Shown here: in pieces, positions 1 through 64,000 of the stretch | Layout: each line of letters begins with the position of its first letter | Position numbering within the stretch: the first letter of the stretch is position 1 | Source of the DNA: Heliocidaris erythrogramma | Taxonomy: Eukaryota; Echinodermata; Echinoidea; Camarodonta; Echinometridae | DNA length: 64,000 nt | Assembly: GCA_025617745.1 (NCBI GenBank) | Contig: CM046864.1 | Span: 3,370,616 to 3,434,615, forward strand | Direction: 5' to 3' | The notes under the pieces: generated by a model | Database searches by the model: none | What the model saw: only the letters and a program-made list of their open reading frames with translations | Told to the model about the DNA's origin: nothing | Position numbers and translations under genes: made by a program

Positions 1-944
1 ATTTATTCATGCATGTTCATAATGTCATAATACTGATACAGCAGATACAAAATAGAGTACACAGAGGCATAGTGTACATAATGAACACACAAAGGTGCTG
101 CAACATAAGCTTTTAAAGCTTGAGTATAGTCGTAACACACAGGCATGGGCCTATATTATATCTACTTTTGCTATGCTTATAGATTCCTTTGAAATGTTGA
201 CAACACGACGTCTTCGCGCGTCACTGTGAAAATTTGCTGTTTTCCCCAATTTTCAAGGGTGTAGTATGGAGAGGTAGATTGTGAAATTATAACTTGCTAC
301 TTTATCACATATTCAGTTTCACATACTTAATGGTATGGGGTTTTGTCTCTGTTTTTTTTAACCTCTTAACTTAGTTTCGTATATCGTTGTTTATCAAAAT
401 AATTTTTTTGCGCTATTTAGCCACCGTGCAAACCATATTTTCATTTAGAACCACCCAAAAGCGTGATTGATAGTGGAATGCCCTTTTTAAACAAGTTTTA
501 CTCTGTATCTTATTCATTATTTATAAATTAACTTTATTTACTTTACAAGTTATATGCATGTGATACATGTAAAATAATGTATATTTATCTTAATTACTGT
601 AAATGACGTAATCTAAAACATTGTCCTCATTAACTAAAATCACTTCAAAGGTCGTACTATGCAACTACATCTAAGTCTAGCTTATTACTACAATTTAGTA
701 TTACTTATTTCACATGTTATGTCCAAAGTTTTTATCATGTTTACACCGATAATACATATTCTTCTATGACCTTCGTCATAAATAACATTGTAAGCAGCAA
801 AAATAATAAAGTGCGAGCGAGAGAGCGAGTACCACATGCTCCGAGCTGCAACTTGTTCACCAATTCGTGTTTTCACCATTGCTTTCTTTATGTTGGTGTA
901 AGGTAGATATAGAAAATAAATTAGCTTTCTAGCGGAACGTAGAA
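1..944. other. Intergenic or intronic DNA, no gene seen
   Basis: AT-rich sequence without a convincing coding segment, RNA gene or sharp repeat. If the gene at 3116-3626 continues, its downstream exons could lie here or off the left edge, but I could not identify one. Confidence 0.5.
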
Positions 945-1153
945 CACTCTAAAAACTAAAATGTTAAATCACCATTTAAAATGGCCGAGGAGTGACCACC
1001 TTTTCAAAATGGCAGATCACCCCCTTAAACCTGCTAGATACAGCCCTTATAGTGTTGGATCCGGCATGTTAAAAGTGTTAATCTGCCTTTTTGAAAAAGT
1101 GGTCACTCCTCGGCCCTTTTAAATGGTGATTTAACACTTTAGTTTTTAGAGTG
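945..1153. mobile_element. Palindromic MITE, about 209 bp
   Basis: The left end starts CACTCTAAAAACTAAA and the right end finishes with its reverse complement. The arms stay paired for about 75 bases, including GGCCGAGGAGTGACCAC and its complement near 995 and 1100. A central spacer of about 60 bases separates them. There is no coding capacity. This is the architecture of a short non-autonomous DNA transposon; no clear target duplication was found, so the superfamily is unknown. Confidence 0.7.
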
Positions 1154-2540
1154 AAGAGATAGAAAGGCTATGAGTGAGATAAGGTACTTTTTACGTTGTT
1201 TCTGTTGAAAGGAGCGGACGTGTTTGGAGCTCTCTTCTCCTTTCATCTTTCCTTGGCCAAGTTCTTTTATTTCACGATATTTTTGCATTTAGAAGGGAAA
1301 CCTTATGTCTTACTTTCCTAGCTGCCATATCGATATTTAAGAGAACGTCGATAATTTTGCTTTTTATGGCATTGGTAAGTCTGTACGCCATTTTCTGCAT
1401 CTGTTGATAATTTTTTTCTTATGTACATGTATTATGACTAATGTACATGTATTATAAGCACAAAACTTGCTAAGTGAAACTCTATAAATGTGATGTTTCT
1501 TTTCTAAAATCTCCATGAAATTTCAGTCCATTATTACACATTAGTCATTATTTCAGTGGTCGAATTCTTGCTCATTGAGTTTTATGTCATTAGCTTTAAA
1601 ATTGCTCTGGGCCTGTGACAGTGTGAAAGTGTGTTTTTACGTGTTTATGTCTGTGCCTGCGTGTCTGTGTGTTTATGTCTGTGTGTGCATTTTCATGTGT
1701 CTGAATGTATTTCATCACCTTCAGGTAGGGTTGGCCAATTTGAAATAAATCCATTTACATTATTAAAAAAAAATAAGTTTTCGAATAGAAAATAAAGAAT
1801 AACGTTAAAATTTCAAAACAAAGAAAATGTAAGAATTTATTTATATTGTTTGTCTTGCTTTTTTGTCATTTTTTTATCAGAATTGATATTTTTTAAATTA
1901 AAAAATCGCCAACCATGCCTTCAGAACAGCACACGCACACGCACACACACACAGCTTTACATGGCTTTACTTCCGAGGACAAGTATTGTTCCTCTATTGT
2001 TCCTCCGTCCTCGGAAAGTCGACGGAATAAGGCACAAATTCATTGTTCAACGTTAGAGGACCGTTGTTCTCATGATTTTTTTTTGTTTTCTGTCCGAAAA
2101 TGTCCTCGGACATACGGCTAAACACGCCCACACCCACATGCACACACATACACACATTTACACGGGTTCGGGCTGACAACAAAAGTCATACCTCTACTAA
2201 TGTTTGAATTTTTTTTCAATTTTGTTTGTCATTAAAAATTAGTTTGTCCTGGGTTTATGTACATGTACTTGATCATGTGGCAAAGAATGTCACGAATAAT
2301 ATTATATAACATAAAACAATTCCACTAGTCAACCTTTCATTTTTAAGACGGACACATTAAGACTTTAAATTACAAGGGGTATGAATAATTATACTGTTAA
2401 CTGTATTCACGTAGCCTATATAGACCTTTCTTTATATGAAAATATTCATATACATATCGAACATTAAACTCTCTTATGCATTTATTTGTGTATTATACAG
2501 TGTATAGTGCATGCTGCCGTTCTTCTAGCCCCAAGATGTG
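1154..2540. other. Non-coding stretch
   Basis: Holds a loose GT-rich patch near 1620-1700 and CA-rich patches near 1925-1955 and 2125-2160. The small open frames here are low-complexity by-products. Nothing else is recognisable. Confidence 0.45.
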
Positions 2541-2646
2541 ATCTGAAATGCATGATAACAATGGCGGGCCACTGAAACATAAAATTTAGGCACTTTGGGC
2601 ACACGTTATCAAAATCAGTCGGTGCCATCGTTTTTAGCAATAAATT
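2541..2646. repeat. Dispersed repeat, copy A
   Basis: About 105 bases resemble 37895-37995 in the same orientation. Both contain AATGGCGGGCCACT-like and CAGTCGGTGCCAT segments at matching spacing, so this is an interspersed repeat family of unknown type. Confidence 0.6.
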
Positions 2647-3115
2647 TAACATATGAATCAATGCTGAAATAAAGTGATCCATTTCCCATGAGGATCCGTC
2701 TTTCTGTGTACCTAACTAATGAGAGGGTAGGGACCAAGCATTGCTACAGGAGGGTTATAAAGAGGGTATCCACAGGCTTAGGAGATACTGGACTCTGTAG
2801 TATTGAAAATAGCTTGTTCTAAACACATAAGCAAGTGAGAGCAAACACAGAACATTTTTGATAGGACAGAGTTTCTACAGAAACATTTAACATTAAATCA
2901 AGCGGCCCATTGGGAAAATTCAGTCTCCAAACTCCCCTGGTTTTCTAAGCGCTTTACATAACTTACACATTAGCTGATCCTATAACTTGTCACGTATTCT
3001 TTGCTTACATTTTATATAGATAATACTACAGATATGCAGTAAATATAAGTCAGCAGCGACGAGTGTTCAATGATTAAAAGGACTTTATGCTTTCCAGTAT
3101 TTAGCATGTTCTTAC

Positions 3116-3626
3116 CTTATCAGTTGGGTTTTTCTCAGAAAGGCTTTTATTTTGATCATGGTCGCCAGATAGATCATTTCGTAGGCGATGGGTCATGTTA
3201 ATGTTGTTGTCTCTTTTACCTTCGAGTCTGACCTGGTTAACAAACTCCTTGTTCTTCGTCTTGTACTCTAATCAGGAGAATGGACAGAAATATCAATGAT
3301 TATTTTGTTGTTATCATTCGTGAACTTTTACACATAGACGGGAAAAGTTTTATAAAATTATATATCAAAATATATGAATATAGTGAATTTAACAATAGCT
3401 TACGAAAGGTTCATAGAAATACACTCTGTAGCAACGAAAAGCATTAACAAGAATCTATAAAAAGAATTGTTCTAATAGCTTACAAAAATAACACATGTTA
3501 TTTTCCTTGTTGCCTGCTAATTATAATATTCCACTTACCTGGTAATTGGAAATTTAAAGCAAGTTTCCAGCCGATTACACCCATGATGAAAAACATGAGT
3601 TGATAGATTGGATTAATACGTCTCAT
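3116..3626 (-). CDS. 5' exons of a type II membrane protein gene (partial)
   Basis: Two exons on the minus strand. Exon 1 is 3626-3539, from ATG to the donor AG|GTAAGT, and encodes 29 residues plus one base. Exon 2 is 3267-3116, from the acceptor TTAG to the donor AAG|GTAAGA. The split codon joins in frame as GAG and 50 further residues stay open. The protein begins MRRINPIYQ, then has a hydrophobic segment (about residues 10-26, LMFFIMGVIGWKLALNF) and a charged, Asn/Lys-rich luminal stem. That is the layout of a Golgi signal-anchor enzyme such as a glycosyltransferase or sulfotransferase, but no catalytic domain is inside the window, so the function is unknown. Two short upstream ATG frames precede the start; one of them (ATGCTACAATGA) overlaps the start codon. 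Confidence 0.6.
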
Positions 3627-4253
3627 TGTAGCATCACTCCCATACGAATACAACCATACGGAACGGGGTGATAAATATAATCTGTCGAATTTATCAAGGC
3701 AACGGGTTTTATTGGTTTCTCATGCCTGGAGATCGCCGGAGCTGAGGCGACAGTAGCTACGTACATTCACACGTGATATGTTTCTCGAGTAAAGCACGCC
3801 CCCAATAAATAAATCCATAAATATTCTCGTTTACCACACGAGTTGATATAGAAACTTTCATTGGTTGGGGTGATCATAACAATGTTGTTTATGCCACTAC
3901 TAGGTGTAAAAAAAAATGAGATTTGATCGTTATTAACTCAAAATTCAAACTCGTATCAGACTGAGGTTTTTCGCATTGTAAAGTTGAAGGATGTCAAATT
4001 TATTTAACGTAAGTTTTATGAATTTTTCTTTAATAATTTTCTCAAAATAATGTTCTGAATATCGAATTAGATTTTCACTTTTTGAAAAATCAAGCCCACA
4101 AAATCTGTGTATATGTGATTAATTCAGAACACAATTATAGTGCATCGCATCTGTCATTTCTGCTAAACTTTTGCCATCCACTGTCATTTTTTTTACCATC
4201 CGATAGGCCATTTTAATTCAGATCAATCTTTGAACAACATAATTTAATACATA
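3627..4253. other. Upstream region of the membrane-protein gene
   Basis: Probably holds the 5' UTR and promoter of the minus-strand gene starting at 3626. No TATA box or clear initiator was identified. The rest, to the mobile element at 4256, is AT-rich and featureless. Confidence 0.35.
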
Positions 4254-4718
4254 TACTAGGTGTTACAAAAAACATTTCCCACTTTTGATTCTTAATAGTT
4301 CGAAAACTATATGTCAGATAACACTGTCATTGATATGAGTAATAGCTGAATAGTGTACAATTTAGTTGGAGGTGATTTGAATATGAAAGCATAAATAACT
4401 TTCATTAAATCCATGATTAATTTTAAAGTTAGGTTCCAGATTTTGGTCAAATTTTAACCCTCTGTACAAAACTTAAACTTTACACAGGAACCAATGATGT
4501 GTATGTGAGTGTGTGCTTACAATGACCCTGAACAGTGGACATGAATACCACCTTTTCAGAGCTCTGCTGACCAGGCTTCTGGTCTCTTGCTCCAAGGCAC
4601 ATGAATGCTTTATTAATAATTCATGATGGATTGCCCTGGGCACTGCTTGTCTGAATTCATGGTAAAGGGTAAAATGCATGCACATGAAAAAAGTAAGCAC
4701 TTGTTTCCATGTGCTTGC

Positions 4719-5048
4719 AACATCATCATCATCATCATCACCATCAATATCATCATCGTCGTCGTTATCATTTTTATCATCATCATCACTGTCACTATCA
4801 TGATCATCATTATTAGCAGCAGCAGCATTATCATCACCATCATAATCATCATCATTGTCATCATTATCATCATAATCGTTATCATCATAATCGTTATCAT
4901 CATCATAATCATCACTATCATTGTCATCATAATCGTTATCATCATCATAATCATCACTATCATTGTCATCATTATCACTATCATTGTCATCATCATTATC
5001 ATCATCACTATAATCTTCGTCATCATCATCATCATCATCATCATCAAG
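4719..5048. repeat. Interrupted CAT/ATC trinucleotide microsatellite
   Basis: About 330 bases made mostly of CAT triplets with ATAATCGTTATC-type interruptions. It keeps all frames open on both strands, giving spurious poly-Asp, poly-Met and poly-Ile frames. Confidence 0.9.
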
Positions 5049-5087
5049 GACAACATCAATATTCCTATCCTTTGAATGACTTAAATC

Positions 5088-5333
5088 ACTTCGCATTATT
5101 TTGATTGCTTCAAAATCCATTAAAATGAAATCTCAGTGAAATGACTTTACACAGTTAATGCCAGAGGATGAATAAAGGCTAGCTGTGATAGTGGAATTCC
5201 TCGTGAATAAATAATAAAGCATTTAAACCCAATCACAGCTAGCCTTTATTCATCCTCTGGCATTAACTGTGTAAAGTCATTTCACTGAGATTTCATTTTA
5301 ATGGATTTTGAAGCAATCAAAATAATGCGAAGT
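5088..5333. repeat. Perfect 102-bp inverted repeat inside the 4256-5629 element
   Basis: Arms 5088-5189 and 5232-5333 are exact reverse complements by eye, separated by 42 bases. The left arm starts ACTTCGCATTATTTTG. The arms are better conserved than the element's outer TIRs, so this is either a younger insertion or a recently converted segment. Confidence 0.9.
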
Positions 5334-5631
5334 CCCTGGCCATTGACCTGGACCATTGTCTGGGTGTTGACCACACACGCCATTCACACCAATTGACCCC
5401 TGTGCAAAGTTAAAGTTTTGTACAGAGGGTTGAAAAAAGAGCAAAATCTGAACCGTAACTTAAAAATTAATTTTGAATTTAATGAAACTGATTTATGCTT
5501 TCATTTTTAAATTACCTCCAACAAAATTGTACACTATTCGGCTATTGCTCATATCAATGTCAGTGTTATCTGATATAGTTTTTTGAACTATTAAGGATCA
5601 AAAGTGGGAAATGTTTTTGTAACACCTAGTA

Positions 5632-7079
5632 CAAAAGAATAATGTACATTACAGCAAAATAAGTTATACATAATGAATATCAACAGTTATAAGCGTTTTG
5701 TAAACAGCATAGTTGGACGTAATCACTATAAACACTACGACAAAGAGAGCGGACAAAATATACAGCCCCCACTGCACCACCCCCCACAACCGCTCCGGCA
5801 GACAAATGAACATCCCTCCTCCACCACCACCACCATGCAAAACACAACAGGTGCATATACACTCCTCTGTATAATGAAGGGACGCTCCCCCGCCCGCCCA
5901 ACCAGAGCAAGGCACAGGCACAGCAATGAGGAGCTCCCGCCCCCCACTCGGAGGTCGAAGGGACCGCATACGTGTTCCCAAAATCTCCGGTAAAGGGGTA
6001 CTTTTTGGGCGACACAATCCGGCCCGTGAATTGTAATAAAAGGGTTTTTTTTTTTTATCTTTCACCCGGAGATTTCATTTAAAAAGGGGGTGTTTTTCTT
6101 TCTCTCTCTCTCTCTCTCTCTCTTCGACACCTGAGAAATTAAAAAAGGGGGGTTATGAAATATCTTGAAAAATTGATCAAATCCCAGGATCAAATTCCTG
6201 CTAGTTTTGATAGCTCATTCAGCCAGGAGTATTTCATTTTGAAAAGTAGAAACACTGGCCCCCAGTCCCACCCAGTCCTCCCTCGACTCGATATAGTACG
6301 GACTTTCCAAAATCTGTGACTAAGCAGGATAAGTAGTAACTTTAGACGTACCGTAGAGAGACACCTTTTTTGCATCTCTGCGAGCTGCATCCTGGTATAC
6401 GGTACGTCTTCATCGGCGCCGGGGCGGCCGGGCCGGCCCGGTACGGTATCAGCTTAGCAAGATGGGGTTCGACAAGCGTGGTGTGCGTCGTGGAACATGC
6501 GAAAAATGTCAAAATTACTTTGGTTACAAGTGATCATGGAAAGTAACATAAGTTGAAACTGCTATTAACAGGACTTACCATTGAAAAAAACCTTTATGTC
6601 ATGAGATTTTCATTTTTGTTTGGTTTCTTATGACTGCATTGATTTCTGAGATACCATTTTGAACATAAAAAACATCTCTTCCAAGGTATTGTAATGACAG
6701 CTTACTGGGAATTGGGAGGGGGTTGGTGTCTGTCCTGAGATATGGGGTTGGAATGAGAGCTCACCTGAGATAGGGGGGTACATTGAGCAGTGTTCTGAAT
6801 TTAGGGGGGTCTCCATGGCAGGAAAAGCCCGCGCAAAGCCCGCGATAGGGGGGTTCGGAAATTTTGGCAGCCCTGAGATAGGGGGGTGCTTTCAAAGGGA
6901 GGGAACAAGCATACGCGTACCCTAAATAATACTGAGTGGGGGGGGGGGGGGCGGGGAGGAGCTGCACACCTCGCCCGCCTTCCCGTTCGCCATGATCACA
7001 GTGAGTGAAATTTACAGCAAAAAAGGTTATGCTTAAACACAGAGCATGCATGTACATAATACAATACCAAATAGCAACA
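5632..7079. other. Low-complexity non-coding region
   Basis: Contains a CT-dinucleotide run at about 6101-6122, a C/G-rich patch at about 5760-5960, a GC-rich patch near 6418-6445, and scattered GAGATAGGGGGGT-like repeats at 6736-6890 ending in a poly-G run near 6938. No gene or RNA was recognised. Confidence 0.5.
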
Positions 7080-8800
7080 TTATGAATGAGAATGGTTTAA
7101 TAATTGCAATAGAAATTATACTAAACAATCAAAACTCTCTCAGAATTTATCCATTTTTTATCTCATTTCTTTTTTTTTTGTATACGAGCAAAATATACTT
7201 GTTGTTTGGTCAGAATTATTACACAGTTCAAAGCAGCATTTCGTTTGTCTATGAAACCTAACAGAACATGTATCAATGATAAATCTATTCTACACCGTGT
7301 TATATGTTGTAACCAGTCGGTCATACGACTCCAAATCATTTTGGTCACGTTACAAGAGTTTAAAAAAATGTACCATATCTTCTTCTTGTCTTCCACAAAA
7401 AGAACAGTTCTTATCTAAACTTATTTTCAATTTTACAAGATCCTTATTCAAACACAATATCCTATTTAAAAGTCTGTACTGAAAGTACCTTACTGTTCTA
7501 TGCATCGTACACTGAAACATCGCCCTCAAATATTGCATATATATATCATAATATACCATCTGTTACAGAATATTTTCAAATAATCATCCCTTTCTTTTAA
7601 CCTGATATGATATAAATGTCTACATCATTTTGTTCAACAAGTTTGAACATGTGCAGGGCATATTACAACATTCTAAGATTTATATTTTCATTTTATGGTT
7701 TGACAAAGTGCGTAATAATGAAGAAATTAAATTTTGATTGAAACCTTTTTTCACATTCTTCTCTTACTGAAATATTTCCTTGACCATCTGATAAATCGTT
7801 TATAAAACGGATACCTTTATCCCACCATTCTTTGAAAAATATACCTTTTCCTCGAATTTTCACAGAATTACACCATATAGGTATAGCTTGCCAAAAGAGA
7901 GAAGTACGCTCAACATGGCGAACAAAATAAGCAAGTATTTGGAACTTCTTCAAAAAATGATTAACTTCTTCACATGAATTCAGCAATATTCTTCTTATCC
8001 AAGTCAGTTTCAAAGCTCTAGAAAAATGTACAACATCAACCTTTTTCAGTCCACCATTTTCGTAAGTACAAACAACTTGTTTCCCTTTCCATATGAATTT
8101 AAAGAAAGACATTTATTGCTTTCAAAAGGTGTTCGGAATGGACATAAGCAAATGGTTGAATTGCAAGATAAGTAATGATTTCACTAGAACCACGCGACCA
8201 AAAACCAGTAATGTTGCGTTTTGACCAAGATATCATTTGTTTTTTAGTTTATCATATACCTATTCTATCATAGTTGAAATCCGGAAGCTTTTCCAGATCA
8301 ATACAAAAATCTATTCCCAAGTACCTTATGAATTTCCCGCTTAACCAACGATATGTCAGTCCCATGTATATGATGCAAATCATTCTTTACAGCTTTTTTC
8401 AAGGATCCAATACACAGTACCTGTGCATTGTCTTCGTAATATTAACATCTAAACCTGAATACTTAGAAAAGAAATCCAATAGCTGTAGGCGTTATGTAAA
8501 CTTTCTGTAATATTGAGGCACAACAATGTATCATTTGCATATTGCAATATTTTATATTTTTTGTTTTCTATATCGATAGCTTTGATCTTGTGAGATTTTC
8601 TGACTAACATACTAAAATCTCTGCACACAATAAAAATAAATATGGATAGAGCGGATCTCCTTGTCTTAGTCTGACGCTTAAAACGGCTGTGCACGCGTTT
8701 AAGACCAATGCAAAACTTTCGTTTGGCAAGCTCAGATAGATGAGAACATTGTTCAAATAAAAGTTAAAAAACAAAACAAGAGCTGTATATTTGGGCAAAA
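7080..8800 (-). pseudogene. Decayed L1-like LINE (reverse transcriptase, C-terminal half)
   Basis: The minus strand carries, in order, broken pieces of a non-LTR retrotransposon ORF2. At 8800-8604 there is a palm segment with LRQGDPLYPYLFLLCAEIL, equivalent to motif B. At 8694-8449 there is ILQYANDTLLCL, motif C with YADD altered to YAND. At 8112-7693 and 7559-7163 are the downstream regions with FIWKGK, GGLKKVDVVHFSRALK and a Cys-containing segment (CSFCGRQEEDMVHFF), followed by a C-terminal tail. Order, spacing and these phrases match the L1 clade (including Tx1-like elements). Frameshifts and stops separate every piece, so it is dead. The 5' endonuclease part is missing. Confidence 0.8.
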
Positions 8801-9300
8801 GTGTTTGCTGATCTTGTAGAAAATATATTGATAATGATTATTCACTCCGAATACTATATTGATTAATTTCCTTTTTTCATAAATTGTCCGTTGAACAGAG
8901 GGGTCAAATACCGTATTGTGTGTACAGTGTTATATGCTGCAGCCAAGAGATCTTGTGCCTCTTACTCTTAATACGTCACTTGGAGGTGTGACCTCAATTA
9001 GCCAATCAGCTCACGAGTTTTAAGGAACGGTTCCAAAACCTCTACTTTTCCCCCTTTTTCGCCAAAACGAGACATAATTTGGACAATCGATTGCCAGATT
9101 CATGATTAGAAGGCAAAAATACATGGAAACAGCACCCATTTTCATTCTAATTTAGTCAACCTTTAAATGCCCTATCCAAATCCAATACAATTATACATCA
9201 ATGGAAAGCTGAGGAGACGTAGAATTTGAATTATTCATAGATGAAATTATTTTCCCTTTCAGTATTGCACAAAAGCAGATCGAAACTTCACTGAGCCGCC
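8801..9300. other. Unique-looking DNA left of the giant element
   Basis: No gene or repeat recognised. Its last nine bases before 9310 (9301-9309, CCTCCCAAA) form the left copy of the target duplication. Confidence 0.45.
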
Positions 9301-9309
9301 CCTCCCAAA

Positions 9310-9721
9310 GGCTTATCTCGAAAGGGTGCGGTGCGGAGCGGCGCGGTGGGGAGCGTTCAACGCACCCTTTCGAGAAAAGCCCCCCCCCCCCTCCGCTTGT
9401 CTCGAAAGGGTGCGTTGAGAACGGAGTGGCGCGTTAACGCACCCTTTCGAGACAAGCGGGGGAGCTTTCTCGAAAGGGTGCGTTAACTAGTCTTCCACAT
9501 CAGTCGTTTATAATAAAATTAAAATATCATCTGTTTTCTAACTGAACGTGGAATTTAGCTTGCATGTGTTTAAAAAGAGGTAATATCGTGATACAGGCCC
9601 CGCAGCTTACCCGTCTTGCAATCGATCTTCTTAGACGTCTAACTTCAGCCAACTCACTAGTTATACTCGTGTTACAAGCCCCGGGCAACCACGTTGAACA
9701 ACTTACAAAACGGAAATGGGG
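9310..9721 (+). repeat. Left terminal inverted repeat
   Basis: The outer 180 bases contain five copies of a TCTCGAAAGGGTGCG(TT) motif in alternating orientation, forming nested hairpins around C- and G-runs. They may be transposase binding sites. The inner part holds a 50-residue frame starting MCLKRGNIVIQ that is conserved in the right TIR. Confidence 0.85.
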
Positions 9722-9739
9722 GGGGTTGAAATGTACATG

Positions 9740-10320
9740 TATTCATATATTCTTGATTTATTTATTCGTGGGCGTACCGGACAGGGGCTGTCAACCACTC
9801 CCCCCCCCCCCCCCCCACCAAAAAAAAAAATCCCAATTTTTCTTTCTTAAATCATTGTATTTTTTCAGCATTGTCATCACAGTGAATTTCCTTGAGTGTA
9901 TTCTACCTTTTATTTTTATTCTGTTATTTTGCTCAACCCCTCTTTTGTTCCTGAGGACACCCCCGCTTTTCTTTTTTTTGGCTTTGCTTTTCAGTTGGAC
10001 CCCCTTTTAATTTAATTTAATTTAATTTTTATCTGCCACTTCAGCGCAGTACCCCCCCCCCCCCAAAAAAAAAAAAAGAAGAAGAATATCACGCCATTTT
10101 ATTCATCTGTTCATTTAAATAATAACGCATGATGTACCGGGGCAACTAACCCCTACACAATCTCCCCCCAAAAGAACAACCATCCCCCCCCCCCCCCCCC
10201 ATTTTTTCTCCTTTTGTTTCTTTTTCTTTTTGATCATTGTTCTGATTAACCTGTACATGTTAATTGAAATGAATAAAGCATGACAAACCCAGATCAACTA
10301 AAAGGGGGAGGGGGCACGTC
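9740..10320. repeat. Poly-C, poly-A and T-rich low-complexity stretch
   Basis: Contains C-runs directly followed by A-runs near 9800 and 10053 and another C-run near 10187. No coding content is credible. Confidence 0.7.
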
Positions 10321-10374
10321 CTATTCTGCCTCCCCCTGGATCTGTCCATGCCCAGGTAACAGGCCCATGTGGGG

Positions 10375-13300
10375 CCCATATGGGCATCATCCGGGCCATC
10401 TGGGCCATCTGGGCAAAAGGGAACCCATATAAATCCCATATGTATCCCTTGTGGGATCCATATGGGTTAACCCATTTTGAAATCTACTTGGGCCAGCCCA
10501 TATGGGAACCATATGGGAAAAGACTGGGAAAACCCATATGGGAATGACATGTAAATGCCCATATGGGTATCATATGGGAATAAGCTGGGCAAACCCATCT
10601 GGGAAACATCTGTAAATGTCCATATGGGTACCATATGGGAATAAGCTGGGCAAACCCACCTGGGAAAGACATGTAAATGCCCATATGGGTATAACATGGG
10701 AATAAACTGGGCAAACCGATATGGGAATGACATGTAAATCCCCATATGGGTATCATATGGGAATAAAATGGGCAAAACAATATGGGAATGGCATGTAAAT
10801 GCCCATATGGATATAAAATGGGAATAAACTGGGCAAACCGATCTGGGAAACATATATATTTACCAACATGGGTATCATGTGGGAATAAGCTGGGAAAAAC
10901 CAAATGGGAAAGACATGTAAATGCCCAAATGGGTATCACATCGGAGTAAGCTGGGCAAACGCATCTGGGAAACATATATTTTTGCCCACGTGGGTATCAT
11001 ATGGGAATAAGCTGGGCAAACCCACCTGGGAAACATATATATTTGCCCATACGGGTATCATAAGGAATAAAATGGGCAAACCGATATGGGAATGACATGT
11101 ATATGCCCATATGGGTATTACATGGGAATAAACTGGGCAAACCAATATGGGAAAGACATGCAAATGTCCACATGGGAATCATAAGGGAATATGCTGGGCA
11201 AACTCAAATGGGAAAGACATGTAAATGCCCATATGGGTATAACATGGGAATAAACTGGGCAAACCGATATGGGAATGACATGTAAATCCCCATATGGGTA
11301 TCATATGGGAATAAAATGGGCAAAACAATATGGGAATGGCATGTAAATGCCCATATGGATATAAAATGGGAATAAACTGGGCAAACCGATCTGGGAAACA
11401 TATATATTTACCAACATGGGTATCATGTGGGAATAAGCTGGGAAAAACCAAATGGGAAAGACATGTAAATGCCCAAATGGGTATCACATCGGAGTAAGCT
11501 GGGCAAACGCATCTGGGAAACATATATTTTTGCCCACGTGGGTATCATATGGGAATAAGCTGGGCAAACCCACCTGGGAAACATATATATTTGCACATAT
11601 GGGTATCATAAGGGAATAAAATGGGCAAACCAATATGGGAATGACATGTAAATGCCCATATGGGTATTACATGGGAATAAACTGGGCAAACCAATATGGG
11701 AAAGACATGCAAATGTCCACATGGGAATCATAAGGGAATATGCTGGGCAAACTCAAATGGGAATGACATGTAAATGCCCATATGGGTATAACATGGGAAT
11801 ACACTGGGCAAACCGATATGGGAATGACGTGTAAATGCCCATATGGGTATCATATGGGAATATGCTGGGCAGACCCAAATGGGAAAGAAATGTAAATGCC
11901 CATATGGGTATCACATGGGAGTAAGCTGGGCAAACCCATCTGGGAAACATATTCAATTGAGCATATGGGCATCATATGGGAATAAGCTGGGCAAAACCAT
12001 CTGGGGAAACATATGTAAATGCCCATATGTATATCATGTGGGAATAAGCTGGGCAAAGCCATATGGGAAAGACATGTAAATGCCCAAGTGGGTATCACAT
12101 CGGAGTAAGCTGGGCCAACCCATCTGGGAAACATATATTTTTGCCAAAATGGGTATTATATGGGAATAAGCTGGGCAAACCCGCCTGGGAAACATATATA
12201 TTTGCCCATATGGGTATCATATGGGAATAAAATGGGCAAACCGATATGGGAATGGCATGTAAATGCCCATATGGATATAAAATGGGAATAAACTAGGCAA
12301 ACGGATATGGGAATGACATGTAAATGCCCATATGGGTATCACATGGGAGTAAGCTGGGCAAACCCATCTGGGAAACATATGTAAATGCCCATATGTATAT
12401 CATGTGGGAATAAGCTGGGCAAAGCCATATGGGAAAGACATGTAAATGCCCAAATGGGTATCACATCGGAGTAAGCTGGGCAAACCCATCTGGGAAACAT
12501 ATTTTTTTGCCAAAATGGGTATTATATGGGAATAAGCTGGGCAAACCCATCTGGGAGACATATATATTTGCCCACGTGGGTTTCATATGGGAATAAGCTG
12601 GGCAAACCCACCTGGGAAACATATATATTTGCCCACGTGGGTATCATATGGGAATAAGCTGGGCAAACCCACCTGGGAAACATATTTATTTGCCCATATG
12701 GGTATCATAAGGGAATAAAATGGGCAAACCGATATGGGAATGACATGTAAATGCCCATATGGGTATTACATGGGAATAAACTGGGCAAACCAATATGGGA
12801 AAGACATGCAAATGTCCACATGGGAATCATACGGGAATATGCTGGGCAAACTCAAATGGGAAAGACATGTAAATGCCCAAATGGGTATTACATTGGCATA
12901 AACTGGGCAAACCGATATGGGAATGACATATGAAAGCCCACATGGATATCACATGGGAATAAGCTTGGCAACCCCATCTAGGGAAACAACTGTAAATACC
13001 CATATGGGTATCATATGGGAATATGCTGGGCAAACCGATATGGGAATGACATTTAAATGCCCATATGGGTATTACATGGGAATAAACTGGGCAAACCAAT
13101 ATGGGAAAGACATGCAAATGTCCACATGGGAATCATACGGGAATATGCTGGGCAAACTCAAATGGGAAAAATATGTAAATGCCCAAATGGGTATCATATG
13201 GGAATAAGCTGGGCAAACCCACCTGGGAAACATATATATTTGCCCAAATGGGTATCATATGGGAATAAAAAGGGCAAACCGATATGGGAATGACATGTAA

Positions 13301-14480
13301 ATGCACATATGGGTATTACATTGGAATAAACTGGGCAAACCAATATGGGAAAGACATATGAAAGCCCACATGGATATCACATGGGAATAAGCTTGGCAAC
13401 CCCATCTAGGGAAACAACTGTAAATACCCATATGGGTATCGTATGGGAATATGCTGGGCAAACCGATATGGGAATGACATTTAAATGCCCATATGGGTAT
13501 TACATGGGAATAAACTGGGCAAACCAATATGGGAAAGACATATGAAAGCCCACATGGATATCACATGGGAATAAGCTTGGCAACCCCATCTAGGGAAACA
13601 ACTGTAAATACCCATATGGGTATCATATGGGAATATGTTGGGAAAACCGATATGGGAATGACATGTAAATGCCCATATGGATATCACATGGGAATAAACT
13701 GGGCAAACCGATATGGGAATGACATGTAAATGCCCATATGGGTATTTCATGGGAATAAACTGGGCAAACCCAAATGGGAAAGACATGTAAATGCCCATAT
13801 GGGTACTTTATGGGAGTAAGCTGGCCAAACCCATATGGGAAAGACATATGAATGCCCACATGGATATCACATCGGAATAAGCTGGGCAACCCCATTTAGG
13901 GAAACAACTGTAAATACCCATATGGATATCATATGGGAATAAACTGGGCAAACCGATATGGGAAAGACATGCAAATGTCCACAAGGGTTTAATGTGGGAA
14001 TTAGCTGGGCAAACCCAAATGGGATATATATGTCAATACCCATATCGGTAATAAATGGAAGTAAGCTGGCCAAACCCATATGGGAAAGACATATGAATGG
14101 TCACATGGATATAACATGGGAATATGCTGGGCAAACCCATCTGGGAAACATATCTAAATGCCCATATGGGTATCATGTGGGAATAAGCAGGGCAAACCCC
14201 TGGGGAAAGACATATGAATGCCCATAGGGATATCACATGGGGAATAAGCTGGGCAACCCCATCTGGGGAAACAAAAGTCAATGCCCATATGGGTTTCATA
14301 TGGGAGTAAGCTGGGAAAGTCTATATGAGTATGATATTCCAAAGTCTAAATGGGTGTCATTTTGAAATGACCTGGGCAAACCCATATGTTAAAATATGTA
14401 AACCCCAATGTGGGTATCATTATTGGAATGATCTGGGCGAACCCATGTGGGTAAGATGTGTATATCATAAACTGGGTAAA
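10375..14480. repeat. 61-bp satellite array (CCCATATGGG units)
   Basis: About 67 head-to-tail units of 61 bases. A typical unit holds ATGCCCATATGGGTATCA, then ATGGGAATAA(A/G)CTGGGCAAACC, then ATGGGAA. Units differ by substitutions. Blocks recur: 10484-10975 and 11179-11523 repeat at about 548 bases, or nine units, and other blocks recur at three, five and seven units. Because 61 is not a multiple of three and the unit is poor in stops, long frames open on both strands; none is a real gene. The array fades into diverged units near 14300-14480. Confidence 0.95.
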
Positions 14481-14929
14481 CCCATATTCTTGAGGGGTAC
14501 ATACTTCTGACAAAAAATTATCAGCATACTATTAAAGATCTACATTGTACACATGTGCAAACTGAATTCATATTTTGTTGTCATTATACTGGCCCTAACT
14601 TATCAAACGGTAATAGAGTACCGAAGTGTGACGTCATACCGCCCAAGTTGTCAAGGTTGCTGGTTCTGAACAATTTTGTGCTGAACAATGGCGTGGTGAT
14701 CACACCGGCACCAAACACTGAATTTGCCCTGCTCCAGCCCGTCGCTTGACTGATTTCGCGGTGAAACTCAAGCACGGGCTTTGTTGTTTAGAACTAGTAA
14801 CCTGGACGACGAGCGAATATGACGTCAGCACTTAGGTACTCTATTAATCTATGCAAACCTAAAGAATGTGAGAAGTGCTTAAGAGAAAATGAAAGCACCT
14901 CCCAACCCCCATGTACTTTTGACCCCTAG
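14481..14929. other. Spacer with a MITE, inside the giant element
   Basis: Apart from the palindromic MITE at 14611-14846 there is only short AT-rich spacer. Confidence 0.45.
14611..14846. mobile_element. Palindromic MITE, 236 bp
   Basis: Starts TAATAGAGTACC and ends GGTACTCTATTA. The TIRs remain alignable for about 60 bases and include a TGACGTCA-type palindromic core on both sides. There is no coding capacity. It is nested in the giant element. Confidence 0.7.
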
Positions 14930-16352
14930 TACAAATGGTTGAGTCCACTTTTCAAACCTGCGCCACCTTTTGAGGAAACCGCATTCCATTGCTACAACTT
15001 ACGAAGGAAGCACTACTACACATCCGCCTCCCTACTCTTTGAAGGTAAGCTGCTTTTCATATCTTATCATTTCTTTCTAAATTCCATTTTCTCTTTGATA
15101 TTGTTTATTAATTTAAAAGTACATATATAGCCTGAGATGTACCATCCAGTGACATTTTCTGGTCCATGGCTGTCTTTTGTGGGATTATTATGGGTGAATT
15201 GATAGAGAAATGTGAATTCAGTTGAGATACCAACACTATGAACACGATGAACAATTGCTTTGGTAGACAAAAGAACATCCCTTCTTTACTATTATGTAAA
15301 ATAAGCAGAAGAGGTGAATATGCATGTTACACCTGTTCTACATATTTTTACATAATAGCAATGAAAGGATGTTCTTTTATCTACCAGGGCAATTGTGGAA
15401 GGTACAATGAGGAGCTGTATATTTTATCTGTTTCTTTGTTCGCCATGTTCATAGTGCAGTTTACCTTAGATTAATACTCCCATTGTTTAAGTTGCAAGGT
15501 CCAAGAGGAAAGAAGTATGCCTGGGCCATATCGTTCACCCACCGCGTGATAGTTTACATTCCCTGCTATTCTGTTTATAACCATGGGGTTGTGTGGTAAC
15601 TTCTTGGTTTAACTAGTGGTCTTGCTTTCCATGTATATGGGCTAAGAAATCAAAATCATTTCACTAGGCAAGTGTGTATCGAGCACATAATTATGCAGTT
15701 CAATTTCAAGACAAGATGAATGTCATAGTTTATTATGTCATAATAACGTTATTGTTCGCTTCATGTGAGGAACATCTGCCACAAATGAATAATCGATGTG
15801 TCATTACTACCATTCTCAAAATATACAGATGATCTTGATATCTTTATAAAGTTGCCTTTCTTGCACTCTATTTCTCTCCCCTCCCCTTATTTCTGTATCA
15901 GTATTGTACCTTTATTCCATACACCATTTTATTTTCTGCTATATTTCTTGTCATTTCCCTTTGCATGGGTCAATAGGTATTATCCATATTTCTATATGTT
16001 TTCTTTTTTTCCTTTTTCTTTTCTTTTTTTTTTTTTTGGGGGGGGGACACGACACTCTTTGATTTTTTTTTATTTGATGGAAACGGCATGATGTCTCGTA
16101 TATGTGGTATATATAGAGAGTGAGAGAGAGAGAAGGGCAGGGGCAGGAGAGAGAAAAAACGATTTGCTTTTTAAAAAATATCTGCATTGGTGATCAAAAA
16201 TTGTGCAAATTTCTCTACAAAAGTTTAATATTGTAAATATGCTAGTGTAATATTTTTTGTGAAATTTGTTACATGTACATATATCTCACTCTGTCGTTTC
16301 AGATCCAGGAAATAGACGAGAAAAACAACAACGGTACGAGGAAACAGCATAA
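14930..16352 (+). CDS. Possible captured two-exon gene 3' end (tentative)
   Basis: Exon A, 14930-15044, lies between the acceptor CCCCTAG and the donor GAAG|GTAAGC and encodes 38 residues (ending KHYYTSASLLFE) plus one base. Exon B, 16303-16352, follows the acceptor GTCGTTTCAG. The split codon closes as GAT and 15 more residues, DPGNRREKQQRYEETA counting the split codon, run to a TAA. Both splice sites are good and the phase matches, which suggests a host gene fragment carried inside the transposon. I do not recognise the protein. Coincidence remains possible because the exons are short. Confidence 0.33.
15251..15396. mobile_element. Palindromic MITE, 146 bp
   Basis: Starts ACAATTGCTTTGGTAGACAA and ends with a near reverse complement (CTACCAGGGCAATTGT). 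The arms are about 60 bases. It lies in the intron of the tentative captured gene piece. Confidence 0.7.
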
Positions 16353-18265
16353 GCAGTATTAAACGTAACAACTAAAAAAAGAAATTGACGTGTATTATAG
16401 ATGGACAAAATGAAGAAGACTTCTGGCACGTGTTAAGATTATATCATGATTATATCCAAACTGGATGAAGCTGTTAAGGTGGCACCATAAGTAGTACCCG
16501 CAGGAAAATGTTTGCAGTATTCGGAACTGAAGAAATGTTTACTATGAATACTATGGAGGCCAGGAAAACTCCTTTCAACATGCCCTGGTCGTGTATGCAT
16601 CTCAACTATGGGGGAATGCACAATCAACTGATGAACAAAAACCGCAGCTTCATTAGATGTTGACCAGTAATTTGGATAATTATGAGGAAGTGCCAGATGG
16701 AAACAACTATTGTTTAACCTTATCGTTTGGATAGCATGATGTGATTGTAATAACAAATACTGCATATTAATCATCTTTAATGTATGCATGGTGAAGGAGG
16801 CCTAGAGATTACAACTGGAGGAGAAAGTCTATTGTATATATATCAATTCATTCTACTTCTGACCGCCGTTCTGTTATTTGATGAATTCGCCAACTGGGCC
16901 TTTGGGTATTAAAATATTACTTAGCTCTTTGTGATAAGATACATGCATTTCTGAAAGAACATTCTAAACTCATGGGGCTTGACACTGAACTCCACTAGCC
17001 TGCACGTTATGAAGGAACTAATGGCGAAAAATGGATAGTGTGAAATTGTTTCGGGGTATCGCCTTAACCATGACATATGTAGTGGCAAACTATAGTCCGG
17101 AGTCGACCCTTCCGAACAGATGCATATTTTTTTCAATAGTGAGAAGGAGCCGTGATATAAACTACCTAACCAATATAATATTCCATTATTTATTATTTTC
17201 ACAATGTGTTTTTCTTTTAAGTTTGTTTTAAGTGTGTTGCCAAGGCTGTTCTTTAGAAATTGTACTTACAGTATCTAAACACACTTCCAATGCCATGTGA
17301 TGTGTCACAAAATGAATTGTATGAGAAATGATTCCATCAAAATCCCATTATCATTTTTAATGGTAGACTCCTAAGCTTATTTCACTTCAATAATGTATGT
17401 CGTTGCATATCCCCAAGCTTAAAATGAAAAATCTCCAGTTCTTTTTGTAAGGTGAACATTATGGTGGTTAATTGATTGATAATTTATTTAACCTGACAGC
17501 TAAGAAAGCAAGTTAGCGTATGTTTGTAAGCAACCAACAGGGGAAAGAAATCTTTTAGTCCTATTCGAGGGACTTGGATTAATTCCTTACCAACTACACA
17601 GTATTAATTTCTAATATTAAAAAGGTTTACTTTGAAATATGATTACTTACTATTTAATGGGTAAAACTATGTAGAAATAAGTGAATACATGATTGCATGA
17701 ATTGGATTTATGGGGTACTTCATGGAAATCTAATTACTGCTATGGAGTAAATTTCATGGGCATGTACGATAAGTGAAAATATATTTGATGAAAATATCAT
17801 TTATAGATGCATATTTATAATAAAAAATGTTTATATACTTTGATAATCTAATTACTACTCTGGAGTAAATTTATTGGGTATGTAGCAATAAGTGAATGCA
17901 TGTCAGCGTGAATGAGTTTGGTGGGGGTACTTCATATATAGGCATGCTCAGAAATTTGTTGACCGCGCAAACAGGTCTGTTTTCAAGACAAAATTCGACA
18001 GGCAATACTCATTATTTGTGACATACATGTATGTACACAGGTTGCATGGCAGGTCACCGGCAACTTATATTTCAAGTACCCCCAATTTTTCATTTTAATG
18101 TTGTTGTTTTTTGTACTGGCATAGCTGTGGTGAGAGGCTGATGATGATTGCATGATCAAGTAGTCTGTCCCATGAATTTCCTTAAAACCGATTTAGGAGT
18201 TGTCCCCTTGTATCGAATGAATAGACCAAAATAGGCATATTGTAAATCTCAGTTGCTAAATTATT
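16353..18265. other. Non-coding interior of the giant element
   Basis: No domain or RNA was recognised. A 116-residue frame on the minus strand (16789-16439) has mixed composition but no recognisable motif or splice context. Around 17641-17935 there is a diverged tandem duplication of roughly 205 bases, marked by CTAATTACT(G/A)CT and GGGTACTTCAT in each copy. Confidence 0.45.
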
Positions 18266-18269
18266 TCGG

Positions 18270-18870
18270 GCCCATGAGGGGGCCCATGGGGGAACACAAT
18301 ATATGGGATCAATCATACTGTTCCCATATATTACCCAGATGGACCCCAGATTAAACCCATATGGGCCATCGGGTATGGCCCATATGGGTCCCCAATGGGC
18401 CTTGTGTGCAAAATACTATGGGGCCCCATATGGGCATTCCAGGGTAGGACGCATATGGGGAACCCACAGATAATACCCATATCGGATAGCCCATATTTTA
18501 CCCACATATTTCCCACATTTATACCCAGATGGGCCCCAGGCCGAACCCATATTGGCCATCTGGGATGGCCCATATGGGACCCACATGGGCCTTGGGTGCA
18601 AAATCTTATGGGGCCCGTATGGGCATTCCCATGTGGGACCCATATGGGAACCCACAGATAATACCCATATAGGATAGCCCATATTTTACCCACATATTGC
18701 CCACATTTATACCCAGATGGGCCCCAGGCCGAACCCATATTGGCGATCTGGGATGGCCCATATGGGACCCACATGGGTCTTGGGTGCAAAATCTTATGGG
18801 GCCCATATGGGCATTCCCGTGTGCGACCCATATGCAAACCCATATGGGGCCTACATGATCCCCATATGGG
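18270..18870. repeat. Tandem array, period about 189 bp, sharing CCCATATGGG
   Basis: Roughly three copies; the marker GCAAAATCTTATG (or ACTATG) recurs at 18409, 18599 and 18787. Each unit is rich in GGCCCATATGGG-type palindromes, like the 61-bp satellite 4 kb to the left, but has a different unit length and order. Confidence 0.85.
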
Positions 18871-18879
18871 CTTGCTACC

Positions 18880-19765
18880 TGGGTGCCTTTATCCCCTTCC
18901 TTGCAATTACATGTACCCCCCCCCCCCCCCGAAAAAAAAGCAAGTGAATATCCCCTTATATATCCCCCTTATTCCCTCCCTCGCCATTACCCCCCCCCCC
19001 CCCCCGCAAAAAAAAAATAATAATAATCTTTAATACTTGGGGAAAGTATATCTCTTTATCTCCGCTTTATACTTAATAAAATATTGGAGGAAAGTATCCC
19101 CTTATATCGTTTTAGCCCCTCCTTTGCAATTCCCCCTCCGCCTGTCCTCCAAATAAAATTAAATTAAGGAGGTAATTTCCGGGGGTAATTTGTTTTGTGT
19201 AGTTAAGGGTTTCAAAAGGGGGCCGCCGCCTATTCTGCCTCCCCCGGGATCCAAGCCTTTATCCCCTCCCTTGCAATCACCCCCCAAAAAGGTTAAAATA
19301 TTGGGGAAGTATCCCCTTATATATCATTGTAACCCCTCCCTTGCAATCCCCCCACCACCGCCCCAAAAAAGGAGGCAATTATTTTATTGTGTAGTTAAGG
19401 CATGCCACTTGGATTTTAAAGGGGTGCACAGCCGCTTTAGCCCCTGGATCCGGATGCCCATACCTTTATCCCCTCCCTTGCAATTACCCCCCCCCCCCCC
19501 CCCTCGCCATTACTCCCTCAAAAATATACATGGGGGGAGTCCCCCATTAAAAAAAAATAGATATTGGGGGAAAGTATCCCCTTATATCCCTTTAACCCCT
19601 CCCTTGCAATTCCCCCCTCCGCCCCCCCCCCCCCCCCCAATTTGTTTTATTGTGTACTTAAGGGTTTCAAAAGGGGGCCCCGGCCGATTCGAATCCGTCC
19701 CTGCCTTTATCCCCTCCCTTGCAACTATGCCCTTATGTGTAATCGTGAAGCCCCACTACCATGTT
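18880..19765. repeat. C-rich degenerate tandem repeats
   Basis: The phrase CCCCTCCCTTGCAATT recurs in full or altered form at least six times with CCCCTTATAT and long C-runs between. The proline-rich open frame over 19190-19786 is a by-product. Confidence 0.8.
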
Positions 19766-19832
19766 GTCTGTCTTCATTTTGCATAGGATGGGGCCTTGTT
19801 CACGAGTTTATAATGTTAAATCGCGATACAGG

Positions 19833-20251
19833 CCCCATTTCCGTTTTGTAAGTTGTTCAACGTGGTTGCGCGGGGCTTGTAACACGAGTATAACTAGTGA
19901 GTTGGCTGAAGTTAGACGTCTAAGAAGATCGATTACAAGACGGGTAAGTTGCGGGGTCTGTATCACGATATTGCCTCTTTTTAAACACATGCAAGCTAAA
20001 TTCCACGTTCAGTTAGAAAATAGATGATATTTTAATTTTATAAACGACTTATGTGGAAGACTAGTTAACGCACCCTTTCGAGAAAAGCCCCCCCCCCCCC
20101 CCCCCCGCTTGTCTTGAAAGGGTGCGTTAACGGGCCACTCCGTTCTCAACGCACCCTTTCGAGACAAGCGAAGGGGGGGGGGCTTTCTCGAAAGGGTGCG
20201 TTCAACGCTCCCCACCGCGCCGCTCCGCACTGCACCCTTTCGAGATAAGCC
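19833..20251 (-). repeat. Right terminal inverted repeat
   Basis: Reverse complement of 9310-9721 with a few substitutions and a longer C-run. The MCLKRGNIVIQ frame here runs 19990 down to 19808 on the minus strand with only a few residue changes from the left copy. Confidence 0.85.
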
Positions 20252-20296
20252 CCTCCCAAATACGTGTCAACAGTAGTCCAATGAGCTGCTATCTTT

Positions 20297-21187
20297 ATGA
20301 CGTCATTTAGTGTAGACCTTGCTTATGCCGACCAACTGGCTATACATTTGATTAATAACTTAGAGTGTCGCACCCACAGAACTCCGTTCTGTGGTCGCAC
20401 CTTGCAAATTTGTTCTCCGTGTGAGCTCAACCCCGAGCTTCTTCGCATCAAGCAAATTCTGGGAGACAATGGCTATCCGGAGCTTGTCATTGATCGCGTT
20501 GTGCAGCGTACCATTGATTCGCGGACTCGCCCTGTGTATGGGCCTAATAAATGCCCAGTCTACCTCAAATTACAATGGCGAGGTAAAGAGATAAGTATGC
20601 GCGCGATATTAAGCATACAGTGTCGCGCTGTTACTTTGCCGTGGCTACGCGTGTCGTGTTCTCTACTAATAGAATGCTACCCGCAGTTCGCAAGGATGTA
20701 CTGCCTTCCCCCCAAATGAGCAATGTCGTTTATAAGTATCATTGTCGGTGTGAAGCCGTCTACGTTGGCCGTACATCTCAGCGTCTAGCGGACCGCATTA
20801 AACAGCACGTACCCTCCGTGGTACGACATACAGCAGCTGGTAGCCGGGCACAGCCGAAGCGTTATTGCAAAACCGCTGCTAGCGTCGCTAATGTTCAGTG
20901 TCGCAATCACCGCGACTCTGCTATTGGTCAGCACTTTCTGAATAGTCCGGCTTGTTCCAAGGCGCATAACCCAGCTCAGTTCACTATTGTTGCCCGAGCA
21001 CGCAGCTCTCAGCATCTTCGCTTCTTAGAGGCGCTGTTCATTCAGTCGAGAGATCCGCTATTGTGCCGACAAAAGGAGTTTGTACAGGCTCTTCGATTAT
21101 TTTTAGCGTGCCCGGATCATATCCGGGTCGCTGTGCACACCCTCCTTGACTTTCGTATTTACTTGTATTCTCTCATTCCTGCGTTGT
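20297..21187 (+). pseudogene. Penelope-like retroelement fragment (linker and GIY-YIG endonuclease)
   Basis: The first frame (from 20297) carries the linker phrase LRIKQILGDNGYPELVI. After a one-base frameshift at about 20583-20592 the second frame reads ARDIKHTVSRCYFAV, then the endonuclease. Endonuclease landmarks are VVYKYHCRC (GIY-like), YVGRTSQRLADRIKQHVP (YVG plus the conserved Arg and His) and FLEALFI with the expected Glu; the frame ends with TGA at 21187. In Penelope-like elements this endonuclease follows the reverse transcriptase, which is absent here, so the copy is 5'-truncated as well as frameshifted. It starts within about 40 bases of the giant element's right target duplication. 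Confidence 0.85.
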
Positions 21188-21189
21188 GA

Positions 21190-22330
21190 CCCGATGGCGA
21201 TGAGTGCAGATCGAAAAGCTTCGTCTTTCGAATTCATGGGGAAATGAAGTAAAATACCTTATTTTCTTAGTATTTTCTAAGTAAAAAGGAGTCAAGATTT
21301 TTGTCCAAGTACTATTATCCCGTACTACCCCCCCCCCCCCACTCACCAATTCCATTTCACTAGTTGATGACTTTGCAAACTTTAACTCTGAAAACTGAAC
21401 TTTGGCATTAATGTTACCACACAGGTGTTTGCATCTTCACACCGTAGAGATGGTAACGTGTTAAAAAAACATTTCAATCCAGATGTAGTAATCCCATTCA
21501 TCTGGTAATGTTCCATTCATTGATATGAAACAATTTCAATTACGTTTTAATTTTCATATTATCCATTCTACGAATTTTCAATACACATACACGTGCTAAA
21601 TATATTTAAAGATTGCGCATTTAAATACGCGTCATTCGACAATATTTGATAATTTGTGTTTTGCAGATAATTATAATTATAATCTGTATATATTAAATTT
21701 GGAATGAAACAGCGGCGTCGCTAGAGGGGGGGGGGGGTGCACCCCACTCAGAATTGCGGTCAGGCAAATGCGCCACCTCTACAGGGTCGTCGCTAGAACA
21801 TTTTGAATTGAGTTTTTAGGGTACATGTAAATGTAAATTTGCCAAAATTTTCCAAAATGCTGTACACTAGTCTCCCCCTCAATGTACTACTAATAATAAA
21901 AGAAACTCGCAGGGGTAGAGGTCTAGATCATACGGGCCCATTTTCGAAAGGGGGCTCACGCCTTTTGCCTAAATATCAAGGTTTTCAATTTCTTAATTTT
22001 TGCCATCAAGCGAAGCGAGCGAGCAAAAAAGGAAAAACTTTTCGTAGTGAAATGTAAGGGAGATCTGGGTGAGTTGATACACCTCCTAGAACTCCCACTT
22101 GCATTCAAGAAAGACAGATCAAACGCCCGCTGTTGGTAGTGTGTCAGTCACATATCTTTCTTTTCAGTTGAGGCAAAAAGTTGCATAACAGCTCTATAAA
22201 CATGAGGTGAAGGAAGAACACTAAATTGCTCCAAAAAGTGGATTTTAGAGTTAGAAATTCGACCCTTTCTATCATTTACATAGGAACACTTACTTTTGTC
22301 GCATTGTGGGCAACATGTAGCCTGTGCATT
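21190..22330. other. Non-coding with a dispersed repeat
   Basis: Poly-C (21330) and poly-G (21727) runs. 21785-22050 is copy A of a dispersed repeat whose copy B is 32568-32840 (shared marks GCTAGAACATTTTGAAT, ACGCCTTTTGCC and GCGAAGCGAG). A 64-residue minus-strand frame at 22338-22148 with CCPQCDKSKC has zinc-ribbon-like spacing but no family was assigned. Confidence 0.5.
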
Positions 22331-22546
22331 GTAAATTTGGTCTACGCCCGATAGTCCGCGGGGCCGATAGACCGCGGGTCCTATAGACCGCGGGTCCGAT
22401 AGACAGCGGGGCCGATAGACCGCGGTGTCTGAAATGCAACGCATTTTCACATCACGTCTTAAAAGCATAATGACTCAAATAATTCATGTATCTTAATCCC
22501 GGGGGGGGGGTATCTTCCATTGAAATCCGTACAACATCCGCGAACC

Positions 22547-22865
22547 TGAAAACGAGGAAAAGGGGTAGTTTTTCAGGGTCGGCCGCGGATCCGCGTTAAG
22601 GGTGTCGAAAAACGAAAAATATATACTGAACTACAAAAGAAACGTCGCACATGTATGTGTTTGAAACTGTTTTATTTACAATGACACATATTCTTTATTC
22701 AAGAGTGAAAACGAGGAAAAAGGGTAGTTTTTCAGGGTCGGCCGCGGATCCGCGTTTAGGGTGTCGAAAAACGAAAAATATATACTGAACTACAAAAGAA
22801 ACGTCGCACATGTATGTGTTTGAAACTGTTTTATTTACAATGAAACATATTCTTTATTCAAGAGT
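22547..22865. repeat. Two direct copies of a 159-bp unit
   Basis: GAAAACGAGG recurs at 22548 and 22707, and the 159 bases between (including GTCGGCCGCGGATCCGCGTT and the left Tc1 end) are almost identical, with two or three changes. The left tip of the Tc1 element is therefore present twice. Confidence 0.9.
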
Positions 22866-23675
22866 GAAAACTGAGAAAATGTTTTGCTTTGGTTTGATTA
22901 ACAAGTACAGATGTGCAATAACGACTCTCGTCGTTGATAGCGCCAGTTCTGACGTTGTTGGGCCCACAGGAGACGTTCCCGACGATGTCGAACAGTGAGG
23001 ATAGGGCCCCGAGCAGGACGCCGACAAGACAAGTTGAAGCTTCTCAGCCGACGACGAACAGTTGCTGCAGAAATTGGTCTGTTGTGTGTGCCAATAGTCT
23101 GTAGAGCCGATTCTGTTGCTCTGCGGAAGCGATCCTGCAAGTGGTTCCGGTGAAGATGGCGATCTTGACGTGCTGTTGTCACCCTGGGACGACCACTGCG
23201 CTGACGATCGTTGGTGCTGTTGGTTGCATTGTATCGCTCCCGCAGTCTCTCTACTGTCCGAACGCTGCATTGAAGTCGTTGGCAATGACTCTGGGACGTT
23301 GGCCAGCATGAAGACGTCCGATGGCTTGTTCCTTCTGGTTTCGAGTCAGACGTGGCATGGTGACAGCGCTCAGGAAACGAATGACAGGATGAAGGTTTTG
23401 GGTCCCTTTTAAACCCACTGGATAGAGGATGTGCATGTGCATCATGCTTTTCAAAAAGCTGCACTCGAGTGCACTACCCTGTTCACGGAAAGGATATGAG
23501 TTTTAATCCTACACAGAAATCACATTTTGTTATGATGATGTGTTATGGACGGTCAATGCCATATCTGTGATGTTAAAAAAGCATAAAATGTGATTTTACG
23601 TATCAAATTCCAATATCAAGTGTAAACGATATCAATTTGAAAAGTACGACGTTTCTTTTGTAGTTCAGTATATAA
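22779..23675. mobile_element. Deleted Tc1-like DNA transposon
   Basis: The TIRs are TATACTGAACTACAAAAGAA on the left (22781) and its reverse complement, continuing through ACGTC, on the right (ending about 23673), flanked by TA. It contains a minus-strand remnant of a Tc1 transposase. At about 0.9 kb it is shorter than full Tc1 elements (about 1.3-1.7 kb), in agreement with loss of the catalytic half. Confidence 0.85.
22898..23358 (-). pseudogene. Tc1 transposase N-terminal remnant
   Basis: Starts MPRLTRNQKEQAIGRLHAGQ at 23358. The first helix-turn-helix follows; a frameshift at about 23265 is needed to continue into SVRTVERLRERYN, then RSGRPRVTTARQDRHL (the GRPR AT-hook-like linker) and ISAATVRRRLRSFNL with RGPILTVRHRRERLLWAQQ (second HTH). 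The reading ends shortly after QNWR; the DDE catalytic domain is missing. It could at most encode a DNA-binding fragment. Confidence 0.85.
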
Positions 23676-23924
23676 TAATAACAAAAATAATAATAATACT
23701 TGGTTCTTTTATAGCGCATTACACATAGCAACACTGCGTGTGTGTGTGTGTGTGTAATTGGGCTTTTACAGACGTGTATCAATCAGATATGATTATTTAC
23801 GTCTGGGGACCGACCTTTAACGTCACCATCCGAAAGACGTGACTCAGTCTCGAACCTGGGTCCACTGAATCAGTTTATAACTTCCACTGTTAGCTGGATT
23901 ACAGGCGCACGCCACAACGCCCAG
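23676..23924 (-). repeat. SINE with 7SL-like head, copy A
   Basis: Read on the minus strand, the head is GGGCGTT followed by GTGGCGTGCGCCTGTAATCC and AGCTAA, then CCCAGGTTCGAGACTGAG. This resembles the Alu domain of 7SL RNA, including an internal A-box-like segment and a GGTTCGAGAC B-box. A body with CGTCTTTCGGATGGTGACG, a CA-repeat, AATGCGCTATAAAAG and an ATT-rich 3' tail follow. A second copy lies at 52586-52805 in the opposite orientation. The tail abuts the right end of the Tc1 element. Confidence 0.7.
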
Positions 23925-24028
23925 TTGTCCATGTCCCTATGCGCTTTAGAAAGTATGAACGAAATAACTTAGAAATAAGAAGGTGCATACAATGTATAAT
24001 GTTGGACACTGAGTTCATACTCTAAGTA

Positions 24029-24981
24029 TTAAAGATCACATTACAAGAAAATCACAATTATGGCAATTAATGTATCACTAGAAACTGGGAAGCTTACAGA
24101 TGGCAATCGTATAAGTTTTATGTCAACTGCGTATCTGATGATTATAAAAACAACATAAATAAAAGCTCTTCTAAGCATCTGGAATATCCGAGGATTCGCC
24201 AGAAATATAGCGATGTTTTGATGTCGTCACACTAGGGATCGATCCTGCTTAAGCAGACGACGTCCTATAATGAATGAACGTAATTGCAATGCAATTATTT
24301 ATCAAATTATAAAGAGTTTGGTATATTTAAACATGACCTTATTTCACACCATTCTAAAAGGGAAAGTGAAACTGATTCTGATAACTAAAACCGTTTGATT
24401 GTAAATACACAGGAGAAGGGTCAATGATCAATGAAATAAACCCCATTTTCAAATTGAAAAGCCCTCCGAATAATAGCACGGATGGTATTCGTTCCCTCTT
24501 GAAACGCCGAACATGCCCCGGTGCAAGCAGCTGAAAATACAATGGCGTCTTATTTTGTTTACAAGTGACTGATTCCTTTATTTTTTTAACGCTGCATTTT
24601 TCATCAAAATAATACCATACACGAACTTAAGAGTGAGGCAACAGACTAACATTAAGACTGACGCTAGTCAAGTAAGAGAAATAAGTGAAGAGGAGATGAC
24701 AAAACAGGCACTGAAAAATGTGTAAGATGTTATGGGACATCGTCTGCTTAGACAGGACTGGCCCCTGGTGTGTCGTCACACATCTCAGCAGCGTTCGAGG
24801 AGCTCTTCAGCTGCTTTATCGGGGGCTGTATTTAACCGTTTTATAATTGATAATAATCATTACTTCAAATGTTTCCAAGCGTTGAATTTGGATAACCTTG
24901 TTTAATTTATGCCATATATGCAATAAAAAGTATTAAGCCAATATTTACTTTCATGGAATTTTCTTGTAATGTGATCTTTAA
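24029..24981. mobile_element. TTAA-flanked non-autonomous transposon, copy A
   Basis: The TIR TTAAAGATCACATTACAAGA continues with AAAT at 24029 and appears inverted at 24957-24981; both ends begin with TTAA, the target site of piggyBac-type elements. An inner pair of inverted segments (about 24215-24275 and 24728-24790, each with CAGACGA(C/T)GTCC) is visible. There is no coding capacity. The same 0.95-kb sequence recurs inverted at 53649-54615. Confidence 0.75.
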
Positions 24982-25749
24982 ACAGATATATTTTAAGGGA
25001 GATTTTGAACTTATCTAAGTTGCTTTCATATCTCATGATACCCTTTTCATACAAAAGGGTATCAAAATCACACTTCTGACCAAATGCAGGGAAAAAGGGT
25101 ATGAAATTTAACACGGCCAACCCGCGGAAAAGGTACAATTTATTTAGAATTTGAAAATTTCGGTCCTATATGCTCGCCCTGTTAGGGTGTAAAAACATGC
25201 CGTTAAAAATTTCTCTCAAAATCAAGAATGAACAAATATCCCTTTTTAGGTATCAAAATCACAAAATCTGTATCCTCGTTTAGGGTGTTTGTCAGAGGGT
25301 AAAGTTCGAGGATGCTGGACGGGTCTTAATGGAAGATCCCCCCGGGATCTTAATCAATTTTTCAATTTTATTTCCCCTTTTTTATATATTGATATTGTCA
25401 ACAAATTATGCTATTATGTATGCGTCATTTAAAGGGAACATATGAATTACAAGTTAGTCTTTAAAAAACATTTCTTTCATATTTCCCTCTTTGATTTTGT
25501 CTGCTTCCACGTCACCTTGCCCATAATCTTGGAGTGTTATAATTATGTAGGCCTACTAGGCCCTATGTTTCCTTCCGTATGAAAATAAATCAAACTGAAC
25601 TTATATTTTTGATATAGATGAATAACTTGGGATTTGCACAAATAAAGCTTCTTTTTTGAATGAACCCCCTCCACGGTATATCGGTCCCGCGGTCTATAGG
25701 CCCCGCGGTCTATCGGCCCCACGGGCTATCGGGATTCCCCCGTAAATTT

Positions 25750-27690
25750 ATTGAAGAGGTTTAGATGGAAATTGATAGAACTTTGATAGAAGCTTTGGAG
25801 GGAGTCAATTCACATGTCAAAAAGGCCGACCTGGGGAGAGATGAGTCACTAATCATTAGAATACTTGATCCATGGCTCAGCTCTCCTCTGGTACACATTT
25901 TATACCAGTGTGTGATATTACTACTTGAAAAAGAAACTGCTGTATTCAATCGACTACAAAAACTGCACATCCCTTTTGTCCTAGGCTCTCAAATGCAAAT
26001 CACATGAAACAGAGTTAACAGAGATAGTGACTACATTTGAAAGACATAATATTACGCCTATTACGCCTATGTACGCTACATGAAACACAATGTCTTATCA
26101 ACCCACATGCGCGAGAAGTGCAATCAAGGACACCAATTTAAAATACGTATTTGTATAAAGCGAGCTCGAAATGTCATGCATCAAAACATTCTAATATTGT
26201 ACATTTCATAGGATCATAACATCTATCTTTCCATAGAAAACAGTAGCCAACTATCTACCAACTTGTATTTCAATCATTTTCGTTTTGGTTTCCATGTGTT
26301 GCGAATACCTCGCATCATAGAAACATTATTAGTTAATCAGTTCAATCTGGACCTTCCATTTGAAATATCCAGTCTGTTTAAGTAAGCTAATAAAAAACAT
26401 GATTTTGACAGGAATTTGATAACCTCACATTTCAAGGAATAACATGTAGCTCAAAATCGCAAACAGTTCAATAGATTTAGTACCCTCAAAAGGAGGAAAT
26501 GACATTCAAAACAGCACATTTTCACAAGAAACCGATCATTTGCACATTATTTTATCAGAGTTGTAAATATTGAATCTTCATGGATGGAATAATTCGTCAT
26601 TCTTCACGGGAAGTACTCTATTTGCAGTGGTTTGTGGTGTATATAGTTGGTTAGATACGAACAATCAAAATTACAATTATGTATTTAATGATGACGCACA
26701 AAGTCCTATTTATATTTTCAACACCTTTTTTCTTTCCGAAGTATGTTAGGTTATCCTTTTTATTGAATCTGTATAGGCGTATGGTAAAATTGTGGCAGTA
26801 GGGCTGATGTTTTTAACTCTAATTTCAACAGTTCGAAAATTGGGCGAACAAGCAAGCAAAAGACTGACACTTTACTATAGTGTAATTAGAATGATTAATA
26901 TACATGTAATGAATGATCTAAATAAGATATACAAATCATAAATGAACCCTTTCGCTGCCTGAATATGGAGTGAAGGTTGACCGAAAAATTGTCAATTCAA
27001 AATCACTGGGGGAGGGGGCTGCAAACCGACGGACCTTGTAACATATAACCGCAAAGGAAACTACAAATATTCAGTAAAATATTTGTATCTCTGCAACTGG
27101 GTGTGGTTTTGCGTAAATTTATGATCGTCTTGTTTTAAAGTCTTTTTGGTGGACTAACTTTATGTGTAGTGACCGCATCTATATTTCCGCATACTGGTTA
27201 TGCATACAATGAAGTTAAAAGAACAACTTTTAGCTTAATGCCTTCCTGTAAATGGCCATTAAATATATCATATCCAGTCCATCTGTTTTCTTATAGAATT
27301 GAATTCTGCTCCCATCTTCTATACAGTGTGAGTCAATACAAAGGATACCCATATTCAAGCCCCAATATTTGAAAAACAGTGAAATCGCTAAAATGTATTA
27401 TAATGGTATGATAGTTGATGATGTCTTCTTTAATTTGATAGGCAGCTCACCAAAATGCGATCATGGATGACTGAGCACTGGCTATTTTTAAAAAGTATGT
27501 CAGAATCTGTAAACAATTTTTTTTTTAGGCGTTACTCCCAGTCTTTTTGGTGGACTAACTTTATGTGCAGTGACCGCATCTGCATTTCCGCATAATGGAT
27601 GTGTATACAATGAAGTTAAAAGTCAGAATCGTCCTTGCCCAAGTTTGGGCTGAATGGGGTTCGGGAGTTGGTTTCATTATTTGGGTGCCA
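25750..27690. other. Non-coding region with an 84-bp direct repeat
   Basis: 27140-27223 and 27540-27622 are direct repeats (GTCTTTTTGGTGGACTAACT then a CATCT(A/G)(T/C)ATTTCCGCAT mark). A plus-strand frame of 80 residues at 25765-26007 shows no recognised motif. Otherwise nothing is seen. Confidence 0.45.
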
Positions 27691-28126
27691 GGTAAAAATG
27701 CCAGAGGTAAAAATGCCAGAGGAAAAAATGCCAGAGGAAAAAATGCCAGAGGTAAAAATGCCAGAGGTAAAAATGCCTGAGGAAAAAATGCCAGAGGAAA
27801 AAATGCCAGAGGTAAAAATACCAGAGGTAAAAATGCCAGAGGTAAAAAATGCCAGAGGTAAAAATGCCAGAGGTAAAAATGCCAGAGGAAAAAAATGCCA
27901 GAGGAAAAAATACCAGAGGTAAAAATACCAGAGGAAAAAATGCCAGGGGTAAAAAATGCCAGAGGTAAAAATGCCGGAGGTAAAAATGCCTGAGGAAAAA
28001 ATGCCAGAGGTAAAACTACCAGAGGTAAAATGCCAGAGGTAAAAATGCCAGAGGTAAAAATGCCAGAGGAAAAAAATGCCAGAGGAAAAAATGCCAGTGC
28101 TAAAAATGCCAGAGGTAAAATGGCAC
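27688..28126. repeat. 15-bp minisatellite (GGTAAAAATGCCAGA)
   Basis: About 29 tandem copies alternating GGTAAAAATGCCAGA and GGAAAAAATGCCAGA, with single-base indels. It opens frames on both strands, such as KMPEV/KMPEE repeats on the plus strand and Phe/Leu/Pro repeats on the minus strand. Indels break the phase, so coding is unlikely. Confidence 0.92.
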
Positions 28127-28129
28127 AGA

Positions 28130-29585
28130 TAAACACGCGATGGGTGATGTCAGGAACAAAAGGTAAAGAGGCAAAATATGCCAGCTGCATACTAGGAGAA
28201 TATAGGTGAAAAATCAAGAGGTGAAATATAAAGAAGGTCAAGAAGCAGACCTGACATCTGCTTGTATTTTATTTTTTAGACTATTTGGTTTGACCGCGTT
28301 TTTCTTGTTGAACTGTTGGACTCTGGGCTCCAGATCGAAGACCCGGGGTTTTTTTTAATCGACGTACGATTTCATTATCCCGAATGTAATTTGGAACGAG
28401 AAGGAGGTCTGCAACTGAATTTTAGGTTTAGAGAAGGGAAAGAAGGTATGCAAAAATGACATCACCCTTATGTGGGACAGTCCTTTTGTGGGTAAATGTG
28501 AACCTTTTCGGAATTATGAACCTTTGGATAAACGAACCTTCAGAATAACGAACCTTCGGAATAATGCAACAAATGTTCGGAATTTTGAACCCCCAGGCAT
28601 GGGAAATTAGTGTTTCGGAAATACGAACCTTCGGAAAAACGAGATGCTCCCACATCATGATACTAACTGTATAACTTAAGGGTATTGTGTAGCTTTGCAA
28701 AATTTGACAAATTCAGCGTGAAAGTGGTCCAATGATATATAATCGTACTGTTAGAACTATAATTAGTGACATGTGAAAGTAAGATAGAAATTGGAGCTCA
28801 TTTACTATTTTTAAAAAAGAAAATAAATGTGGTTTTAAAATCAAAATTCTGGCTGAAATAACGGCAGATCTACGTTTCAAACAGTATTTGGTCTAGCGTC
28901 CTCATGCGTTCGTTGTGAGACATTGGCAATACGCTATGTGTGTTTCGTACACAGTTTATACCCAACATCCACTTACAGGCGCTAGGCGCCAGTGATATAC
29001 CAGCTTTTTTAGCTGAGCTGTCGGGATAGTTACTTGTACAGTGCAACGGTATACGGTCGTACCGTACCCGTCGGCGACGCGACCCAACGCCAGCGTATAC
29101 GCAAATATGTAGCTAACTCAGCTCAGTCATGTCAGTGCATGCACTGTGCAGCTATAGCATGCAGACTGAAAGCTAGTTCTCGACGTTTGTTTTATCATCT
29201 TGAGACTTGAGATTTGTTTTCTCCTTCAGACAAGCAGCGGCAGCTGTCTAGTCAGATTGACCACACATAATGCCAGCGCCGGGACACGGGCACAGCGTGA
29301 TATCCACAAGTACTCACTGTAAGATTTGTAAGATTTGTAACTAGATTTTATTGACTCTAATCCCGGGAATATTGACCTACATGTACTTAGTTTACTGTAC
29401 GCCGAGCTCCACGGCTGATCAGTCTGGTATATAGTGGTACTAGTGGTACTGGCCTCCGCAGCTGTATGGGGAGCCAAGCCCCTAGGTCTGCGCACCTGAG
29501 GTTTTGACGGGAAAAATGAACAAGAATTTCTTTAATATTCCTCTAAAGATTTATTTTATTTTATTCCTGATATTCTAAAGAGTAA
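28130..29585. other. Non-coding region
   Basis: 28490-28640 holds degenerate repeats of CGGAATAACGAACCTT type. The remainder shows no gene; small GC-richer patches near 28900-29110 have no recognised motif. Confidence 0.45.
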
Positions 29586-30597
29586 GTTTGAAAAAAAAAA
29601 TTGCATCAAAATTAGAGCAAGAACAATGACATTTTCACAAGAAACGGTGGCCTTGTCAAATTCAGGTAATTCAGAATTTCAACATTGTTTTTGAATATAA
29701 TTATAAACAATCTTGCATGGTTCCCAATCCCATGTCTGCACACTTATTCATTTACACGCAGTTCAGGAGTTGTGACGTGAAAAACAACATTTTGAGGCTT
29801 GTGAATAAAATGTCTGGTTTGCATGGCTAGCAAGGATTGGCTTCGTGAATGTAAAAAAAAAAAAAAATGGCTATACGCCTTCTACATCACGAAGCCAGGC
29901 GTTCTTACCCAGCAATCTAATTGCGCACGGGTTAGCACTAGCAGGACTGGAATTTGGAAAATGCCCTGAAATAACACTTTTCTGATAACTCCCGCGACCG
30001 ACAGCTCCTTCACCACAGCGTTTCCTCCTAGGAAAACGTTTAGAATTAGAATGTCTTTTTGATCGTACGTATTTTTACAAAAAAATCCAAAAAAGATCAT
30101 AAGAAATTTCCGAGAACTCACCAGTGTTTGTGTGTATCTATTGTCATGCCATATCTGCATGACAAGAGGAGGAAACGCTGTGGTGAAGGAGCTGTCGGTC
30201 GCGGGAGTTATCAGAAAAGTGTTATTTCAGGGCATTTTCCAGTCCTGCTAACCCGTGCGCAATTAGATTGCTGGGTAAGAACGCCTGGCTTCGTGATGTA
30301 GAAGGCGTATAGCCAATTTTTTTTTTTTTTTACATTCACGAAGCCAATCCTTGCTAGCCATGCAAACCAGACATTTTATTCACAAGCCTCAAAATGTTGT
30401 TTTTCACGTCACAACTCCTGAACTGCGTGTAAATGAATAAGTGTGCAGACATGGGATTGGGAACCATGCAAGATTGTTTATAATTATATTCAAAAACAAT
30501 GTTGAAATTCTGAATTACCTGAAATGACAAGGCCACCGTTTCTTGTGAAAATGTCATTGTTCTTGCTCTAATTTTGATGCAATTTTTTTTTTCAAAC
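29586..30597. mobile_element. Nearly perfect fold-back element, about 1 kb
   Basis: Arms 29586-30029 and 30177-30597 are reverse complements with only small deletions, for example around 29925-29960, leaving a 147-base spacer. The outer tips start GTTTGAAAAAAAAAATTGCA. Near-identity implies a young insertion or ongoing conversion. No coding capacity. A diverged piece of the same family may occur at 48616-48790. Confidence 0.9.
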
Positions 30598-30599
30598 TT

Positions 30600-31200
30600 T
30601 TGTTTGTGAGAAATGATTATAATTCATTTAGACATGTTAGATCTTGTTTTTGTTGATATGTGCGTCCGGCTCCACTCACAGTTGGATCCCATGAACGGCT
30701 CCGTAGGCCAGTACTAGTACCAGATGAGATATCAACCCCCCCCCCCCCCCCCCCAAAAAAAAAAAAATAGATCTAAAAATATAAATATCGCCATTTCTCA
30801 CATACTGTGACAGTCATGCAAACCATCCTCAGGCCTCAGAGTCAGAGTTTGCTAAAGGGGTTACCTTCCTCTCCAGGATCAACTACATGTTAGATTGTAA
30901 AAATTGATTGTCTAAAAAAAAAAACACAAACCTGGCAGGTGTGATCAGGTTTTTTTTTTTACTTGCACAAGTTATATTGGACTACCCATGCAAGGTAAGG
31001 TTTGTGTAGTCCCATAAGTTACAAATGCAAGGTAAAAAAAATCTGTCCTTTTTTTTCTCTTTTTTTAGTCATTCAATTTTTTCTTAGTTGATCCTGGAAG
31101 GTAACCCCTATAGCAAATTCCGAGGGTGGGTTGCATGGGTCAAATTATGTGAGAAATGGTGATATTTAGATGTAGTTTTTTTGGGTGATGCCTTCCAACA
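30600..31200. repeat. Diverged fold-back repeat
   Basis: 30785-30890 and 31080-31165 form an imperfect inverted pair (AGTTGATCCTGGA(A/G) and GTGAGAAATGG(C/T)GATATTTA marks). A direct pair GGATCCCATG...GTAGGC (30686 and 31213) brackets it. C-run then A-run at 30737. Confidence 0.55.
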
Positions 31201-32926
31201 CACAAGGTATATGGATCCCATGTACAGCTGTGTAGGCAAGTACCAGATTGATAAGCCAAGGAGCTCGTATAGCTACCTGGTACCCACACACAGTCGCTTA
31301 ATACGCTGTGCGTCATGGCACGTCTATTCTATGTTGTCATTGAAGTACGAGAATACACCTGATGGTGGCCTTTACTTATGAAGAAGATGGAGAAGCGAAA
31401 CGGGCCAGGCCGAGGCGTGCCAGAACGACTAGAACGACAAAATGAAGAAAAAAAAACGTTGCTTTGGAATGTTTTTTTCTCTTTTTCTCAAGAAAAAAAT
31501 TGTATGTTTTGGAACGAAAATTTTGGTGTAAAAATGGGGTCTTTTGGGCGGCACATACCCACCACACACTACATGTACATGTATATACTGAGTGCTCCCC
31601 CCCCCCCCCCCCCTCCGGGTCGTTAAATCTGTTTCTTTCTTCCAGATTTTAAAAAAATAAACACTTAGATTCACTCTGCTCTTTCCAGGAATTTTGAATC
31701 TTCTTTCCCAATCTGATGGAATATTACATACCAATCATGCCATAGAGTAATTGCATTGTTTTCTTAGCAGTTCAAAATCTTGATTTATATAGGATTTATA
31801 TGTGACAGTTCTTATCAGTGAGAATGAGTTATCCTTATCACTATGTATACCTATGTTGGGTGTCCGGACAGATAGTTTCCAACTACTGGTAGATCTGATC
31901 TGTAAATTTTAAAAAATTTGCATTCAATATTTGGGAAATCGCAATGTATGTTGGGCATAAGCATGAATAAATATTTTATCTTGGTTAGTGCTATTCCATG
32001 CATATTATTTTTGGAGAAATCCAATGGCAAACTTCAGTTATATGGACCCACCCCTTCATACTACTGAATTTTATTTTTAAAATTTTTAAAAATATTTTCC
32101 TGGATAAGTGGATATGCAATAGGGCAGGGAGGTGTGGGCTCTTCACAGGTACATTCAGTAGATATCTACAAACTCTTATTTTCAGTCTTTCATTCAGATC
32201 CATATACTCGCCTAAGAAAACGGTTTGATAGTCTGTTATGGATACATTTGACTAGTCATTCTGTTTTGCTTACAGATGCAGGACATCACTTATTTGATGA
32301 TGGAGCAGACACAGTCATGCCAGAAACATGCAAATAGATCTACACTCACCTACAGGTAAATATCCTCTTTTCTCACCTTCCATGTTTACTTGAGAGATGT
32401 ACAATTATAGAACAGGAATGAAACAAAGAAATTGTGTATTTGGAGTAGTAGGGTCTACATGTAAAAAATAAAGAAATGAAGTATAATAAAAAATAAAATT
32501 AAGCTGGTTTATTGCCACTCGGGTCTATTCCATTAGAGTCTTTGTCATGCAAGAGCTTGACTAACAGGGGCGTTGCTAGAACATTTTGAATGGGGGAGGG
32601 TTGTGACACCCAAATTCGCCAACAATTTTTTTAGGATGCAATACCTATTTTTGCCGACAAAACTGCTGCACCCTAATCCCTCTCCCCCGACAAAAATTAA
32701 TAAGAGAAAAACGCAGACATGAGATCTTGATCAGACAGGCCCATTTCATAAGGAGGGGACTGACGCCTTTTGCCCAAATATCAGCTTTTCAATTTCTAAA
32801 TATTTTGCCAGAGAGCGAAGCGAGTCAACTTTTTTTTTTTACTTTGTTTTAGGTGAAAATTACTGAAGTTAACTTACATAAGTTATATAATTATTCGGGA
32901 ACCTTTCTTCTTCAATATGTGGATAT
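31201..32926. other. Non-coding with dispersed repeat copy B
   Basis: 32568-32840 matches 21785-22050 in the same orientation. A C-run occurs near 31590. No gene recognised; the small frames at 31378-31734 are low complexity. Confidence 0.45.
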
Positions 32927-33680
32927 GGGTCTGTTCACAAAGTTGGGCACCTTTTGAGGCATTTTTTCTTTAATCCCTGTAATTCAATGAAAAAGTCTAG
33001 TTAGAATTTGCTTACTTGGCCATTTTATCTCTGAAAATAAAAAGCATCTGAGAATCAAAAAAACATGTTGTTCCACAATGTATTTTGGAAATAAGTATGA
33101 AAAACCAGCGTGTGGATGTAACCGGACATTGTTACATCCGCAAAGTCTTATTTTGAGACATAACGGCACATCCATAATGCTCTTGATGATAAATATTTGC
33201 CTGGTTACTTTGGGCTCTCTATTTAATTCAATGCAACAACAACTGCAATGAGAGTATACCGACTTCAAGAGTTATTGATGAAAGTTGCAGATATTCTTTG
33301 GTGTCCCGTTCATCCACAACTTGTGACATTTGATTGGAAACCGTTACACCCACAACATTCATGATAAACTCAGGGAAGATATTTATTCTTTTGTTAAAAG
33401 TTTTGCTTCATTAGCTTCATAGCTTTGTAAGGTATCATGCATGTAGATATGCTGGTAATCTAAAAAAAAAGGTGGTTGTGGATGTAACATGGGACACCAG
33501 TATGTTTTTGTCAATATTTTGAAAATGCCTCTCAAAACAATTTGTCTTGTGTTCTTCGAAGGCTTCCTGGAGGCACCAAGTACATTCATATAAAACAACT
33601 TTATGGTGTAAGTCATAGTGTTAAAACTAACATGTTTTTACGATAAAAAGTTTTGCTGCCCCAACTTTGTGAACAGACCC
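32927..33680. mobile_element. Short-TIR DNA transposon, 754 bp
   Basis: The left end is GGGTCTGTTCACAAAGTTGG and the right end its reverse complement (21-base TIR with one change). ATAT lies outside both ends and may contain the target duplication. No transposase frame. Confidence 0.7.
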
Positions 33681-34299
33681 ATATATACTAGCACTTCGCT
33701 GCCTGAATGTGACTATCTGAACTTTGACAATCTCAGGGGGGGTGGGGGGCAGCTTTAGCCTATTGCAGAAGGGAAGGGAAGGGATGCCATTTGCCCAAAG
33801 ATTAACATCTCAATGTTTTTGTGAGCGAGCAAAAAAAATTGACCAGTTTTTCCTTCTTTCTCTTCCCTTCCTTCTCTTCCCTTCCTTTCCTTCTTCCTCT
33901 TCCCTTCCTTTCCTTCTTTTTAGTGTTTATTTCACTTTAGGACAGTTTCCATTTCAGTTCATGACCAAAAAAGTGTAATGAAAAGCTTGACACCTTGTTA
34001 AGAAGCACATTGGCCACAATTCACAAAGGAGGGTAAACCCATGGTCTAAACTATGGTTTAAAATAAGCGTAGCCTGTATTGCCATTTTTTGGACATGAGG
34101 CCATGTAAGTTGCTTGTACTACCCTTACAGAAGTATTCATGAATTCAGGCCATGGCCTTTTCACAAAAGAAAAAATAAATTATTTCATTGAAATTCTAAT
34201 TCATTTTTTTGAAATAATATTTTTTTTTTTCTTTTATTACAGCACCACCAAACTCTTGTATGTGATGATTGGATTCCCTGCCACTGTCAGCTTACTTAC
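33681..34299. other. Non-coding with C/T-rich tract
   Basis: 33735-33840 is a diverged third copy of the repeat at 21785 and 32568. 33850-33920 is a (TTCCCTTCC)-like pyrimidine tract. No gene seen. Confidence 0.4.
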
Positions 34300-34725
34300 G
34301 GTGTTAGACTTCTGGTCTTGCTCAGTTCCAAGATACGATTGATGAGATCACTCGTCCTATCCATCAACCTGTTTGCCTGGGAATCCTTGACCCTCACAGC
34401 AGACATCCAGAGGCGAATTCAAGCAATGGAAATGAGATGCTTCTGTAAATTACTAGGCATCTCATATAAAGACCACATAACCAACGAGACGGTCCGCACC
34501 ATCATCCACCAAGCAATTGGGCCATACGAAGAACTCCTCATGACCGTGAAAAAGCACAAATGGAAATGATATGGCATGTTTCACATTCTTCGGGTCTTGC
34601 AAAAACCATCCTGCAAGCCACAGTGAAAGGTGGAAGAAAAAGAGGAAGACAGAAGAAAAGATGGGAAGACGATATCAGAGTGGACCGGCCTGGACTTTTC
34701 TTGTTCTCCATGGAAATGTGACTTT
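34300..34725 (+). pseudogene. LINE reverse transcriptase C-terminal relic
   Basis: A plus-strand frame from 34318 reads SSKIRLMRSLVLSINLFAWE and, further on, IQAMEMRCFCKLLGISYKDH and HQAIGPYEELL. After a frameshift at about 34570 another frame gives HSSGLAKTILQATVKGGRKR and RQKKRWEDDIR. This order is the well-known C-terminal tail of endonuclease/reverse-transcriptase polyproteins of non-LTR elements. The palm and endonuclease are missing. The exact clade was not determined. Confidence 0.8.
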
Positions 34726-37573
34726 TTTGAAATTTGGTTACATATATAGTACAAATGGAATTTTATTATTGTGAATGACAATTCAGTAGCAGTGAATTCC
34801 TGTACATGTAGAGAAAATGAAATTTGCCTCTTTTTTTTTTTACATTTATCAATTGATGGCTTTTTTCCTTGTCCATCTTCCTAATACCTCAATCACACTA
34901 ATAAGACCGACACAAGACCCAGAACAAAATTACCCTGAATGGCAAAGAACTGGTCGGTTTGGTGGTGTGATGGTGGTAATAGGATGAGTGGGTGTAACTT
35001 GTGCCCCCCCCCCCCCCTTCCTGAATCTTTAGGAAAAGTGTTAAAGACAACTTGCATGTTGTCTTCAGCACTTGTTGCTGCCAAGAAATATTATGTCCAG
35101 ATATATTATTTAAAATGTTGATACACTGATAATATCCTTCTTGAAAAATCCCTGCCCTTACCAGCCATATAGAGCCACATAATGGTCCGAACCAGTTGGT
35201 CTTTAATTTCTGTTGTATTGTAATTTGAATATACCCTTATTAAAACAAAAAATGAACTTTTTCCTTTAATTTGAACTTCCTTTTCTTGTGAAGGGTCAGA
35301 AAGGAGAGGGAATAAGAGAGAAGGACTAAATGGAGAGGTGCAAAAAAACTGTAAAATCAAGCCATTGAGAGAAAGGAAGGAAAGGATGAAGAAACAATTC
35401 ATGAGAAGAGGATGAGGAAGAAAGCAGTGATGGAGCTATTGAGAGAGAGGGGAGAGTATTGAAGAGCGAACAGAATCCCAAAGTGAATTTTGAAATATTA
35501 GTAGGCCAAGTGGCATACCCAGGATTTGTTAAAGGGGGAGGGGGGGGGGATATAATATTTTGGGGGTCTTTTTACTAAAAAAAATCTGACAAGCCTAACA
35601 AAAAGAAAAGTAAGGAACATTATTTGGGGGTTACTTTCACTCAAAAATTATCCAATCAGTGTTTTTAAAAAAGTTAACAGGAATTCTAAGGCGGCGTTTT
35701 TAACATAAAAAAGGTGTGTGCTGACTTACAATAACACAAAAAGGGGGTGTTCGACCACCTAAAAATGCCCCTTTTGTTTGGACATCCCCCCCCCCTCCCC
35801 GGTAAGTGCATGGGTAGGCCTACCTTCTTGCATTAATTTTATTCTTCATTTCATGTATTCTGCATCTACGTGTATTTATTTACTAAACCAAATTTATAAC
35901 TAAAAAAACACTTGTGATAACTCCTTGCCTGAACCAACATCGTGATTAGATGGAAGCCTGTGAACGTGTTAGAGTAAGGATATGTAGAGAGAGAGAGAGA
36001 GAGAGGGACGGAAAGAGAGGGGAGGGCGAGGCGTTTGCTGACAGAAATTGATGTCCATGCCCAGTCTAAACTCTCTTTGAAAAAGAGCATTCTGCAGCTA
36101 CCCGGTGAAAAGACTATTTATGAAGCCGTAGTGAAGCGCGGAGCGCAGCAATACAAATTTCACAAGTGTGGGCTATATGTAAAGAGCAAGGAGTTCTGTC
36201 ATAACTCCTTGGTCAGAGCAAGGAGGTAGAAGAGAGATCTCTCTTCCACCTCCCCAGTCAGAGCAAGAAGCTTACACTCCTTAGCCAGATGATTTGGCTA
36301 ATCAGTCGTAGGCCTATGAGGGTAGGGGCTGGGTCAAGTTCGGCCCGGACCGCTGGAGTCGAATATATTACTGGTATGGACTTCCGATTTTTTGTTTCAT
36401 TTTGAGAAAATTTACCACAAACATTTGGATGATTTTGGGCGTAATGACAATTTTCTCACTTTTCAGATATTACGGAAACCTGATATGACTTAGATATATT
36501 ATCAAGCTTCCAGAATGTTAGGCTATAGCCCAATATTAGAAATATTAGAAGAAGAAAAAAGAAAACCCCCAAACAAAAATCACTGACGTGAGGGGGGGGG
36601 GGGGGGGGGATGCCACACTCTTATGACAAGTATAATTACGTCTCCCTAATCAATTCCCCGTCCAAGGAGACAAAATAAAATCTTATCTGTTCATTGTTTT
36701 ATCAGTCTTCAATCGATCGCATGATCCTGCTATTCTGAAGATACAAAAAGGCTTTTCTTGACATTTCTCTCTATGTAGTATTGGAAATTTGTCTAAGCAT
36801 CCAACCGCATAGGCCTATATGCCCGCCCCCGCACTATTTCCCGTACAATGTATATCTTGACGACTAGTAACCGAAATTAGTTTGGAAAATGTGACATGGG
36901 CGTAAGGGGATATTTTCGCTCCTGGGGGTCGCCTCATTTATTTTGCTATTCATTGTCGATCTGCTAGGATGGAAAGCTCAGGCCCCTTTTGACTCCAAGA
37001 AATAATAACCATAGAATTATATTATCATATCGTACAGACATCGATCATCCCAACTCTATCAAAGTGATTTGGTCAATCAAAAGAATTCCAACCACCTGTA
37101 CGCAAATAGTATGCAAATTGAGTCGTTCTTCTTAAGTAAGCTAATCAAAATTTCATTTCCTGACATTTAAAAAATCTTGGGTTATGATAATCCAATTACT
37201 CGAAAACAATAAGGGTGTTTGGTGATTAATGTATTTTATTAATGGAGTGTGAATATTTAAAAAAATAATTAATTACTATTTGAAGGAGAGCTAAGCCCCC
37301 TAGCACAGTTAGAGTTGAAATTCTAAACCCTATTCTTTTTGGTACATTGCACACCCGTGGCCACAAACACGCCTTTATGCACATTTTCATGCCTGTTGGT
37401 CGCTCTTTGAACATTTGTTTTTAATCTATATTAGTGTATATAATATATATACATATATATAAAATTTGTCTGTTTTTTTTTTTGTTTGTTACTCTAGTGA
37501 GTAGCTGGTCCTTTTTCCCTTTTGGAATAATTACCCGGCGCCTGTGGTCTTTGGTGGGTCTTTACTATTGCCA
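34726..37573. other. Non-coding region
   Basis: Contains C- or G-runs near 34997, 35539, 35787 and 36593, a GA-repeat at 35983-36005, and a near-perfect 32-base hairpin GGAGGTAGAAGAGAGATCTC... at 36221-36252. No gene recognised. Confidence 0.45.
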
Positions 37574-37832
37574 TATAATAATGGTGGCTTCTTGTATAGC
37601 GCTCATGTCCGTCATGTCCTGACGCTCCTGGCGCTTCAACATTATTACCCCGGTCATAGCTTAGCAGCCAAATATGTAGCGCTCTAGCATATCGGGTACC
37701 CATTTACATCTGGGTGGAGAGTGGCAAAATGTGGATTAATGTCTTGCCAAAGGACGTTAGTGCCGGGCTGGGATTCGAACCCTCAACCTTTTGATTAAGA
37801 GTCAAGTGAATGAACCACTATACCACGACACC
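37574..37832 (-). repeat. tRNA-derived SINE
   Basis: The minus strand starts with a tRNA-like head: A box TGGTATAGTGG (37815-37825) and an exact B box GGTTCGAATCC (37771-37781). The head is followed by a non-tRNA body (TAACGTCCTTTGGCAAGACA...) and a 3' end with GAGCGCTATACAAG and an ATT-rich tail at 37574-37582. The loop spells a Lys-like CTTAATCAA region, but the 3' half continues into SINE body, so it is not a functional tRNA gene. Confidence 0.85.
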
Positions 37833-39829
37833 TCCATTTCATTTTACTGTTCATCTAGGTTTTCATCACCAAACAACGTTTCTTAGTTTGCTGTGAAATG
37901 CATAAAAACAATCATGGCGGGCCACTAAAACATGACATTTGGGCACTTTGAGCACATTCTACCAACAACAAAAAACCAGTCGGTGCCATGTCTTTCAGTA
38001 TTACTCGAATCCTGTCTCGGGTAGCTTTATGTAAGTCGGTGTAAACGCACAAAAGCAGTCTCGGGTCGCTCGAGACTCCTTACGATTTCGGTGTAACAGG
38101 GATCCAAAAATTTGGGTCAGCTTTTTGGAAACCAGTCTCGGGGCGCCCCTAGATTGGTCTCGGGTAGGTATTTCGGGGTAACAGGGGTCATAGACTACGC
38201 CAACAAACATGGATTTAAGAAATAAGAGCTTGCACAGGCAAGAAACTAAAGTTCAATACTCTAATTTGATATGTACTTTTGAAGGTCAGAAACAGTGCGA
38301 CATGGATCTCCCTTTTTGTTGTCTTCTTTTTTTTTTGTCCTCATGAATTGATGTATCAGAAGCTTTGTGTGTAGTTATTTAAAAAAATACTGACGTCGTC
38401 GAATCAAGGCCTTTGACATTCACAGGATTGTTTTCTATAGATTTTGTTTAACATGGATCATGCTTTGCTGGGCGTTCCGTGATTTGGTTCATTTCGCGCG
38501 GGAATAACATGTATTGTGTTTATAGCGCGTCTATTCATTAAAACTACATTTCCTGACTGTTGCATGCAAGTAAAGAAAATATTTGCACAAGCACAAAAGC
38601 CCCACAACCCTGAAACGGATTTTTAGTTGGATGCAAAGGGAATGTATAGAAATTAGGTGAACCCGAGTGTCTGAGTAGAAATAACAGCCATTATCATTTT
38701 CCAGAAGTTAAAGAGGGTTGAAACATTAAATATATTACAACTACAGACATGTAAGCACACAAAAGAAATCAAGTTAAACCTAAAATTCCTATAGGGGAAA
38801 AGTGGTAAATGAAAGACAAACATATTTCGACTAATTATTGTTGCATGAAAACTGGATGGATATTTCAAGATACATTCTAATACAAGTAATCATATGACCA
38901 TGGTAGATATATCCATTGAATTTAAAAAGCAGTAACAGAATGTCTACCTACAATTTCTGTAAGGCTTGTGCTTTTAATTCATTTTTATAAGAAGTTACAT
39001 TTGAATTACTAACTTTTTTCAAAGTGCATGGTCTCTTTTGTTAGATATTATATGTAAACCCCTAAAAGAATTCTGAAATTCAGGTTTTAGCGTTAATATA
39101 TCTCTTGTCACTGTATTGGTATATCATGAAAAGCCTGTTTATTCCCATTTAGAATAATGCCCCATTTTTATTTTTTTTTTGGCAGGAGTTTCTGCATTTA
39201 TTGTCAAATCAAATAACAAATTTACAAACAATTATAGTAATAAATATACAACATAATTGTTCAAATTCAAAAATGTGACAATTAAATAACAATGACAACA
39301 GAATAAAGACAAGATTATAAATCGAAATGAACAAGTAGAAATAACAGAAATGCAGGGGCCAGCTATCTTAAGAGATGAATATTAGTCGTGAAATATGCAG
39401 TACACCCAAATGTGTGGCAAGTCATAGGTGAAATGATGTAAAATGAATTGTTATCGTAAAGAATAACAGTATTTCTTCCATTTATTTGGAGGATGGATTG
39501 CGCTTTTAATGATGCTGAGCTATTCACTCATTGATGCCATGATGTTTTCTTCTTTCGTTTCGAAGATAAAATGTGCCTTGCGTGATGGTCTCATTTACTT
39601 TTGTCACTGTTTTGTCGAGGCTTTTTTTTTTTACTCTTATACTGAGTGCTCTGTATGCTGGAGTGAAAAACTGAAAACTTGGAATAATCTGTACGAAACT
39701 CAAGCACAATGATAATCTCACTATCAGCCGATTAAGACTAATTTCATCTTCCATATATTAAACAATATAAACCTTTTTAAAATTACTTCTTCAACATCAT
39801 TTAAACTCAATCCAACCACACATCAGTTA
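37833..39829. other. Non-coding region
   Basis: 37895-37995 is copy B of the repeat at 2541. 38010-38170 repeats GTCTCGGGT several times at irregular spacing. The rest shows no gene. Confidence 0.45.
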
Positions 39830-40123
39830 AAGTCCTTTGTCATTTCGGGATTGATTTATTTCGATTTCAGCGTATGAACTAGTCGGAAAGACGTTGGGCA
39901 TGTGCGTTCATACAAGCCTTTTCTTGGCTTTTTAGTGCATGCCCCTTTTCCATTCATTTATGTTCAACCATGTAACAACTCTACTTTTTCTATTACTTTT
40001 GATTGCTTTGTTCATGTTTTTATTGACATGTTTTAATTCTCATTTTTATTTGTCTGTATATGACTTTGTTCATTTTTATGAATTGGAAATAAATACTGAA
40101 TTGAATTGAATTGAATTGAAAGG
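39830..40123 (+). repeat. LINE-like 3' end with (ATTGA)n tail
   Basis: A T-rich segment ends with TGAATTGGAAATAAATACTG and tandem AATTG units (40095-40120). It looks like the 3' UTR and short tandem tail of a non-LTR retrotransposon; no coding part is attached. Confidence 0.5.
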
Positions 40124-40483
40124 GGGGTTCCCGTGCACCATCGTGATACATTTTTTAACCAACTTTTTTATAATGCCTGAAGTGTCTAGTTAATGAATTT
40201 TGATGTTCCCATTGCCAAATAGGCCTCAACCATTTCAATGACATATTTTATTCTCTCTCCATTCTCTCTCTCTCTCTCTCTCTTCATATCCTTCTACCCT
40301 CTTTCTCTCCTCTTTCTCTCCTTTTCTGTCTATATTTCGTAATATTTATATCTGTACATAAGTATGACATGTCAGTTGCCACATCTTCTCCTTGAATTAT
40401 CGGTAATATCGTGTCTGTTTCCTTGTCATTCATTTAATGTAACAATGTATTTACAATTTTCCTCTCTCTCTCTTTCGATGAAT

Positions 40484-40600
40484 CGATAACGATATATCGT
40501 TTATTCCGTTATAAATAACTGAATTTCAACAAGGAAAACCAAGAAACTTGACTAATTATTCATTTGTTCAGGCGGATTTAATGGCGGCTGGGCATAATAA
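40484..40600 (+). repeat. Dispersed repeat shared with 48347-48480
   Basis: Shared marks are TTCCGTTATAAATAACTGAA and GGCGGATTTAATGGCGGCTG in the same order and orientation. In the other copy it follows a tRNA-like SINE head, so this may be the SINE body without its head. Confidence 0.7.
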
Positions 40601-41820
40601 CGACTTTGACCATATTAATATGTCCACACAAGTGCATATTAAAGACATCCAGTATGCAAAGTTACACCTTGAAGAGCTTCTGTTTTTGTAAAAATATCAC
40701 TTACTCATTATGGTACCGAATGATGCTTTGTGTACACGTATCCTATGTTTAATTACTTTATGGCTATTTTTAGAAGCATTTCAAGGTCCAGTCATTAAGA
40801 GGTGATCAAAGAAACAAACCAAATCTGAAAGAAAAGCATCTAGATACTATATGATTTGAATATGGTACATTGTAATTTTTCTTGTAATATTTTTTTTCTT
40901 GAAATATTACTTAATTAAATGCCTTCTAAAATTCTCGTTCGATTCACACAGAAAGACACACAGGAAATGGCAAGACAACTGTTTTTATCACATTTTGGAT
41001 TAAATTTCAAGGCCAAAATCATGCAAATAGGCGGTCTTGTGGTATATTTTATTAAAATATATATTACAGACTATTACTACAGCAAATATGACAGGGCTGG
41101 GGCTCTTCATTTTGAAACTGTCGTCATGTGAAACGTCCCCCGAATCCCATTTTTCATCGTTTACGACCACTTTCGGAGGTGAAAATTAGCCGTTAAACCT
41201 TTCGGTACCAAAATTTCTTTGGGTAACCCCCGATAATATTGGTAAATATCTATTAATACAGAAAATTTCATGGTATTCCTAGATGGGACGAAGGGTCATC
41301 TGTGACCTTGAACTTGGAACATTTTTCATTTTTTCCAAAATTTGAGGGCGCCCTTCACAAAAACGTCTTTAAAAAGTCTTTAACTTACTGTACAAAATTG
41401 TAGTTCCTGATCTCATACAGTATTAGAGATAATTATGAGGCTCTAAACATGCATCCAAAATTTCAAAAATGAAATTCGACACCATGTTCGGTGACCTCGT
41501 ACGCAGAAACGAATGGTCAGTTTTGCGACACAATTGATTTTTCTTTTAAAGAGCATAAAGTTCTTCCAATTTACAGATAATGAGCTGTACTTGATAAAAA
41601 TTCTGGCTTCAATTGTCAATTAAAAAACCATAATTTTCATAAAACTCGTTTCTTGGAACGCGCATTGGTTGCTATGCGAGGCTGTATCTTAGCAACCACT
41701 TGACCTTGGGGCAAAATATTTTGGGGTTTTCAGTCAGACACTCCGAGGAACATTTGGTGCGAGTTTAAAGAAAATTGAAGGGGGTCGGGTGACAAGCATT
41801 GGTTGATTTGACGTGGATTG
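40601..41820. other. Non-coding region
   Basis: 41100-41820 is compositionally uniform and reads like a repeat (with GACCTTGAACTTGG and ACTTGACCTTGGGGC phrases), but no partner copy is in the window. No gene recognised. Confidence 0.4.
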
Positions 41821-42300
41821 ACCCACTTATATGTTTTTCCAGTTTAATTTAGTATCGAACCACATACCAAGGAATTTGACTTCCTCAGATTGTTTTAATG
41901 GGGTATCTTTTATTCTTAATTCAATGTCATGGTTGTGTTTATTGGTAAATATAATACTTGTGGATTTCGAAGTGGAGATTGTCATGCCCCACTGTGAGCA
42001 CCATTTTACAAAGTTATCTATCGCCCTCTGTAATCTAATTTGTATGTATTTAATATTGTTATTACTATACCAGAAAGCGATATCGTCTGCAAAAATAGCA
42101 GCTCCCTTGTGGAATTCCGTTCTTTTAAACATAACTAAATGAGAACTGGTTTTCTATTTTTACAGAACAGGAACGGTTTTTTAGAAATGATATCGTCCAC
42201 TTCAAAAATTTTCCCGTGATTCCTAATCTGTATAATTTATATAATAAACCTTTCTTCCAGAGAAGATCATATGCCTTTTCTAGATCCATAAAAATAGCCC
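41821..42300 (-). pseudogene. Jockey-like LINE reverse transcriptase relic
   Basis: The minus strand from about 42297 reads AIFMDLEKAYDLLWKKGLLY (motif A with the first catalytic Asp), then WTISFLKNRSCSVKIEN and KNGIPQG (motif B start). After an internal deletion and an in-frame stop it continues IFADDIAFWYSNNN (motif C, FADD) and KFLGMWFDTKLNW. These are the palm motifs of a non-LTR reverse transcriptase. The deletion and stop make it inactive. Confidence 0.85.
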
Positions 42301-42313
42301 CGGTACAATATGC

Positions 42314-42430
42314 AAAGTTGCTATTAAACGCAACTCAAAGAATTAAGCGCAACTTGATTTTCAACCAATCAGCATGCATATATTGGACTTGCGTTTAATT
42401 TTTTGAGTTGTGCTTTATAATCGCAACTTT
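42314..42430. mobile_element. Palindromic MITE with TATGC duplication
   Basis: 117 bases starting AAAGTTGC and ending GCAACTTT(T). The arms include AAACGCAACTCAAAGAATTAA and a near reverse complement. TATGC lies immediately outside both ends (42309-42313 and 42431-42435). Confidence 0.7.
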
Positions 42431-42435
42431 TTATG

Positions 42436-44514
42436 CAAGGGGGCCCAGGTCTTATATAACCACAGTATTAAGCACTTATCAATTTCAAAAACTTAAACTG
42501 TGACCGTGACCAATGAAGTACTATTTAGGTTCTGAGCCAAGGTCTCTCAGTCAGTTTAAGATGTTGAAATTGGAAAGTGTTTATTATCGTGTGAACTATG
42601 ACCAACATTCAATGTCATCTCCCACACCAATATAACTTCCATTTCAGTTTCTCTTCATCACAGCATCTACTGTACCATCACATCATCATCATCGTAATCA
42701 CATTCCAAACTATAATTACAACCAATTTCATCGCCACCAGCATCAACACTATAGCAAACATTACAATGACGATTATTCTTATCATTCATCATCATAACCA
42801 TAAGAAGAAAAGTATGCATTTTGATACCTCTCTTTTTATCGTGCGCCCCCCCCCCCCTTTCCCATTTAGAACGAAAACCCCTTCTCATAACCCCCCCCCC
42901 CCCCCCCCCCCCCTCACTGAGCGAAATTTGGAGGGCTGGTAAAAAATTTTGTCTATATATTTATATACAGTCATGGAAAAAAAGCCTCATTTCTTCTCTC
43001 TTTCCATCTCTCCTGTCTTCTCTTTATACACCATCTCATTCCCTTTTTCATTCTTGCTTTCCCTCTTTCCAACATCTTCCTCCCTCCCTTTTTTTTCTTT
43101 CTCTCCCCGCTCCTCCCATCCCTCATATTATCCCATTGTATTTTATTACTGACCAATCGTTTCTCTGAAGTAAAGGAAAAAACAAGTATTGATTTGTATG
43201 ATAAATTTATTTCTTTTACATATTTACACAACATAAACAGGATATTCCATTGTTTTGTTATATTGCTGACACATTATTTTCCATTAAATTGAATGACCTG
43301 GATATATCCTGCATAGATCCATCATAAAAACTTATTATTAGAAATGCCATGAAAACACATTTCCCACTGTGCTTTCAGTGTATGAATGAAGGCATGCTCA
43401 TCTACATCGTAAATGTACATTTCAAATTCAGACTCAAAGAGAAATTAAAATCTTATACAAAGAAGTTCAAATCAAGAATCAAAATTTTCACATTTAGCCT
43501 TACAAATGTATGTACATACAAATGGTTTGCAGGGAGACAGAAGGACATTCCCCTATGGATTTACCCTATTCTAGTTCTCAGCTAGCAGACACTAAATAGT
43601 TCACACTACTGTACATTATCTATGTACATATAGTATTTGATAACACTCAATGTACATGGTATCTAACATAATGGCAATATAAATCTGGAAACAAAGTCAA
43701 ACGTAGTTAGTTTTTCATATATTTGTTCAAAGTGTGTGGTAGACGATATTTCTGCATTCAGTTGGCAATTTACATAAAGAGTATTTCTCCTCTTAATTAT
43801 ACTGACTTATGAGATTGTGCAACATTCAGATTGAAGTTTTCAAAGTAGACTGTAAGGTACACTCACTAAAACATATTTTCTAAATGAAAGGATGTATATA
43901 AAGAGCTTTATTCAACAGGAAATGTCATTAGTAGGCCAACAATACATTGTGAGGAATTAATGTCATAACACTGTTTGCATAATCCTAGTATTATTTGAAT
44001 AATAAAAATAAAATTGAAAGTTATTTATAATGCTAACAAATTCATTGTGGCCATCAGACAATTAAGTTTTTACTGTAATTATATTGTATATGGTCTATGA
44101 TATTTGTGTCCATTAAGTTGTCCAATACATCACTCCAAAAGCATCCTCATAACTATAGCAATATTTGTCCAAATTCAAAAAAGTAAAAGTTATATCCAAT
44201 TCAGATAAATGACTGATCAAATTAGCATTCAAAGAGCAACATTTTTAATAAATTTCAATGAAATACTTAATTCAATTCAGTATTTGAGTGTTCATCTAAA
44301 CATTTGATGCCTCAACATGACCATAACACAGTTTGTACAGAGTCTTATGCTACTCCCATCTAATCTGATGCTTATTCCATTTTTAAAACTCCAAAAATTT
44401 GATCCAGTATCCCACATTTGAATCTGCCACATTACTGATATCAAAATGTCAAATTTAGGAGCATCTTCATCCACAATTATGAAACGAAAGAACATTATCT
44501 GAGAGTGGATGATT
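42436..44514. other. Low-complexity and probable 3' UTR of the 322-residue gene
   Basis: 42640-42790 is CAT/CATC-rich; C-runs lie at 42847 and 42891; 43000-43110 is CT-rich. The part next to 44515 is probably the 3' UTR of the minus-strand gene; TTTATT at 43907-43912 (AATAAA on the minus strand) is one possible poly(A) signal among several. Confidence 0.4.
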
Positions 44515-44824
44515 TCAAACACTTATAGGTTTGCCACTGGCATATGTTTTGTATTCTGTTGAGTACATGCTTGGTACAGAGAAGGTTTGCATAGGGCCAG
44601 ATTTAGGAATCACCCATGGAGTATCAACTGGACAAGAGAAGAGTTCTTTCACTTTCGGATCAGATGGTGTCTTATAGGAGCTTGTCATTGTTGTCTTCAT
44701 ACCAGAATGGGGAACACGTTTGAAACGCTCAGGCCAGCGCACTGGTTCCTTAATGGCTGTCTTAAAGACCATTTCATCCGTCATAGGAGCACGTTGGTGA
44801 ACTTCAGCTGCCTTAGGAAGTGGA
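44515..44824 (-). CDS. 322-residue gene, last coding exon
   Basis: One base completes the split codon (AAT), then 102 residues and TGA. The acceptor is CTTGAACAG. Contains VRWPERFKRVPHSG and ends TYASGKPISV. Confidence 0.8.
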
Positions 44825-47800
44825 CTGTTCAAGAACAAAGAATACAGAAATTAAGTCAATTTTATAAAAGTATTGTCATTATACTCCTTGTTTGGGATGA
44901 AATAACTCAATCTTAAAGTAATCTGATCATACATCACGATCAACTCAATCTTAAATTAATCTGATCCTACATCACTATCAAAGTTTTTTTTTACAGAAAC
45001 TGTTGAAGTGTTCAATATAAATTGATTTGCAGGTCCTTTTAAAGCATACAAAAAAGAAAGATACTAAAGTCGTCTTCTTCAATTGGTCCGAACTTTGCAG
45101 CTGATTTTTGTTATATTCCAAATATGAGTGCATTTGAAGTAAGCCTGAGTCGAATCGATTGGTTAGCCGGTGTTCGATCGAAGACATCGAATCCCGAATA
45201 CGTTTTGGCAAATTCGGTGCATCGATTTGTTGTCCGCCAGATTTTTGACTACCGTAGCCACCACGAAAAAATCAAATAAAAAAAGAAACTCCGTAACGTA
45301 CAGCATATATACTAGCAGAGAACGTGAAGGCGACTTCAAAGTTCAAACTGTTGGCTAACTTTCGCTAATTCGCTCGCGGAGGACGTCGCGCTTTACCTGT
45401 GCTTTCTCTATGGAAAAATCGTTTTGTCGTTACGAACTGAAGTTTACGATAATTTTCTTGCACTCTCTCTGCATTGTCAATTTGACAATTGTATAATTGA
45501 ACATGATAAATACGGGCATGAGTACGAGTGTTCCTACTTAATTCGCAATAACTAATATCACACTCTCATCAAATTGGCAATTACTTCTGAATGATCTCTG
45601 AAGCTGAATGAAGTCGAGTCTATATTGAGCGACGAAAAGTTAATTTCGTATTGTTTTTTTTTTTTGGCATCGAACAAACGTGTTCCATTCAGCTCTCCAA
45701 AGACAAAGTAAGATTATTAATTCTTTGAATTTGAATCATTGTCGGGTGTGTCGACAATGAGCATCGCTTCGTGCGACACTAGTGATATTTTGGCTAGCCA
45801 TACGGACTAGAAACTTAAGATTTTGGCTCGTCCGCTGTGATTTTTACTAGCCATTGGCTAGCGGGCTATCGTTAATTTCGAGCAGCGAGAGCCCATACAT
45901 ATGCCCGCGATGCCAGCGGACCGGTCACCTGTGCATGGTGCATGCACTGCGTGCAACTGTGTGCAACTGTGTGCAACTCTGTTTTCACCGCACATCATTT
46001 ATCGATTAACCGGTATTCGATCGAATCAAAGCCGTCGAATCCCGGTTTATGAAATATTCGATATGACTCAGGCTTAATTTGAAAACAAATTTTCAGGTCA
46101 TATTTTTACAATGATATTCTTTCAAACTGAAGTTAAAAGAATGAGACAGCTCACAAATTATTTTCCTCTTTCCCAGAACTCCACCTTTCCTTTATTAAGG
46201 TTTATCAACAATCTTCAAATATTTACATGAAATGCATTTGAAATTTTCTAAATAAACATTGATTTGCACAAATTTGCACAACTAAAATTTGTCCGGCAAT
46301 GGGAAAAGTTGTTGTAAAGAACTTTGCGGCAGTCGTTATTTGTAGCAACTATTATAAAAACAAATAATAGCAACGAAGAGACTTGGCAGATAGATAGAAC
46401 TTACTTGTGTTTTGTTCCATGGCCCCAGGCCTGTGTGTAATCTTCACATCGCCAGTAGGTGGCAGCATCTTTCTTTGGGTAGTCATCTAGTTCATGACGT
46501 GTGAAACGTTTGTGTACGTGATGAGAGGTTGGTACATAGATATCAAGAAGCTGAAGAGCTCCATCATCTCGGACAAGAGTTGGCTTGTATTTAGGTACAC
46601 TGTCCTGTAAGAAACAAGTCAATAGATATTATTCAAAATGATTCACTGAAATGACTCTAATAACTAATTAACAACTTTCACAAGCAGGGGCCGTATTCTG
46701 AAAACGATGTTTATTTAATGTTAGTAAAACAATGTTAATTGTCATAACAAATCAAAATCAGGACAAGTCATTCGTTAATGATTGCGCAAAGATGGCTGTG
46801 CTCGCGTAAAGTTAACAGAGACATCTGCGCAAGCACCAATGATTAGTGTTTATTGCTTTATTTGTTATGACAATTAACATCGTTTTTCTTAACATAAAAG
46901 ATAAAATCGTTTTCAGAATACCACCCCAGGACATCGTTCCAAGTTTCTATTATTTCTTCATAGTGATATTCATTCTTGTGATCTTGTAATCCTAAAACTT
47001 AATTGTACTTCGTTTCTCTATTTTATTGTTTATGTAAAAAAAAAAACAGAGAACTAAAAGAAGATGAGTTCTGTAGATTTAATAAGTTCAGGTTTAGCAA
47101 CATGGATCTTATTCTTACCCTGACTGGGGCAGGACAGTTCTGGTGATGAGCTTGAAGATTAGATGGTTGTGGATTACCACTCAGCCTGTTGTCAAAGTCT
47201 ACACCCATCTGTATTTGGTCTCCTTTGTACTGTGATTGGACTTCACTCTCCTGATGGCCCATGGTTAGTGGTTTTCTCCAGCCTCTTTGTTGAAGCTGAT
47301 GGGAAAAAGATTGTTTTAAATCGAGTTAGTTTGTTCATTATTAGAGTAACATATGCAGATCTATACAATTAAATCAATTTCTCCAGCAAATTCAGTGTTT
47401 TATCACTTTTATGAAGAAAAAAATTCTTTTCACTTCGTCTTCAGGAACAATCCATACAATACTGTACACTGCATTCACTATTACAAAAATAAAATTACCC
47501 AGAAGCACTCACAATATCAAATAATTTCATATAAGATCTACAAAATTTTTTACTTGTGGTTCAAAAAAAAAAAAAGTTTGAAAATAATAGAAACACTGAT
47601 AGTACTTAACCCCCCCCCCCCAAAAAAAAATAATAATAAAATGACTTATCGTAGACTAGACCTACACAATATTTGAAACTCTAAGAGAGAAAAAAGAAGA
47701 AAAGTTTGATTCGTCATGATCTTACCTTTTCTCGTAAGTCCTTATTGTAGTGCATATTCCAGTGACCTGGGGCCTTATGATGCTGAGGGTTAGCCAGTAA

Positions 47801-50800
47801 ACCTCCATGATATTTGTAATCATGTGTCTTTCCTGTCGTTGTTTGGAATGGTTTAATGATTTCATCTTGTTTGGCAAGTTCAGGTGGAAGAGGGTTGTTA
47901 ATGGTAGTCTGTAAGTATAAGAAGACAAATCTTGTTACTGTATTTTCTAGATCTAAATCTGGTTGAAATTACAATGCAAGGAAGCAGCTAATAGTAGTTA
48001 AATATGTCTGCAACCTAACCTATTCCTAACCCCACCCGAAACCAACATGTTGTGAACCTAACCCTCACATATATACCGGTACAGGCTATTATAGCTAATA
48101 TGCCCAGTAATCCTCAAATTGGCAAGAATCCTACCTAAGATATAAAAAAAAACAGCAGAACGGAGGTATAGATAGGATTTGTATGGAGCGGAGGTATATA
48201 GTGCAGCAAGATCAGATTCGCTGTCAATTGCTCATGGTCTAGTGGTAAAGGCGTCTGGTCAGACTGTCAGTATTCTCTTTCTACACTGCACTCGCGTTTA
48301 AGGTCCAGGGTTTGAATCCCGCTCTTTCTTGCTGATAATTTTTTCAGTTATGAATCGATAACGATAGCGTTTATTCCGTTATAAATAACTGAATTTCAAC
48401 AATGAAAACCAAGAAACTTATTCACTTGATCAGGCGGATTTAATGGCGGCTGGGCATAATAACGACTTTGGCCCCGGTACATGACTGTCTGTTTCTGTTA
48501 TTACAAAAAAACAGGCAAACGTATCTATAGACTCAAAAATCTGTTCATTTGAAATTGAAATTGAACAAAAACATATCTATCAAAAAAGGGGTATGTTTCA
48601 GTAGATCTAATTCAATTCACAAGCCCCGAAATCCATGTTAAATATCTTAAACTGCATGTAAATTCAATGAGTGCACCAAAATGGGACACTTTCTTTTTTC
48701 TTAGGAGGTGGAGGAAATTTCAAATTGACAATGCTGATATTTTGCATGAAAATGACATTGTTCTTACTCAAACTAATTCGATGAGATTTTCTATGAAATT
48801 AAGCATTAGAATTAATATAAAACTAAAAAAAATTTTTTTAATTTTCACTTTTAAGTCAAATTTTAATCTGGTGCACAAACATGTTCATGGGCCTCTCAAA
48901 TAATTACTATAGTATGTTGCTTGGCTGTGATATATTATTGTATTGTAACGTAAGATTTTAGTGTGTTATTGTTGACATTGTCACTGACAGGTTAACAATA
49001 GCTGAGACCCTTTTTACAAGTTTAGTCATACAATTTCAACTTTAAAGTACCAGTAATTAATTAATTAATTAATTAATTAATAATAATTTGATTTATATAG
49101 CGCTTTTTGCTAGAGGTACAAAGCGCTTTAAACATAGATAAATTTACATTACACTACTAAATAATACTCGTTACATTACAGTACATTACATTACATTAGA
49201 CATAAATGGAATAACTGGACCTATAAATCTCATGCTTTATGTTTAGACTGAGTGTAAAGTACTGTTTTCAGTTGAAGTTTAAAAGAATTAACAGAATTTA
49301 AATTTCTCAGATGCTTTGGTAATCGATTCCAGCATTTAGGACCTGTGACAGAGAAAGCTTTGGAACCTACATTTGTGCGAGTACGGGGTACATTGAGAAC
49401 AGTTGCAGAATCAGACTGGGATCTAAGATTGTATGAAGTAGGGCGAACATGAACAAGATCAGCTAGATATGAGGGTGCTTCATTGTGTAGGGATTTAAAT
49501 GTAATCAGAGCAGTTTTGTATTCAATTCTTTGGGGAACAGGTAACCAATGCAAATCATGGAGTAAAGGGGAAGTATGGGTGTTCTTCGGCTTTTTATAAA
49601 TAAGGCGAGCAGCTTGGTTTTGAAGGAGTTGGAGGGTATGAACATTCTTTGTTGTGGTGTTGGACAAAAGACTGTTACAGTAATCTAATCTTGATAGAAT
49701 TAAGGCACGAACAGCCGCATGAGTGGTGTTGTCATCCATATATTTCCTTATCAGCCGCAGGTTTCGGAGGTGAAATTTGACAGTTCTAGAAACATTTATG
49801 ACTTGTGCATCATGGCACAATCTACTGTCAAATATGACTCCAAGAAGTTTAAGGGCTGATGAAGGTTTTAGAGTGACATCACCAAACCTGATCTCAGTTA
49901 ACGACAGTCGCTGTTGGTAAGCCTGTGATGAAACAATTAAAAATTCAGTTTTAGATTGATTGATTTTGAGTTTATTGAGAGTCATCCAAGCATAAACATC
50001 ATCCAATACTTCTGTCAGCTTTGCCACCACAGACTGGACAGATTCTAAGGAGCTGGGGTCGCATGTCAGGTAGATCTGAATATCGTCAGCATACATGTGG
50101 TAGTTAACGTTATGCTTGCTGAAGATGTCAACAATCGGTTGCAGATACATGGTAAAGAGCACGGGGCCTAATACCGAGCCTTGGGGGACTCCATATTGAA
50201 GCTTGACATCAGGAGATTGGGAGTCGTCAACACAAACTGACCATGTCCTGCTGTTCAGGTATGACTTGAACCATTTCAGAGACAAATCAGTTATTCCAAA
50301 TTTTGTTTGAAGACGATCGATCAATATTCCATGATCAAGCGTGTCGAACGCGGCAGATAGATCGAGTGACAAAAGGAAGGTGGCCTGTTTGTTGTCAAGG
50401 GCTCGAGAGATGTCGTTCTGCAGAAGTAGAAGTGATGTTTCTGTGCTATGACACCTTTTGTAGGCCGACTGCTTAGGATCCGTCAGTTCATTTTGATCCA
50501 AGTATTCACTGAGCTGCTTGGCTACAACTTTTTCCAAGACCTTTGCCAGGAAGGGAATGTTGGATATGGGTCTATAATTACCCAATGCATTTTTATCTGC
50601 AGTCTGTTTTTTTAGAACTGGGGTAACCGTAGCAACTCCAAGACATTGAGGAAAAATGCCAGTTTCGAGGGATGCATTTACAGTCTCAACAATGAAAGGC
50701 ATGAGGACAGGAATGTGCTGCTTAAGGAGCCATGTAGGTAAAGGATCAAGTGAGCAAGTCTTATTAGGTATCTTTCTGATTATATCTTCCAAGTTCTTGG

Positions 50801-52318
50801 CAGACACATTCTCGAAGTGTGAGAGGTTAGCAAACAACTCACTCGATGCATGTTGTAATACAGGAGGACCTACAATGAGATCATCAATGCATTTTCTAAT
50901 GTTTTCCACTTTTGTTGCGAAGAATGAACTGAAGGTTACTGCGAGTTCATGAGAAGAGTCAGAATCAGGCAATACATGTTTCTTGTTGTAAAGGAGTTCT
51001 TTGATTCCCTTGAACATTTCTTTGACAGACGACATTTCAAAAAGTTCATGAAACCATCCCTTCTTTGCATCAACTACAGCCTCTGATACTGCAGACTTTG
51101 CAGCATTGTAGGCGGTAGGATCGGTTTCAGGGTCACGTTTGAAGGCTTTGCGAAATTTCCTCTCTTCACTCCTCTTGGCACGTTTGGCTGCAGTTACTTC
51201 TGTATTGTACCACCGAGGACGATCACGCGTAGCGGTCTTTTCCAGACGGATTGGAGCCCGGACATCAAGAACATCTCTGATGTCACTCTCAACGTCTAAA
51301 ATTAGCTCATTCAGACCCATTGAGGTACGGTCTTTTTGAAGCTTTGCAGAGATGTCAGACGCAAAGGCATTGTGATCAAAGTTCTTGAACTTGCGTACTT
51401 GAAAGATTCTACTTGGTCTTGGAAAGACTTCCTTTCATACCCCCTAACCCTAACCTGTGTTAGGGTAAGGCCTTATATTACCCACTCACTCTTTCTAGAC
51501 CCTAGCTTAGGAATAGGATTCTATTAATTATCCCTATAGACCATAACCTTAACCCTATGACCCGAATTCACAAAGCCCCTCCTCTTAAACGTACATGCGC
51601 ACAGAATCCGATCCAATCATATATTTTATTTGAGCGTGCGCATTGGCAATGTGCGCTTATTTACGCTTACTTTGTGAATTCGGCCTATAAGTATAACTAT
51701 GACATGTAGGCCTATATGGGGGGGGGGGCATTATCCATAATTTCATTGGGGGGGGGGGGGGTACAAAAGGAAGTCTTACCCGGCAGTAGGCTTAGTATGA
51801 AAATTAGAGTCAATTTAATTGTCAACTAAGTATGGGTGCTTTTTAGTACACTTGACTTACTCACATGAACAAATCTAACTTAGCCTATAGTATAGGCTAC
51901 TGCTTTTTTAGGATGGAGGTTGCATTTCCGGACACTAACAAAAATTAGTCTGTCAATTTTGCCGTAGCCGTAGGGGCCTAGATTTTCAAAAAAAAAACAT
52001 GCATCGAGTTACACTAAAACCAGTTAATATTTGCAATTCACATGATTCACAACCTATCCTGTGAAAGATTTGTGACAATTTGCATGAAAAGTTGTTCCAT
52101 TTTATGTTTAAAAATGGCCTGTCCGGATTAACAACCTGTCCGGAATTACAACGTCTGGGTATACCGGTAGGCGGTACAGGATAAATTATTTAGAAAATTA
52201 GAATTTAATTTTAACCCACCTTAAAATCTGATGCTGGAAAATAGTATTCCGGCCGGTAATCCAAACCCCGACCCGAGCTAGTCTGGTGAAGGTCAAATCT
52301 CCTTTCTGCTCCCGTCAT
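44515..52318 (-). CDS. Five-exon gene for a 322-residue protein, possible ciliary microtubule protein
   Basis: Coding exons 52318-52220, 47908-47726, 47295-47119, 46604-46405 and 44824-44515 join in frame with GT-AG borders to give 322 residues and a TGA. I do not recognise the family. The product is basic and hydrophilic, with no signal peptide or membrane segment, and is rich in Tyr, Pro, His and Lys. Short phrases such as GRGLDYRPEYYFP, TTGKTHDYKYHGG, TMTSSYKTP and YSTEYKTYASGKP recur in style. Extended Tyr/Pro peptides like these are typical of microtubule inner proteins of cilia and sperm tails, so that role is a guess from style only. Intron 1 holds a LINE and SINE debris, intron 3 a MITE and intron 4 an hAT-like element. 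Confidence 0.75.
45140..46076. mobile_element. hAT-like non-autonomous element in intron 4
   Basis: The TIRs are TAAGCCTGAGTC and GACTCAGGCTTA; subterminal TCGAT-rich segments are also inverted (TTCGATCGAA-type on both sides). The flanks ATTTGAAG (45132-45139) and ATTTGAAA (46077-46084) are a 7/8 match, fitting an 8-bp target duplication. No transposase. Confidence 0.65.
46405..46604 (-). CDS. 322-residue gene, coding exon 4
   Basis: 66 residues plus two bases, from the acceptor TTACAG to the donor CACAA|GTAAGT. Contains VPKYKPTLVRDDGALQLL and YPKKDAATYWRCEDY. Confidence 0.8.
46686..46926. mobile_element. GGGGCCGTATTCTGAAAAC MITE, copy A (intron 3)
   Basis: The ends GGGGCCGTATTCTGAAAAC and GTTTTCAGAATACCACCCC are inverted. 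Subterminal TTAATTGTCATAACAAAT and its complement extend the pairing to about 70 bases per arm. Copy B is at 60004-60246. Confidence 0.8.
47119..47295 (-). CDS. 322-residue gene, coding exon 3
   Basis: 59 residues from the acceptor CCCATCAG to the donor AGG|GTAAGA; phase 0 on both sides. Contains QQRGWRKPLTMGHQE. Confidence 0.78.
47726..47908 (-). CDS. 322-residue gene, coding exon 2
   Basis: 61 residues from the acceptor CTTACAG to the donor AAG|GTAAGA; phase 0 on both sides. Contains TTGKTHDYKYHGGLLANP. Confidence 0.78.
48229..48480 (+). repeat. tRNA-like SINE head plus shared body
   Basis: A-box-like TGGTCTAGTGG (48235-48245) and B-box-like GGTTTGAATCC (48309-48319) lie 74 bases apart, wider than in a tRNA gene, so a functional tRNA is unlikely. 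The following 130 bases recur at 40484-40600. Confidence 0.6.
48600..48800. repeat. Diverged relic of the 29586 fold-back family
   Basis: Resembles part of the right arm of 29586-30597: TCACAAGCC, AACTGC(A/G)TGTAAAT, and GTCATTGTTCTT(A/G)CTC in the same order. Many differences, so an old copy. Confidence 0.4.
49056..51444 (-). mobile_element. 5'-truncated CR1/L2-like LINE
   Basis: Minus strand, inside intron 1 of the 322-residue gene and in the same orientation. The 3' end has AAAGCGCTTTGTACC and AAAAGCGCTATATAAAT, a conserved stem-like 3' signature, followed by a TTAA tandem tail (49056-49082). The 5' end breaks off near 51444, next to CCCTAA-type repeats, before the endonuclease domain. 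Confidence 0.85.
49230..51434 (-). CDS. LINE reverse transcriptase, open frame lacking endonuclease
   Basis: The frame is open from 51434 to a stop at 49230; the first Met at 51320 gives 696 residues. Residues about 1-190 are a linker region. The reverse transcriptase follows: NYRPISNIPFLAKVLEKV, then QSAYKRCHSTETSLLL, motif A LSLDLSAAFDTLDH, motif B GVPQGSVLGPVLF, motif C YHMYADDIQIYL and motif D LKINQSKTEFLIV. The C-terminal region has LDYCNSLL, LQNQAARLIY and LHWLPVPQRIEYK, the usual CR1/L2-clade tail, and FSVTGPKCWNRLP. Catalytic Asp residues are intact and no frameshift was seen, so the copy is young. Without endonuclease and promoter it cannot move by itself. Confidence 0.9.
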   Translation of the reverse strand, partial: KEVFPRPSRIFQVRKFKNFDHNAFASDISAKLQKDRTSMGLNELILDVESDIRDVLDVRAPIRLEKTATRDRPRWYNTEVTAAKRAKRSEERKFRKAFKRDPETDPTAYNAAKSAVSEAVVDAKKGWFHELFEMSSVKEMFKGIKELLYNKKHVLPDSDSSHELAVTFSSFFATKVENIRKCIDDLIVGPPVLQHASSELFANLSHFENVSAKNLEDIIRKIPNKTCSLDPLPTWLLKQHIPVLMPFIVETVNASLETGIFPQCLGVATVTPVLKKQTADKNALGNYRPISNIPFLAKVLEKVVAKQLSEYLDQNELTDPKQSAYKRCHSTETSLLLLQNDISRALDNKQATFLLSLDLSAAFDTLDHGILIDRLQTKFGITDLSLKWFKSYLNSRTWSVCVDDSQSPDVKLQYGVPQGSVLGPVLFTMYLQPIVDIFSKHNVNYHMYADDIQIYLTCDPSSLESVQSVVAKLTEVLDDVYAWMTLNKLKINQSKTEFLIVSSQAYQQRLSLTEIRFGDVTLKPSSALKLLGVIFDSRLCHDAQVINVSRTVKFHLRNLRLIRKYMDDNTTHAAVRALILSRLDYCNSLLSNTTTKNVHTLQLLQNQAARLIYKKPKNTHTSPLLHDLHWLPVPQRIEYKTALITFKSLHNEAPSYLADLVHVRPTSYNLRSQSDSATVLNVPRTRTNVGSKAFSVTGPKCWNRLPKHLRNLNSVNSFKLQLKTVLYTQSKHKA
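51445..51475. repeat. Interstitial telomere-like repeat
   Basis: CCCCTAACCCTAACC followed by TGTGTTAGGGTAAGG, a short head-to-head telomere-type pair, exactly where the LINE's 5' end breaks off. Confidence 0.6.
51476..52219. other. Intron 1 spacer with dispersed repeat copy A
   Basis: 51720 and 51748 are G-runs. 51920-52165 resembles 52870-53045 in the same orientation (AATTCACATGATT(C/T)(A/T)CAACCTAT and CTGTCCGGA marks). No coding content. Confidence 0.55.
52220..52318 (-). CDS. 322-residue gene, coding exon 1
   Basis: 33 residues starting MTGAERRFDLHQTSSG. Ends at the donor AAG|GTGGGT, phase 0. The start is the first ATG of the open segment. Confidence 0.75.
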
Positions 52319-52585
52319 GATGTTTCACAAAATTTCACTCAAAACCTTCAAAAACCTTTATTTAACGTGCTTTTAAGTCTGTTTTCTATCCCTGTTGTCT
52401 CGCAGTATGACTGCACGTGAATTACATGGGTGTTTCGCTCAAATATAGAGCTCAGCTCGCTAGCTAGCTCGATCGAGTTGTATCAACAAAGGTACCGTTG
52501 CCAAGTGATACGGCGGTCGTTTCCGCATAGCAACGATACGTAAATAAACAAGCGCGCCCTCTGTGTCGTCGGTTCAGTATAATAT
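52319..52585 (-). promoter_or_regulatory. Putative promoter and 5' UTR of the 322-residue gene
   Basis: The 270 bases upstream of the ATG lie between the coding start and a SINE. Around 52490-52540, GGCAAC (minus strand) and GTTGCTATG occur close together. They resemble half-sites of the RFX X-box that drives ciliary genes, but no full consensus is present. The transcription start is not known. Confidence 0.3.
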
Positions 52586-52805
52586 CGGGCGTTGTGCACA
52601 CATTGGAGTTCTGTGGTTGTGCATGTGGCGTGCGCCTGTAATCCAGCTAACATACAGTGGATCGTGGAAGTTATAGCGGACCCAGGTTCGAGGGGTTCAA
52701 GACTGGGTCACGTCTCTCGGATGGTGACATTAAAGGTCGGTCCCCAGACGTAAATAATCATTGATACACGTCTGTAAAAACCCAATTACACACACACACA
52801 TATCG
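52586..52805 (+). repeat. SINE with 7SL-like head, copy B
   Basis: Same family as 23676-23924, opposite orientation: GGGCGTTGTG, then about 34 extra bases, then GCGTGCGCCTGTAATCCAGC, GGACCCAGGTTCGAG, CGTCTCTCGGATGGTGACA and a CA-repeat. It sits just upstream of the 322-residue gene, pointing towards higher coordinates. Confidence 0.7.
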
Positions 52806-53648
52806 ACCTGGCACAAAATCCTTAAGGCTTCCACGTTGCCCCCCCCCCCCCAAAAAAAAACAACAACAAACAAATTGCAGTCATAGGGTTGAATTTTGCA
52901 CAAGAATGTTAATTTGCCGTCATATTTCACGAAAAATATGCATCAGGGAACACTAAAATCAGTGAATAATTGCGATTCACATGATTTTCAACCTATAATG
53001 TGAATGATCTGTCCGGATAACCAAGCTGTCCGGACACACAACGGTTGTGTATACAAAAAAAAATATTTGAATTAATCCCAAATCTGTTACGTAGACCCTA
53101 TATAAGAAGATATTTTTATTATCCTCCTTTTTTTCTTCTTCTTTATGGAGGGGGCGGGGGTCATTAAGTGGAGCATCTGTTTTCTTTAATTGTAAATTTT
53201 CGAAAAGAAGTTTGAAAATAATAATGGAGATAGCCTGATATGAGTAAAAGACATGGTGTGCAGGTGCAGAGCAACATTTCAGCCTTCTACGTAGTGATAT
53301 TTTCATCTAAATATCAATGTGAAACACAATATGCCTCCATGTTCGAATCATGGGAATAAGCATTAATAAAAAGAGAATAATGTCAATTAATGTAGGTTTG
53401 CATACAAAATATCGCTCACAAAAGCAATGATCACCAGTAAAAATTAAATCCATAGCCTATGTAAAACCAGGGGCAGTACTGTCCATTAATTTGGACAGCT
53501 GGTGCCCCCCCCCCCCCCCCACTTTTTTCCCAAACCTAGAAAAGTGCGACTAAAATGTGCCAGTTAAAAGTGAACACCCGTCCCTTCATGCAGTGCCGTA
53601 AAAGTACACGATATTTATAGAGGCATATTTGTTTGTTTGATTGTGTAC
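52806..53648. other. Non-coding with dispersed repeat copy B
   Basis: C-run then A-run at 52841; 52870-53045 is the partner of 51920-52165; another C-run at 53507. No gene seen. Confidence 0.5.
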
Positions 53649-54615
53649 TTAAAGTAGAACGTTAATGATTTTAAATATTGGCTTAATACTTATTATTGCA
53701 TATTGGCTTAATACTTATTATTGCATAGATGGCATAAATTAAACAAGGTTATCCAAATTCAACGCTTGGAAACATTTGAAGTAATGATTATTATCAATTA
53801 TAAAACGGTAAAATACAGCCCCCGATATAGCACGTGAAGAGCTCCTCGAACGCTGCTGAGATATGTGACGACACACCATGGACCAGTCCTATCTAAGCAG
53901 ACGATGTCCCATAACATCTTACACATTTTTCAGAGCCTATTTTGTCATCTCCTCTTCACTTATTTCTCTTCCTTCACTAGCGTCAGTCTTAATGTTAGTC
54001 TGTTGCCTCACTCTTAACTTCGTGTATGGTATTATTTTGATGAAAAATGCAGCGTTAAAAAAATAAAGGAATCAGTCACTTGTAAACAAAATAAGACGCC
54101 ATTGTATTTTCAGCTGCTTGCACCGGGGCATGTTCGGCGTTTCAAGAGGGAACGAATACCATCCTGCTATTATTCGGAGGGCTTTTCAATTTGAAAGTGG
54201 GGTTTATTTCATTGATCATTGACCCTTCTCCTGTGTATTTACAATCAAACGGTTTTAGCTATCAGAATCAGTTTCACTTTCCCTTTGTAATGGTGTGAAA
54301 TAAGGTCATGTTTAAATACACCAAACTCTTTATAATATGATAAATAATTGCATTGCAATTACGTTCATTCATTATAGGACGTCGTCTGCTTAAGCAGGAT
54401 CGATCCCGAGTGTGACGACATCAAAACATCGCTATATTTCTGGCGAATCCTCGGATATTCCAGATGCTGAGAAGAGCTTTTATTTGTGTTGTTTTTATAA
54501 TCATCAGATACGCAGTTGACATAAAACTTATATACGATTGCCATCTGTAAGCTTCCCAGTTTCTAGTGATACATTAATTGCCATATTTGTGATTTTCTTT
54601 GAATATCTACTTTAA
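53649..54615. mobile_element. TTAA-flanked non-autonomous transposon, copy B
   Basis: Reverse-complement relative of 24029-24981 over nearly its whole length. The ends are TTAAAGTAGA and TCTACTTTAA, again beginning with TTAA, but the tips differ from copy A. A 28-base tandem duplication (TATTGGCTTAATACTTATTA type) near 53683-53735 is specific to this copy. Confidence 0.75.
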
Positions 54616-56111
54616 GTTATGCAAGTTGGGTTTCAAAGGGGGGGGGGGGGTGGGGGTGGGGCACGGGCCGGTTCCCCCATATGTAGATCCGCCACTAACC
54701 CCCCCCCCCCGGCAGCCTCCTAAAGCCATATTCCCTCAGTCCATTCATGACAAACCAGATTTTCCCTGTATCTCAGATTCAGATTCAGATTACACATTTA
54801 TTTCCTTCTCATAAATTAAGTACAAAATAAAATTTACATTGACAAAATCCTGGTGGAAGGAGGCGAGGGTCATGTGAGTTTTTAACCAATAGCAAACTTT
54901 TTTGTCTCAGATATGCTATAACTTGGTTTTGCCCATTTCGCATTCTTCTAATCACTGCTATGCAAGGGTATAACTTGGTTTGGCCCATTTCACATTCTTC
55001 TAATATGACCGCTATGCAAGGGTATATCAGATATGCTGGCTATAACTTGGTTTAGCCCATTTCACACTCTTCTAATCACCGCTATTCAAGGGTATATCAG
55101 ATATGCTATAACTTGGTTTAGCCCATTTCACATTCTTCTTATCACCGCTATGCAACGGTACATATAGGTATTTTTTAACTAGTCATTAAAGGCATGTTTC
55201 TAAAGTAGCCACTAATGTAATGTAGCTAAGGTAGATAATAAGCTACATTGTATCTTACTCATCACAGTGATCATAATAAAGTCTTATGCAATGAAACAGA
55301 AACTGCAAACAAAAACAATTATTATATATGTCTCATTGTTTATGAAGTTTTCCTGTTACAAAACTTTACTGACCACATCTGGATCCCTCCCCTGCAGAGA
55401 ACAACATTAAACTAGAACTCTACATGCACTGTCAATATTACTACTAGAACATGGCATGATACCACATCCTTGAATTAAAAGGCCTTTTAATCTTACATGA
55501 AGGCAAACATATTATAGATTGATAAAAATAAAATTTATACCAAACTGACAAACTCCAGTCTTGGCTTGTACACAATTCTGGAAGTGTATGGCAATTTTAT
55601 GGCCATGAGAATGTCAAGCGCTGAACTCATTGGTGATCTTCATGGTGGTCTCACACAGCCATAGAGTCAGATTACATCCCTTCCCCCTGGATCTCAAATA
55701 TGAAGTGACATGTTCCATGTAGATAGGCCATCAAGAATTTTTGTATCAACAGTTTCTTGAATTATCACTAATAAATAGATCCACAAAGACAATTATGCAA
55801 TACATATAAGGAAATGTCTTTTTATGCCATTTCTGGCGCTGCACAGTAACTAAAAATTGAAATTTTATAAATTTTGAAGTTATAAAGTTATTAAATGGGC
55901 AAGAAAAAGAAATTTCACATATGGCTGACATACTTCATGTACCTCTTCACACCATGGTTTTCCTTACTTTCTGTAAATTTCATGAAACACTTTACCTCAA
56001 GACTTACAATGACTTAATGCATGCAATGGGGAAGACTTTAATTCTACTGAATAATACAGTACCTTCAACTTCATTAAGTTCAACCAAGAATTTTGAAAGT
56101 ATGAAGATCTA

Positions 56112-56416
56112 GGCACGGTCTTATAAAGAGTTGCAGTTAATTGCAACTTATATTGGTATCGATCTCAACTTATATTGGTATCAATCGCAACTTATATTGG
56201 TATCGATCGCAACTTATATTGGTATCGATCGCAACTTATATTGGTATCGATCGCAACTTATATTGGTATCGATCGCAACTTATATTGATATCGATCGCAA
56301 CTTATATTGGTATCGATCGCAACTTATATTGATATCAATCGCAACTCCACATAAGAGATAGGAGACTGTAAATTTGCAATTGATTGGAATTGATTGCAAC
56401 TCTTAAAAGACAGGGC
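56112..56416. repeat. 22-bp minisatellite inside a hairpin-ended repeat
   Basis: 56137-56346 has about nine units of CAACTTATATTGGTATCGAT (plus CG). The flanks GGTCTTATAAAGAGTTGCA and its near reverse complement (TGCAACTCTTAAAAGACAGG) form the outer inverted repeat, so the array has probably expanded inside a MITE. Confidence 0.8.
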
Positions 56417-56592
56417 CGAGGAGACACAGTGTCATTCCAATGTACAGTCCCAGTAGGGAAAGGTATACCCTCCCAAGATTTGTCTTTGCTCTTTGCTTCT
56501 ACTGTTGTGCTTTAGCCAACATTTGCTGACACCTTGGTATACCCTTCCTAAATATTCAAGTGATTCCTTCGCAACATCTTTAAGCGTCTCTA

Positions 56593-56780
56593 CGGTTCCA
56601 TGACATTTGCTCCTGCGACAATTGCTCTGGTCTAACTTTGCCATGTTAATCCTAAACCTAAACCTAACCCTTACCCTAACCCTAATCCTAATCTTCACAT
56701 TGTTCTTACCAAAAAAACAATTTACCTTGACCTATATGAACGGAGGAGCAAATGTCGCAGGAGCAAATGTCGTGTCACCA
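56593..56780. mobile_element. MITE with telomere-like core
   Basis: ATGACATTTGCTCCTGCGAC on the left and GTCGCAGGAGCAAATGTCGT on the right are inverted. The core at about 56649-56690 is CCTAA/CCCTAA repeats (CCTAACCCTTACCCTAACCC). Confidence 0.65.
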
Positions 56781-56854
56781 TCTGTACACCACACAAATTA
56801 AAAAGAGCTTTCATTATTTTCCTATTTCTTCAACAATGAGTGATCTTTGAGCAG

Positions 56855-57330
56855 TCTATTTGCTAGTGATTATAATGTACGACTGAATGCCCAGAGCACT
56901 CTTTGCAGCTTTCAGGAAAATATTTTTCAGAAGTCTAGTTTCATAGAGAGATCTTTAAAAAGTCCAATTTTCATAAACAGATCTTTCACAAGTCCAGTTT
57001 CAAAGATCTTTCACAAGTCTTAGAAAACATCTCTCAGAAGTCTAGTTTTCTATCTGTTAATGATGATGTACAACTAAATGCTGATGCTGTGGCACTCCTA
57101 GCAGCATTCTTTGTAGGATCTTTCAGAAGTTTAGTTTCATAGAGAGATCTTTTAACAAGTCTAACTTTCATAAACAGATCTTGCACAAGTCCAGTTTCAA
57201 AGATCTTTCAGAAGTCTTAGAAACATCTCTCAGAAGTCTAGTTTTCTATCTGTTAGTGATGATGTACAACTAAATGCTGATGCTGTAGCACTCCTAGCAG
57301 CTTTCTTTGTAGGATCTTCTTGTGATCGAC
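56855..57330 (-). repeat. Tandem copies of the ELP4 last-exon 3' end
   Basis: The end of the last coding exon and the start of the 3' UTR (57120-57330) recur at 56925-57118 with a 196-base period and few changes; a more diverged third copy begins near 56865. The copies lie in the 3' UTR or downstream and lack the exon's acceptor. Confidence 0.8.
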
Positions 57331-57367
57331 TCACAGTCTCAGAGAGGTCTGGAGGCAAATGAAGCTT
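57230..57367 (-). CDS. ELP4: ELP4 last coding exon
   Basis: 46 codons including TGA, from the acceptor TTTTTCAG. Starts KLHLPPDLSETVSRS and ends DRKLDF; the terminal LDF matches vertebrate ELP4. Confidence 0.95.
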   Translation of the reverse strand, partial: KLHLPPDLSETVSRSQEDPTKKAARSATASAFSCTSSLTDRKLDF

Positions 57368-60300
57368 CTGAAAAATAAACAAATACCAGGAAGACAGTAA
57401 ATGAATAATATAATTTTAAACTTACAGCTTGATTTCTGTTCCATCCCTGGCAGACAGGTCTTAATGAAAAAATCCACAGGAATGAACAGGAAGAAAGCAG
57501 AAGTATCAAATAACCATACAAAAGTTTAAGAAAACCAGACAACTCTTAAAAAGTTACAAAATTTATGATATAATGATTGCTATTGAGTGGAGACAGATTT
57601 GCAACTCCACCATGAGTTCTTTATATCATTCCCTCAAAAATCAATAATTGTTTTGTATATTTCAATGTGATAAAGTTCTCAATTTTCCCATGAAATAATG
57701 CTGAGTTACATATGCACTAATAAAGAATAATCCTTCTCTTTCTTTCAGAAAATAGGAAAATTACAAGGATATTTCCATAAAGTTTTTACCCCCCAAAAAT
57801 AATATCAATTGTGTGTATATATATATATATATATAAAGGATACTATGTGGGCAAAAATGTATCTGGAATGATCCCAAGAAAAGTGTGATAGATGAGGGAG
57901 AGAGAGGGAGAGAGAGAGGGAGAGAGAGAGGGAGGGAGGGAGAGAGAGAGAGAGGGAGGGAGAGGGAGGGAGAGGGAGGGAGAGGGAGGGAGAGAGGGAG
58001 GGAGAGGGAGGGAGAGAGGGAGGGAGAGGGAGGGAGGGAGAGGGAGGGAGAGAGGGAGGGAGAGGGAGGGAGAGGGAGGGAGAGAGGGAGGGAGAGAGGG
58101 AGGGAGAGGGAGGGAGAGAGGGAGGGAGAGGGAGGGAGAGAGGGAGGGAGAGGGAGGGAGAGGGAGGGAGAGAGGGAGGGAGAGAGGGAGGGAGAGAGAG
58201 GGAGAGGGAGGGAGAGGGAGGGAGAGAGAGGGAGGGGGGGGGGGGGGGGGTAATCACACAGACAGGGGAAGAGAGATAGCGAGACAAACATACTAAACAA
58301 ATATATGATCAGTTTATTGGGGAAAAAATAAAAACCAGAATAGATTATGACAAAAGATTTCTCTCAAATCCATAGAGAGAAAAATCTACAAGATAAGTAA
58401 CATACCTCAATAGTAAGTTTCTTTCTTCTGAGTTTAAAAGCTAGATCCATAGAATCAGGAAGATAACTTGTGAGAGAATTCAGTCTCGGCAGTCTACGGA
58501 TGTGAAATAAACCTGGAAGGCAAGATTTAATGAAATAATGGATTATAATGCTTCTATAAGCTCTCAAAAGAAGGAAAGAAGGTGATAAAATTAATAACAT
58601 TCTAAGGTATTATCATATCACCTCAATTTTCCTCAACTTAGTAATTCCAAATATTGTGTGGCTAATCTACAAATTTCTGCTTTATAAAAATGACTACACA
58701 ATGCCCAATACAAAATACCCAAGTTGCACTTACTAGTCTACTTTCAAATCACTATTAGTGCCTTATTAAAAATATTCAACGAGCAATATTTCTTAAGCAG
58801 AAGTATAATTTTACAATTTGAATATTCAAGCAAGCAGGTATCTGAATAATTTGAATATTTTGAATACCTAGTTTCAAAATCTAGCATAAGACAAGCACAT
58901 GAATTTTGGAGTCGTGCGGAACCAGACAGTTGCCTGTCGGCAGTGGCTGACCGTACCCCTGCGATCAATATGCCACCCCCACTACGCACTTTGATACTGC
59001 CGATTTTTTAACAATGATTCTGAATTTAGTAATCTAATCTGAAGTGAATTTATTATTTTTAATCATTGAGAATGATACTGCGGGTGAATTTATATCGTTC
59101 TGGAAAATGCCAGAAAATAGAGAGTAAGAAGTCGAACTGAACTTCCAGTGGACAATAGCGATGTTTTAAAGATCACATTTTATCATGACGTTTTAGACAT
59201 TCAAATGTCCCAATCACTATTCATTATTGGTTAATTATTCAAATCGATTACCGATCAGCAGTAAATTATTTGAATAATTCAAATAGGTATTACAATATTA
59301 GTCCCAGGCCTAATATTTACAGCCAATATTTTGAACAGGATACCATGATGGAATCTTCAATATACAGAGAGCACAAAAAGAGTAGTGACTGGTCTCTGTT
59401 GATATCATACCTTGTTCTTACCCTTTAAAAATTAGTGGATAAAAACAAAAGCTGATATGATTTTTATATTCAGTATTGACTTCAGGTACATACCATGGTA
59501 CTCTTTATACACAGGGTTAGTCTCTTTGTCAGACCCTGCAAATGATTCCAGCTGGAATGCTGCATCACACAGTCTTTCTATTCTTCTTACTCTACTCTCA
59601 TCCTGTCAATAAAGTTACAAAAGACAAAGTTTAAAAGATTTTAGTAGATAAGAAAAATAGAAGGAAAGTCTCTTGTAGTGTAATGTTCATGGGAAAAATG
59701 GATGTGACAACTGCTGCTAACACTACAGATTCAATCATTTCAAAATCATTTCCAAAACCCATCTGTTTAAGAAGAAATATGTGTGAGCTAAAGCTTTAGA
59801 AACAAAAGTTCCAACTCTTTTATTACCAACTGGCAATGACTTGTACTCCTTGTTTATCAGCCCCTGGCAACTACCCCTACAGCACAACTACCCCCAAAAC
59901 TAGGACAATATCATGAGAATAGAAACAGCTTGTGATACTACTATATTACCCGGTATACATGTGTGGGTATAGTGAGAACACACATAATACTACTCTCTTA
60001 CCTGGGGCCGTATTCTGAAAACTATGTTAACTTTTATGTTAGTAAAATAATGTTAATTGTCATAAAAAATCAAAATCAGGACACGTCATTGATTGTGCAA
60101 AGATGGCTGTGCCCGAGTAAAGTTAACAGAGACATCTGCGCAAGCACCAATGATTTGTGTTTATTACGTGTAATTTCAATTTGTTATGACAATTAACATA
60201 GTTTTCCTTAACATAAAAGATAACATAGTTTTCAGAATACCGCCCCTGGTATAGGTGTGTTGGTATAGTGAGGAGACAGACAGGTAGTAATACTACTATC

Positions 60301-63300
60301 TTACCTGGTATAGATGTGTTCTTAGTGAGAACACAGACAGCTCGTAACACTACGTAATTAATCTTACCTGGTATAGATGTGTTGGGATAGTGAGAACACA
60401 GACAGCTAGTAATACTACTATCTTACCTGGTATAGATGTGTTGGTATAGTGAGAACACAGACAGCATGTAATACTACTATCTTACCTGGAATAGGTGTGT
60501 TGGTATAGTTAGAACACAGACAGCAAGTAATACTACTATCTTACCTGGTATAGATGTGTGGGTATAGTGAGAACACAGACAGCTAGTAATACTACTATCT
60601 TACCTGGTATAGATGTGTTGGTATAGTGAGAACACAGACAGCATGTAATACTACTATCTTACCTGGAATAGGTGTGTTGGTATAGTTAGAACACAGACAG
60701 CAAGTAATACTACTATCTTACCTGGTATAGATGTGTGGGTATAGTGAGAACACAGACAGCTAGTAATACTACTCTCTTACCTGGTATAGATGTGTTGGTA
60801 TAGTGAGATCACAGACAGCTAGTAATACTACTATCTTACCTGGTATAGATGTGTTAGTATAGTGAGAACACAGACAGCTAGTAATACTACTATCTTACCT
60901 GGTATAGGTGTGTTGGTATAGTTAGAACACAGACAGCAAGTAATACTACTATCTTACCTGGTATAGATGTGTTGGTATAGTGAGAACACAGACAGCTAGT
61001 AATACTACTATCTTACCTGGTATAGATGTGTTGGTATAGTGAGAACACAGACAGCTAGTAATACTACTCTCTTACCTGGTATAGATGTGTTGGTATAGTG
61101 AGAACACAGACAGCTAGTAATACTACTCTCTTACCTGGTATAGATGTGTTGGTATAGTGAGAACACAGACAGCTAATAATACTACTATCTTACCTGGTAT
61201 AGATGTGTTGGTATAGTGAGAACACAGACAGCTAGTAATACTACTATCTTACCTGGTATAGATGTGTTGGTATAGTGAGAACACAGACAGCTAGTAATAC
61301 TACTCTCTTACCTGGTATAGATGTGTTGGTATAGTGAGAACACAGACAGCTAGTAATACTACTCTCTTACCTGGTATAGATGTGTTGGTATAGTGAGAAC
61401 ACAGACAGCTAGTAATACTACTATCTTACCTGGTATAGATGTGTTGGTATAGTGAGAACACAGACAGCTAGTAATACTACTATCTTACCTGGTATAGATG
61501 TGTTGGTATAGTGAGAACACAGACAGCTAGTAATACTACTATCTTACCTGGTATAGATGTGTTGGTATAGTGAGAACACAGACAGCTAGTAATACTACTA
61601 TCTTACCTGGTATAGATGTGTTGGTATAGTGAGAACACAGACAGCAAGTAATACTACTATCTTACCTGGTATAGATGTGTTGGTATAGTGAGAACACAGA
61701 CAGCAAGTAATACTACTATCTTACCTGGTATAGATGTGTTGGTATAGTGAGAACACAGACAGCTAGTAATACTACTATCTTACCTGGTATAGATGTGTTG
61801 GTATAGTGAGAACACAGACAGCTAGAGAAACCCTTAATAATCCTCTCAGTGCATGTAGAAACCGACATAGAGACACACTGGATTGTTCATCTGAGTTAGC
61901 TTCCCATAGAGGTGATGCTAATGAATGGATGCCTATTCTCAGAACATTGCGGTTTGTTGTACCCTAGGGGATAAATGAAATTGAATCCAGGATCATTCAT
62001 AATACAAATGAAACATATCACAAACATCATATTAAGGAATATTACTAACACCTATTAACTTTTGAATCAAACATACTAAAGAATGGAATAATGTAACATA
62101 CAAGATAAACCTAAAGGATCAGTCAGTTTTGCAAAATTGACAGACTCAAGTTGCATTACTTTCATGTTATAATGTCCATATATGATACAATATTTGATTT
62201 AAAAAACGTGGTATATAACAAGACATAATTGAAATGGAATTCTGAGTTACACAATCGTGAATGCCTTCAGACATAAACTACTGTAATTAATGAAGAATGA
62301 ATTCTAGATGATGATCAATTTAGAAGTAATAACAAGAAAAAACTATTGGATTTGATATTATATCTTTGAAGAGGAAATACAGATTCATATATCCCAGATG
62401 AGTATTAGCCTTACCTGTGATTTAGCAGCATCTGCAGTAAGACTATAACCACCATCATGAATCTCTTTCTCTATGGCACTAAACAGTCTCTGATAAGCAG
62501 GATTTGTACTACAATGAAAACATAGTAAAGACTATAACCACCATCATGAATCTCTTTCTCTATAGCAATGAACAGTCTCTGATAGGCAGTATTTGTGACC
62601 CTCCACCAAAAAACGACCAATAAGTCGCAATGGGAGTTTTAGAGTAAACAGCTGGAAAAGGTGGTTTGGGGTGGAAATTCTGATTTTAACCTTTTTGTAT
62701 TTTCTGAAAGTTCACTTATTAATTTACCCTCTGACAAAATTTGATGTAAAAATACCTTGTTGAAATATGTTTTCACTCTCATTCAAAATTACCATGTTTT
62801 CCTGGACATTCAAACTCTGTGTGACAACTTGTTGGGATTGTACTTCACATTGCTTTTCTGGTATAGCTTAAAGGAGAATTAACATTACAATATAAATGTA
62901 CTTATGTTCAAAGATGAACTATTCCTTCTTGTTGTCCTATGTAGTTTTGCATTAAAATATACGAGATGGGTATAAATCAAGATTTTCTCAGCAAGATTTA
63001 TCGTCTGCTAGCCATACCCGGGGGCTGCCATTTTCTTGATGTGTACATAAAGATATTTTTAATCCGAATGCAAAATTGTCTTCTTCCTGATACAAAATCC
63101 CATTTGAGATTTAAAATATTTAATAGATATATATTCTAAAAACGAAAATGTGTTTTATATTTTTTTGAAAATTACGATTTTACTATATAAATCTGTTTTC
63201 TTGATACTATGACGTAGCGAATTAATTCAAATTTATGCCAGATGCCTTTCCAGAGCGTCAATAGTGGAAAACTATGCATTCACCTGCTTAGAGATAATGG

Positions 63301-63803
63301 ACTTCAAAAGTCAGAATGCGCGTTGTATAAATTATGTTCTGCTCTGCCAGGCAAGCCTTTGAAATGAATTTCTAAGCTAAAAGAAGGATGCGGTATATAA
63401 AACAAATGTTGACTGCTTCTTTTTCACGTCACGGTTAAAACCATGGCCCTCTGCGATCTTGCAACTGTGCTATTTCCCTCGACTGTCGTCTCGGGGCATA
63501 GCACAGTTGCAAGCTCACCTCGGGCCATGTTTTCACCGTGCCCCTCAAAGCATTCAACATTTGTATAGTATGTTACATGTACTTCTGAATGAAGACGACC
63601 CGAAAACATAATGCCTCTGGCACCACCTTCGGTGGTCGGAGGCATAACTAGAGACAATCGTTATTATCTTACATGTTATCTTGTAAAGGGATATTCTCTG
63701 AGTGGAGATTGAAGCAAGTTGTATTGACAGAGCTCAGTCTAGTTTCACCCATAACACGGTTCAGATCATAACTGTGACCAAACTGATGAGCCGACTCTGA
63801 TAC
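57230..63803 (-). CDS. ELP4: ELP4, Elongator complex protein 4 (C-terminal 252 residues, six exons)
   Basis: Elongator subunit of the Elp4-Elp5-Elp6 RecA-like ring, which binds tRNA and supports wobble-uridine modification by Elongator in the cytoplasm. Exons 63803-63673, 62508-62415, 61963-61784, 59602-59494, 58512-58406 and 57367-57230 join in frame (759 bases, 252 residues and TGA). Landmarks in order are SESAHQFGHSYD, NVLRIGIHSLASPLW (a core strand of the ATPase-like fold), FLHALRGLLRVSLAVCVLTI with PTHLYQ, LESFAGSDKETNPVYKEYHG, FHIRRLPRLN, DLAFKLRRKKLTIEKLHLPP and a C-terminal KLDF, closely matching animal ELP4. The N-terminal part, including the Walker-A-like region, is off the right edge. 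Three of the six exons have partial tandem copies next to them. Confidence 0.96.
57890..58245. repeat. Polypurine GGGA/GA tract in the last ELP4 intron
   Basis: About 355 bases made only of G and A (GGGAGAGAGAGGGAGGGAGA type), ending in an 18-base G-run. Arg/Glu/Gly and Ser/Leu/Pro frames across it are artefacts. Mirror-symmetric purine tracts can form triplex (H-DNA) structures. Confidence 0.95.
58406..58512 (-). CDS. ELP4: ELP4 exon
   Basis: Two bases complete a Gly codon, then 35 residues (LFHIRRLPRLNSLTSYLP to KKLTIE). Acceptor CTTCCAG, donor GAG|GTATGT. Confidence 0.95.
59494..59602 (-). CDS. ELP4: ELP4 exon
   Basis: 36 residues plus one base (DESRVRRIERLCDAAFQLES to YKEYH). Acceptor ATTGACAG, donor CATG|GTATGT. 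Confidence 0.95.
59945..61822 (-). repeat. 59-bp minisatellite derived from an ELP4 exon-intron junction
   Basis: About 27 units of 59 bases, interrupted once by a MITE (60004-60246). On the minus strand each unit holds 38 bases of exon (CTGTCTGTGTTCTCAC... CTATACCAG) and 21 of intron (GTAAGATAGTAGTATTACTAG type), so each carries a complete splice donor. Some neighbouring units show a three-unit (177-base) higher-order pattern, with TAGGTGTG and TAGTTAGAAC variants. It fills most of the 2.2-kb intron. Confidence 0.95.
60004..60246. mobile_element. GGGGCCGTATTCTGAAAAC MITE, copy B (inside the 59-bp array)
   Basis: Same family as 46686-46926. It splits one array unit within CTTACCTGGTATAG, so it inserted after that unit had formed. 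Confidence 0.85.
61784..61963 (-). CDS. ELP4: ELP4 exon, source of the 59-bp array
   Basis: Exactly 60 codons, phase 0 on both sides, acceptor CCCCTAG, donor CAG|GTAAGA. The last 38 bases and the first 21 intron bases are the unit amplified in the downstream intron. Confidence 0.95.
62415..62508 (-). CDS. ELP4: ELP4 exon
   Basis: One base finishes an Ile codon, then 31 residues (TNPAYQRLFSAIEKEIHDGG to AAKSQ). Acceptor CATTGTAG, donor CAG|GTAAGG. Confidence 0.93.
62529..62596 (-). repeat. Partial tandem copy of an ELP4 exon
   Basis: 68 bases matching 62440-62507 with about five substitutions, 89 bases upstream in transcript order. It lacks a donor; its 3' side runs straight into the acceptor of the real exon. 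Confidence 0.88.
62620..63427. other. ELP4 intron sequence
   Basis: AT-rich, no repeat or exon recognised. Confidence 0.5.
63428..63541. mobile_element. Short palindromic MITE in an ELP4 intron
   Basis: Arms of about 44 bases: CTTGCAACTGTGCTAT (to about 63472) and its exact complement from about 63497, with CACGGT(T/G)AAAAC and CATGGCCC on both outer sides. Confidence 0.65.
63673..63803 (-). CDS. ELP4: ELP4 exon (most 5' in the window)
   Basis: 43 residues plus two bases (VSESAHQFGHSYDLNRVMG to PLQDN). Acceptor TTTGTCAG, donor ACAT|GTAAGA. Confidence 0.92.
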
Positions 63804-64000
63804 CTGACAAATAATAAGGAGAAAGTAACACATATTTTTTAAACTGCACATTACATTGAGATTAAAGGAGGATGTTGAAGGATTCTTGTAAATAAGAATC
63901 ATAGATAAATGGATGAATACGTAATAAAAATAGATCGAGTGATTGGTTGAATGATATGTAAATATTTTGGTAGGTTTATGATATGTAGTTTGAGAGTAGA

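Follow-up and report, generated by a model that had tools for sequence, protein, structure and literature searches.

Transposons of the Mutator superfamily create target-site duplications of 8-11 bp and have long terminal inverted repeats, commonly of hundreds of base pairs (PMC6446971), and complete MULEs of arthropods have been reported up to a limit of 10.0 kb. Several elements with duplications of this size also carry tandem repeats. Rehavkus, reported from arthropods and annelids, duplicates 9 bp at its target, has inverted ends of 26-400 bp, carries a minisatellite ahead of its 3' end and encodes a transposase with a PHD finger; in Rehavkus-1_TC of Tribolium castaneum (9.5 kb), the inverted termini contain satellite monomers of 164 bp, mostly five and eight of them. 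Phantom, Tm1 and Muta1 have non-autonomous derivatives with differing interiors, and aphid Phantom elements contain minisatellites. In Tetris of Drosophila virilis, the ~220-bp internal tandem repeats have spread as satellite, and the available part of a further paper names Tetris among satellite sources (PMC9659126). Some of the internal repeats of the Pearl-family elements of bivalves are likewise related to satellites.

Here we describe a locus of Heliocidaris erythrogramma, in a 64-kb stretch of DNA analysed as a whole (the window), that combines long inverted ends with two internal tandem arrays, and we compare it with these systems.

Results

Boundaries of the element

The element spans positions 9310-20251 of the window (10,942 bp; Table 1). 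Its tip, GGCTTATCTCGAAAGGGTGC, occurs in the whole window as a single copy at 9310 and a single inverted copy at 20232-20251, and an exact 9-bp direct duplication, CCTCCCAAA, abuts both tips and has only these two occurrences in the window. The original prediction of matching inverted ends with an exact flanking duplication 11 kb apart therefore held, with the tips agreeing at 20 of 20 positions and the 9 bp of CCTCCCAAA touching both. When the right end was placed at each of eight positions (20247 to 20254), only 20251 gave 20/20 tip matches together with a 9-bp duplication; the runner-up gave 8/20. Three further bases, GCC, also match, making the bare direct repeat 12 bp long, so that the 9-bp length of the duplication depends on picking matching tips. 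Two 9-mers were identical by chance in 75 of 2,000,000 random position pairs in the window, satellites included. That a single large element inserted here as one piece, its centre containing no detected transposase, is well supported.

Table 1. Features of the element and its flanks, in window coordinates.
Feature	Position	Strand	Details
Target-site duplication CCTCCCAAA, left copy, 9 bp	9301..9309	.	
Left terminal inverted repeat, 412 bp	9310..9721	+	Outer part: 5 GAAAGGGTGCG copies, orientation alternating
Spacer with poly-C runs	9722..10339	.	C runs of 17, 13 and 17 at 9800, 10052 and 10184
Array A, including irregular left edge 10340-10495	10340..14456	.	TRF array 10496-14456, 61-bp unit, 64.8 copies; 28 CCCATATGGG
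Centre, 3,761 bp, without detected protein domain	14500..18260	.	Probable nested miniature inverted-repeat elements 14611-14846, 15251-15396
Array B, including edges	18261..18890	.	TRF array 18332-18842, 188-bp unit, 2.7 copies; 9 CCCATATGGG
Diverged ~200-bp repeats with poly-C runs	18891..19832	.	Self-matches
Right terminal inverted repeat, 419 bp	19833..20251	-	5 GAAAGGGTGCG copies, outermost with one mismatch
Target-site duplication CCTCCCAAA, right copy, 9 bp	20252..20260	.	

Composite, self-inverted ends

Ends of 415 bp had been predicted, a few bases off the two lengths measured. Left and right ends are identical at 393 of 406 aligned bases (13 differences, 3.2%), and 14 of the 19 additional gap columns lie within poly-C/G tracts. 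With up to one mismatch, GAAAGGGTGCG matches ten times in the 64 kb, always within the ends and five times in each, against a chance expectation of 0.49 (ten matches were reached in 0/100 shuffles); its sites in the left end are at 9320 (+), 9361 (-), 9404 (+), 9438 (-) and 9472 (+). As single-stranded DNA, positions 9310-9500 are predicted to fold at -67.4 kcal/mol (z -10.4; 0/200 shuffles equally stable), and the right end is organised in the same way as the left, with a self-inverted stretch at 20067-20202. Long composite ends whose internal repeats fold back on themselves are those of a foldback-type element. The viral contigs of IMG/VR contained 0 exact matches to a 21-base piece of the end, a result with little bearing on an animal genome.

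Two tandem arrays that share a motif

Towards each end lies one CCCATATGGG-rich array: A, of ~4 kb, lies 0.6 kb inside the left end, and B, of ~0.5 kb, lies 0.9 kb inside the right end. All 37 copies of CCCATATGGG in the window fall in the arrays (28 in A, 9 in B) and none outside the element, which bears out the expectation that the repeats share this motif. That the cargo consists mostly of tandem repeats, by contrast, was too strongly put; the arrays are there, but 41% of the element is called as tandem array, or 44% with the edges. Sites resembling CCCATATGGG are spaced by 11, 25, 36 and 61 in A, and by 11, 14, 22-23, 25 and 34, besides longer distances, in B.

We compared the arrays by alignment, with dinucleotide shuffles (60 each) as controls. 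Against B, the left edge of A reached 38 with both in the same orientation (best shuffle 32) and 47 with one inverted (33); a 244-bp piece of A scored 39 (34) and 49 (31), respectively. Because CCCATATGGG is palindromic, a second control retained the motifs of B and shuffled only its spacers (200 times). Under the scheme 2/-3/-6/-2, the inverted score of 49 was reached by 22/200 shuffles and the same-orientation score of 45 by 31/200; under 5/-4/-10/-4, the inverted score of 670 was reached by 0/200 and the same-orientation score of 552 by 13/200; and under 1/-1/-3/-2, both orientations scored 37 (0/200 each). These alignments only suggest that A and B are akin beyond the shared motif, in either relative orientation. 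The two spacers just inside the ends scored 48 in the same orientation (maximum 41 in 40 shuffles) and 29 inverted (28), a weak likeness. The diverged repeats of 18891-19832 show self-matches between 19077-19285 and 19294-19492 (67%) and between 19081-19276 and 19561-19724 (68.5%).

Within array A, a perfect internal duplication of 386 bp starts at 10661 with an offset of 548. Set against the 13/406 differences between the ends, this run, the best among many offsets, gives a Fisher P of 0.0002, on the premise that the ends were alike at insertion and have mutated as the array has. The duplication being perfect while the ends differ by 3.2%, array A probably continued to grow after insertion, although gene conversion could also produce such a run. 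Speaking against ends alike at insertion, the two ends of one Tm1 element are on average 93.15% identical.

A centre with no detected transposase

Pfam includes models for MULE, DDE_Tnp_IS1595 and the PHD finger. In six frames of 14450-18333 (E up to 1), the part of the element scanned inside its ends, spacers and arrays (9302-14449, 18334-20251), no Pfam family was found and hence no transposase or PHD finger, which agrees with the prediction that the element is non-autonomous; some transposases, that of Rehavkus perhaps included, may have no Pfam model. A captured gene was also considered and rejected on the same scan. Without a stop codon, the centre can be read for at most 120 codons, a length equalled in 22/300 shuffles (7%) and so not short. 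By eye, splice-like sites are seen near 15045 and 16303. The arms of the nested miniature element at 14611-14846 are 81.5% alike. Outside the element, six-frame scans (E up to 0.5 in part and up to 0.01 elsewhere) that covered all but 49,751-51,399, where the 734-codon open frame was scanned, and 56,351-59,049 listed no MULE or DDE_Tnp_IS1595 family. The window contains no Rfam family at the gathering threshold and no tRNA.

Discussion

We consider it probable that a large cut-and-paste DNA transposon, non-autonomous and of foldback type, inserted here once; its most likely affiliation is with the Mutator superfamily sensu lato. Its 9-bp duplication falls within the 8-11 bp of that superfamily, and its ends of 412/419 bp are of the long kind common there. 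Membership is likely on these two properties, both of which are also found in Merlin; the original assignment to Mutator-like elements is accordingly plausible from the duplication and the long ends but unproven, since Merlin fits the tips, the duplication and the end length. A transposase supplied from elsewhere in the genome would recognise the repeated motif in the ends, and would have excised the element and inserted it here through a 9-bp staggered cut. The arrays may have arisen within the element, starting from a palindrome as short as ~11-12 bp, and would have kept growing at this site by slippage or unequal exchange; what transposed may thus have been a shorter element.

That the same single insertion belongs instead to the Merlin superfamily, mobilised by a Merlin transposase in trans, we regard as unlikely. 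The available portions of the Merlin descriptions give end lengths of 24-462 bp, conserved 5'-GG-3' tips and duplications of 8 or 9 bp, and report 163-bp tandem repeats in one two-copy family; the element here starts with GG and agrees in end length and duplication. However, those Merlin ends with a stated length measure 23-39 bp, and the same portions do not mention composite foldback-type ends, whereas for Mutator, Rehavkus and Phantom elements the literature describes ends that are composite and internally repeated, as well as minisatellites in the interior. The centre lacks a detectable Merlin transposase and equally a Mutator one, which counts against both readings. A literature search for Merlin together with Mutator gave no papers.

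It is rather improbable that a smaller transposon inserted and acquired most of its interior (satellite arrays and nested elements) afterwards, through further insertions and array growth, the whole never having moved as an 11-kb unit. The perfect 386-bp duplication, which seems to postdate the divergence between the ends, and the probable nested miniature elements in the centre are in keeping with such a history; in addition, a review states that transposition efficiency falls above 6 kb and that one plant study had no Pack-MULEs >7 kb. Against it, the arms of the nested element at 14611-14846 are more diverged than the ends of the element itself, so that, unless those arms never matched perfectly, the centre may be older than the insertion, and one motif is common to both arrays and absent elsewhere in the window, which fits a common origin within the element. 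Finally, two separate short foldback insertions, lying by chance 11 kb apart in opposite orientation, are already disfavoured and highly improbable: each end is partly self-inverted, so a solo foldback copy could pass for one end, but an exact 9-bp duplication touching the tips at the outer edges is not expected of two independent insertions.

For a single Mutator-like insertion, the closest builds among known types are Rehavkus and Phantom. Rehavkus shares the 9-bp duplication, although the ends here are just above its reported range and the repeat units differ in length. An array precedes each end here, and whichever end is the 3' one therefore has a minisatellite before it, as in Rehavkus. 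The Rehavkus transposase was not detected; a non-autonomous derivative would also lack one, and we do not claim membership. Phantom, Tm1 and Muta1 resemble the element in their 8-10-bp duplications and long composite ends of repeated motifs, but their end motifs stand in tandem, whereas here the orientation alternates, and Tm1-A and Muta1, which encode a transposase, are short at 2,593 and 3,198 bp. Tetris is similarly a non-autonomous foldback element with long ends and internal tandem repeats (duplications 8-10 bp); its repeats, however, lie within the inverted ends, whereas here the arrays, with units of 61 and 188 bp, are internal to the ends and strongly unequal in length. Pearl-family elements (CvA, DTC84) are likewise non-autonomous with internal tandem repeats but are described as miniature.

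Satellite-carrying giants had been thought rarely described in animals, a claim that is too strong given that Rehavkus (Rehavkus-1_TC among them), Tetris and aphid Phantom elements already carry minisatellites or satellite repeats. The design is known from a few insect transposon families, and the element is a good new example, not a new kind. It is a boundary-complete DNA transposon of nearly 11 kb, about two fifths of it called tandem array, and at 10,942 bp it slightly exceeds the limit given for complete arthropod MULEs; alone, it does not alter what Rehavkus and Tetris already show. If other copies exist, array length and age across them would tell satellite carriage from growth only after landing. 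It is conceivable, though doubtful, that the CCCATATGGG arrays serve a function in a giant transposon family, such as binding transposase or a host protein, and that the family seeds a new satellite with each insertion, the array growing after landing. Among the literature matches listed for CCCATATGGG, none by title describes the motif in a satellite or transposon, and one title deals with repeat elements (CRISPR nickases in cancer cells).

Boundaries and inverted ends

String searches of the window found a single direct copy of the tip GGCTTATCTCGAAAGGGTGC, at 9310, and a single inverted copy that ends at 20251, with the 9-bp duplication CCTCCCAAA present only at 9301 and 20252; these results bear out the inverted tips and exact flanks of the original prediction. 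Eight placements of the right end were tried, and 20251 alone gave 20/20 tip matches (runner-up, 8/20). Three more bases, GCC, also match at the junction, making the bare direct repeat 12 bp; the duplication length of 9 bp therefore depends on the matching tips. The boundaries, 9310-20251, are taken as settled, and the evidence they provide for a single insertion is strong.

The ends, predicted at 415 bp, measure 412 bp (left) and 419 bp (right) by local alignment and are identical at 393/406 aligned bases, with 13 differences (9 transitions, 2 of them CpG transitions, and 4 transversions) and 19 gap columns, 14 of which fall within poly-C/G tracts. C or G runs at least 9 long number 31 in the window, 11 of them within the element. 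The motif GAAAGGGTGCG (≤1 mismatch) has 10 matches in 64 kb, 5 per end and none elsewhere (expected count 0.49; 0/100 shuffles reach 10). Its copies alternate in orientation within each end, so that the outer portions of both ends are self-inverted. At the left end, the DNA fold of 9310-9500 reached -67.4 kcal/mol (z = -10.4; 0/200 shuffles as stable). CpG observed/expected was 1.20 and 1.10 in the ends, compared with 0.61 across the whole window; array A had 0.21 and array B 0.24.

Features of the element and its surroundings
Feature	Position	Details
Array A	10496-14456	61-bp unit, 64.8 copies (TRF); region 10340-14456
Array B	18332-18842	188-bp unit, 2.7 copies (TRF); region 18261-18890
Probable miniature element, centre	14611-14846	arms 81.5% alike
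Probable miniature element, centre	15251-15396	arms 83.8% alike
zf-RVT match	near 7.4-7.5 kb	under its cut-off
HTH_Tnp_Tc3_2 domain	near 22.9-23.1 kb	
Two reverse-transcriptase matches	41.9-42.3 kb	under cut-off
734-codon frame	49.2-51.4 kb	contains RVT_1
PAXNEB domain match	61784-61960	minus strand; E 2.7e-19; adjoins 59-bp satellite

Satellite arrays and centre

The predicted tandem repeats are present, but the element does not consist mostly of them: the called arrays occupy 41% of it, or 44% with array edges. The motif CCCATATGGG occurs 28 times in the array A region, 9 times in the array B region and nowhere else in the window (means of 100 shuffles, 0.29 and 0.13, respectively). Neighbouring sites (≤2 mismatches) are spaced chiefly 25, 36 and 11 apart in array A and 11-12, 22-23 and 25 in array B; all site pairs add a peak at 61 in array A and, at ≤3 mismatches, peaks at 34, 45, 48, 56 and 59 in array B. 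These spacings suggest an ancestral unit of ~11-12 bp, with which 14, 25 and 36 agree only loosely. Inward of the right end, a further 0.9 kb contains diverged repeats with a unit of ~200 bp.

A six-frame Pfam scan of the 3,761-bp centre (E up to 1) found no family, and its longest stop-free stretch, 120 codons, was attained in 22/300 shuffles.

Timing of array growth

Within array A, 10661-11046 is identical over 386 bp to its copy 548 bases on, vs. 13/406 differences between the ends (Fisher P = 0.0002); among the many offsets compared, this one gave the best run, and the remaining listed array A repeats are 96-99% identical. Provided that the two ends matched when the element inserted, a perfect copy beside diverged ends would place the last duplication in array A after insertion. 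The two ends may, however, never have been identical, since the ends of single Tm1 elements average 93.15% identity (PMC3169594). Gene conversion could also have produced the 386-bp identity.

Probable superfamily and published precedents

By structure, the element probably belongs to the Mutator superfamily. MULEs are described with duplications of 8-11 bp and ends that often reach hundreds of bp, Rehavkus has 9-bp duplications, 26-400-bp ends and a minisatellite preceding its 3' end, and aphid Phantom elements carry a minisatellite downstream of the transposase (all PMC6446971); Tetris has 8-10-bp duplications and repeats that turned into a satellite (PMC4079207), and foldback-type Mutator elements have repeated motifs in their ends and 8-10-bp duplications (PMC3169594, PMC5225508). 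The element also fits Merlin, which has 5'-GG tips, duplications of 8-9 bp and ends of at most 462 bp (PMC8101967), in tips, duplication length and end length.

At 10.9 kb the element is large, yet not out of scale, because complete arthropod MULEs span 1.4-10.0 kb (PMC13359780). Internal satellite-like repeats are described in bivalve elements (PMC5139131), and size limits have been noted for DNA transposons (PMC6431247). The predicted rarity in animals is weakened: the size of the element and its satellite content deserve notice, but Rehavkus, Phantom and Tetris are close published precedents.

Surroundings

The insertion site is set among other repeats, and the mix of elements fits an animal host, as the original prediction assumed. 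Just to its right, 20587-21189 gives a weak GIY-YIG match (15.2 bits vs. a cut-off of 22.6), which we take to be a possible Penelope-like remnant; the plus frames of 20252-25203 contained no family match with E of 0.5 or below. The inverted repeat pair 24029-24944/53700-54615 (918 bp) is 96% identical.

The PAXNEB domain near 61.8-62.0 kb points to a eukaryotic gene; the same scan matched Stork_head in three frames, but these hits look spurious and are located in the 59-bp satellite. This second satellite lies within 59914-61825 (26.7 copies; TRF 60245-61825). Close to the left edge it is interrupted by a miniature element with a palindromic structure (59999-60251); another copy of this element, at 46687-46930, is 87% identical.

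Two short 16-bp-unit arrays 3.2 kb apart (22348-22425 and 25674-25732) show a mutual inverted match of ~91% over 58 bp, and could be the ends of another element.
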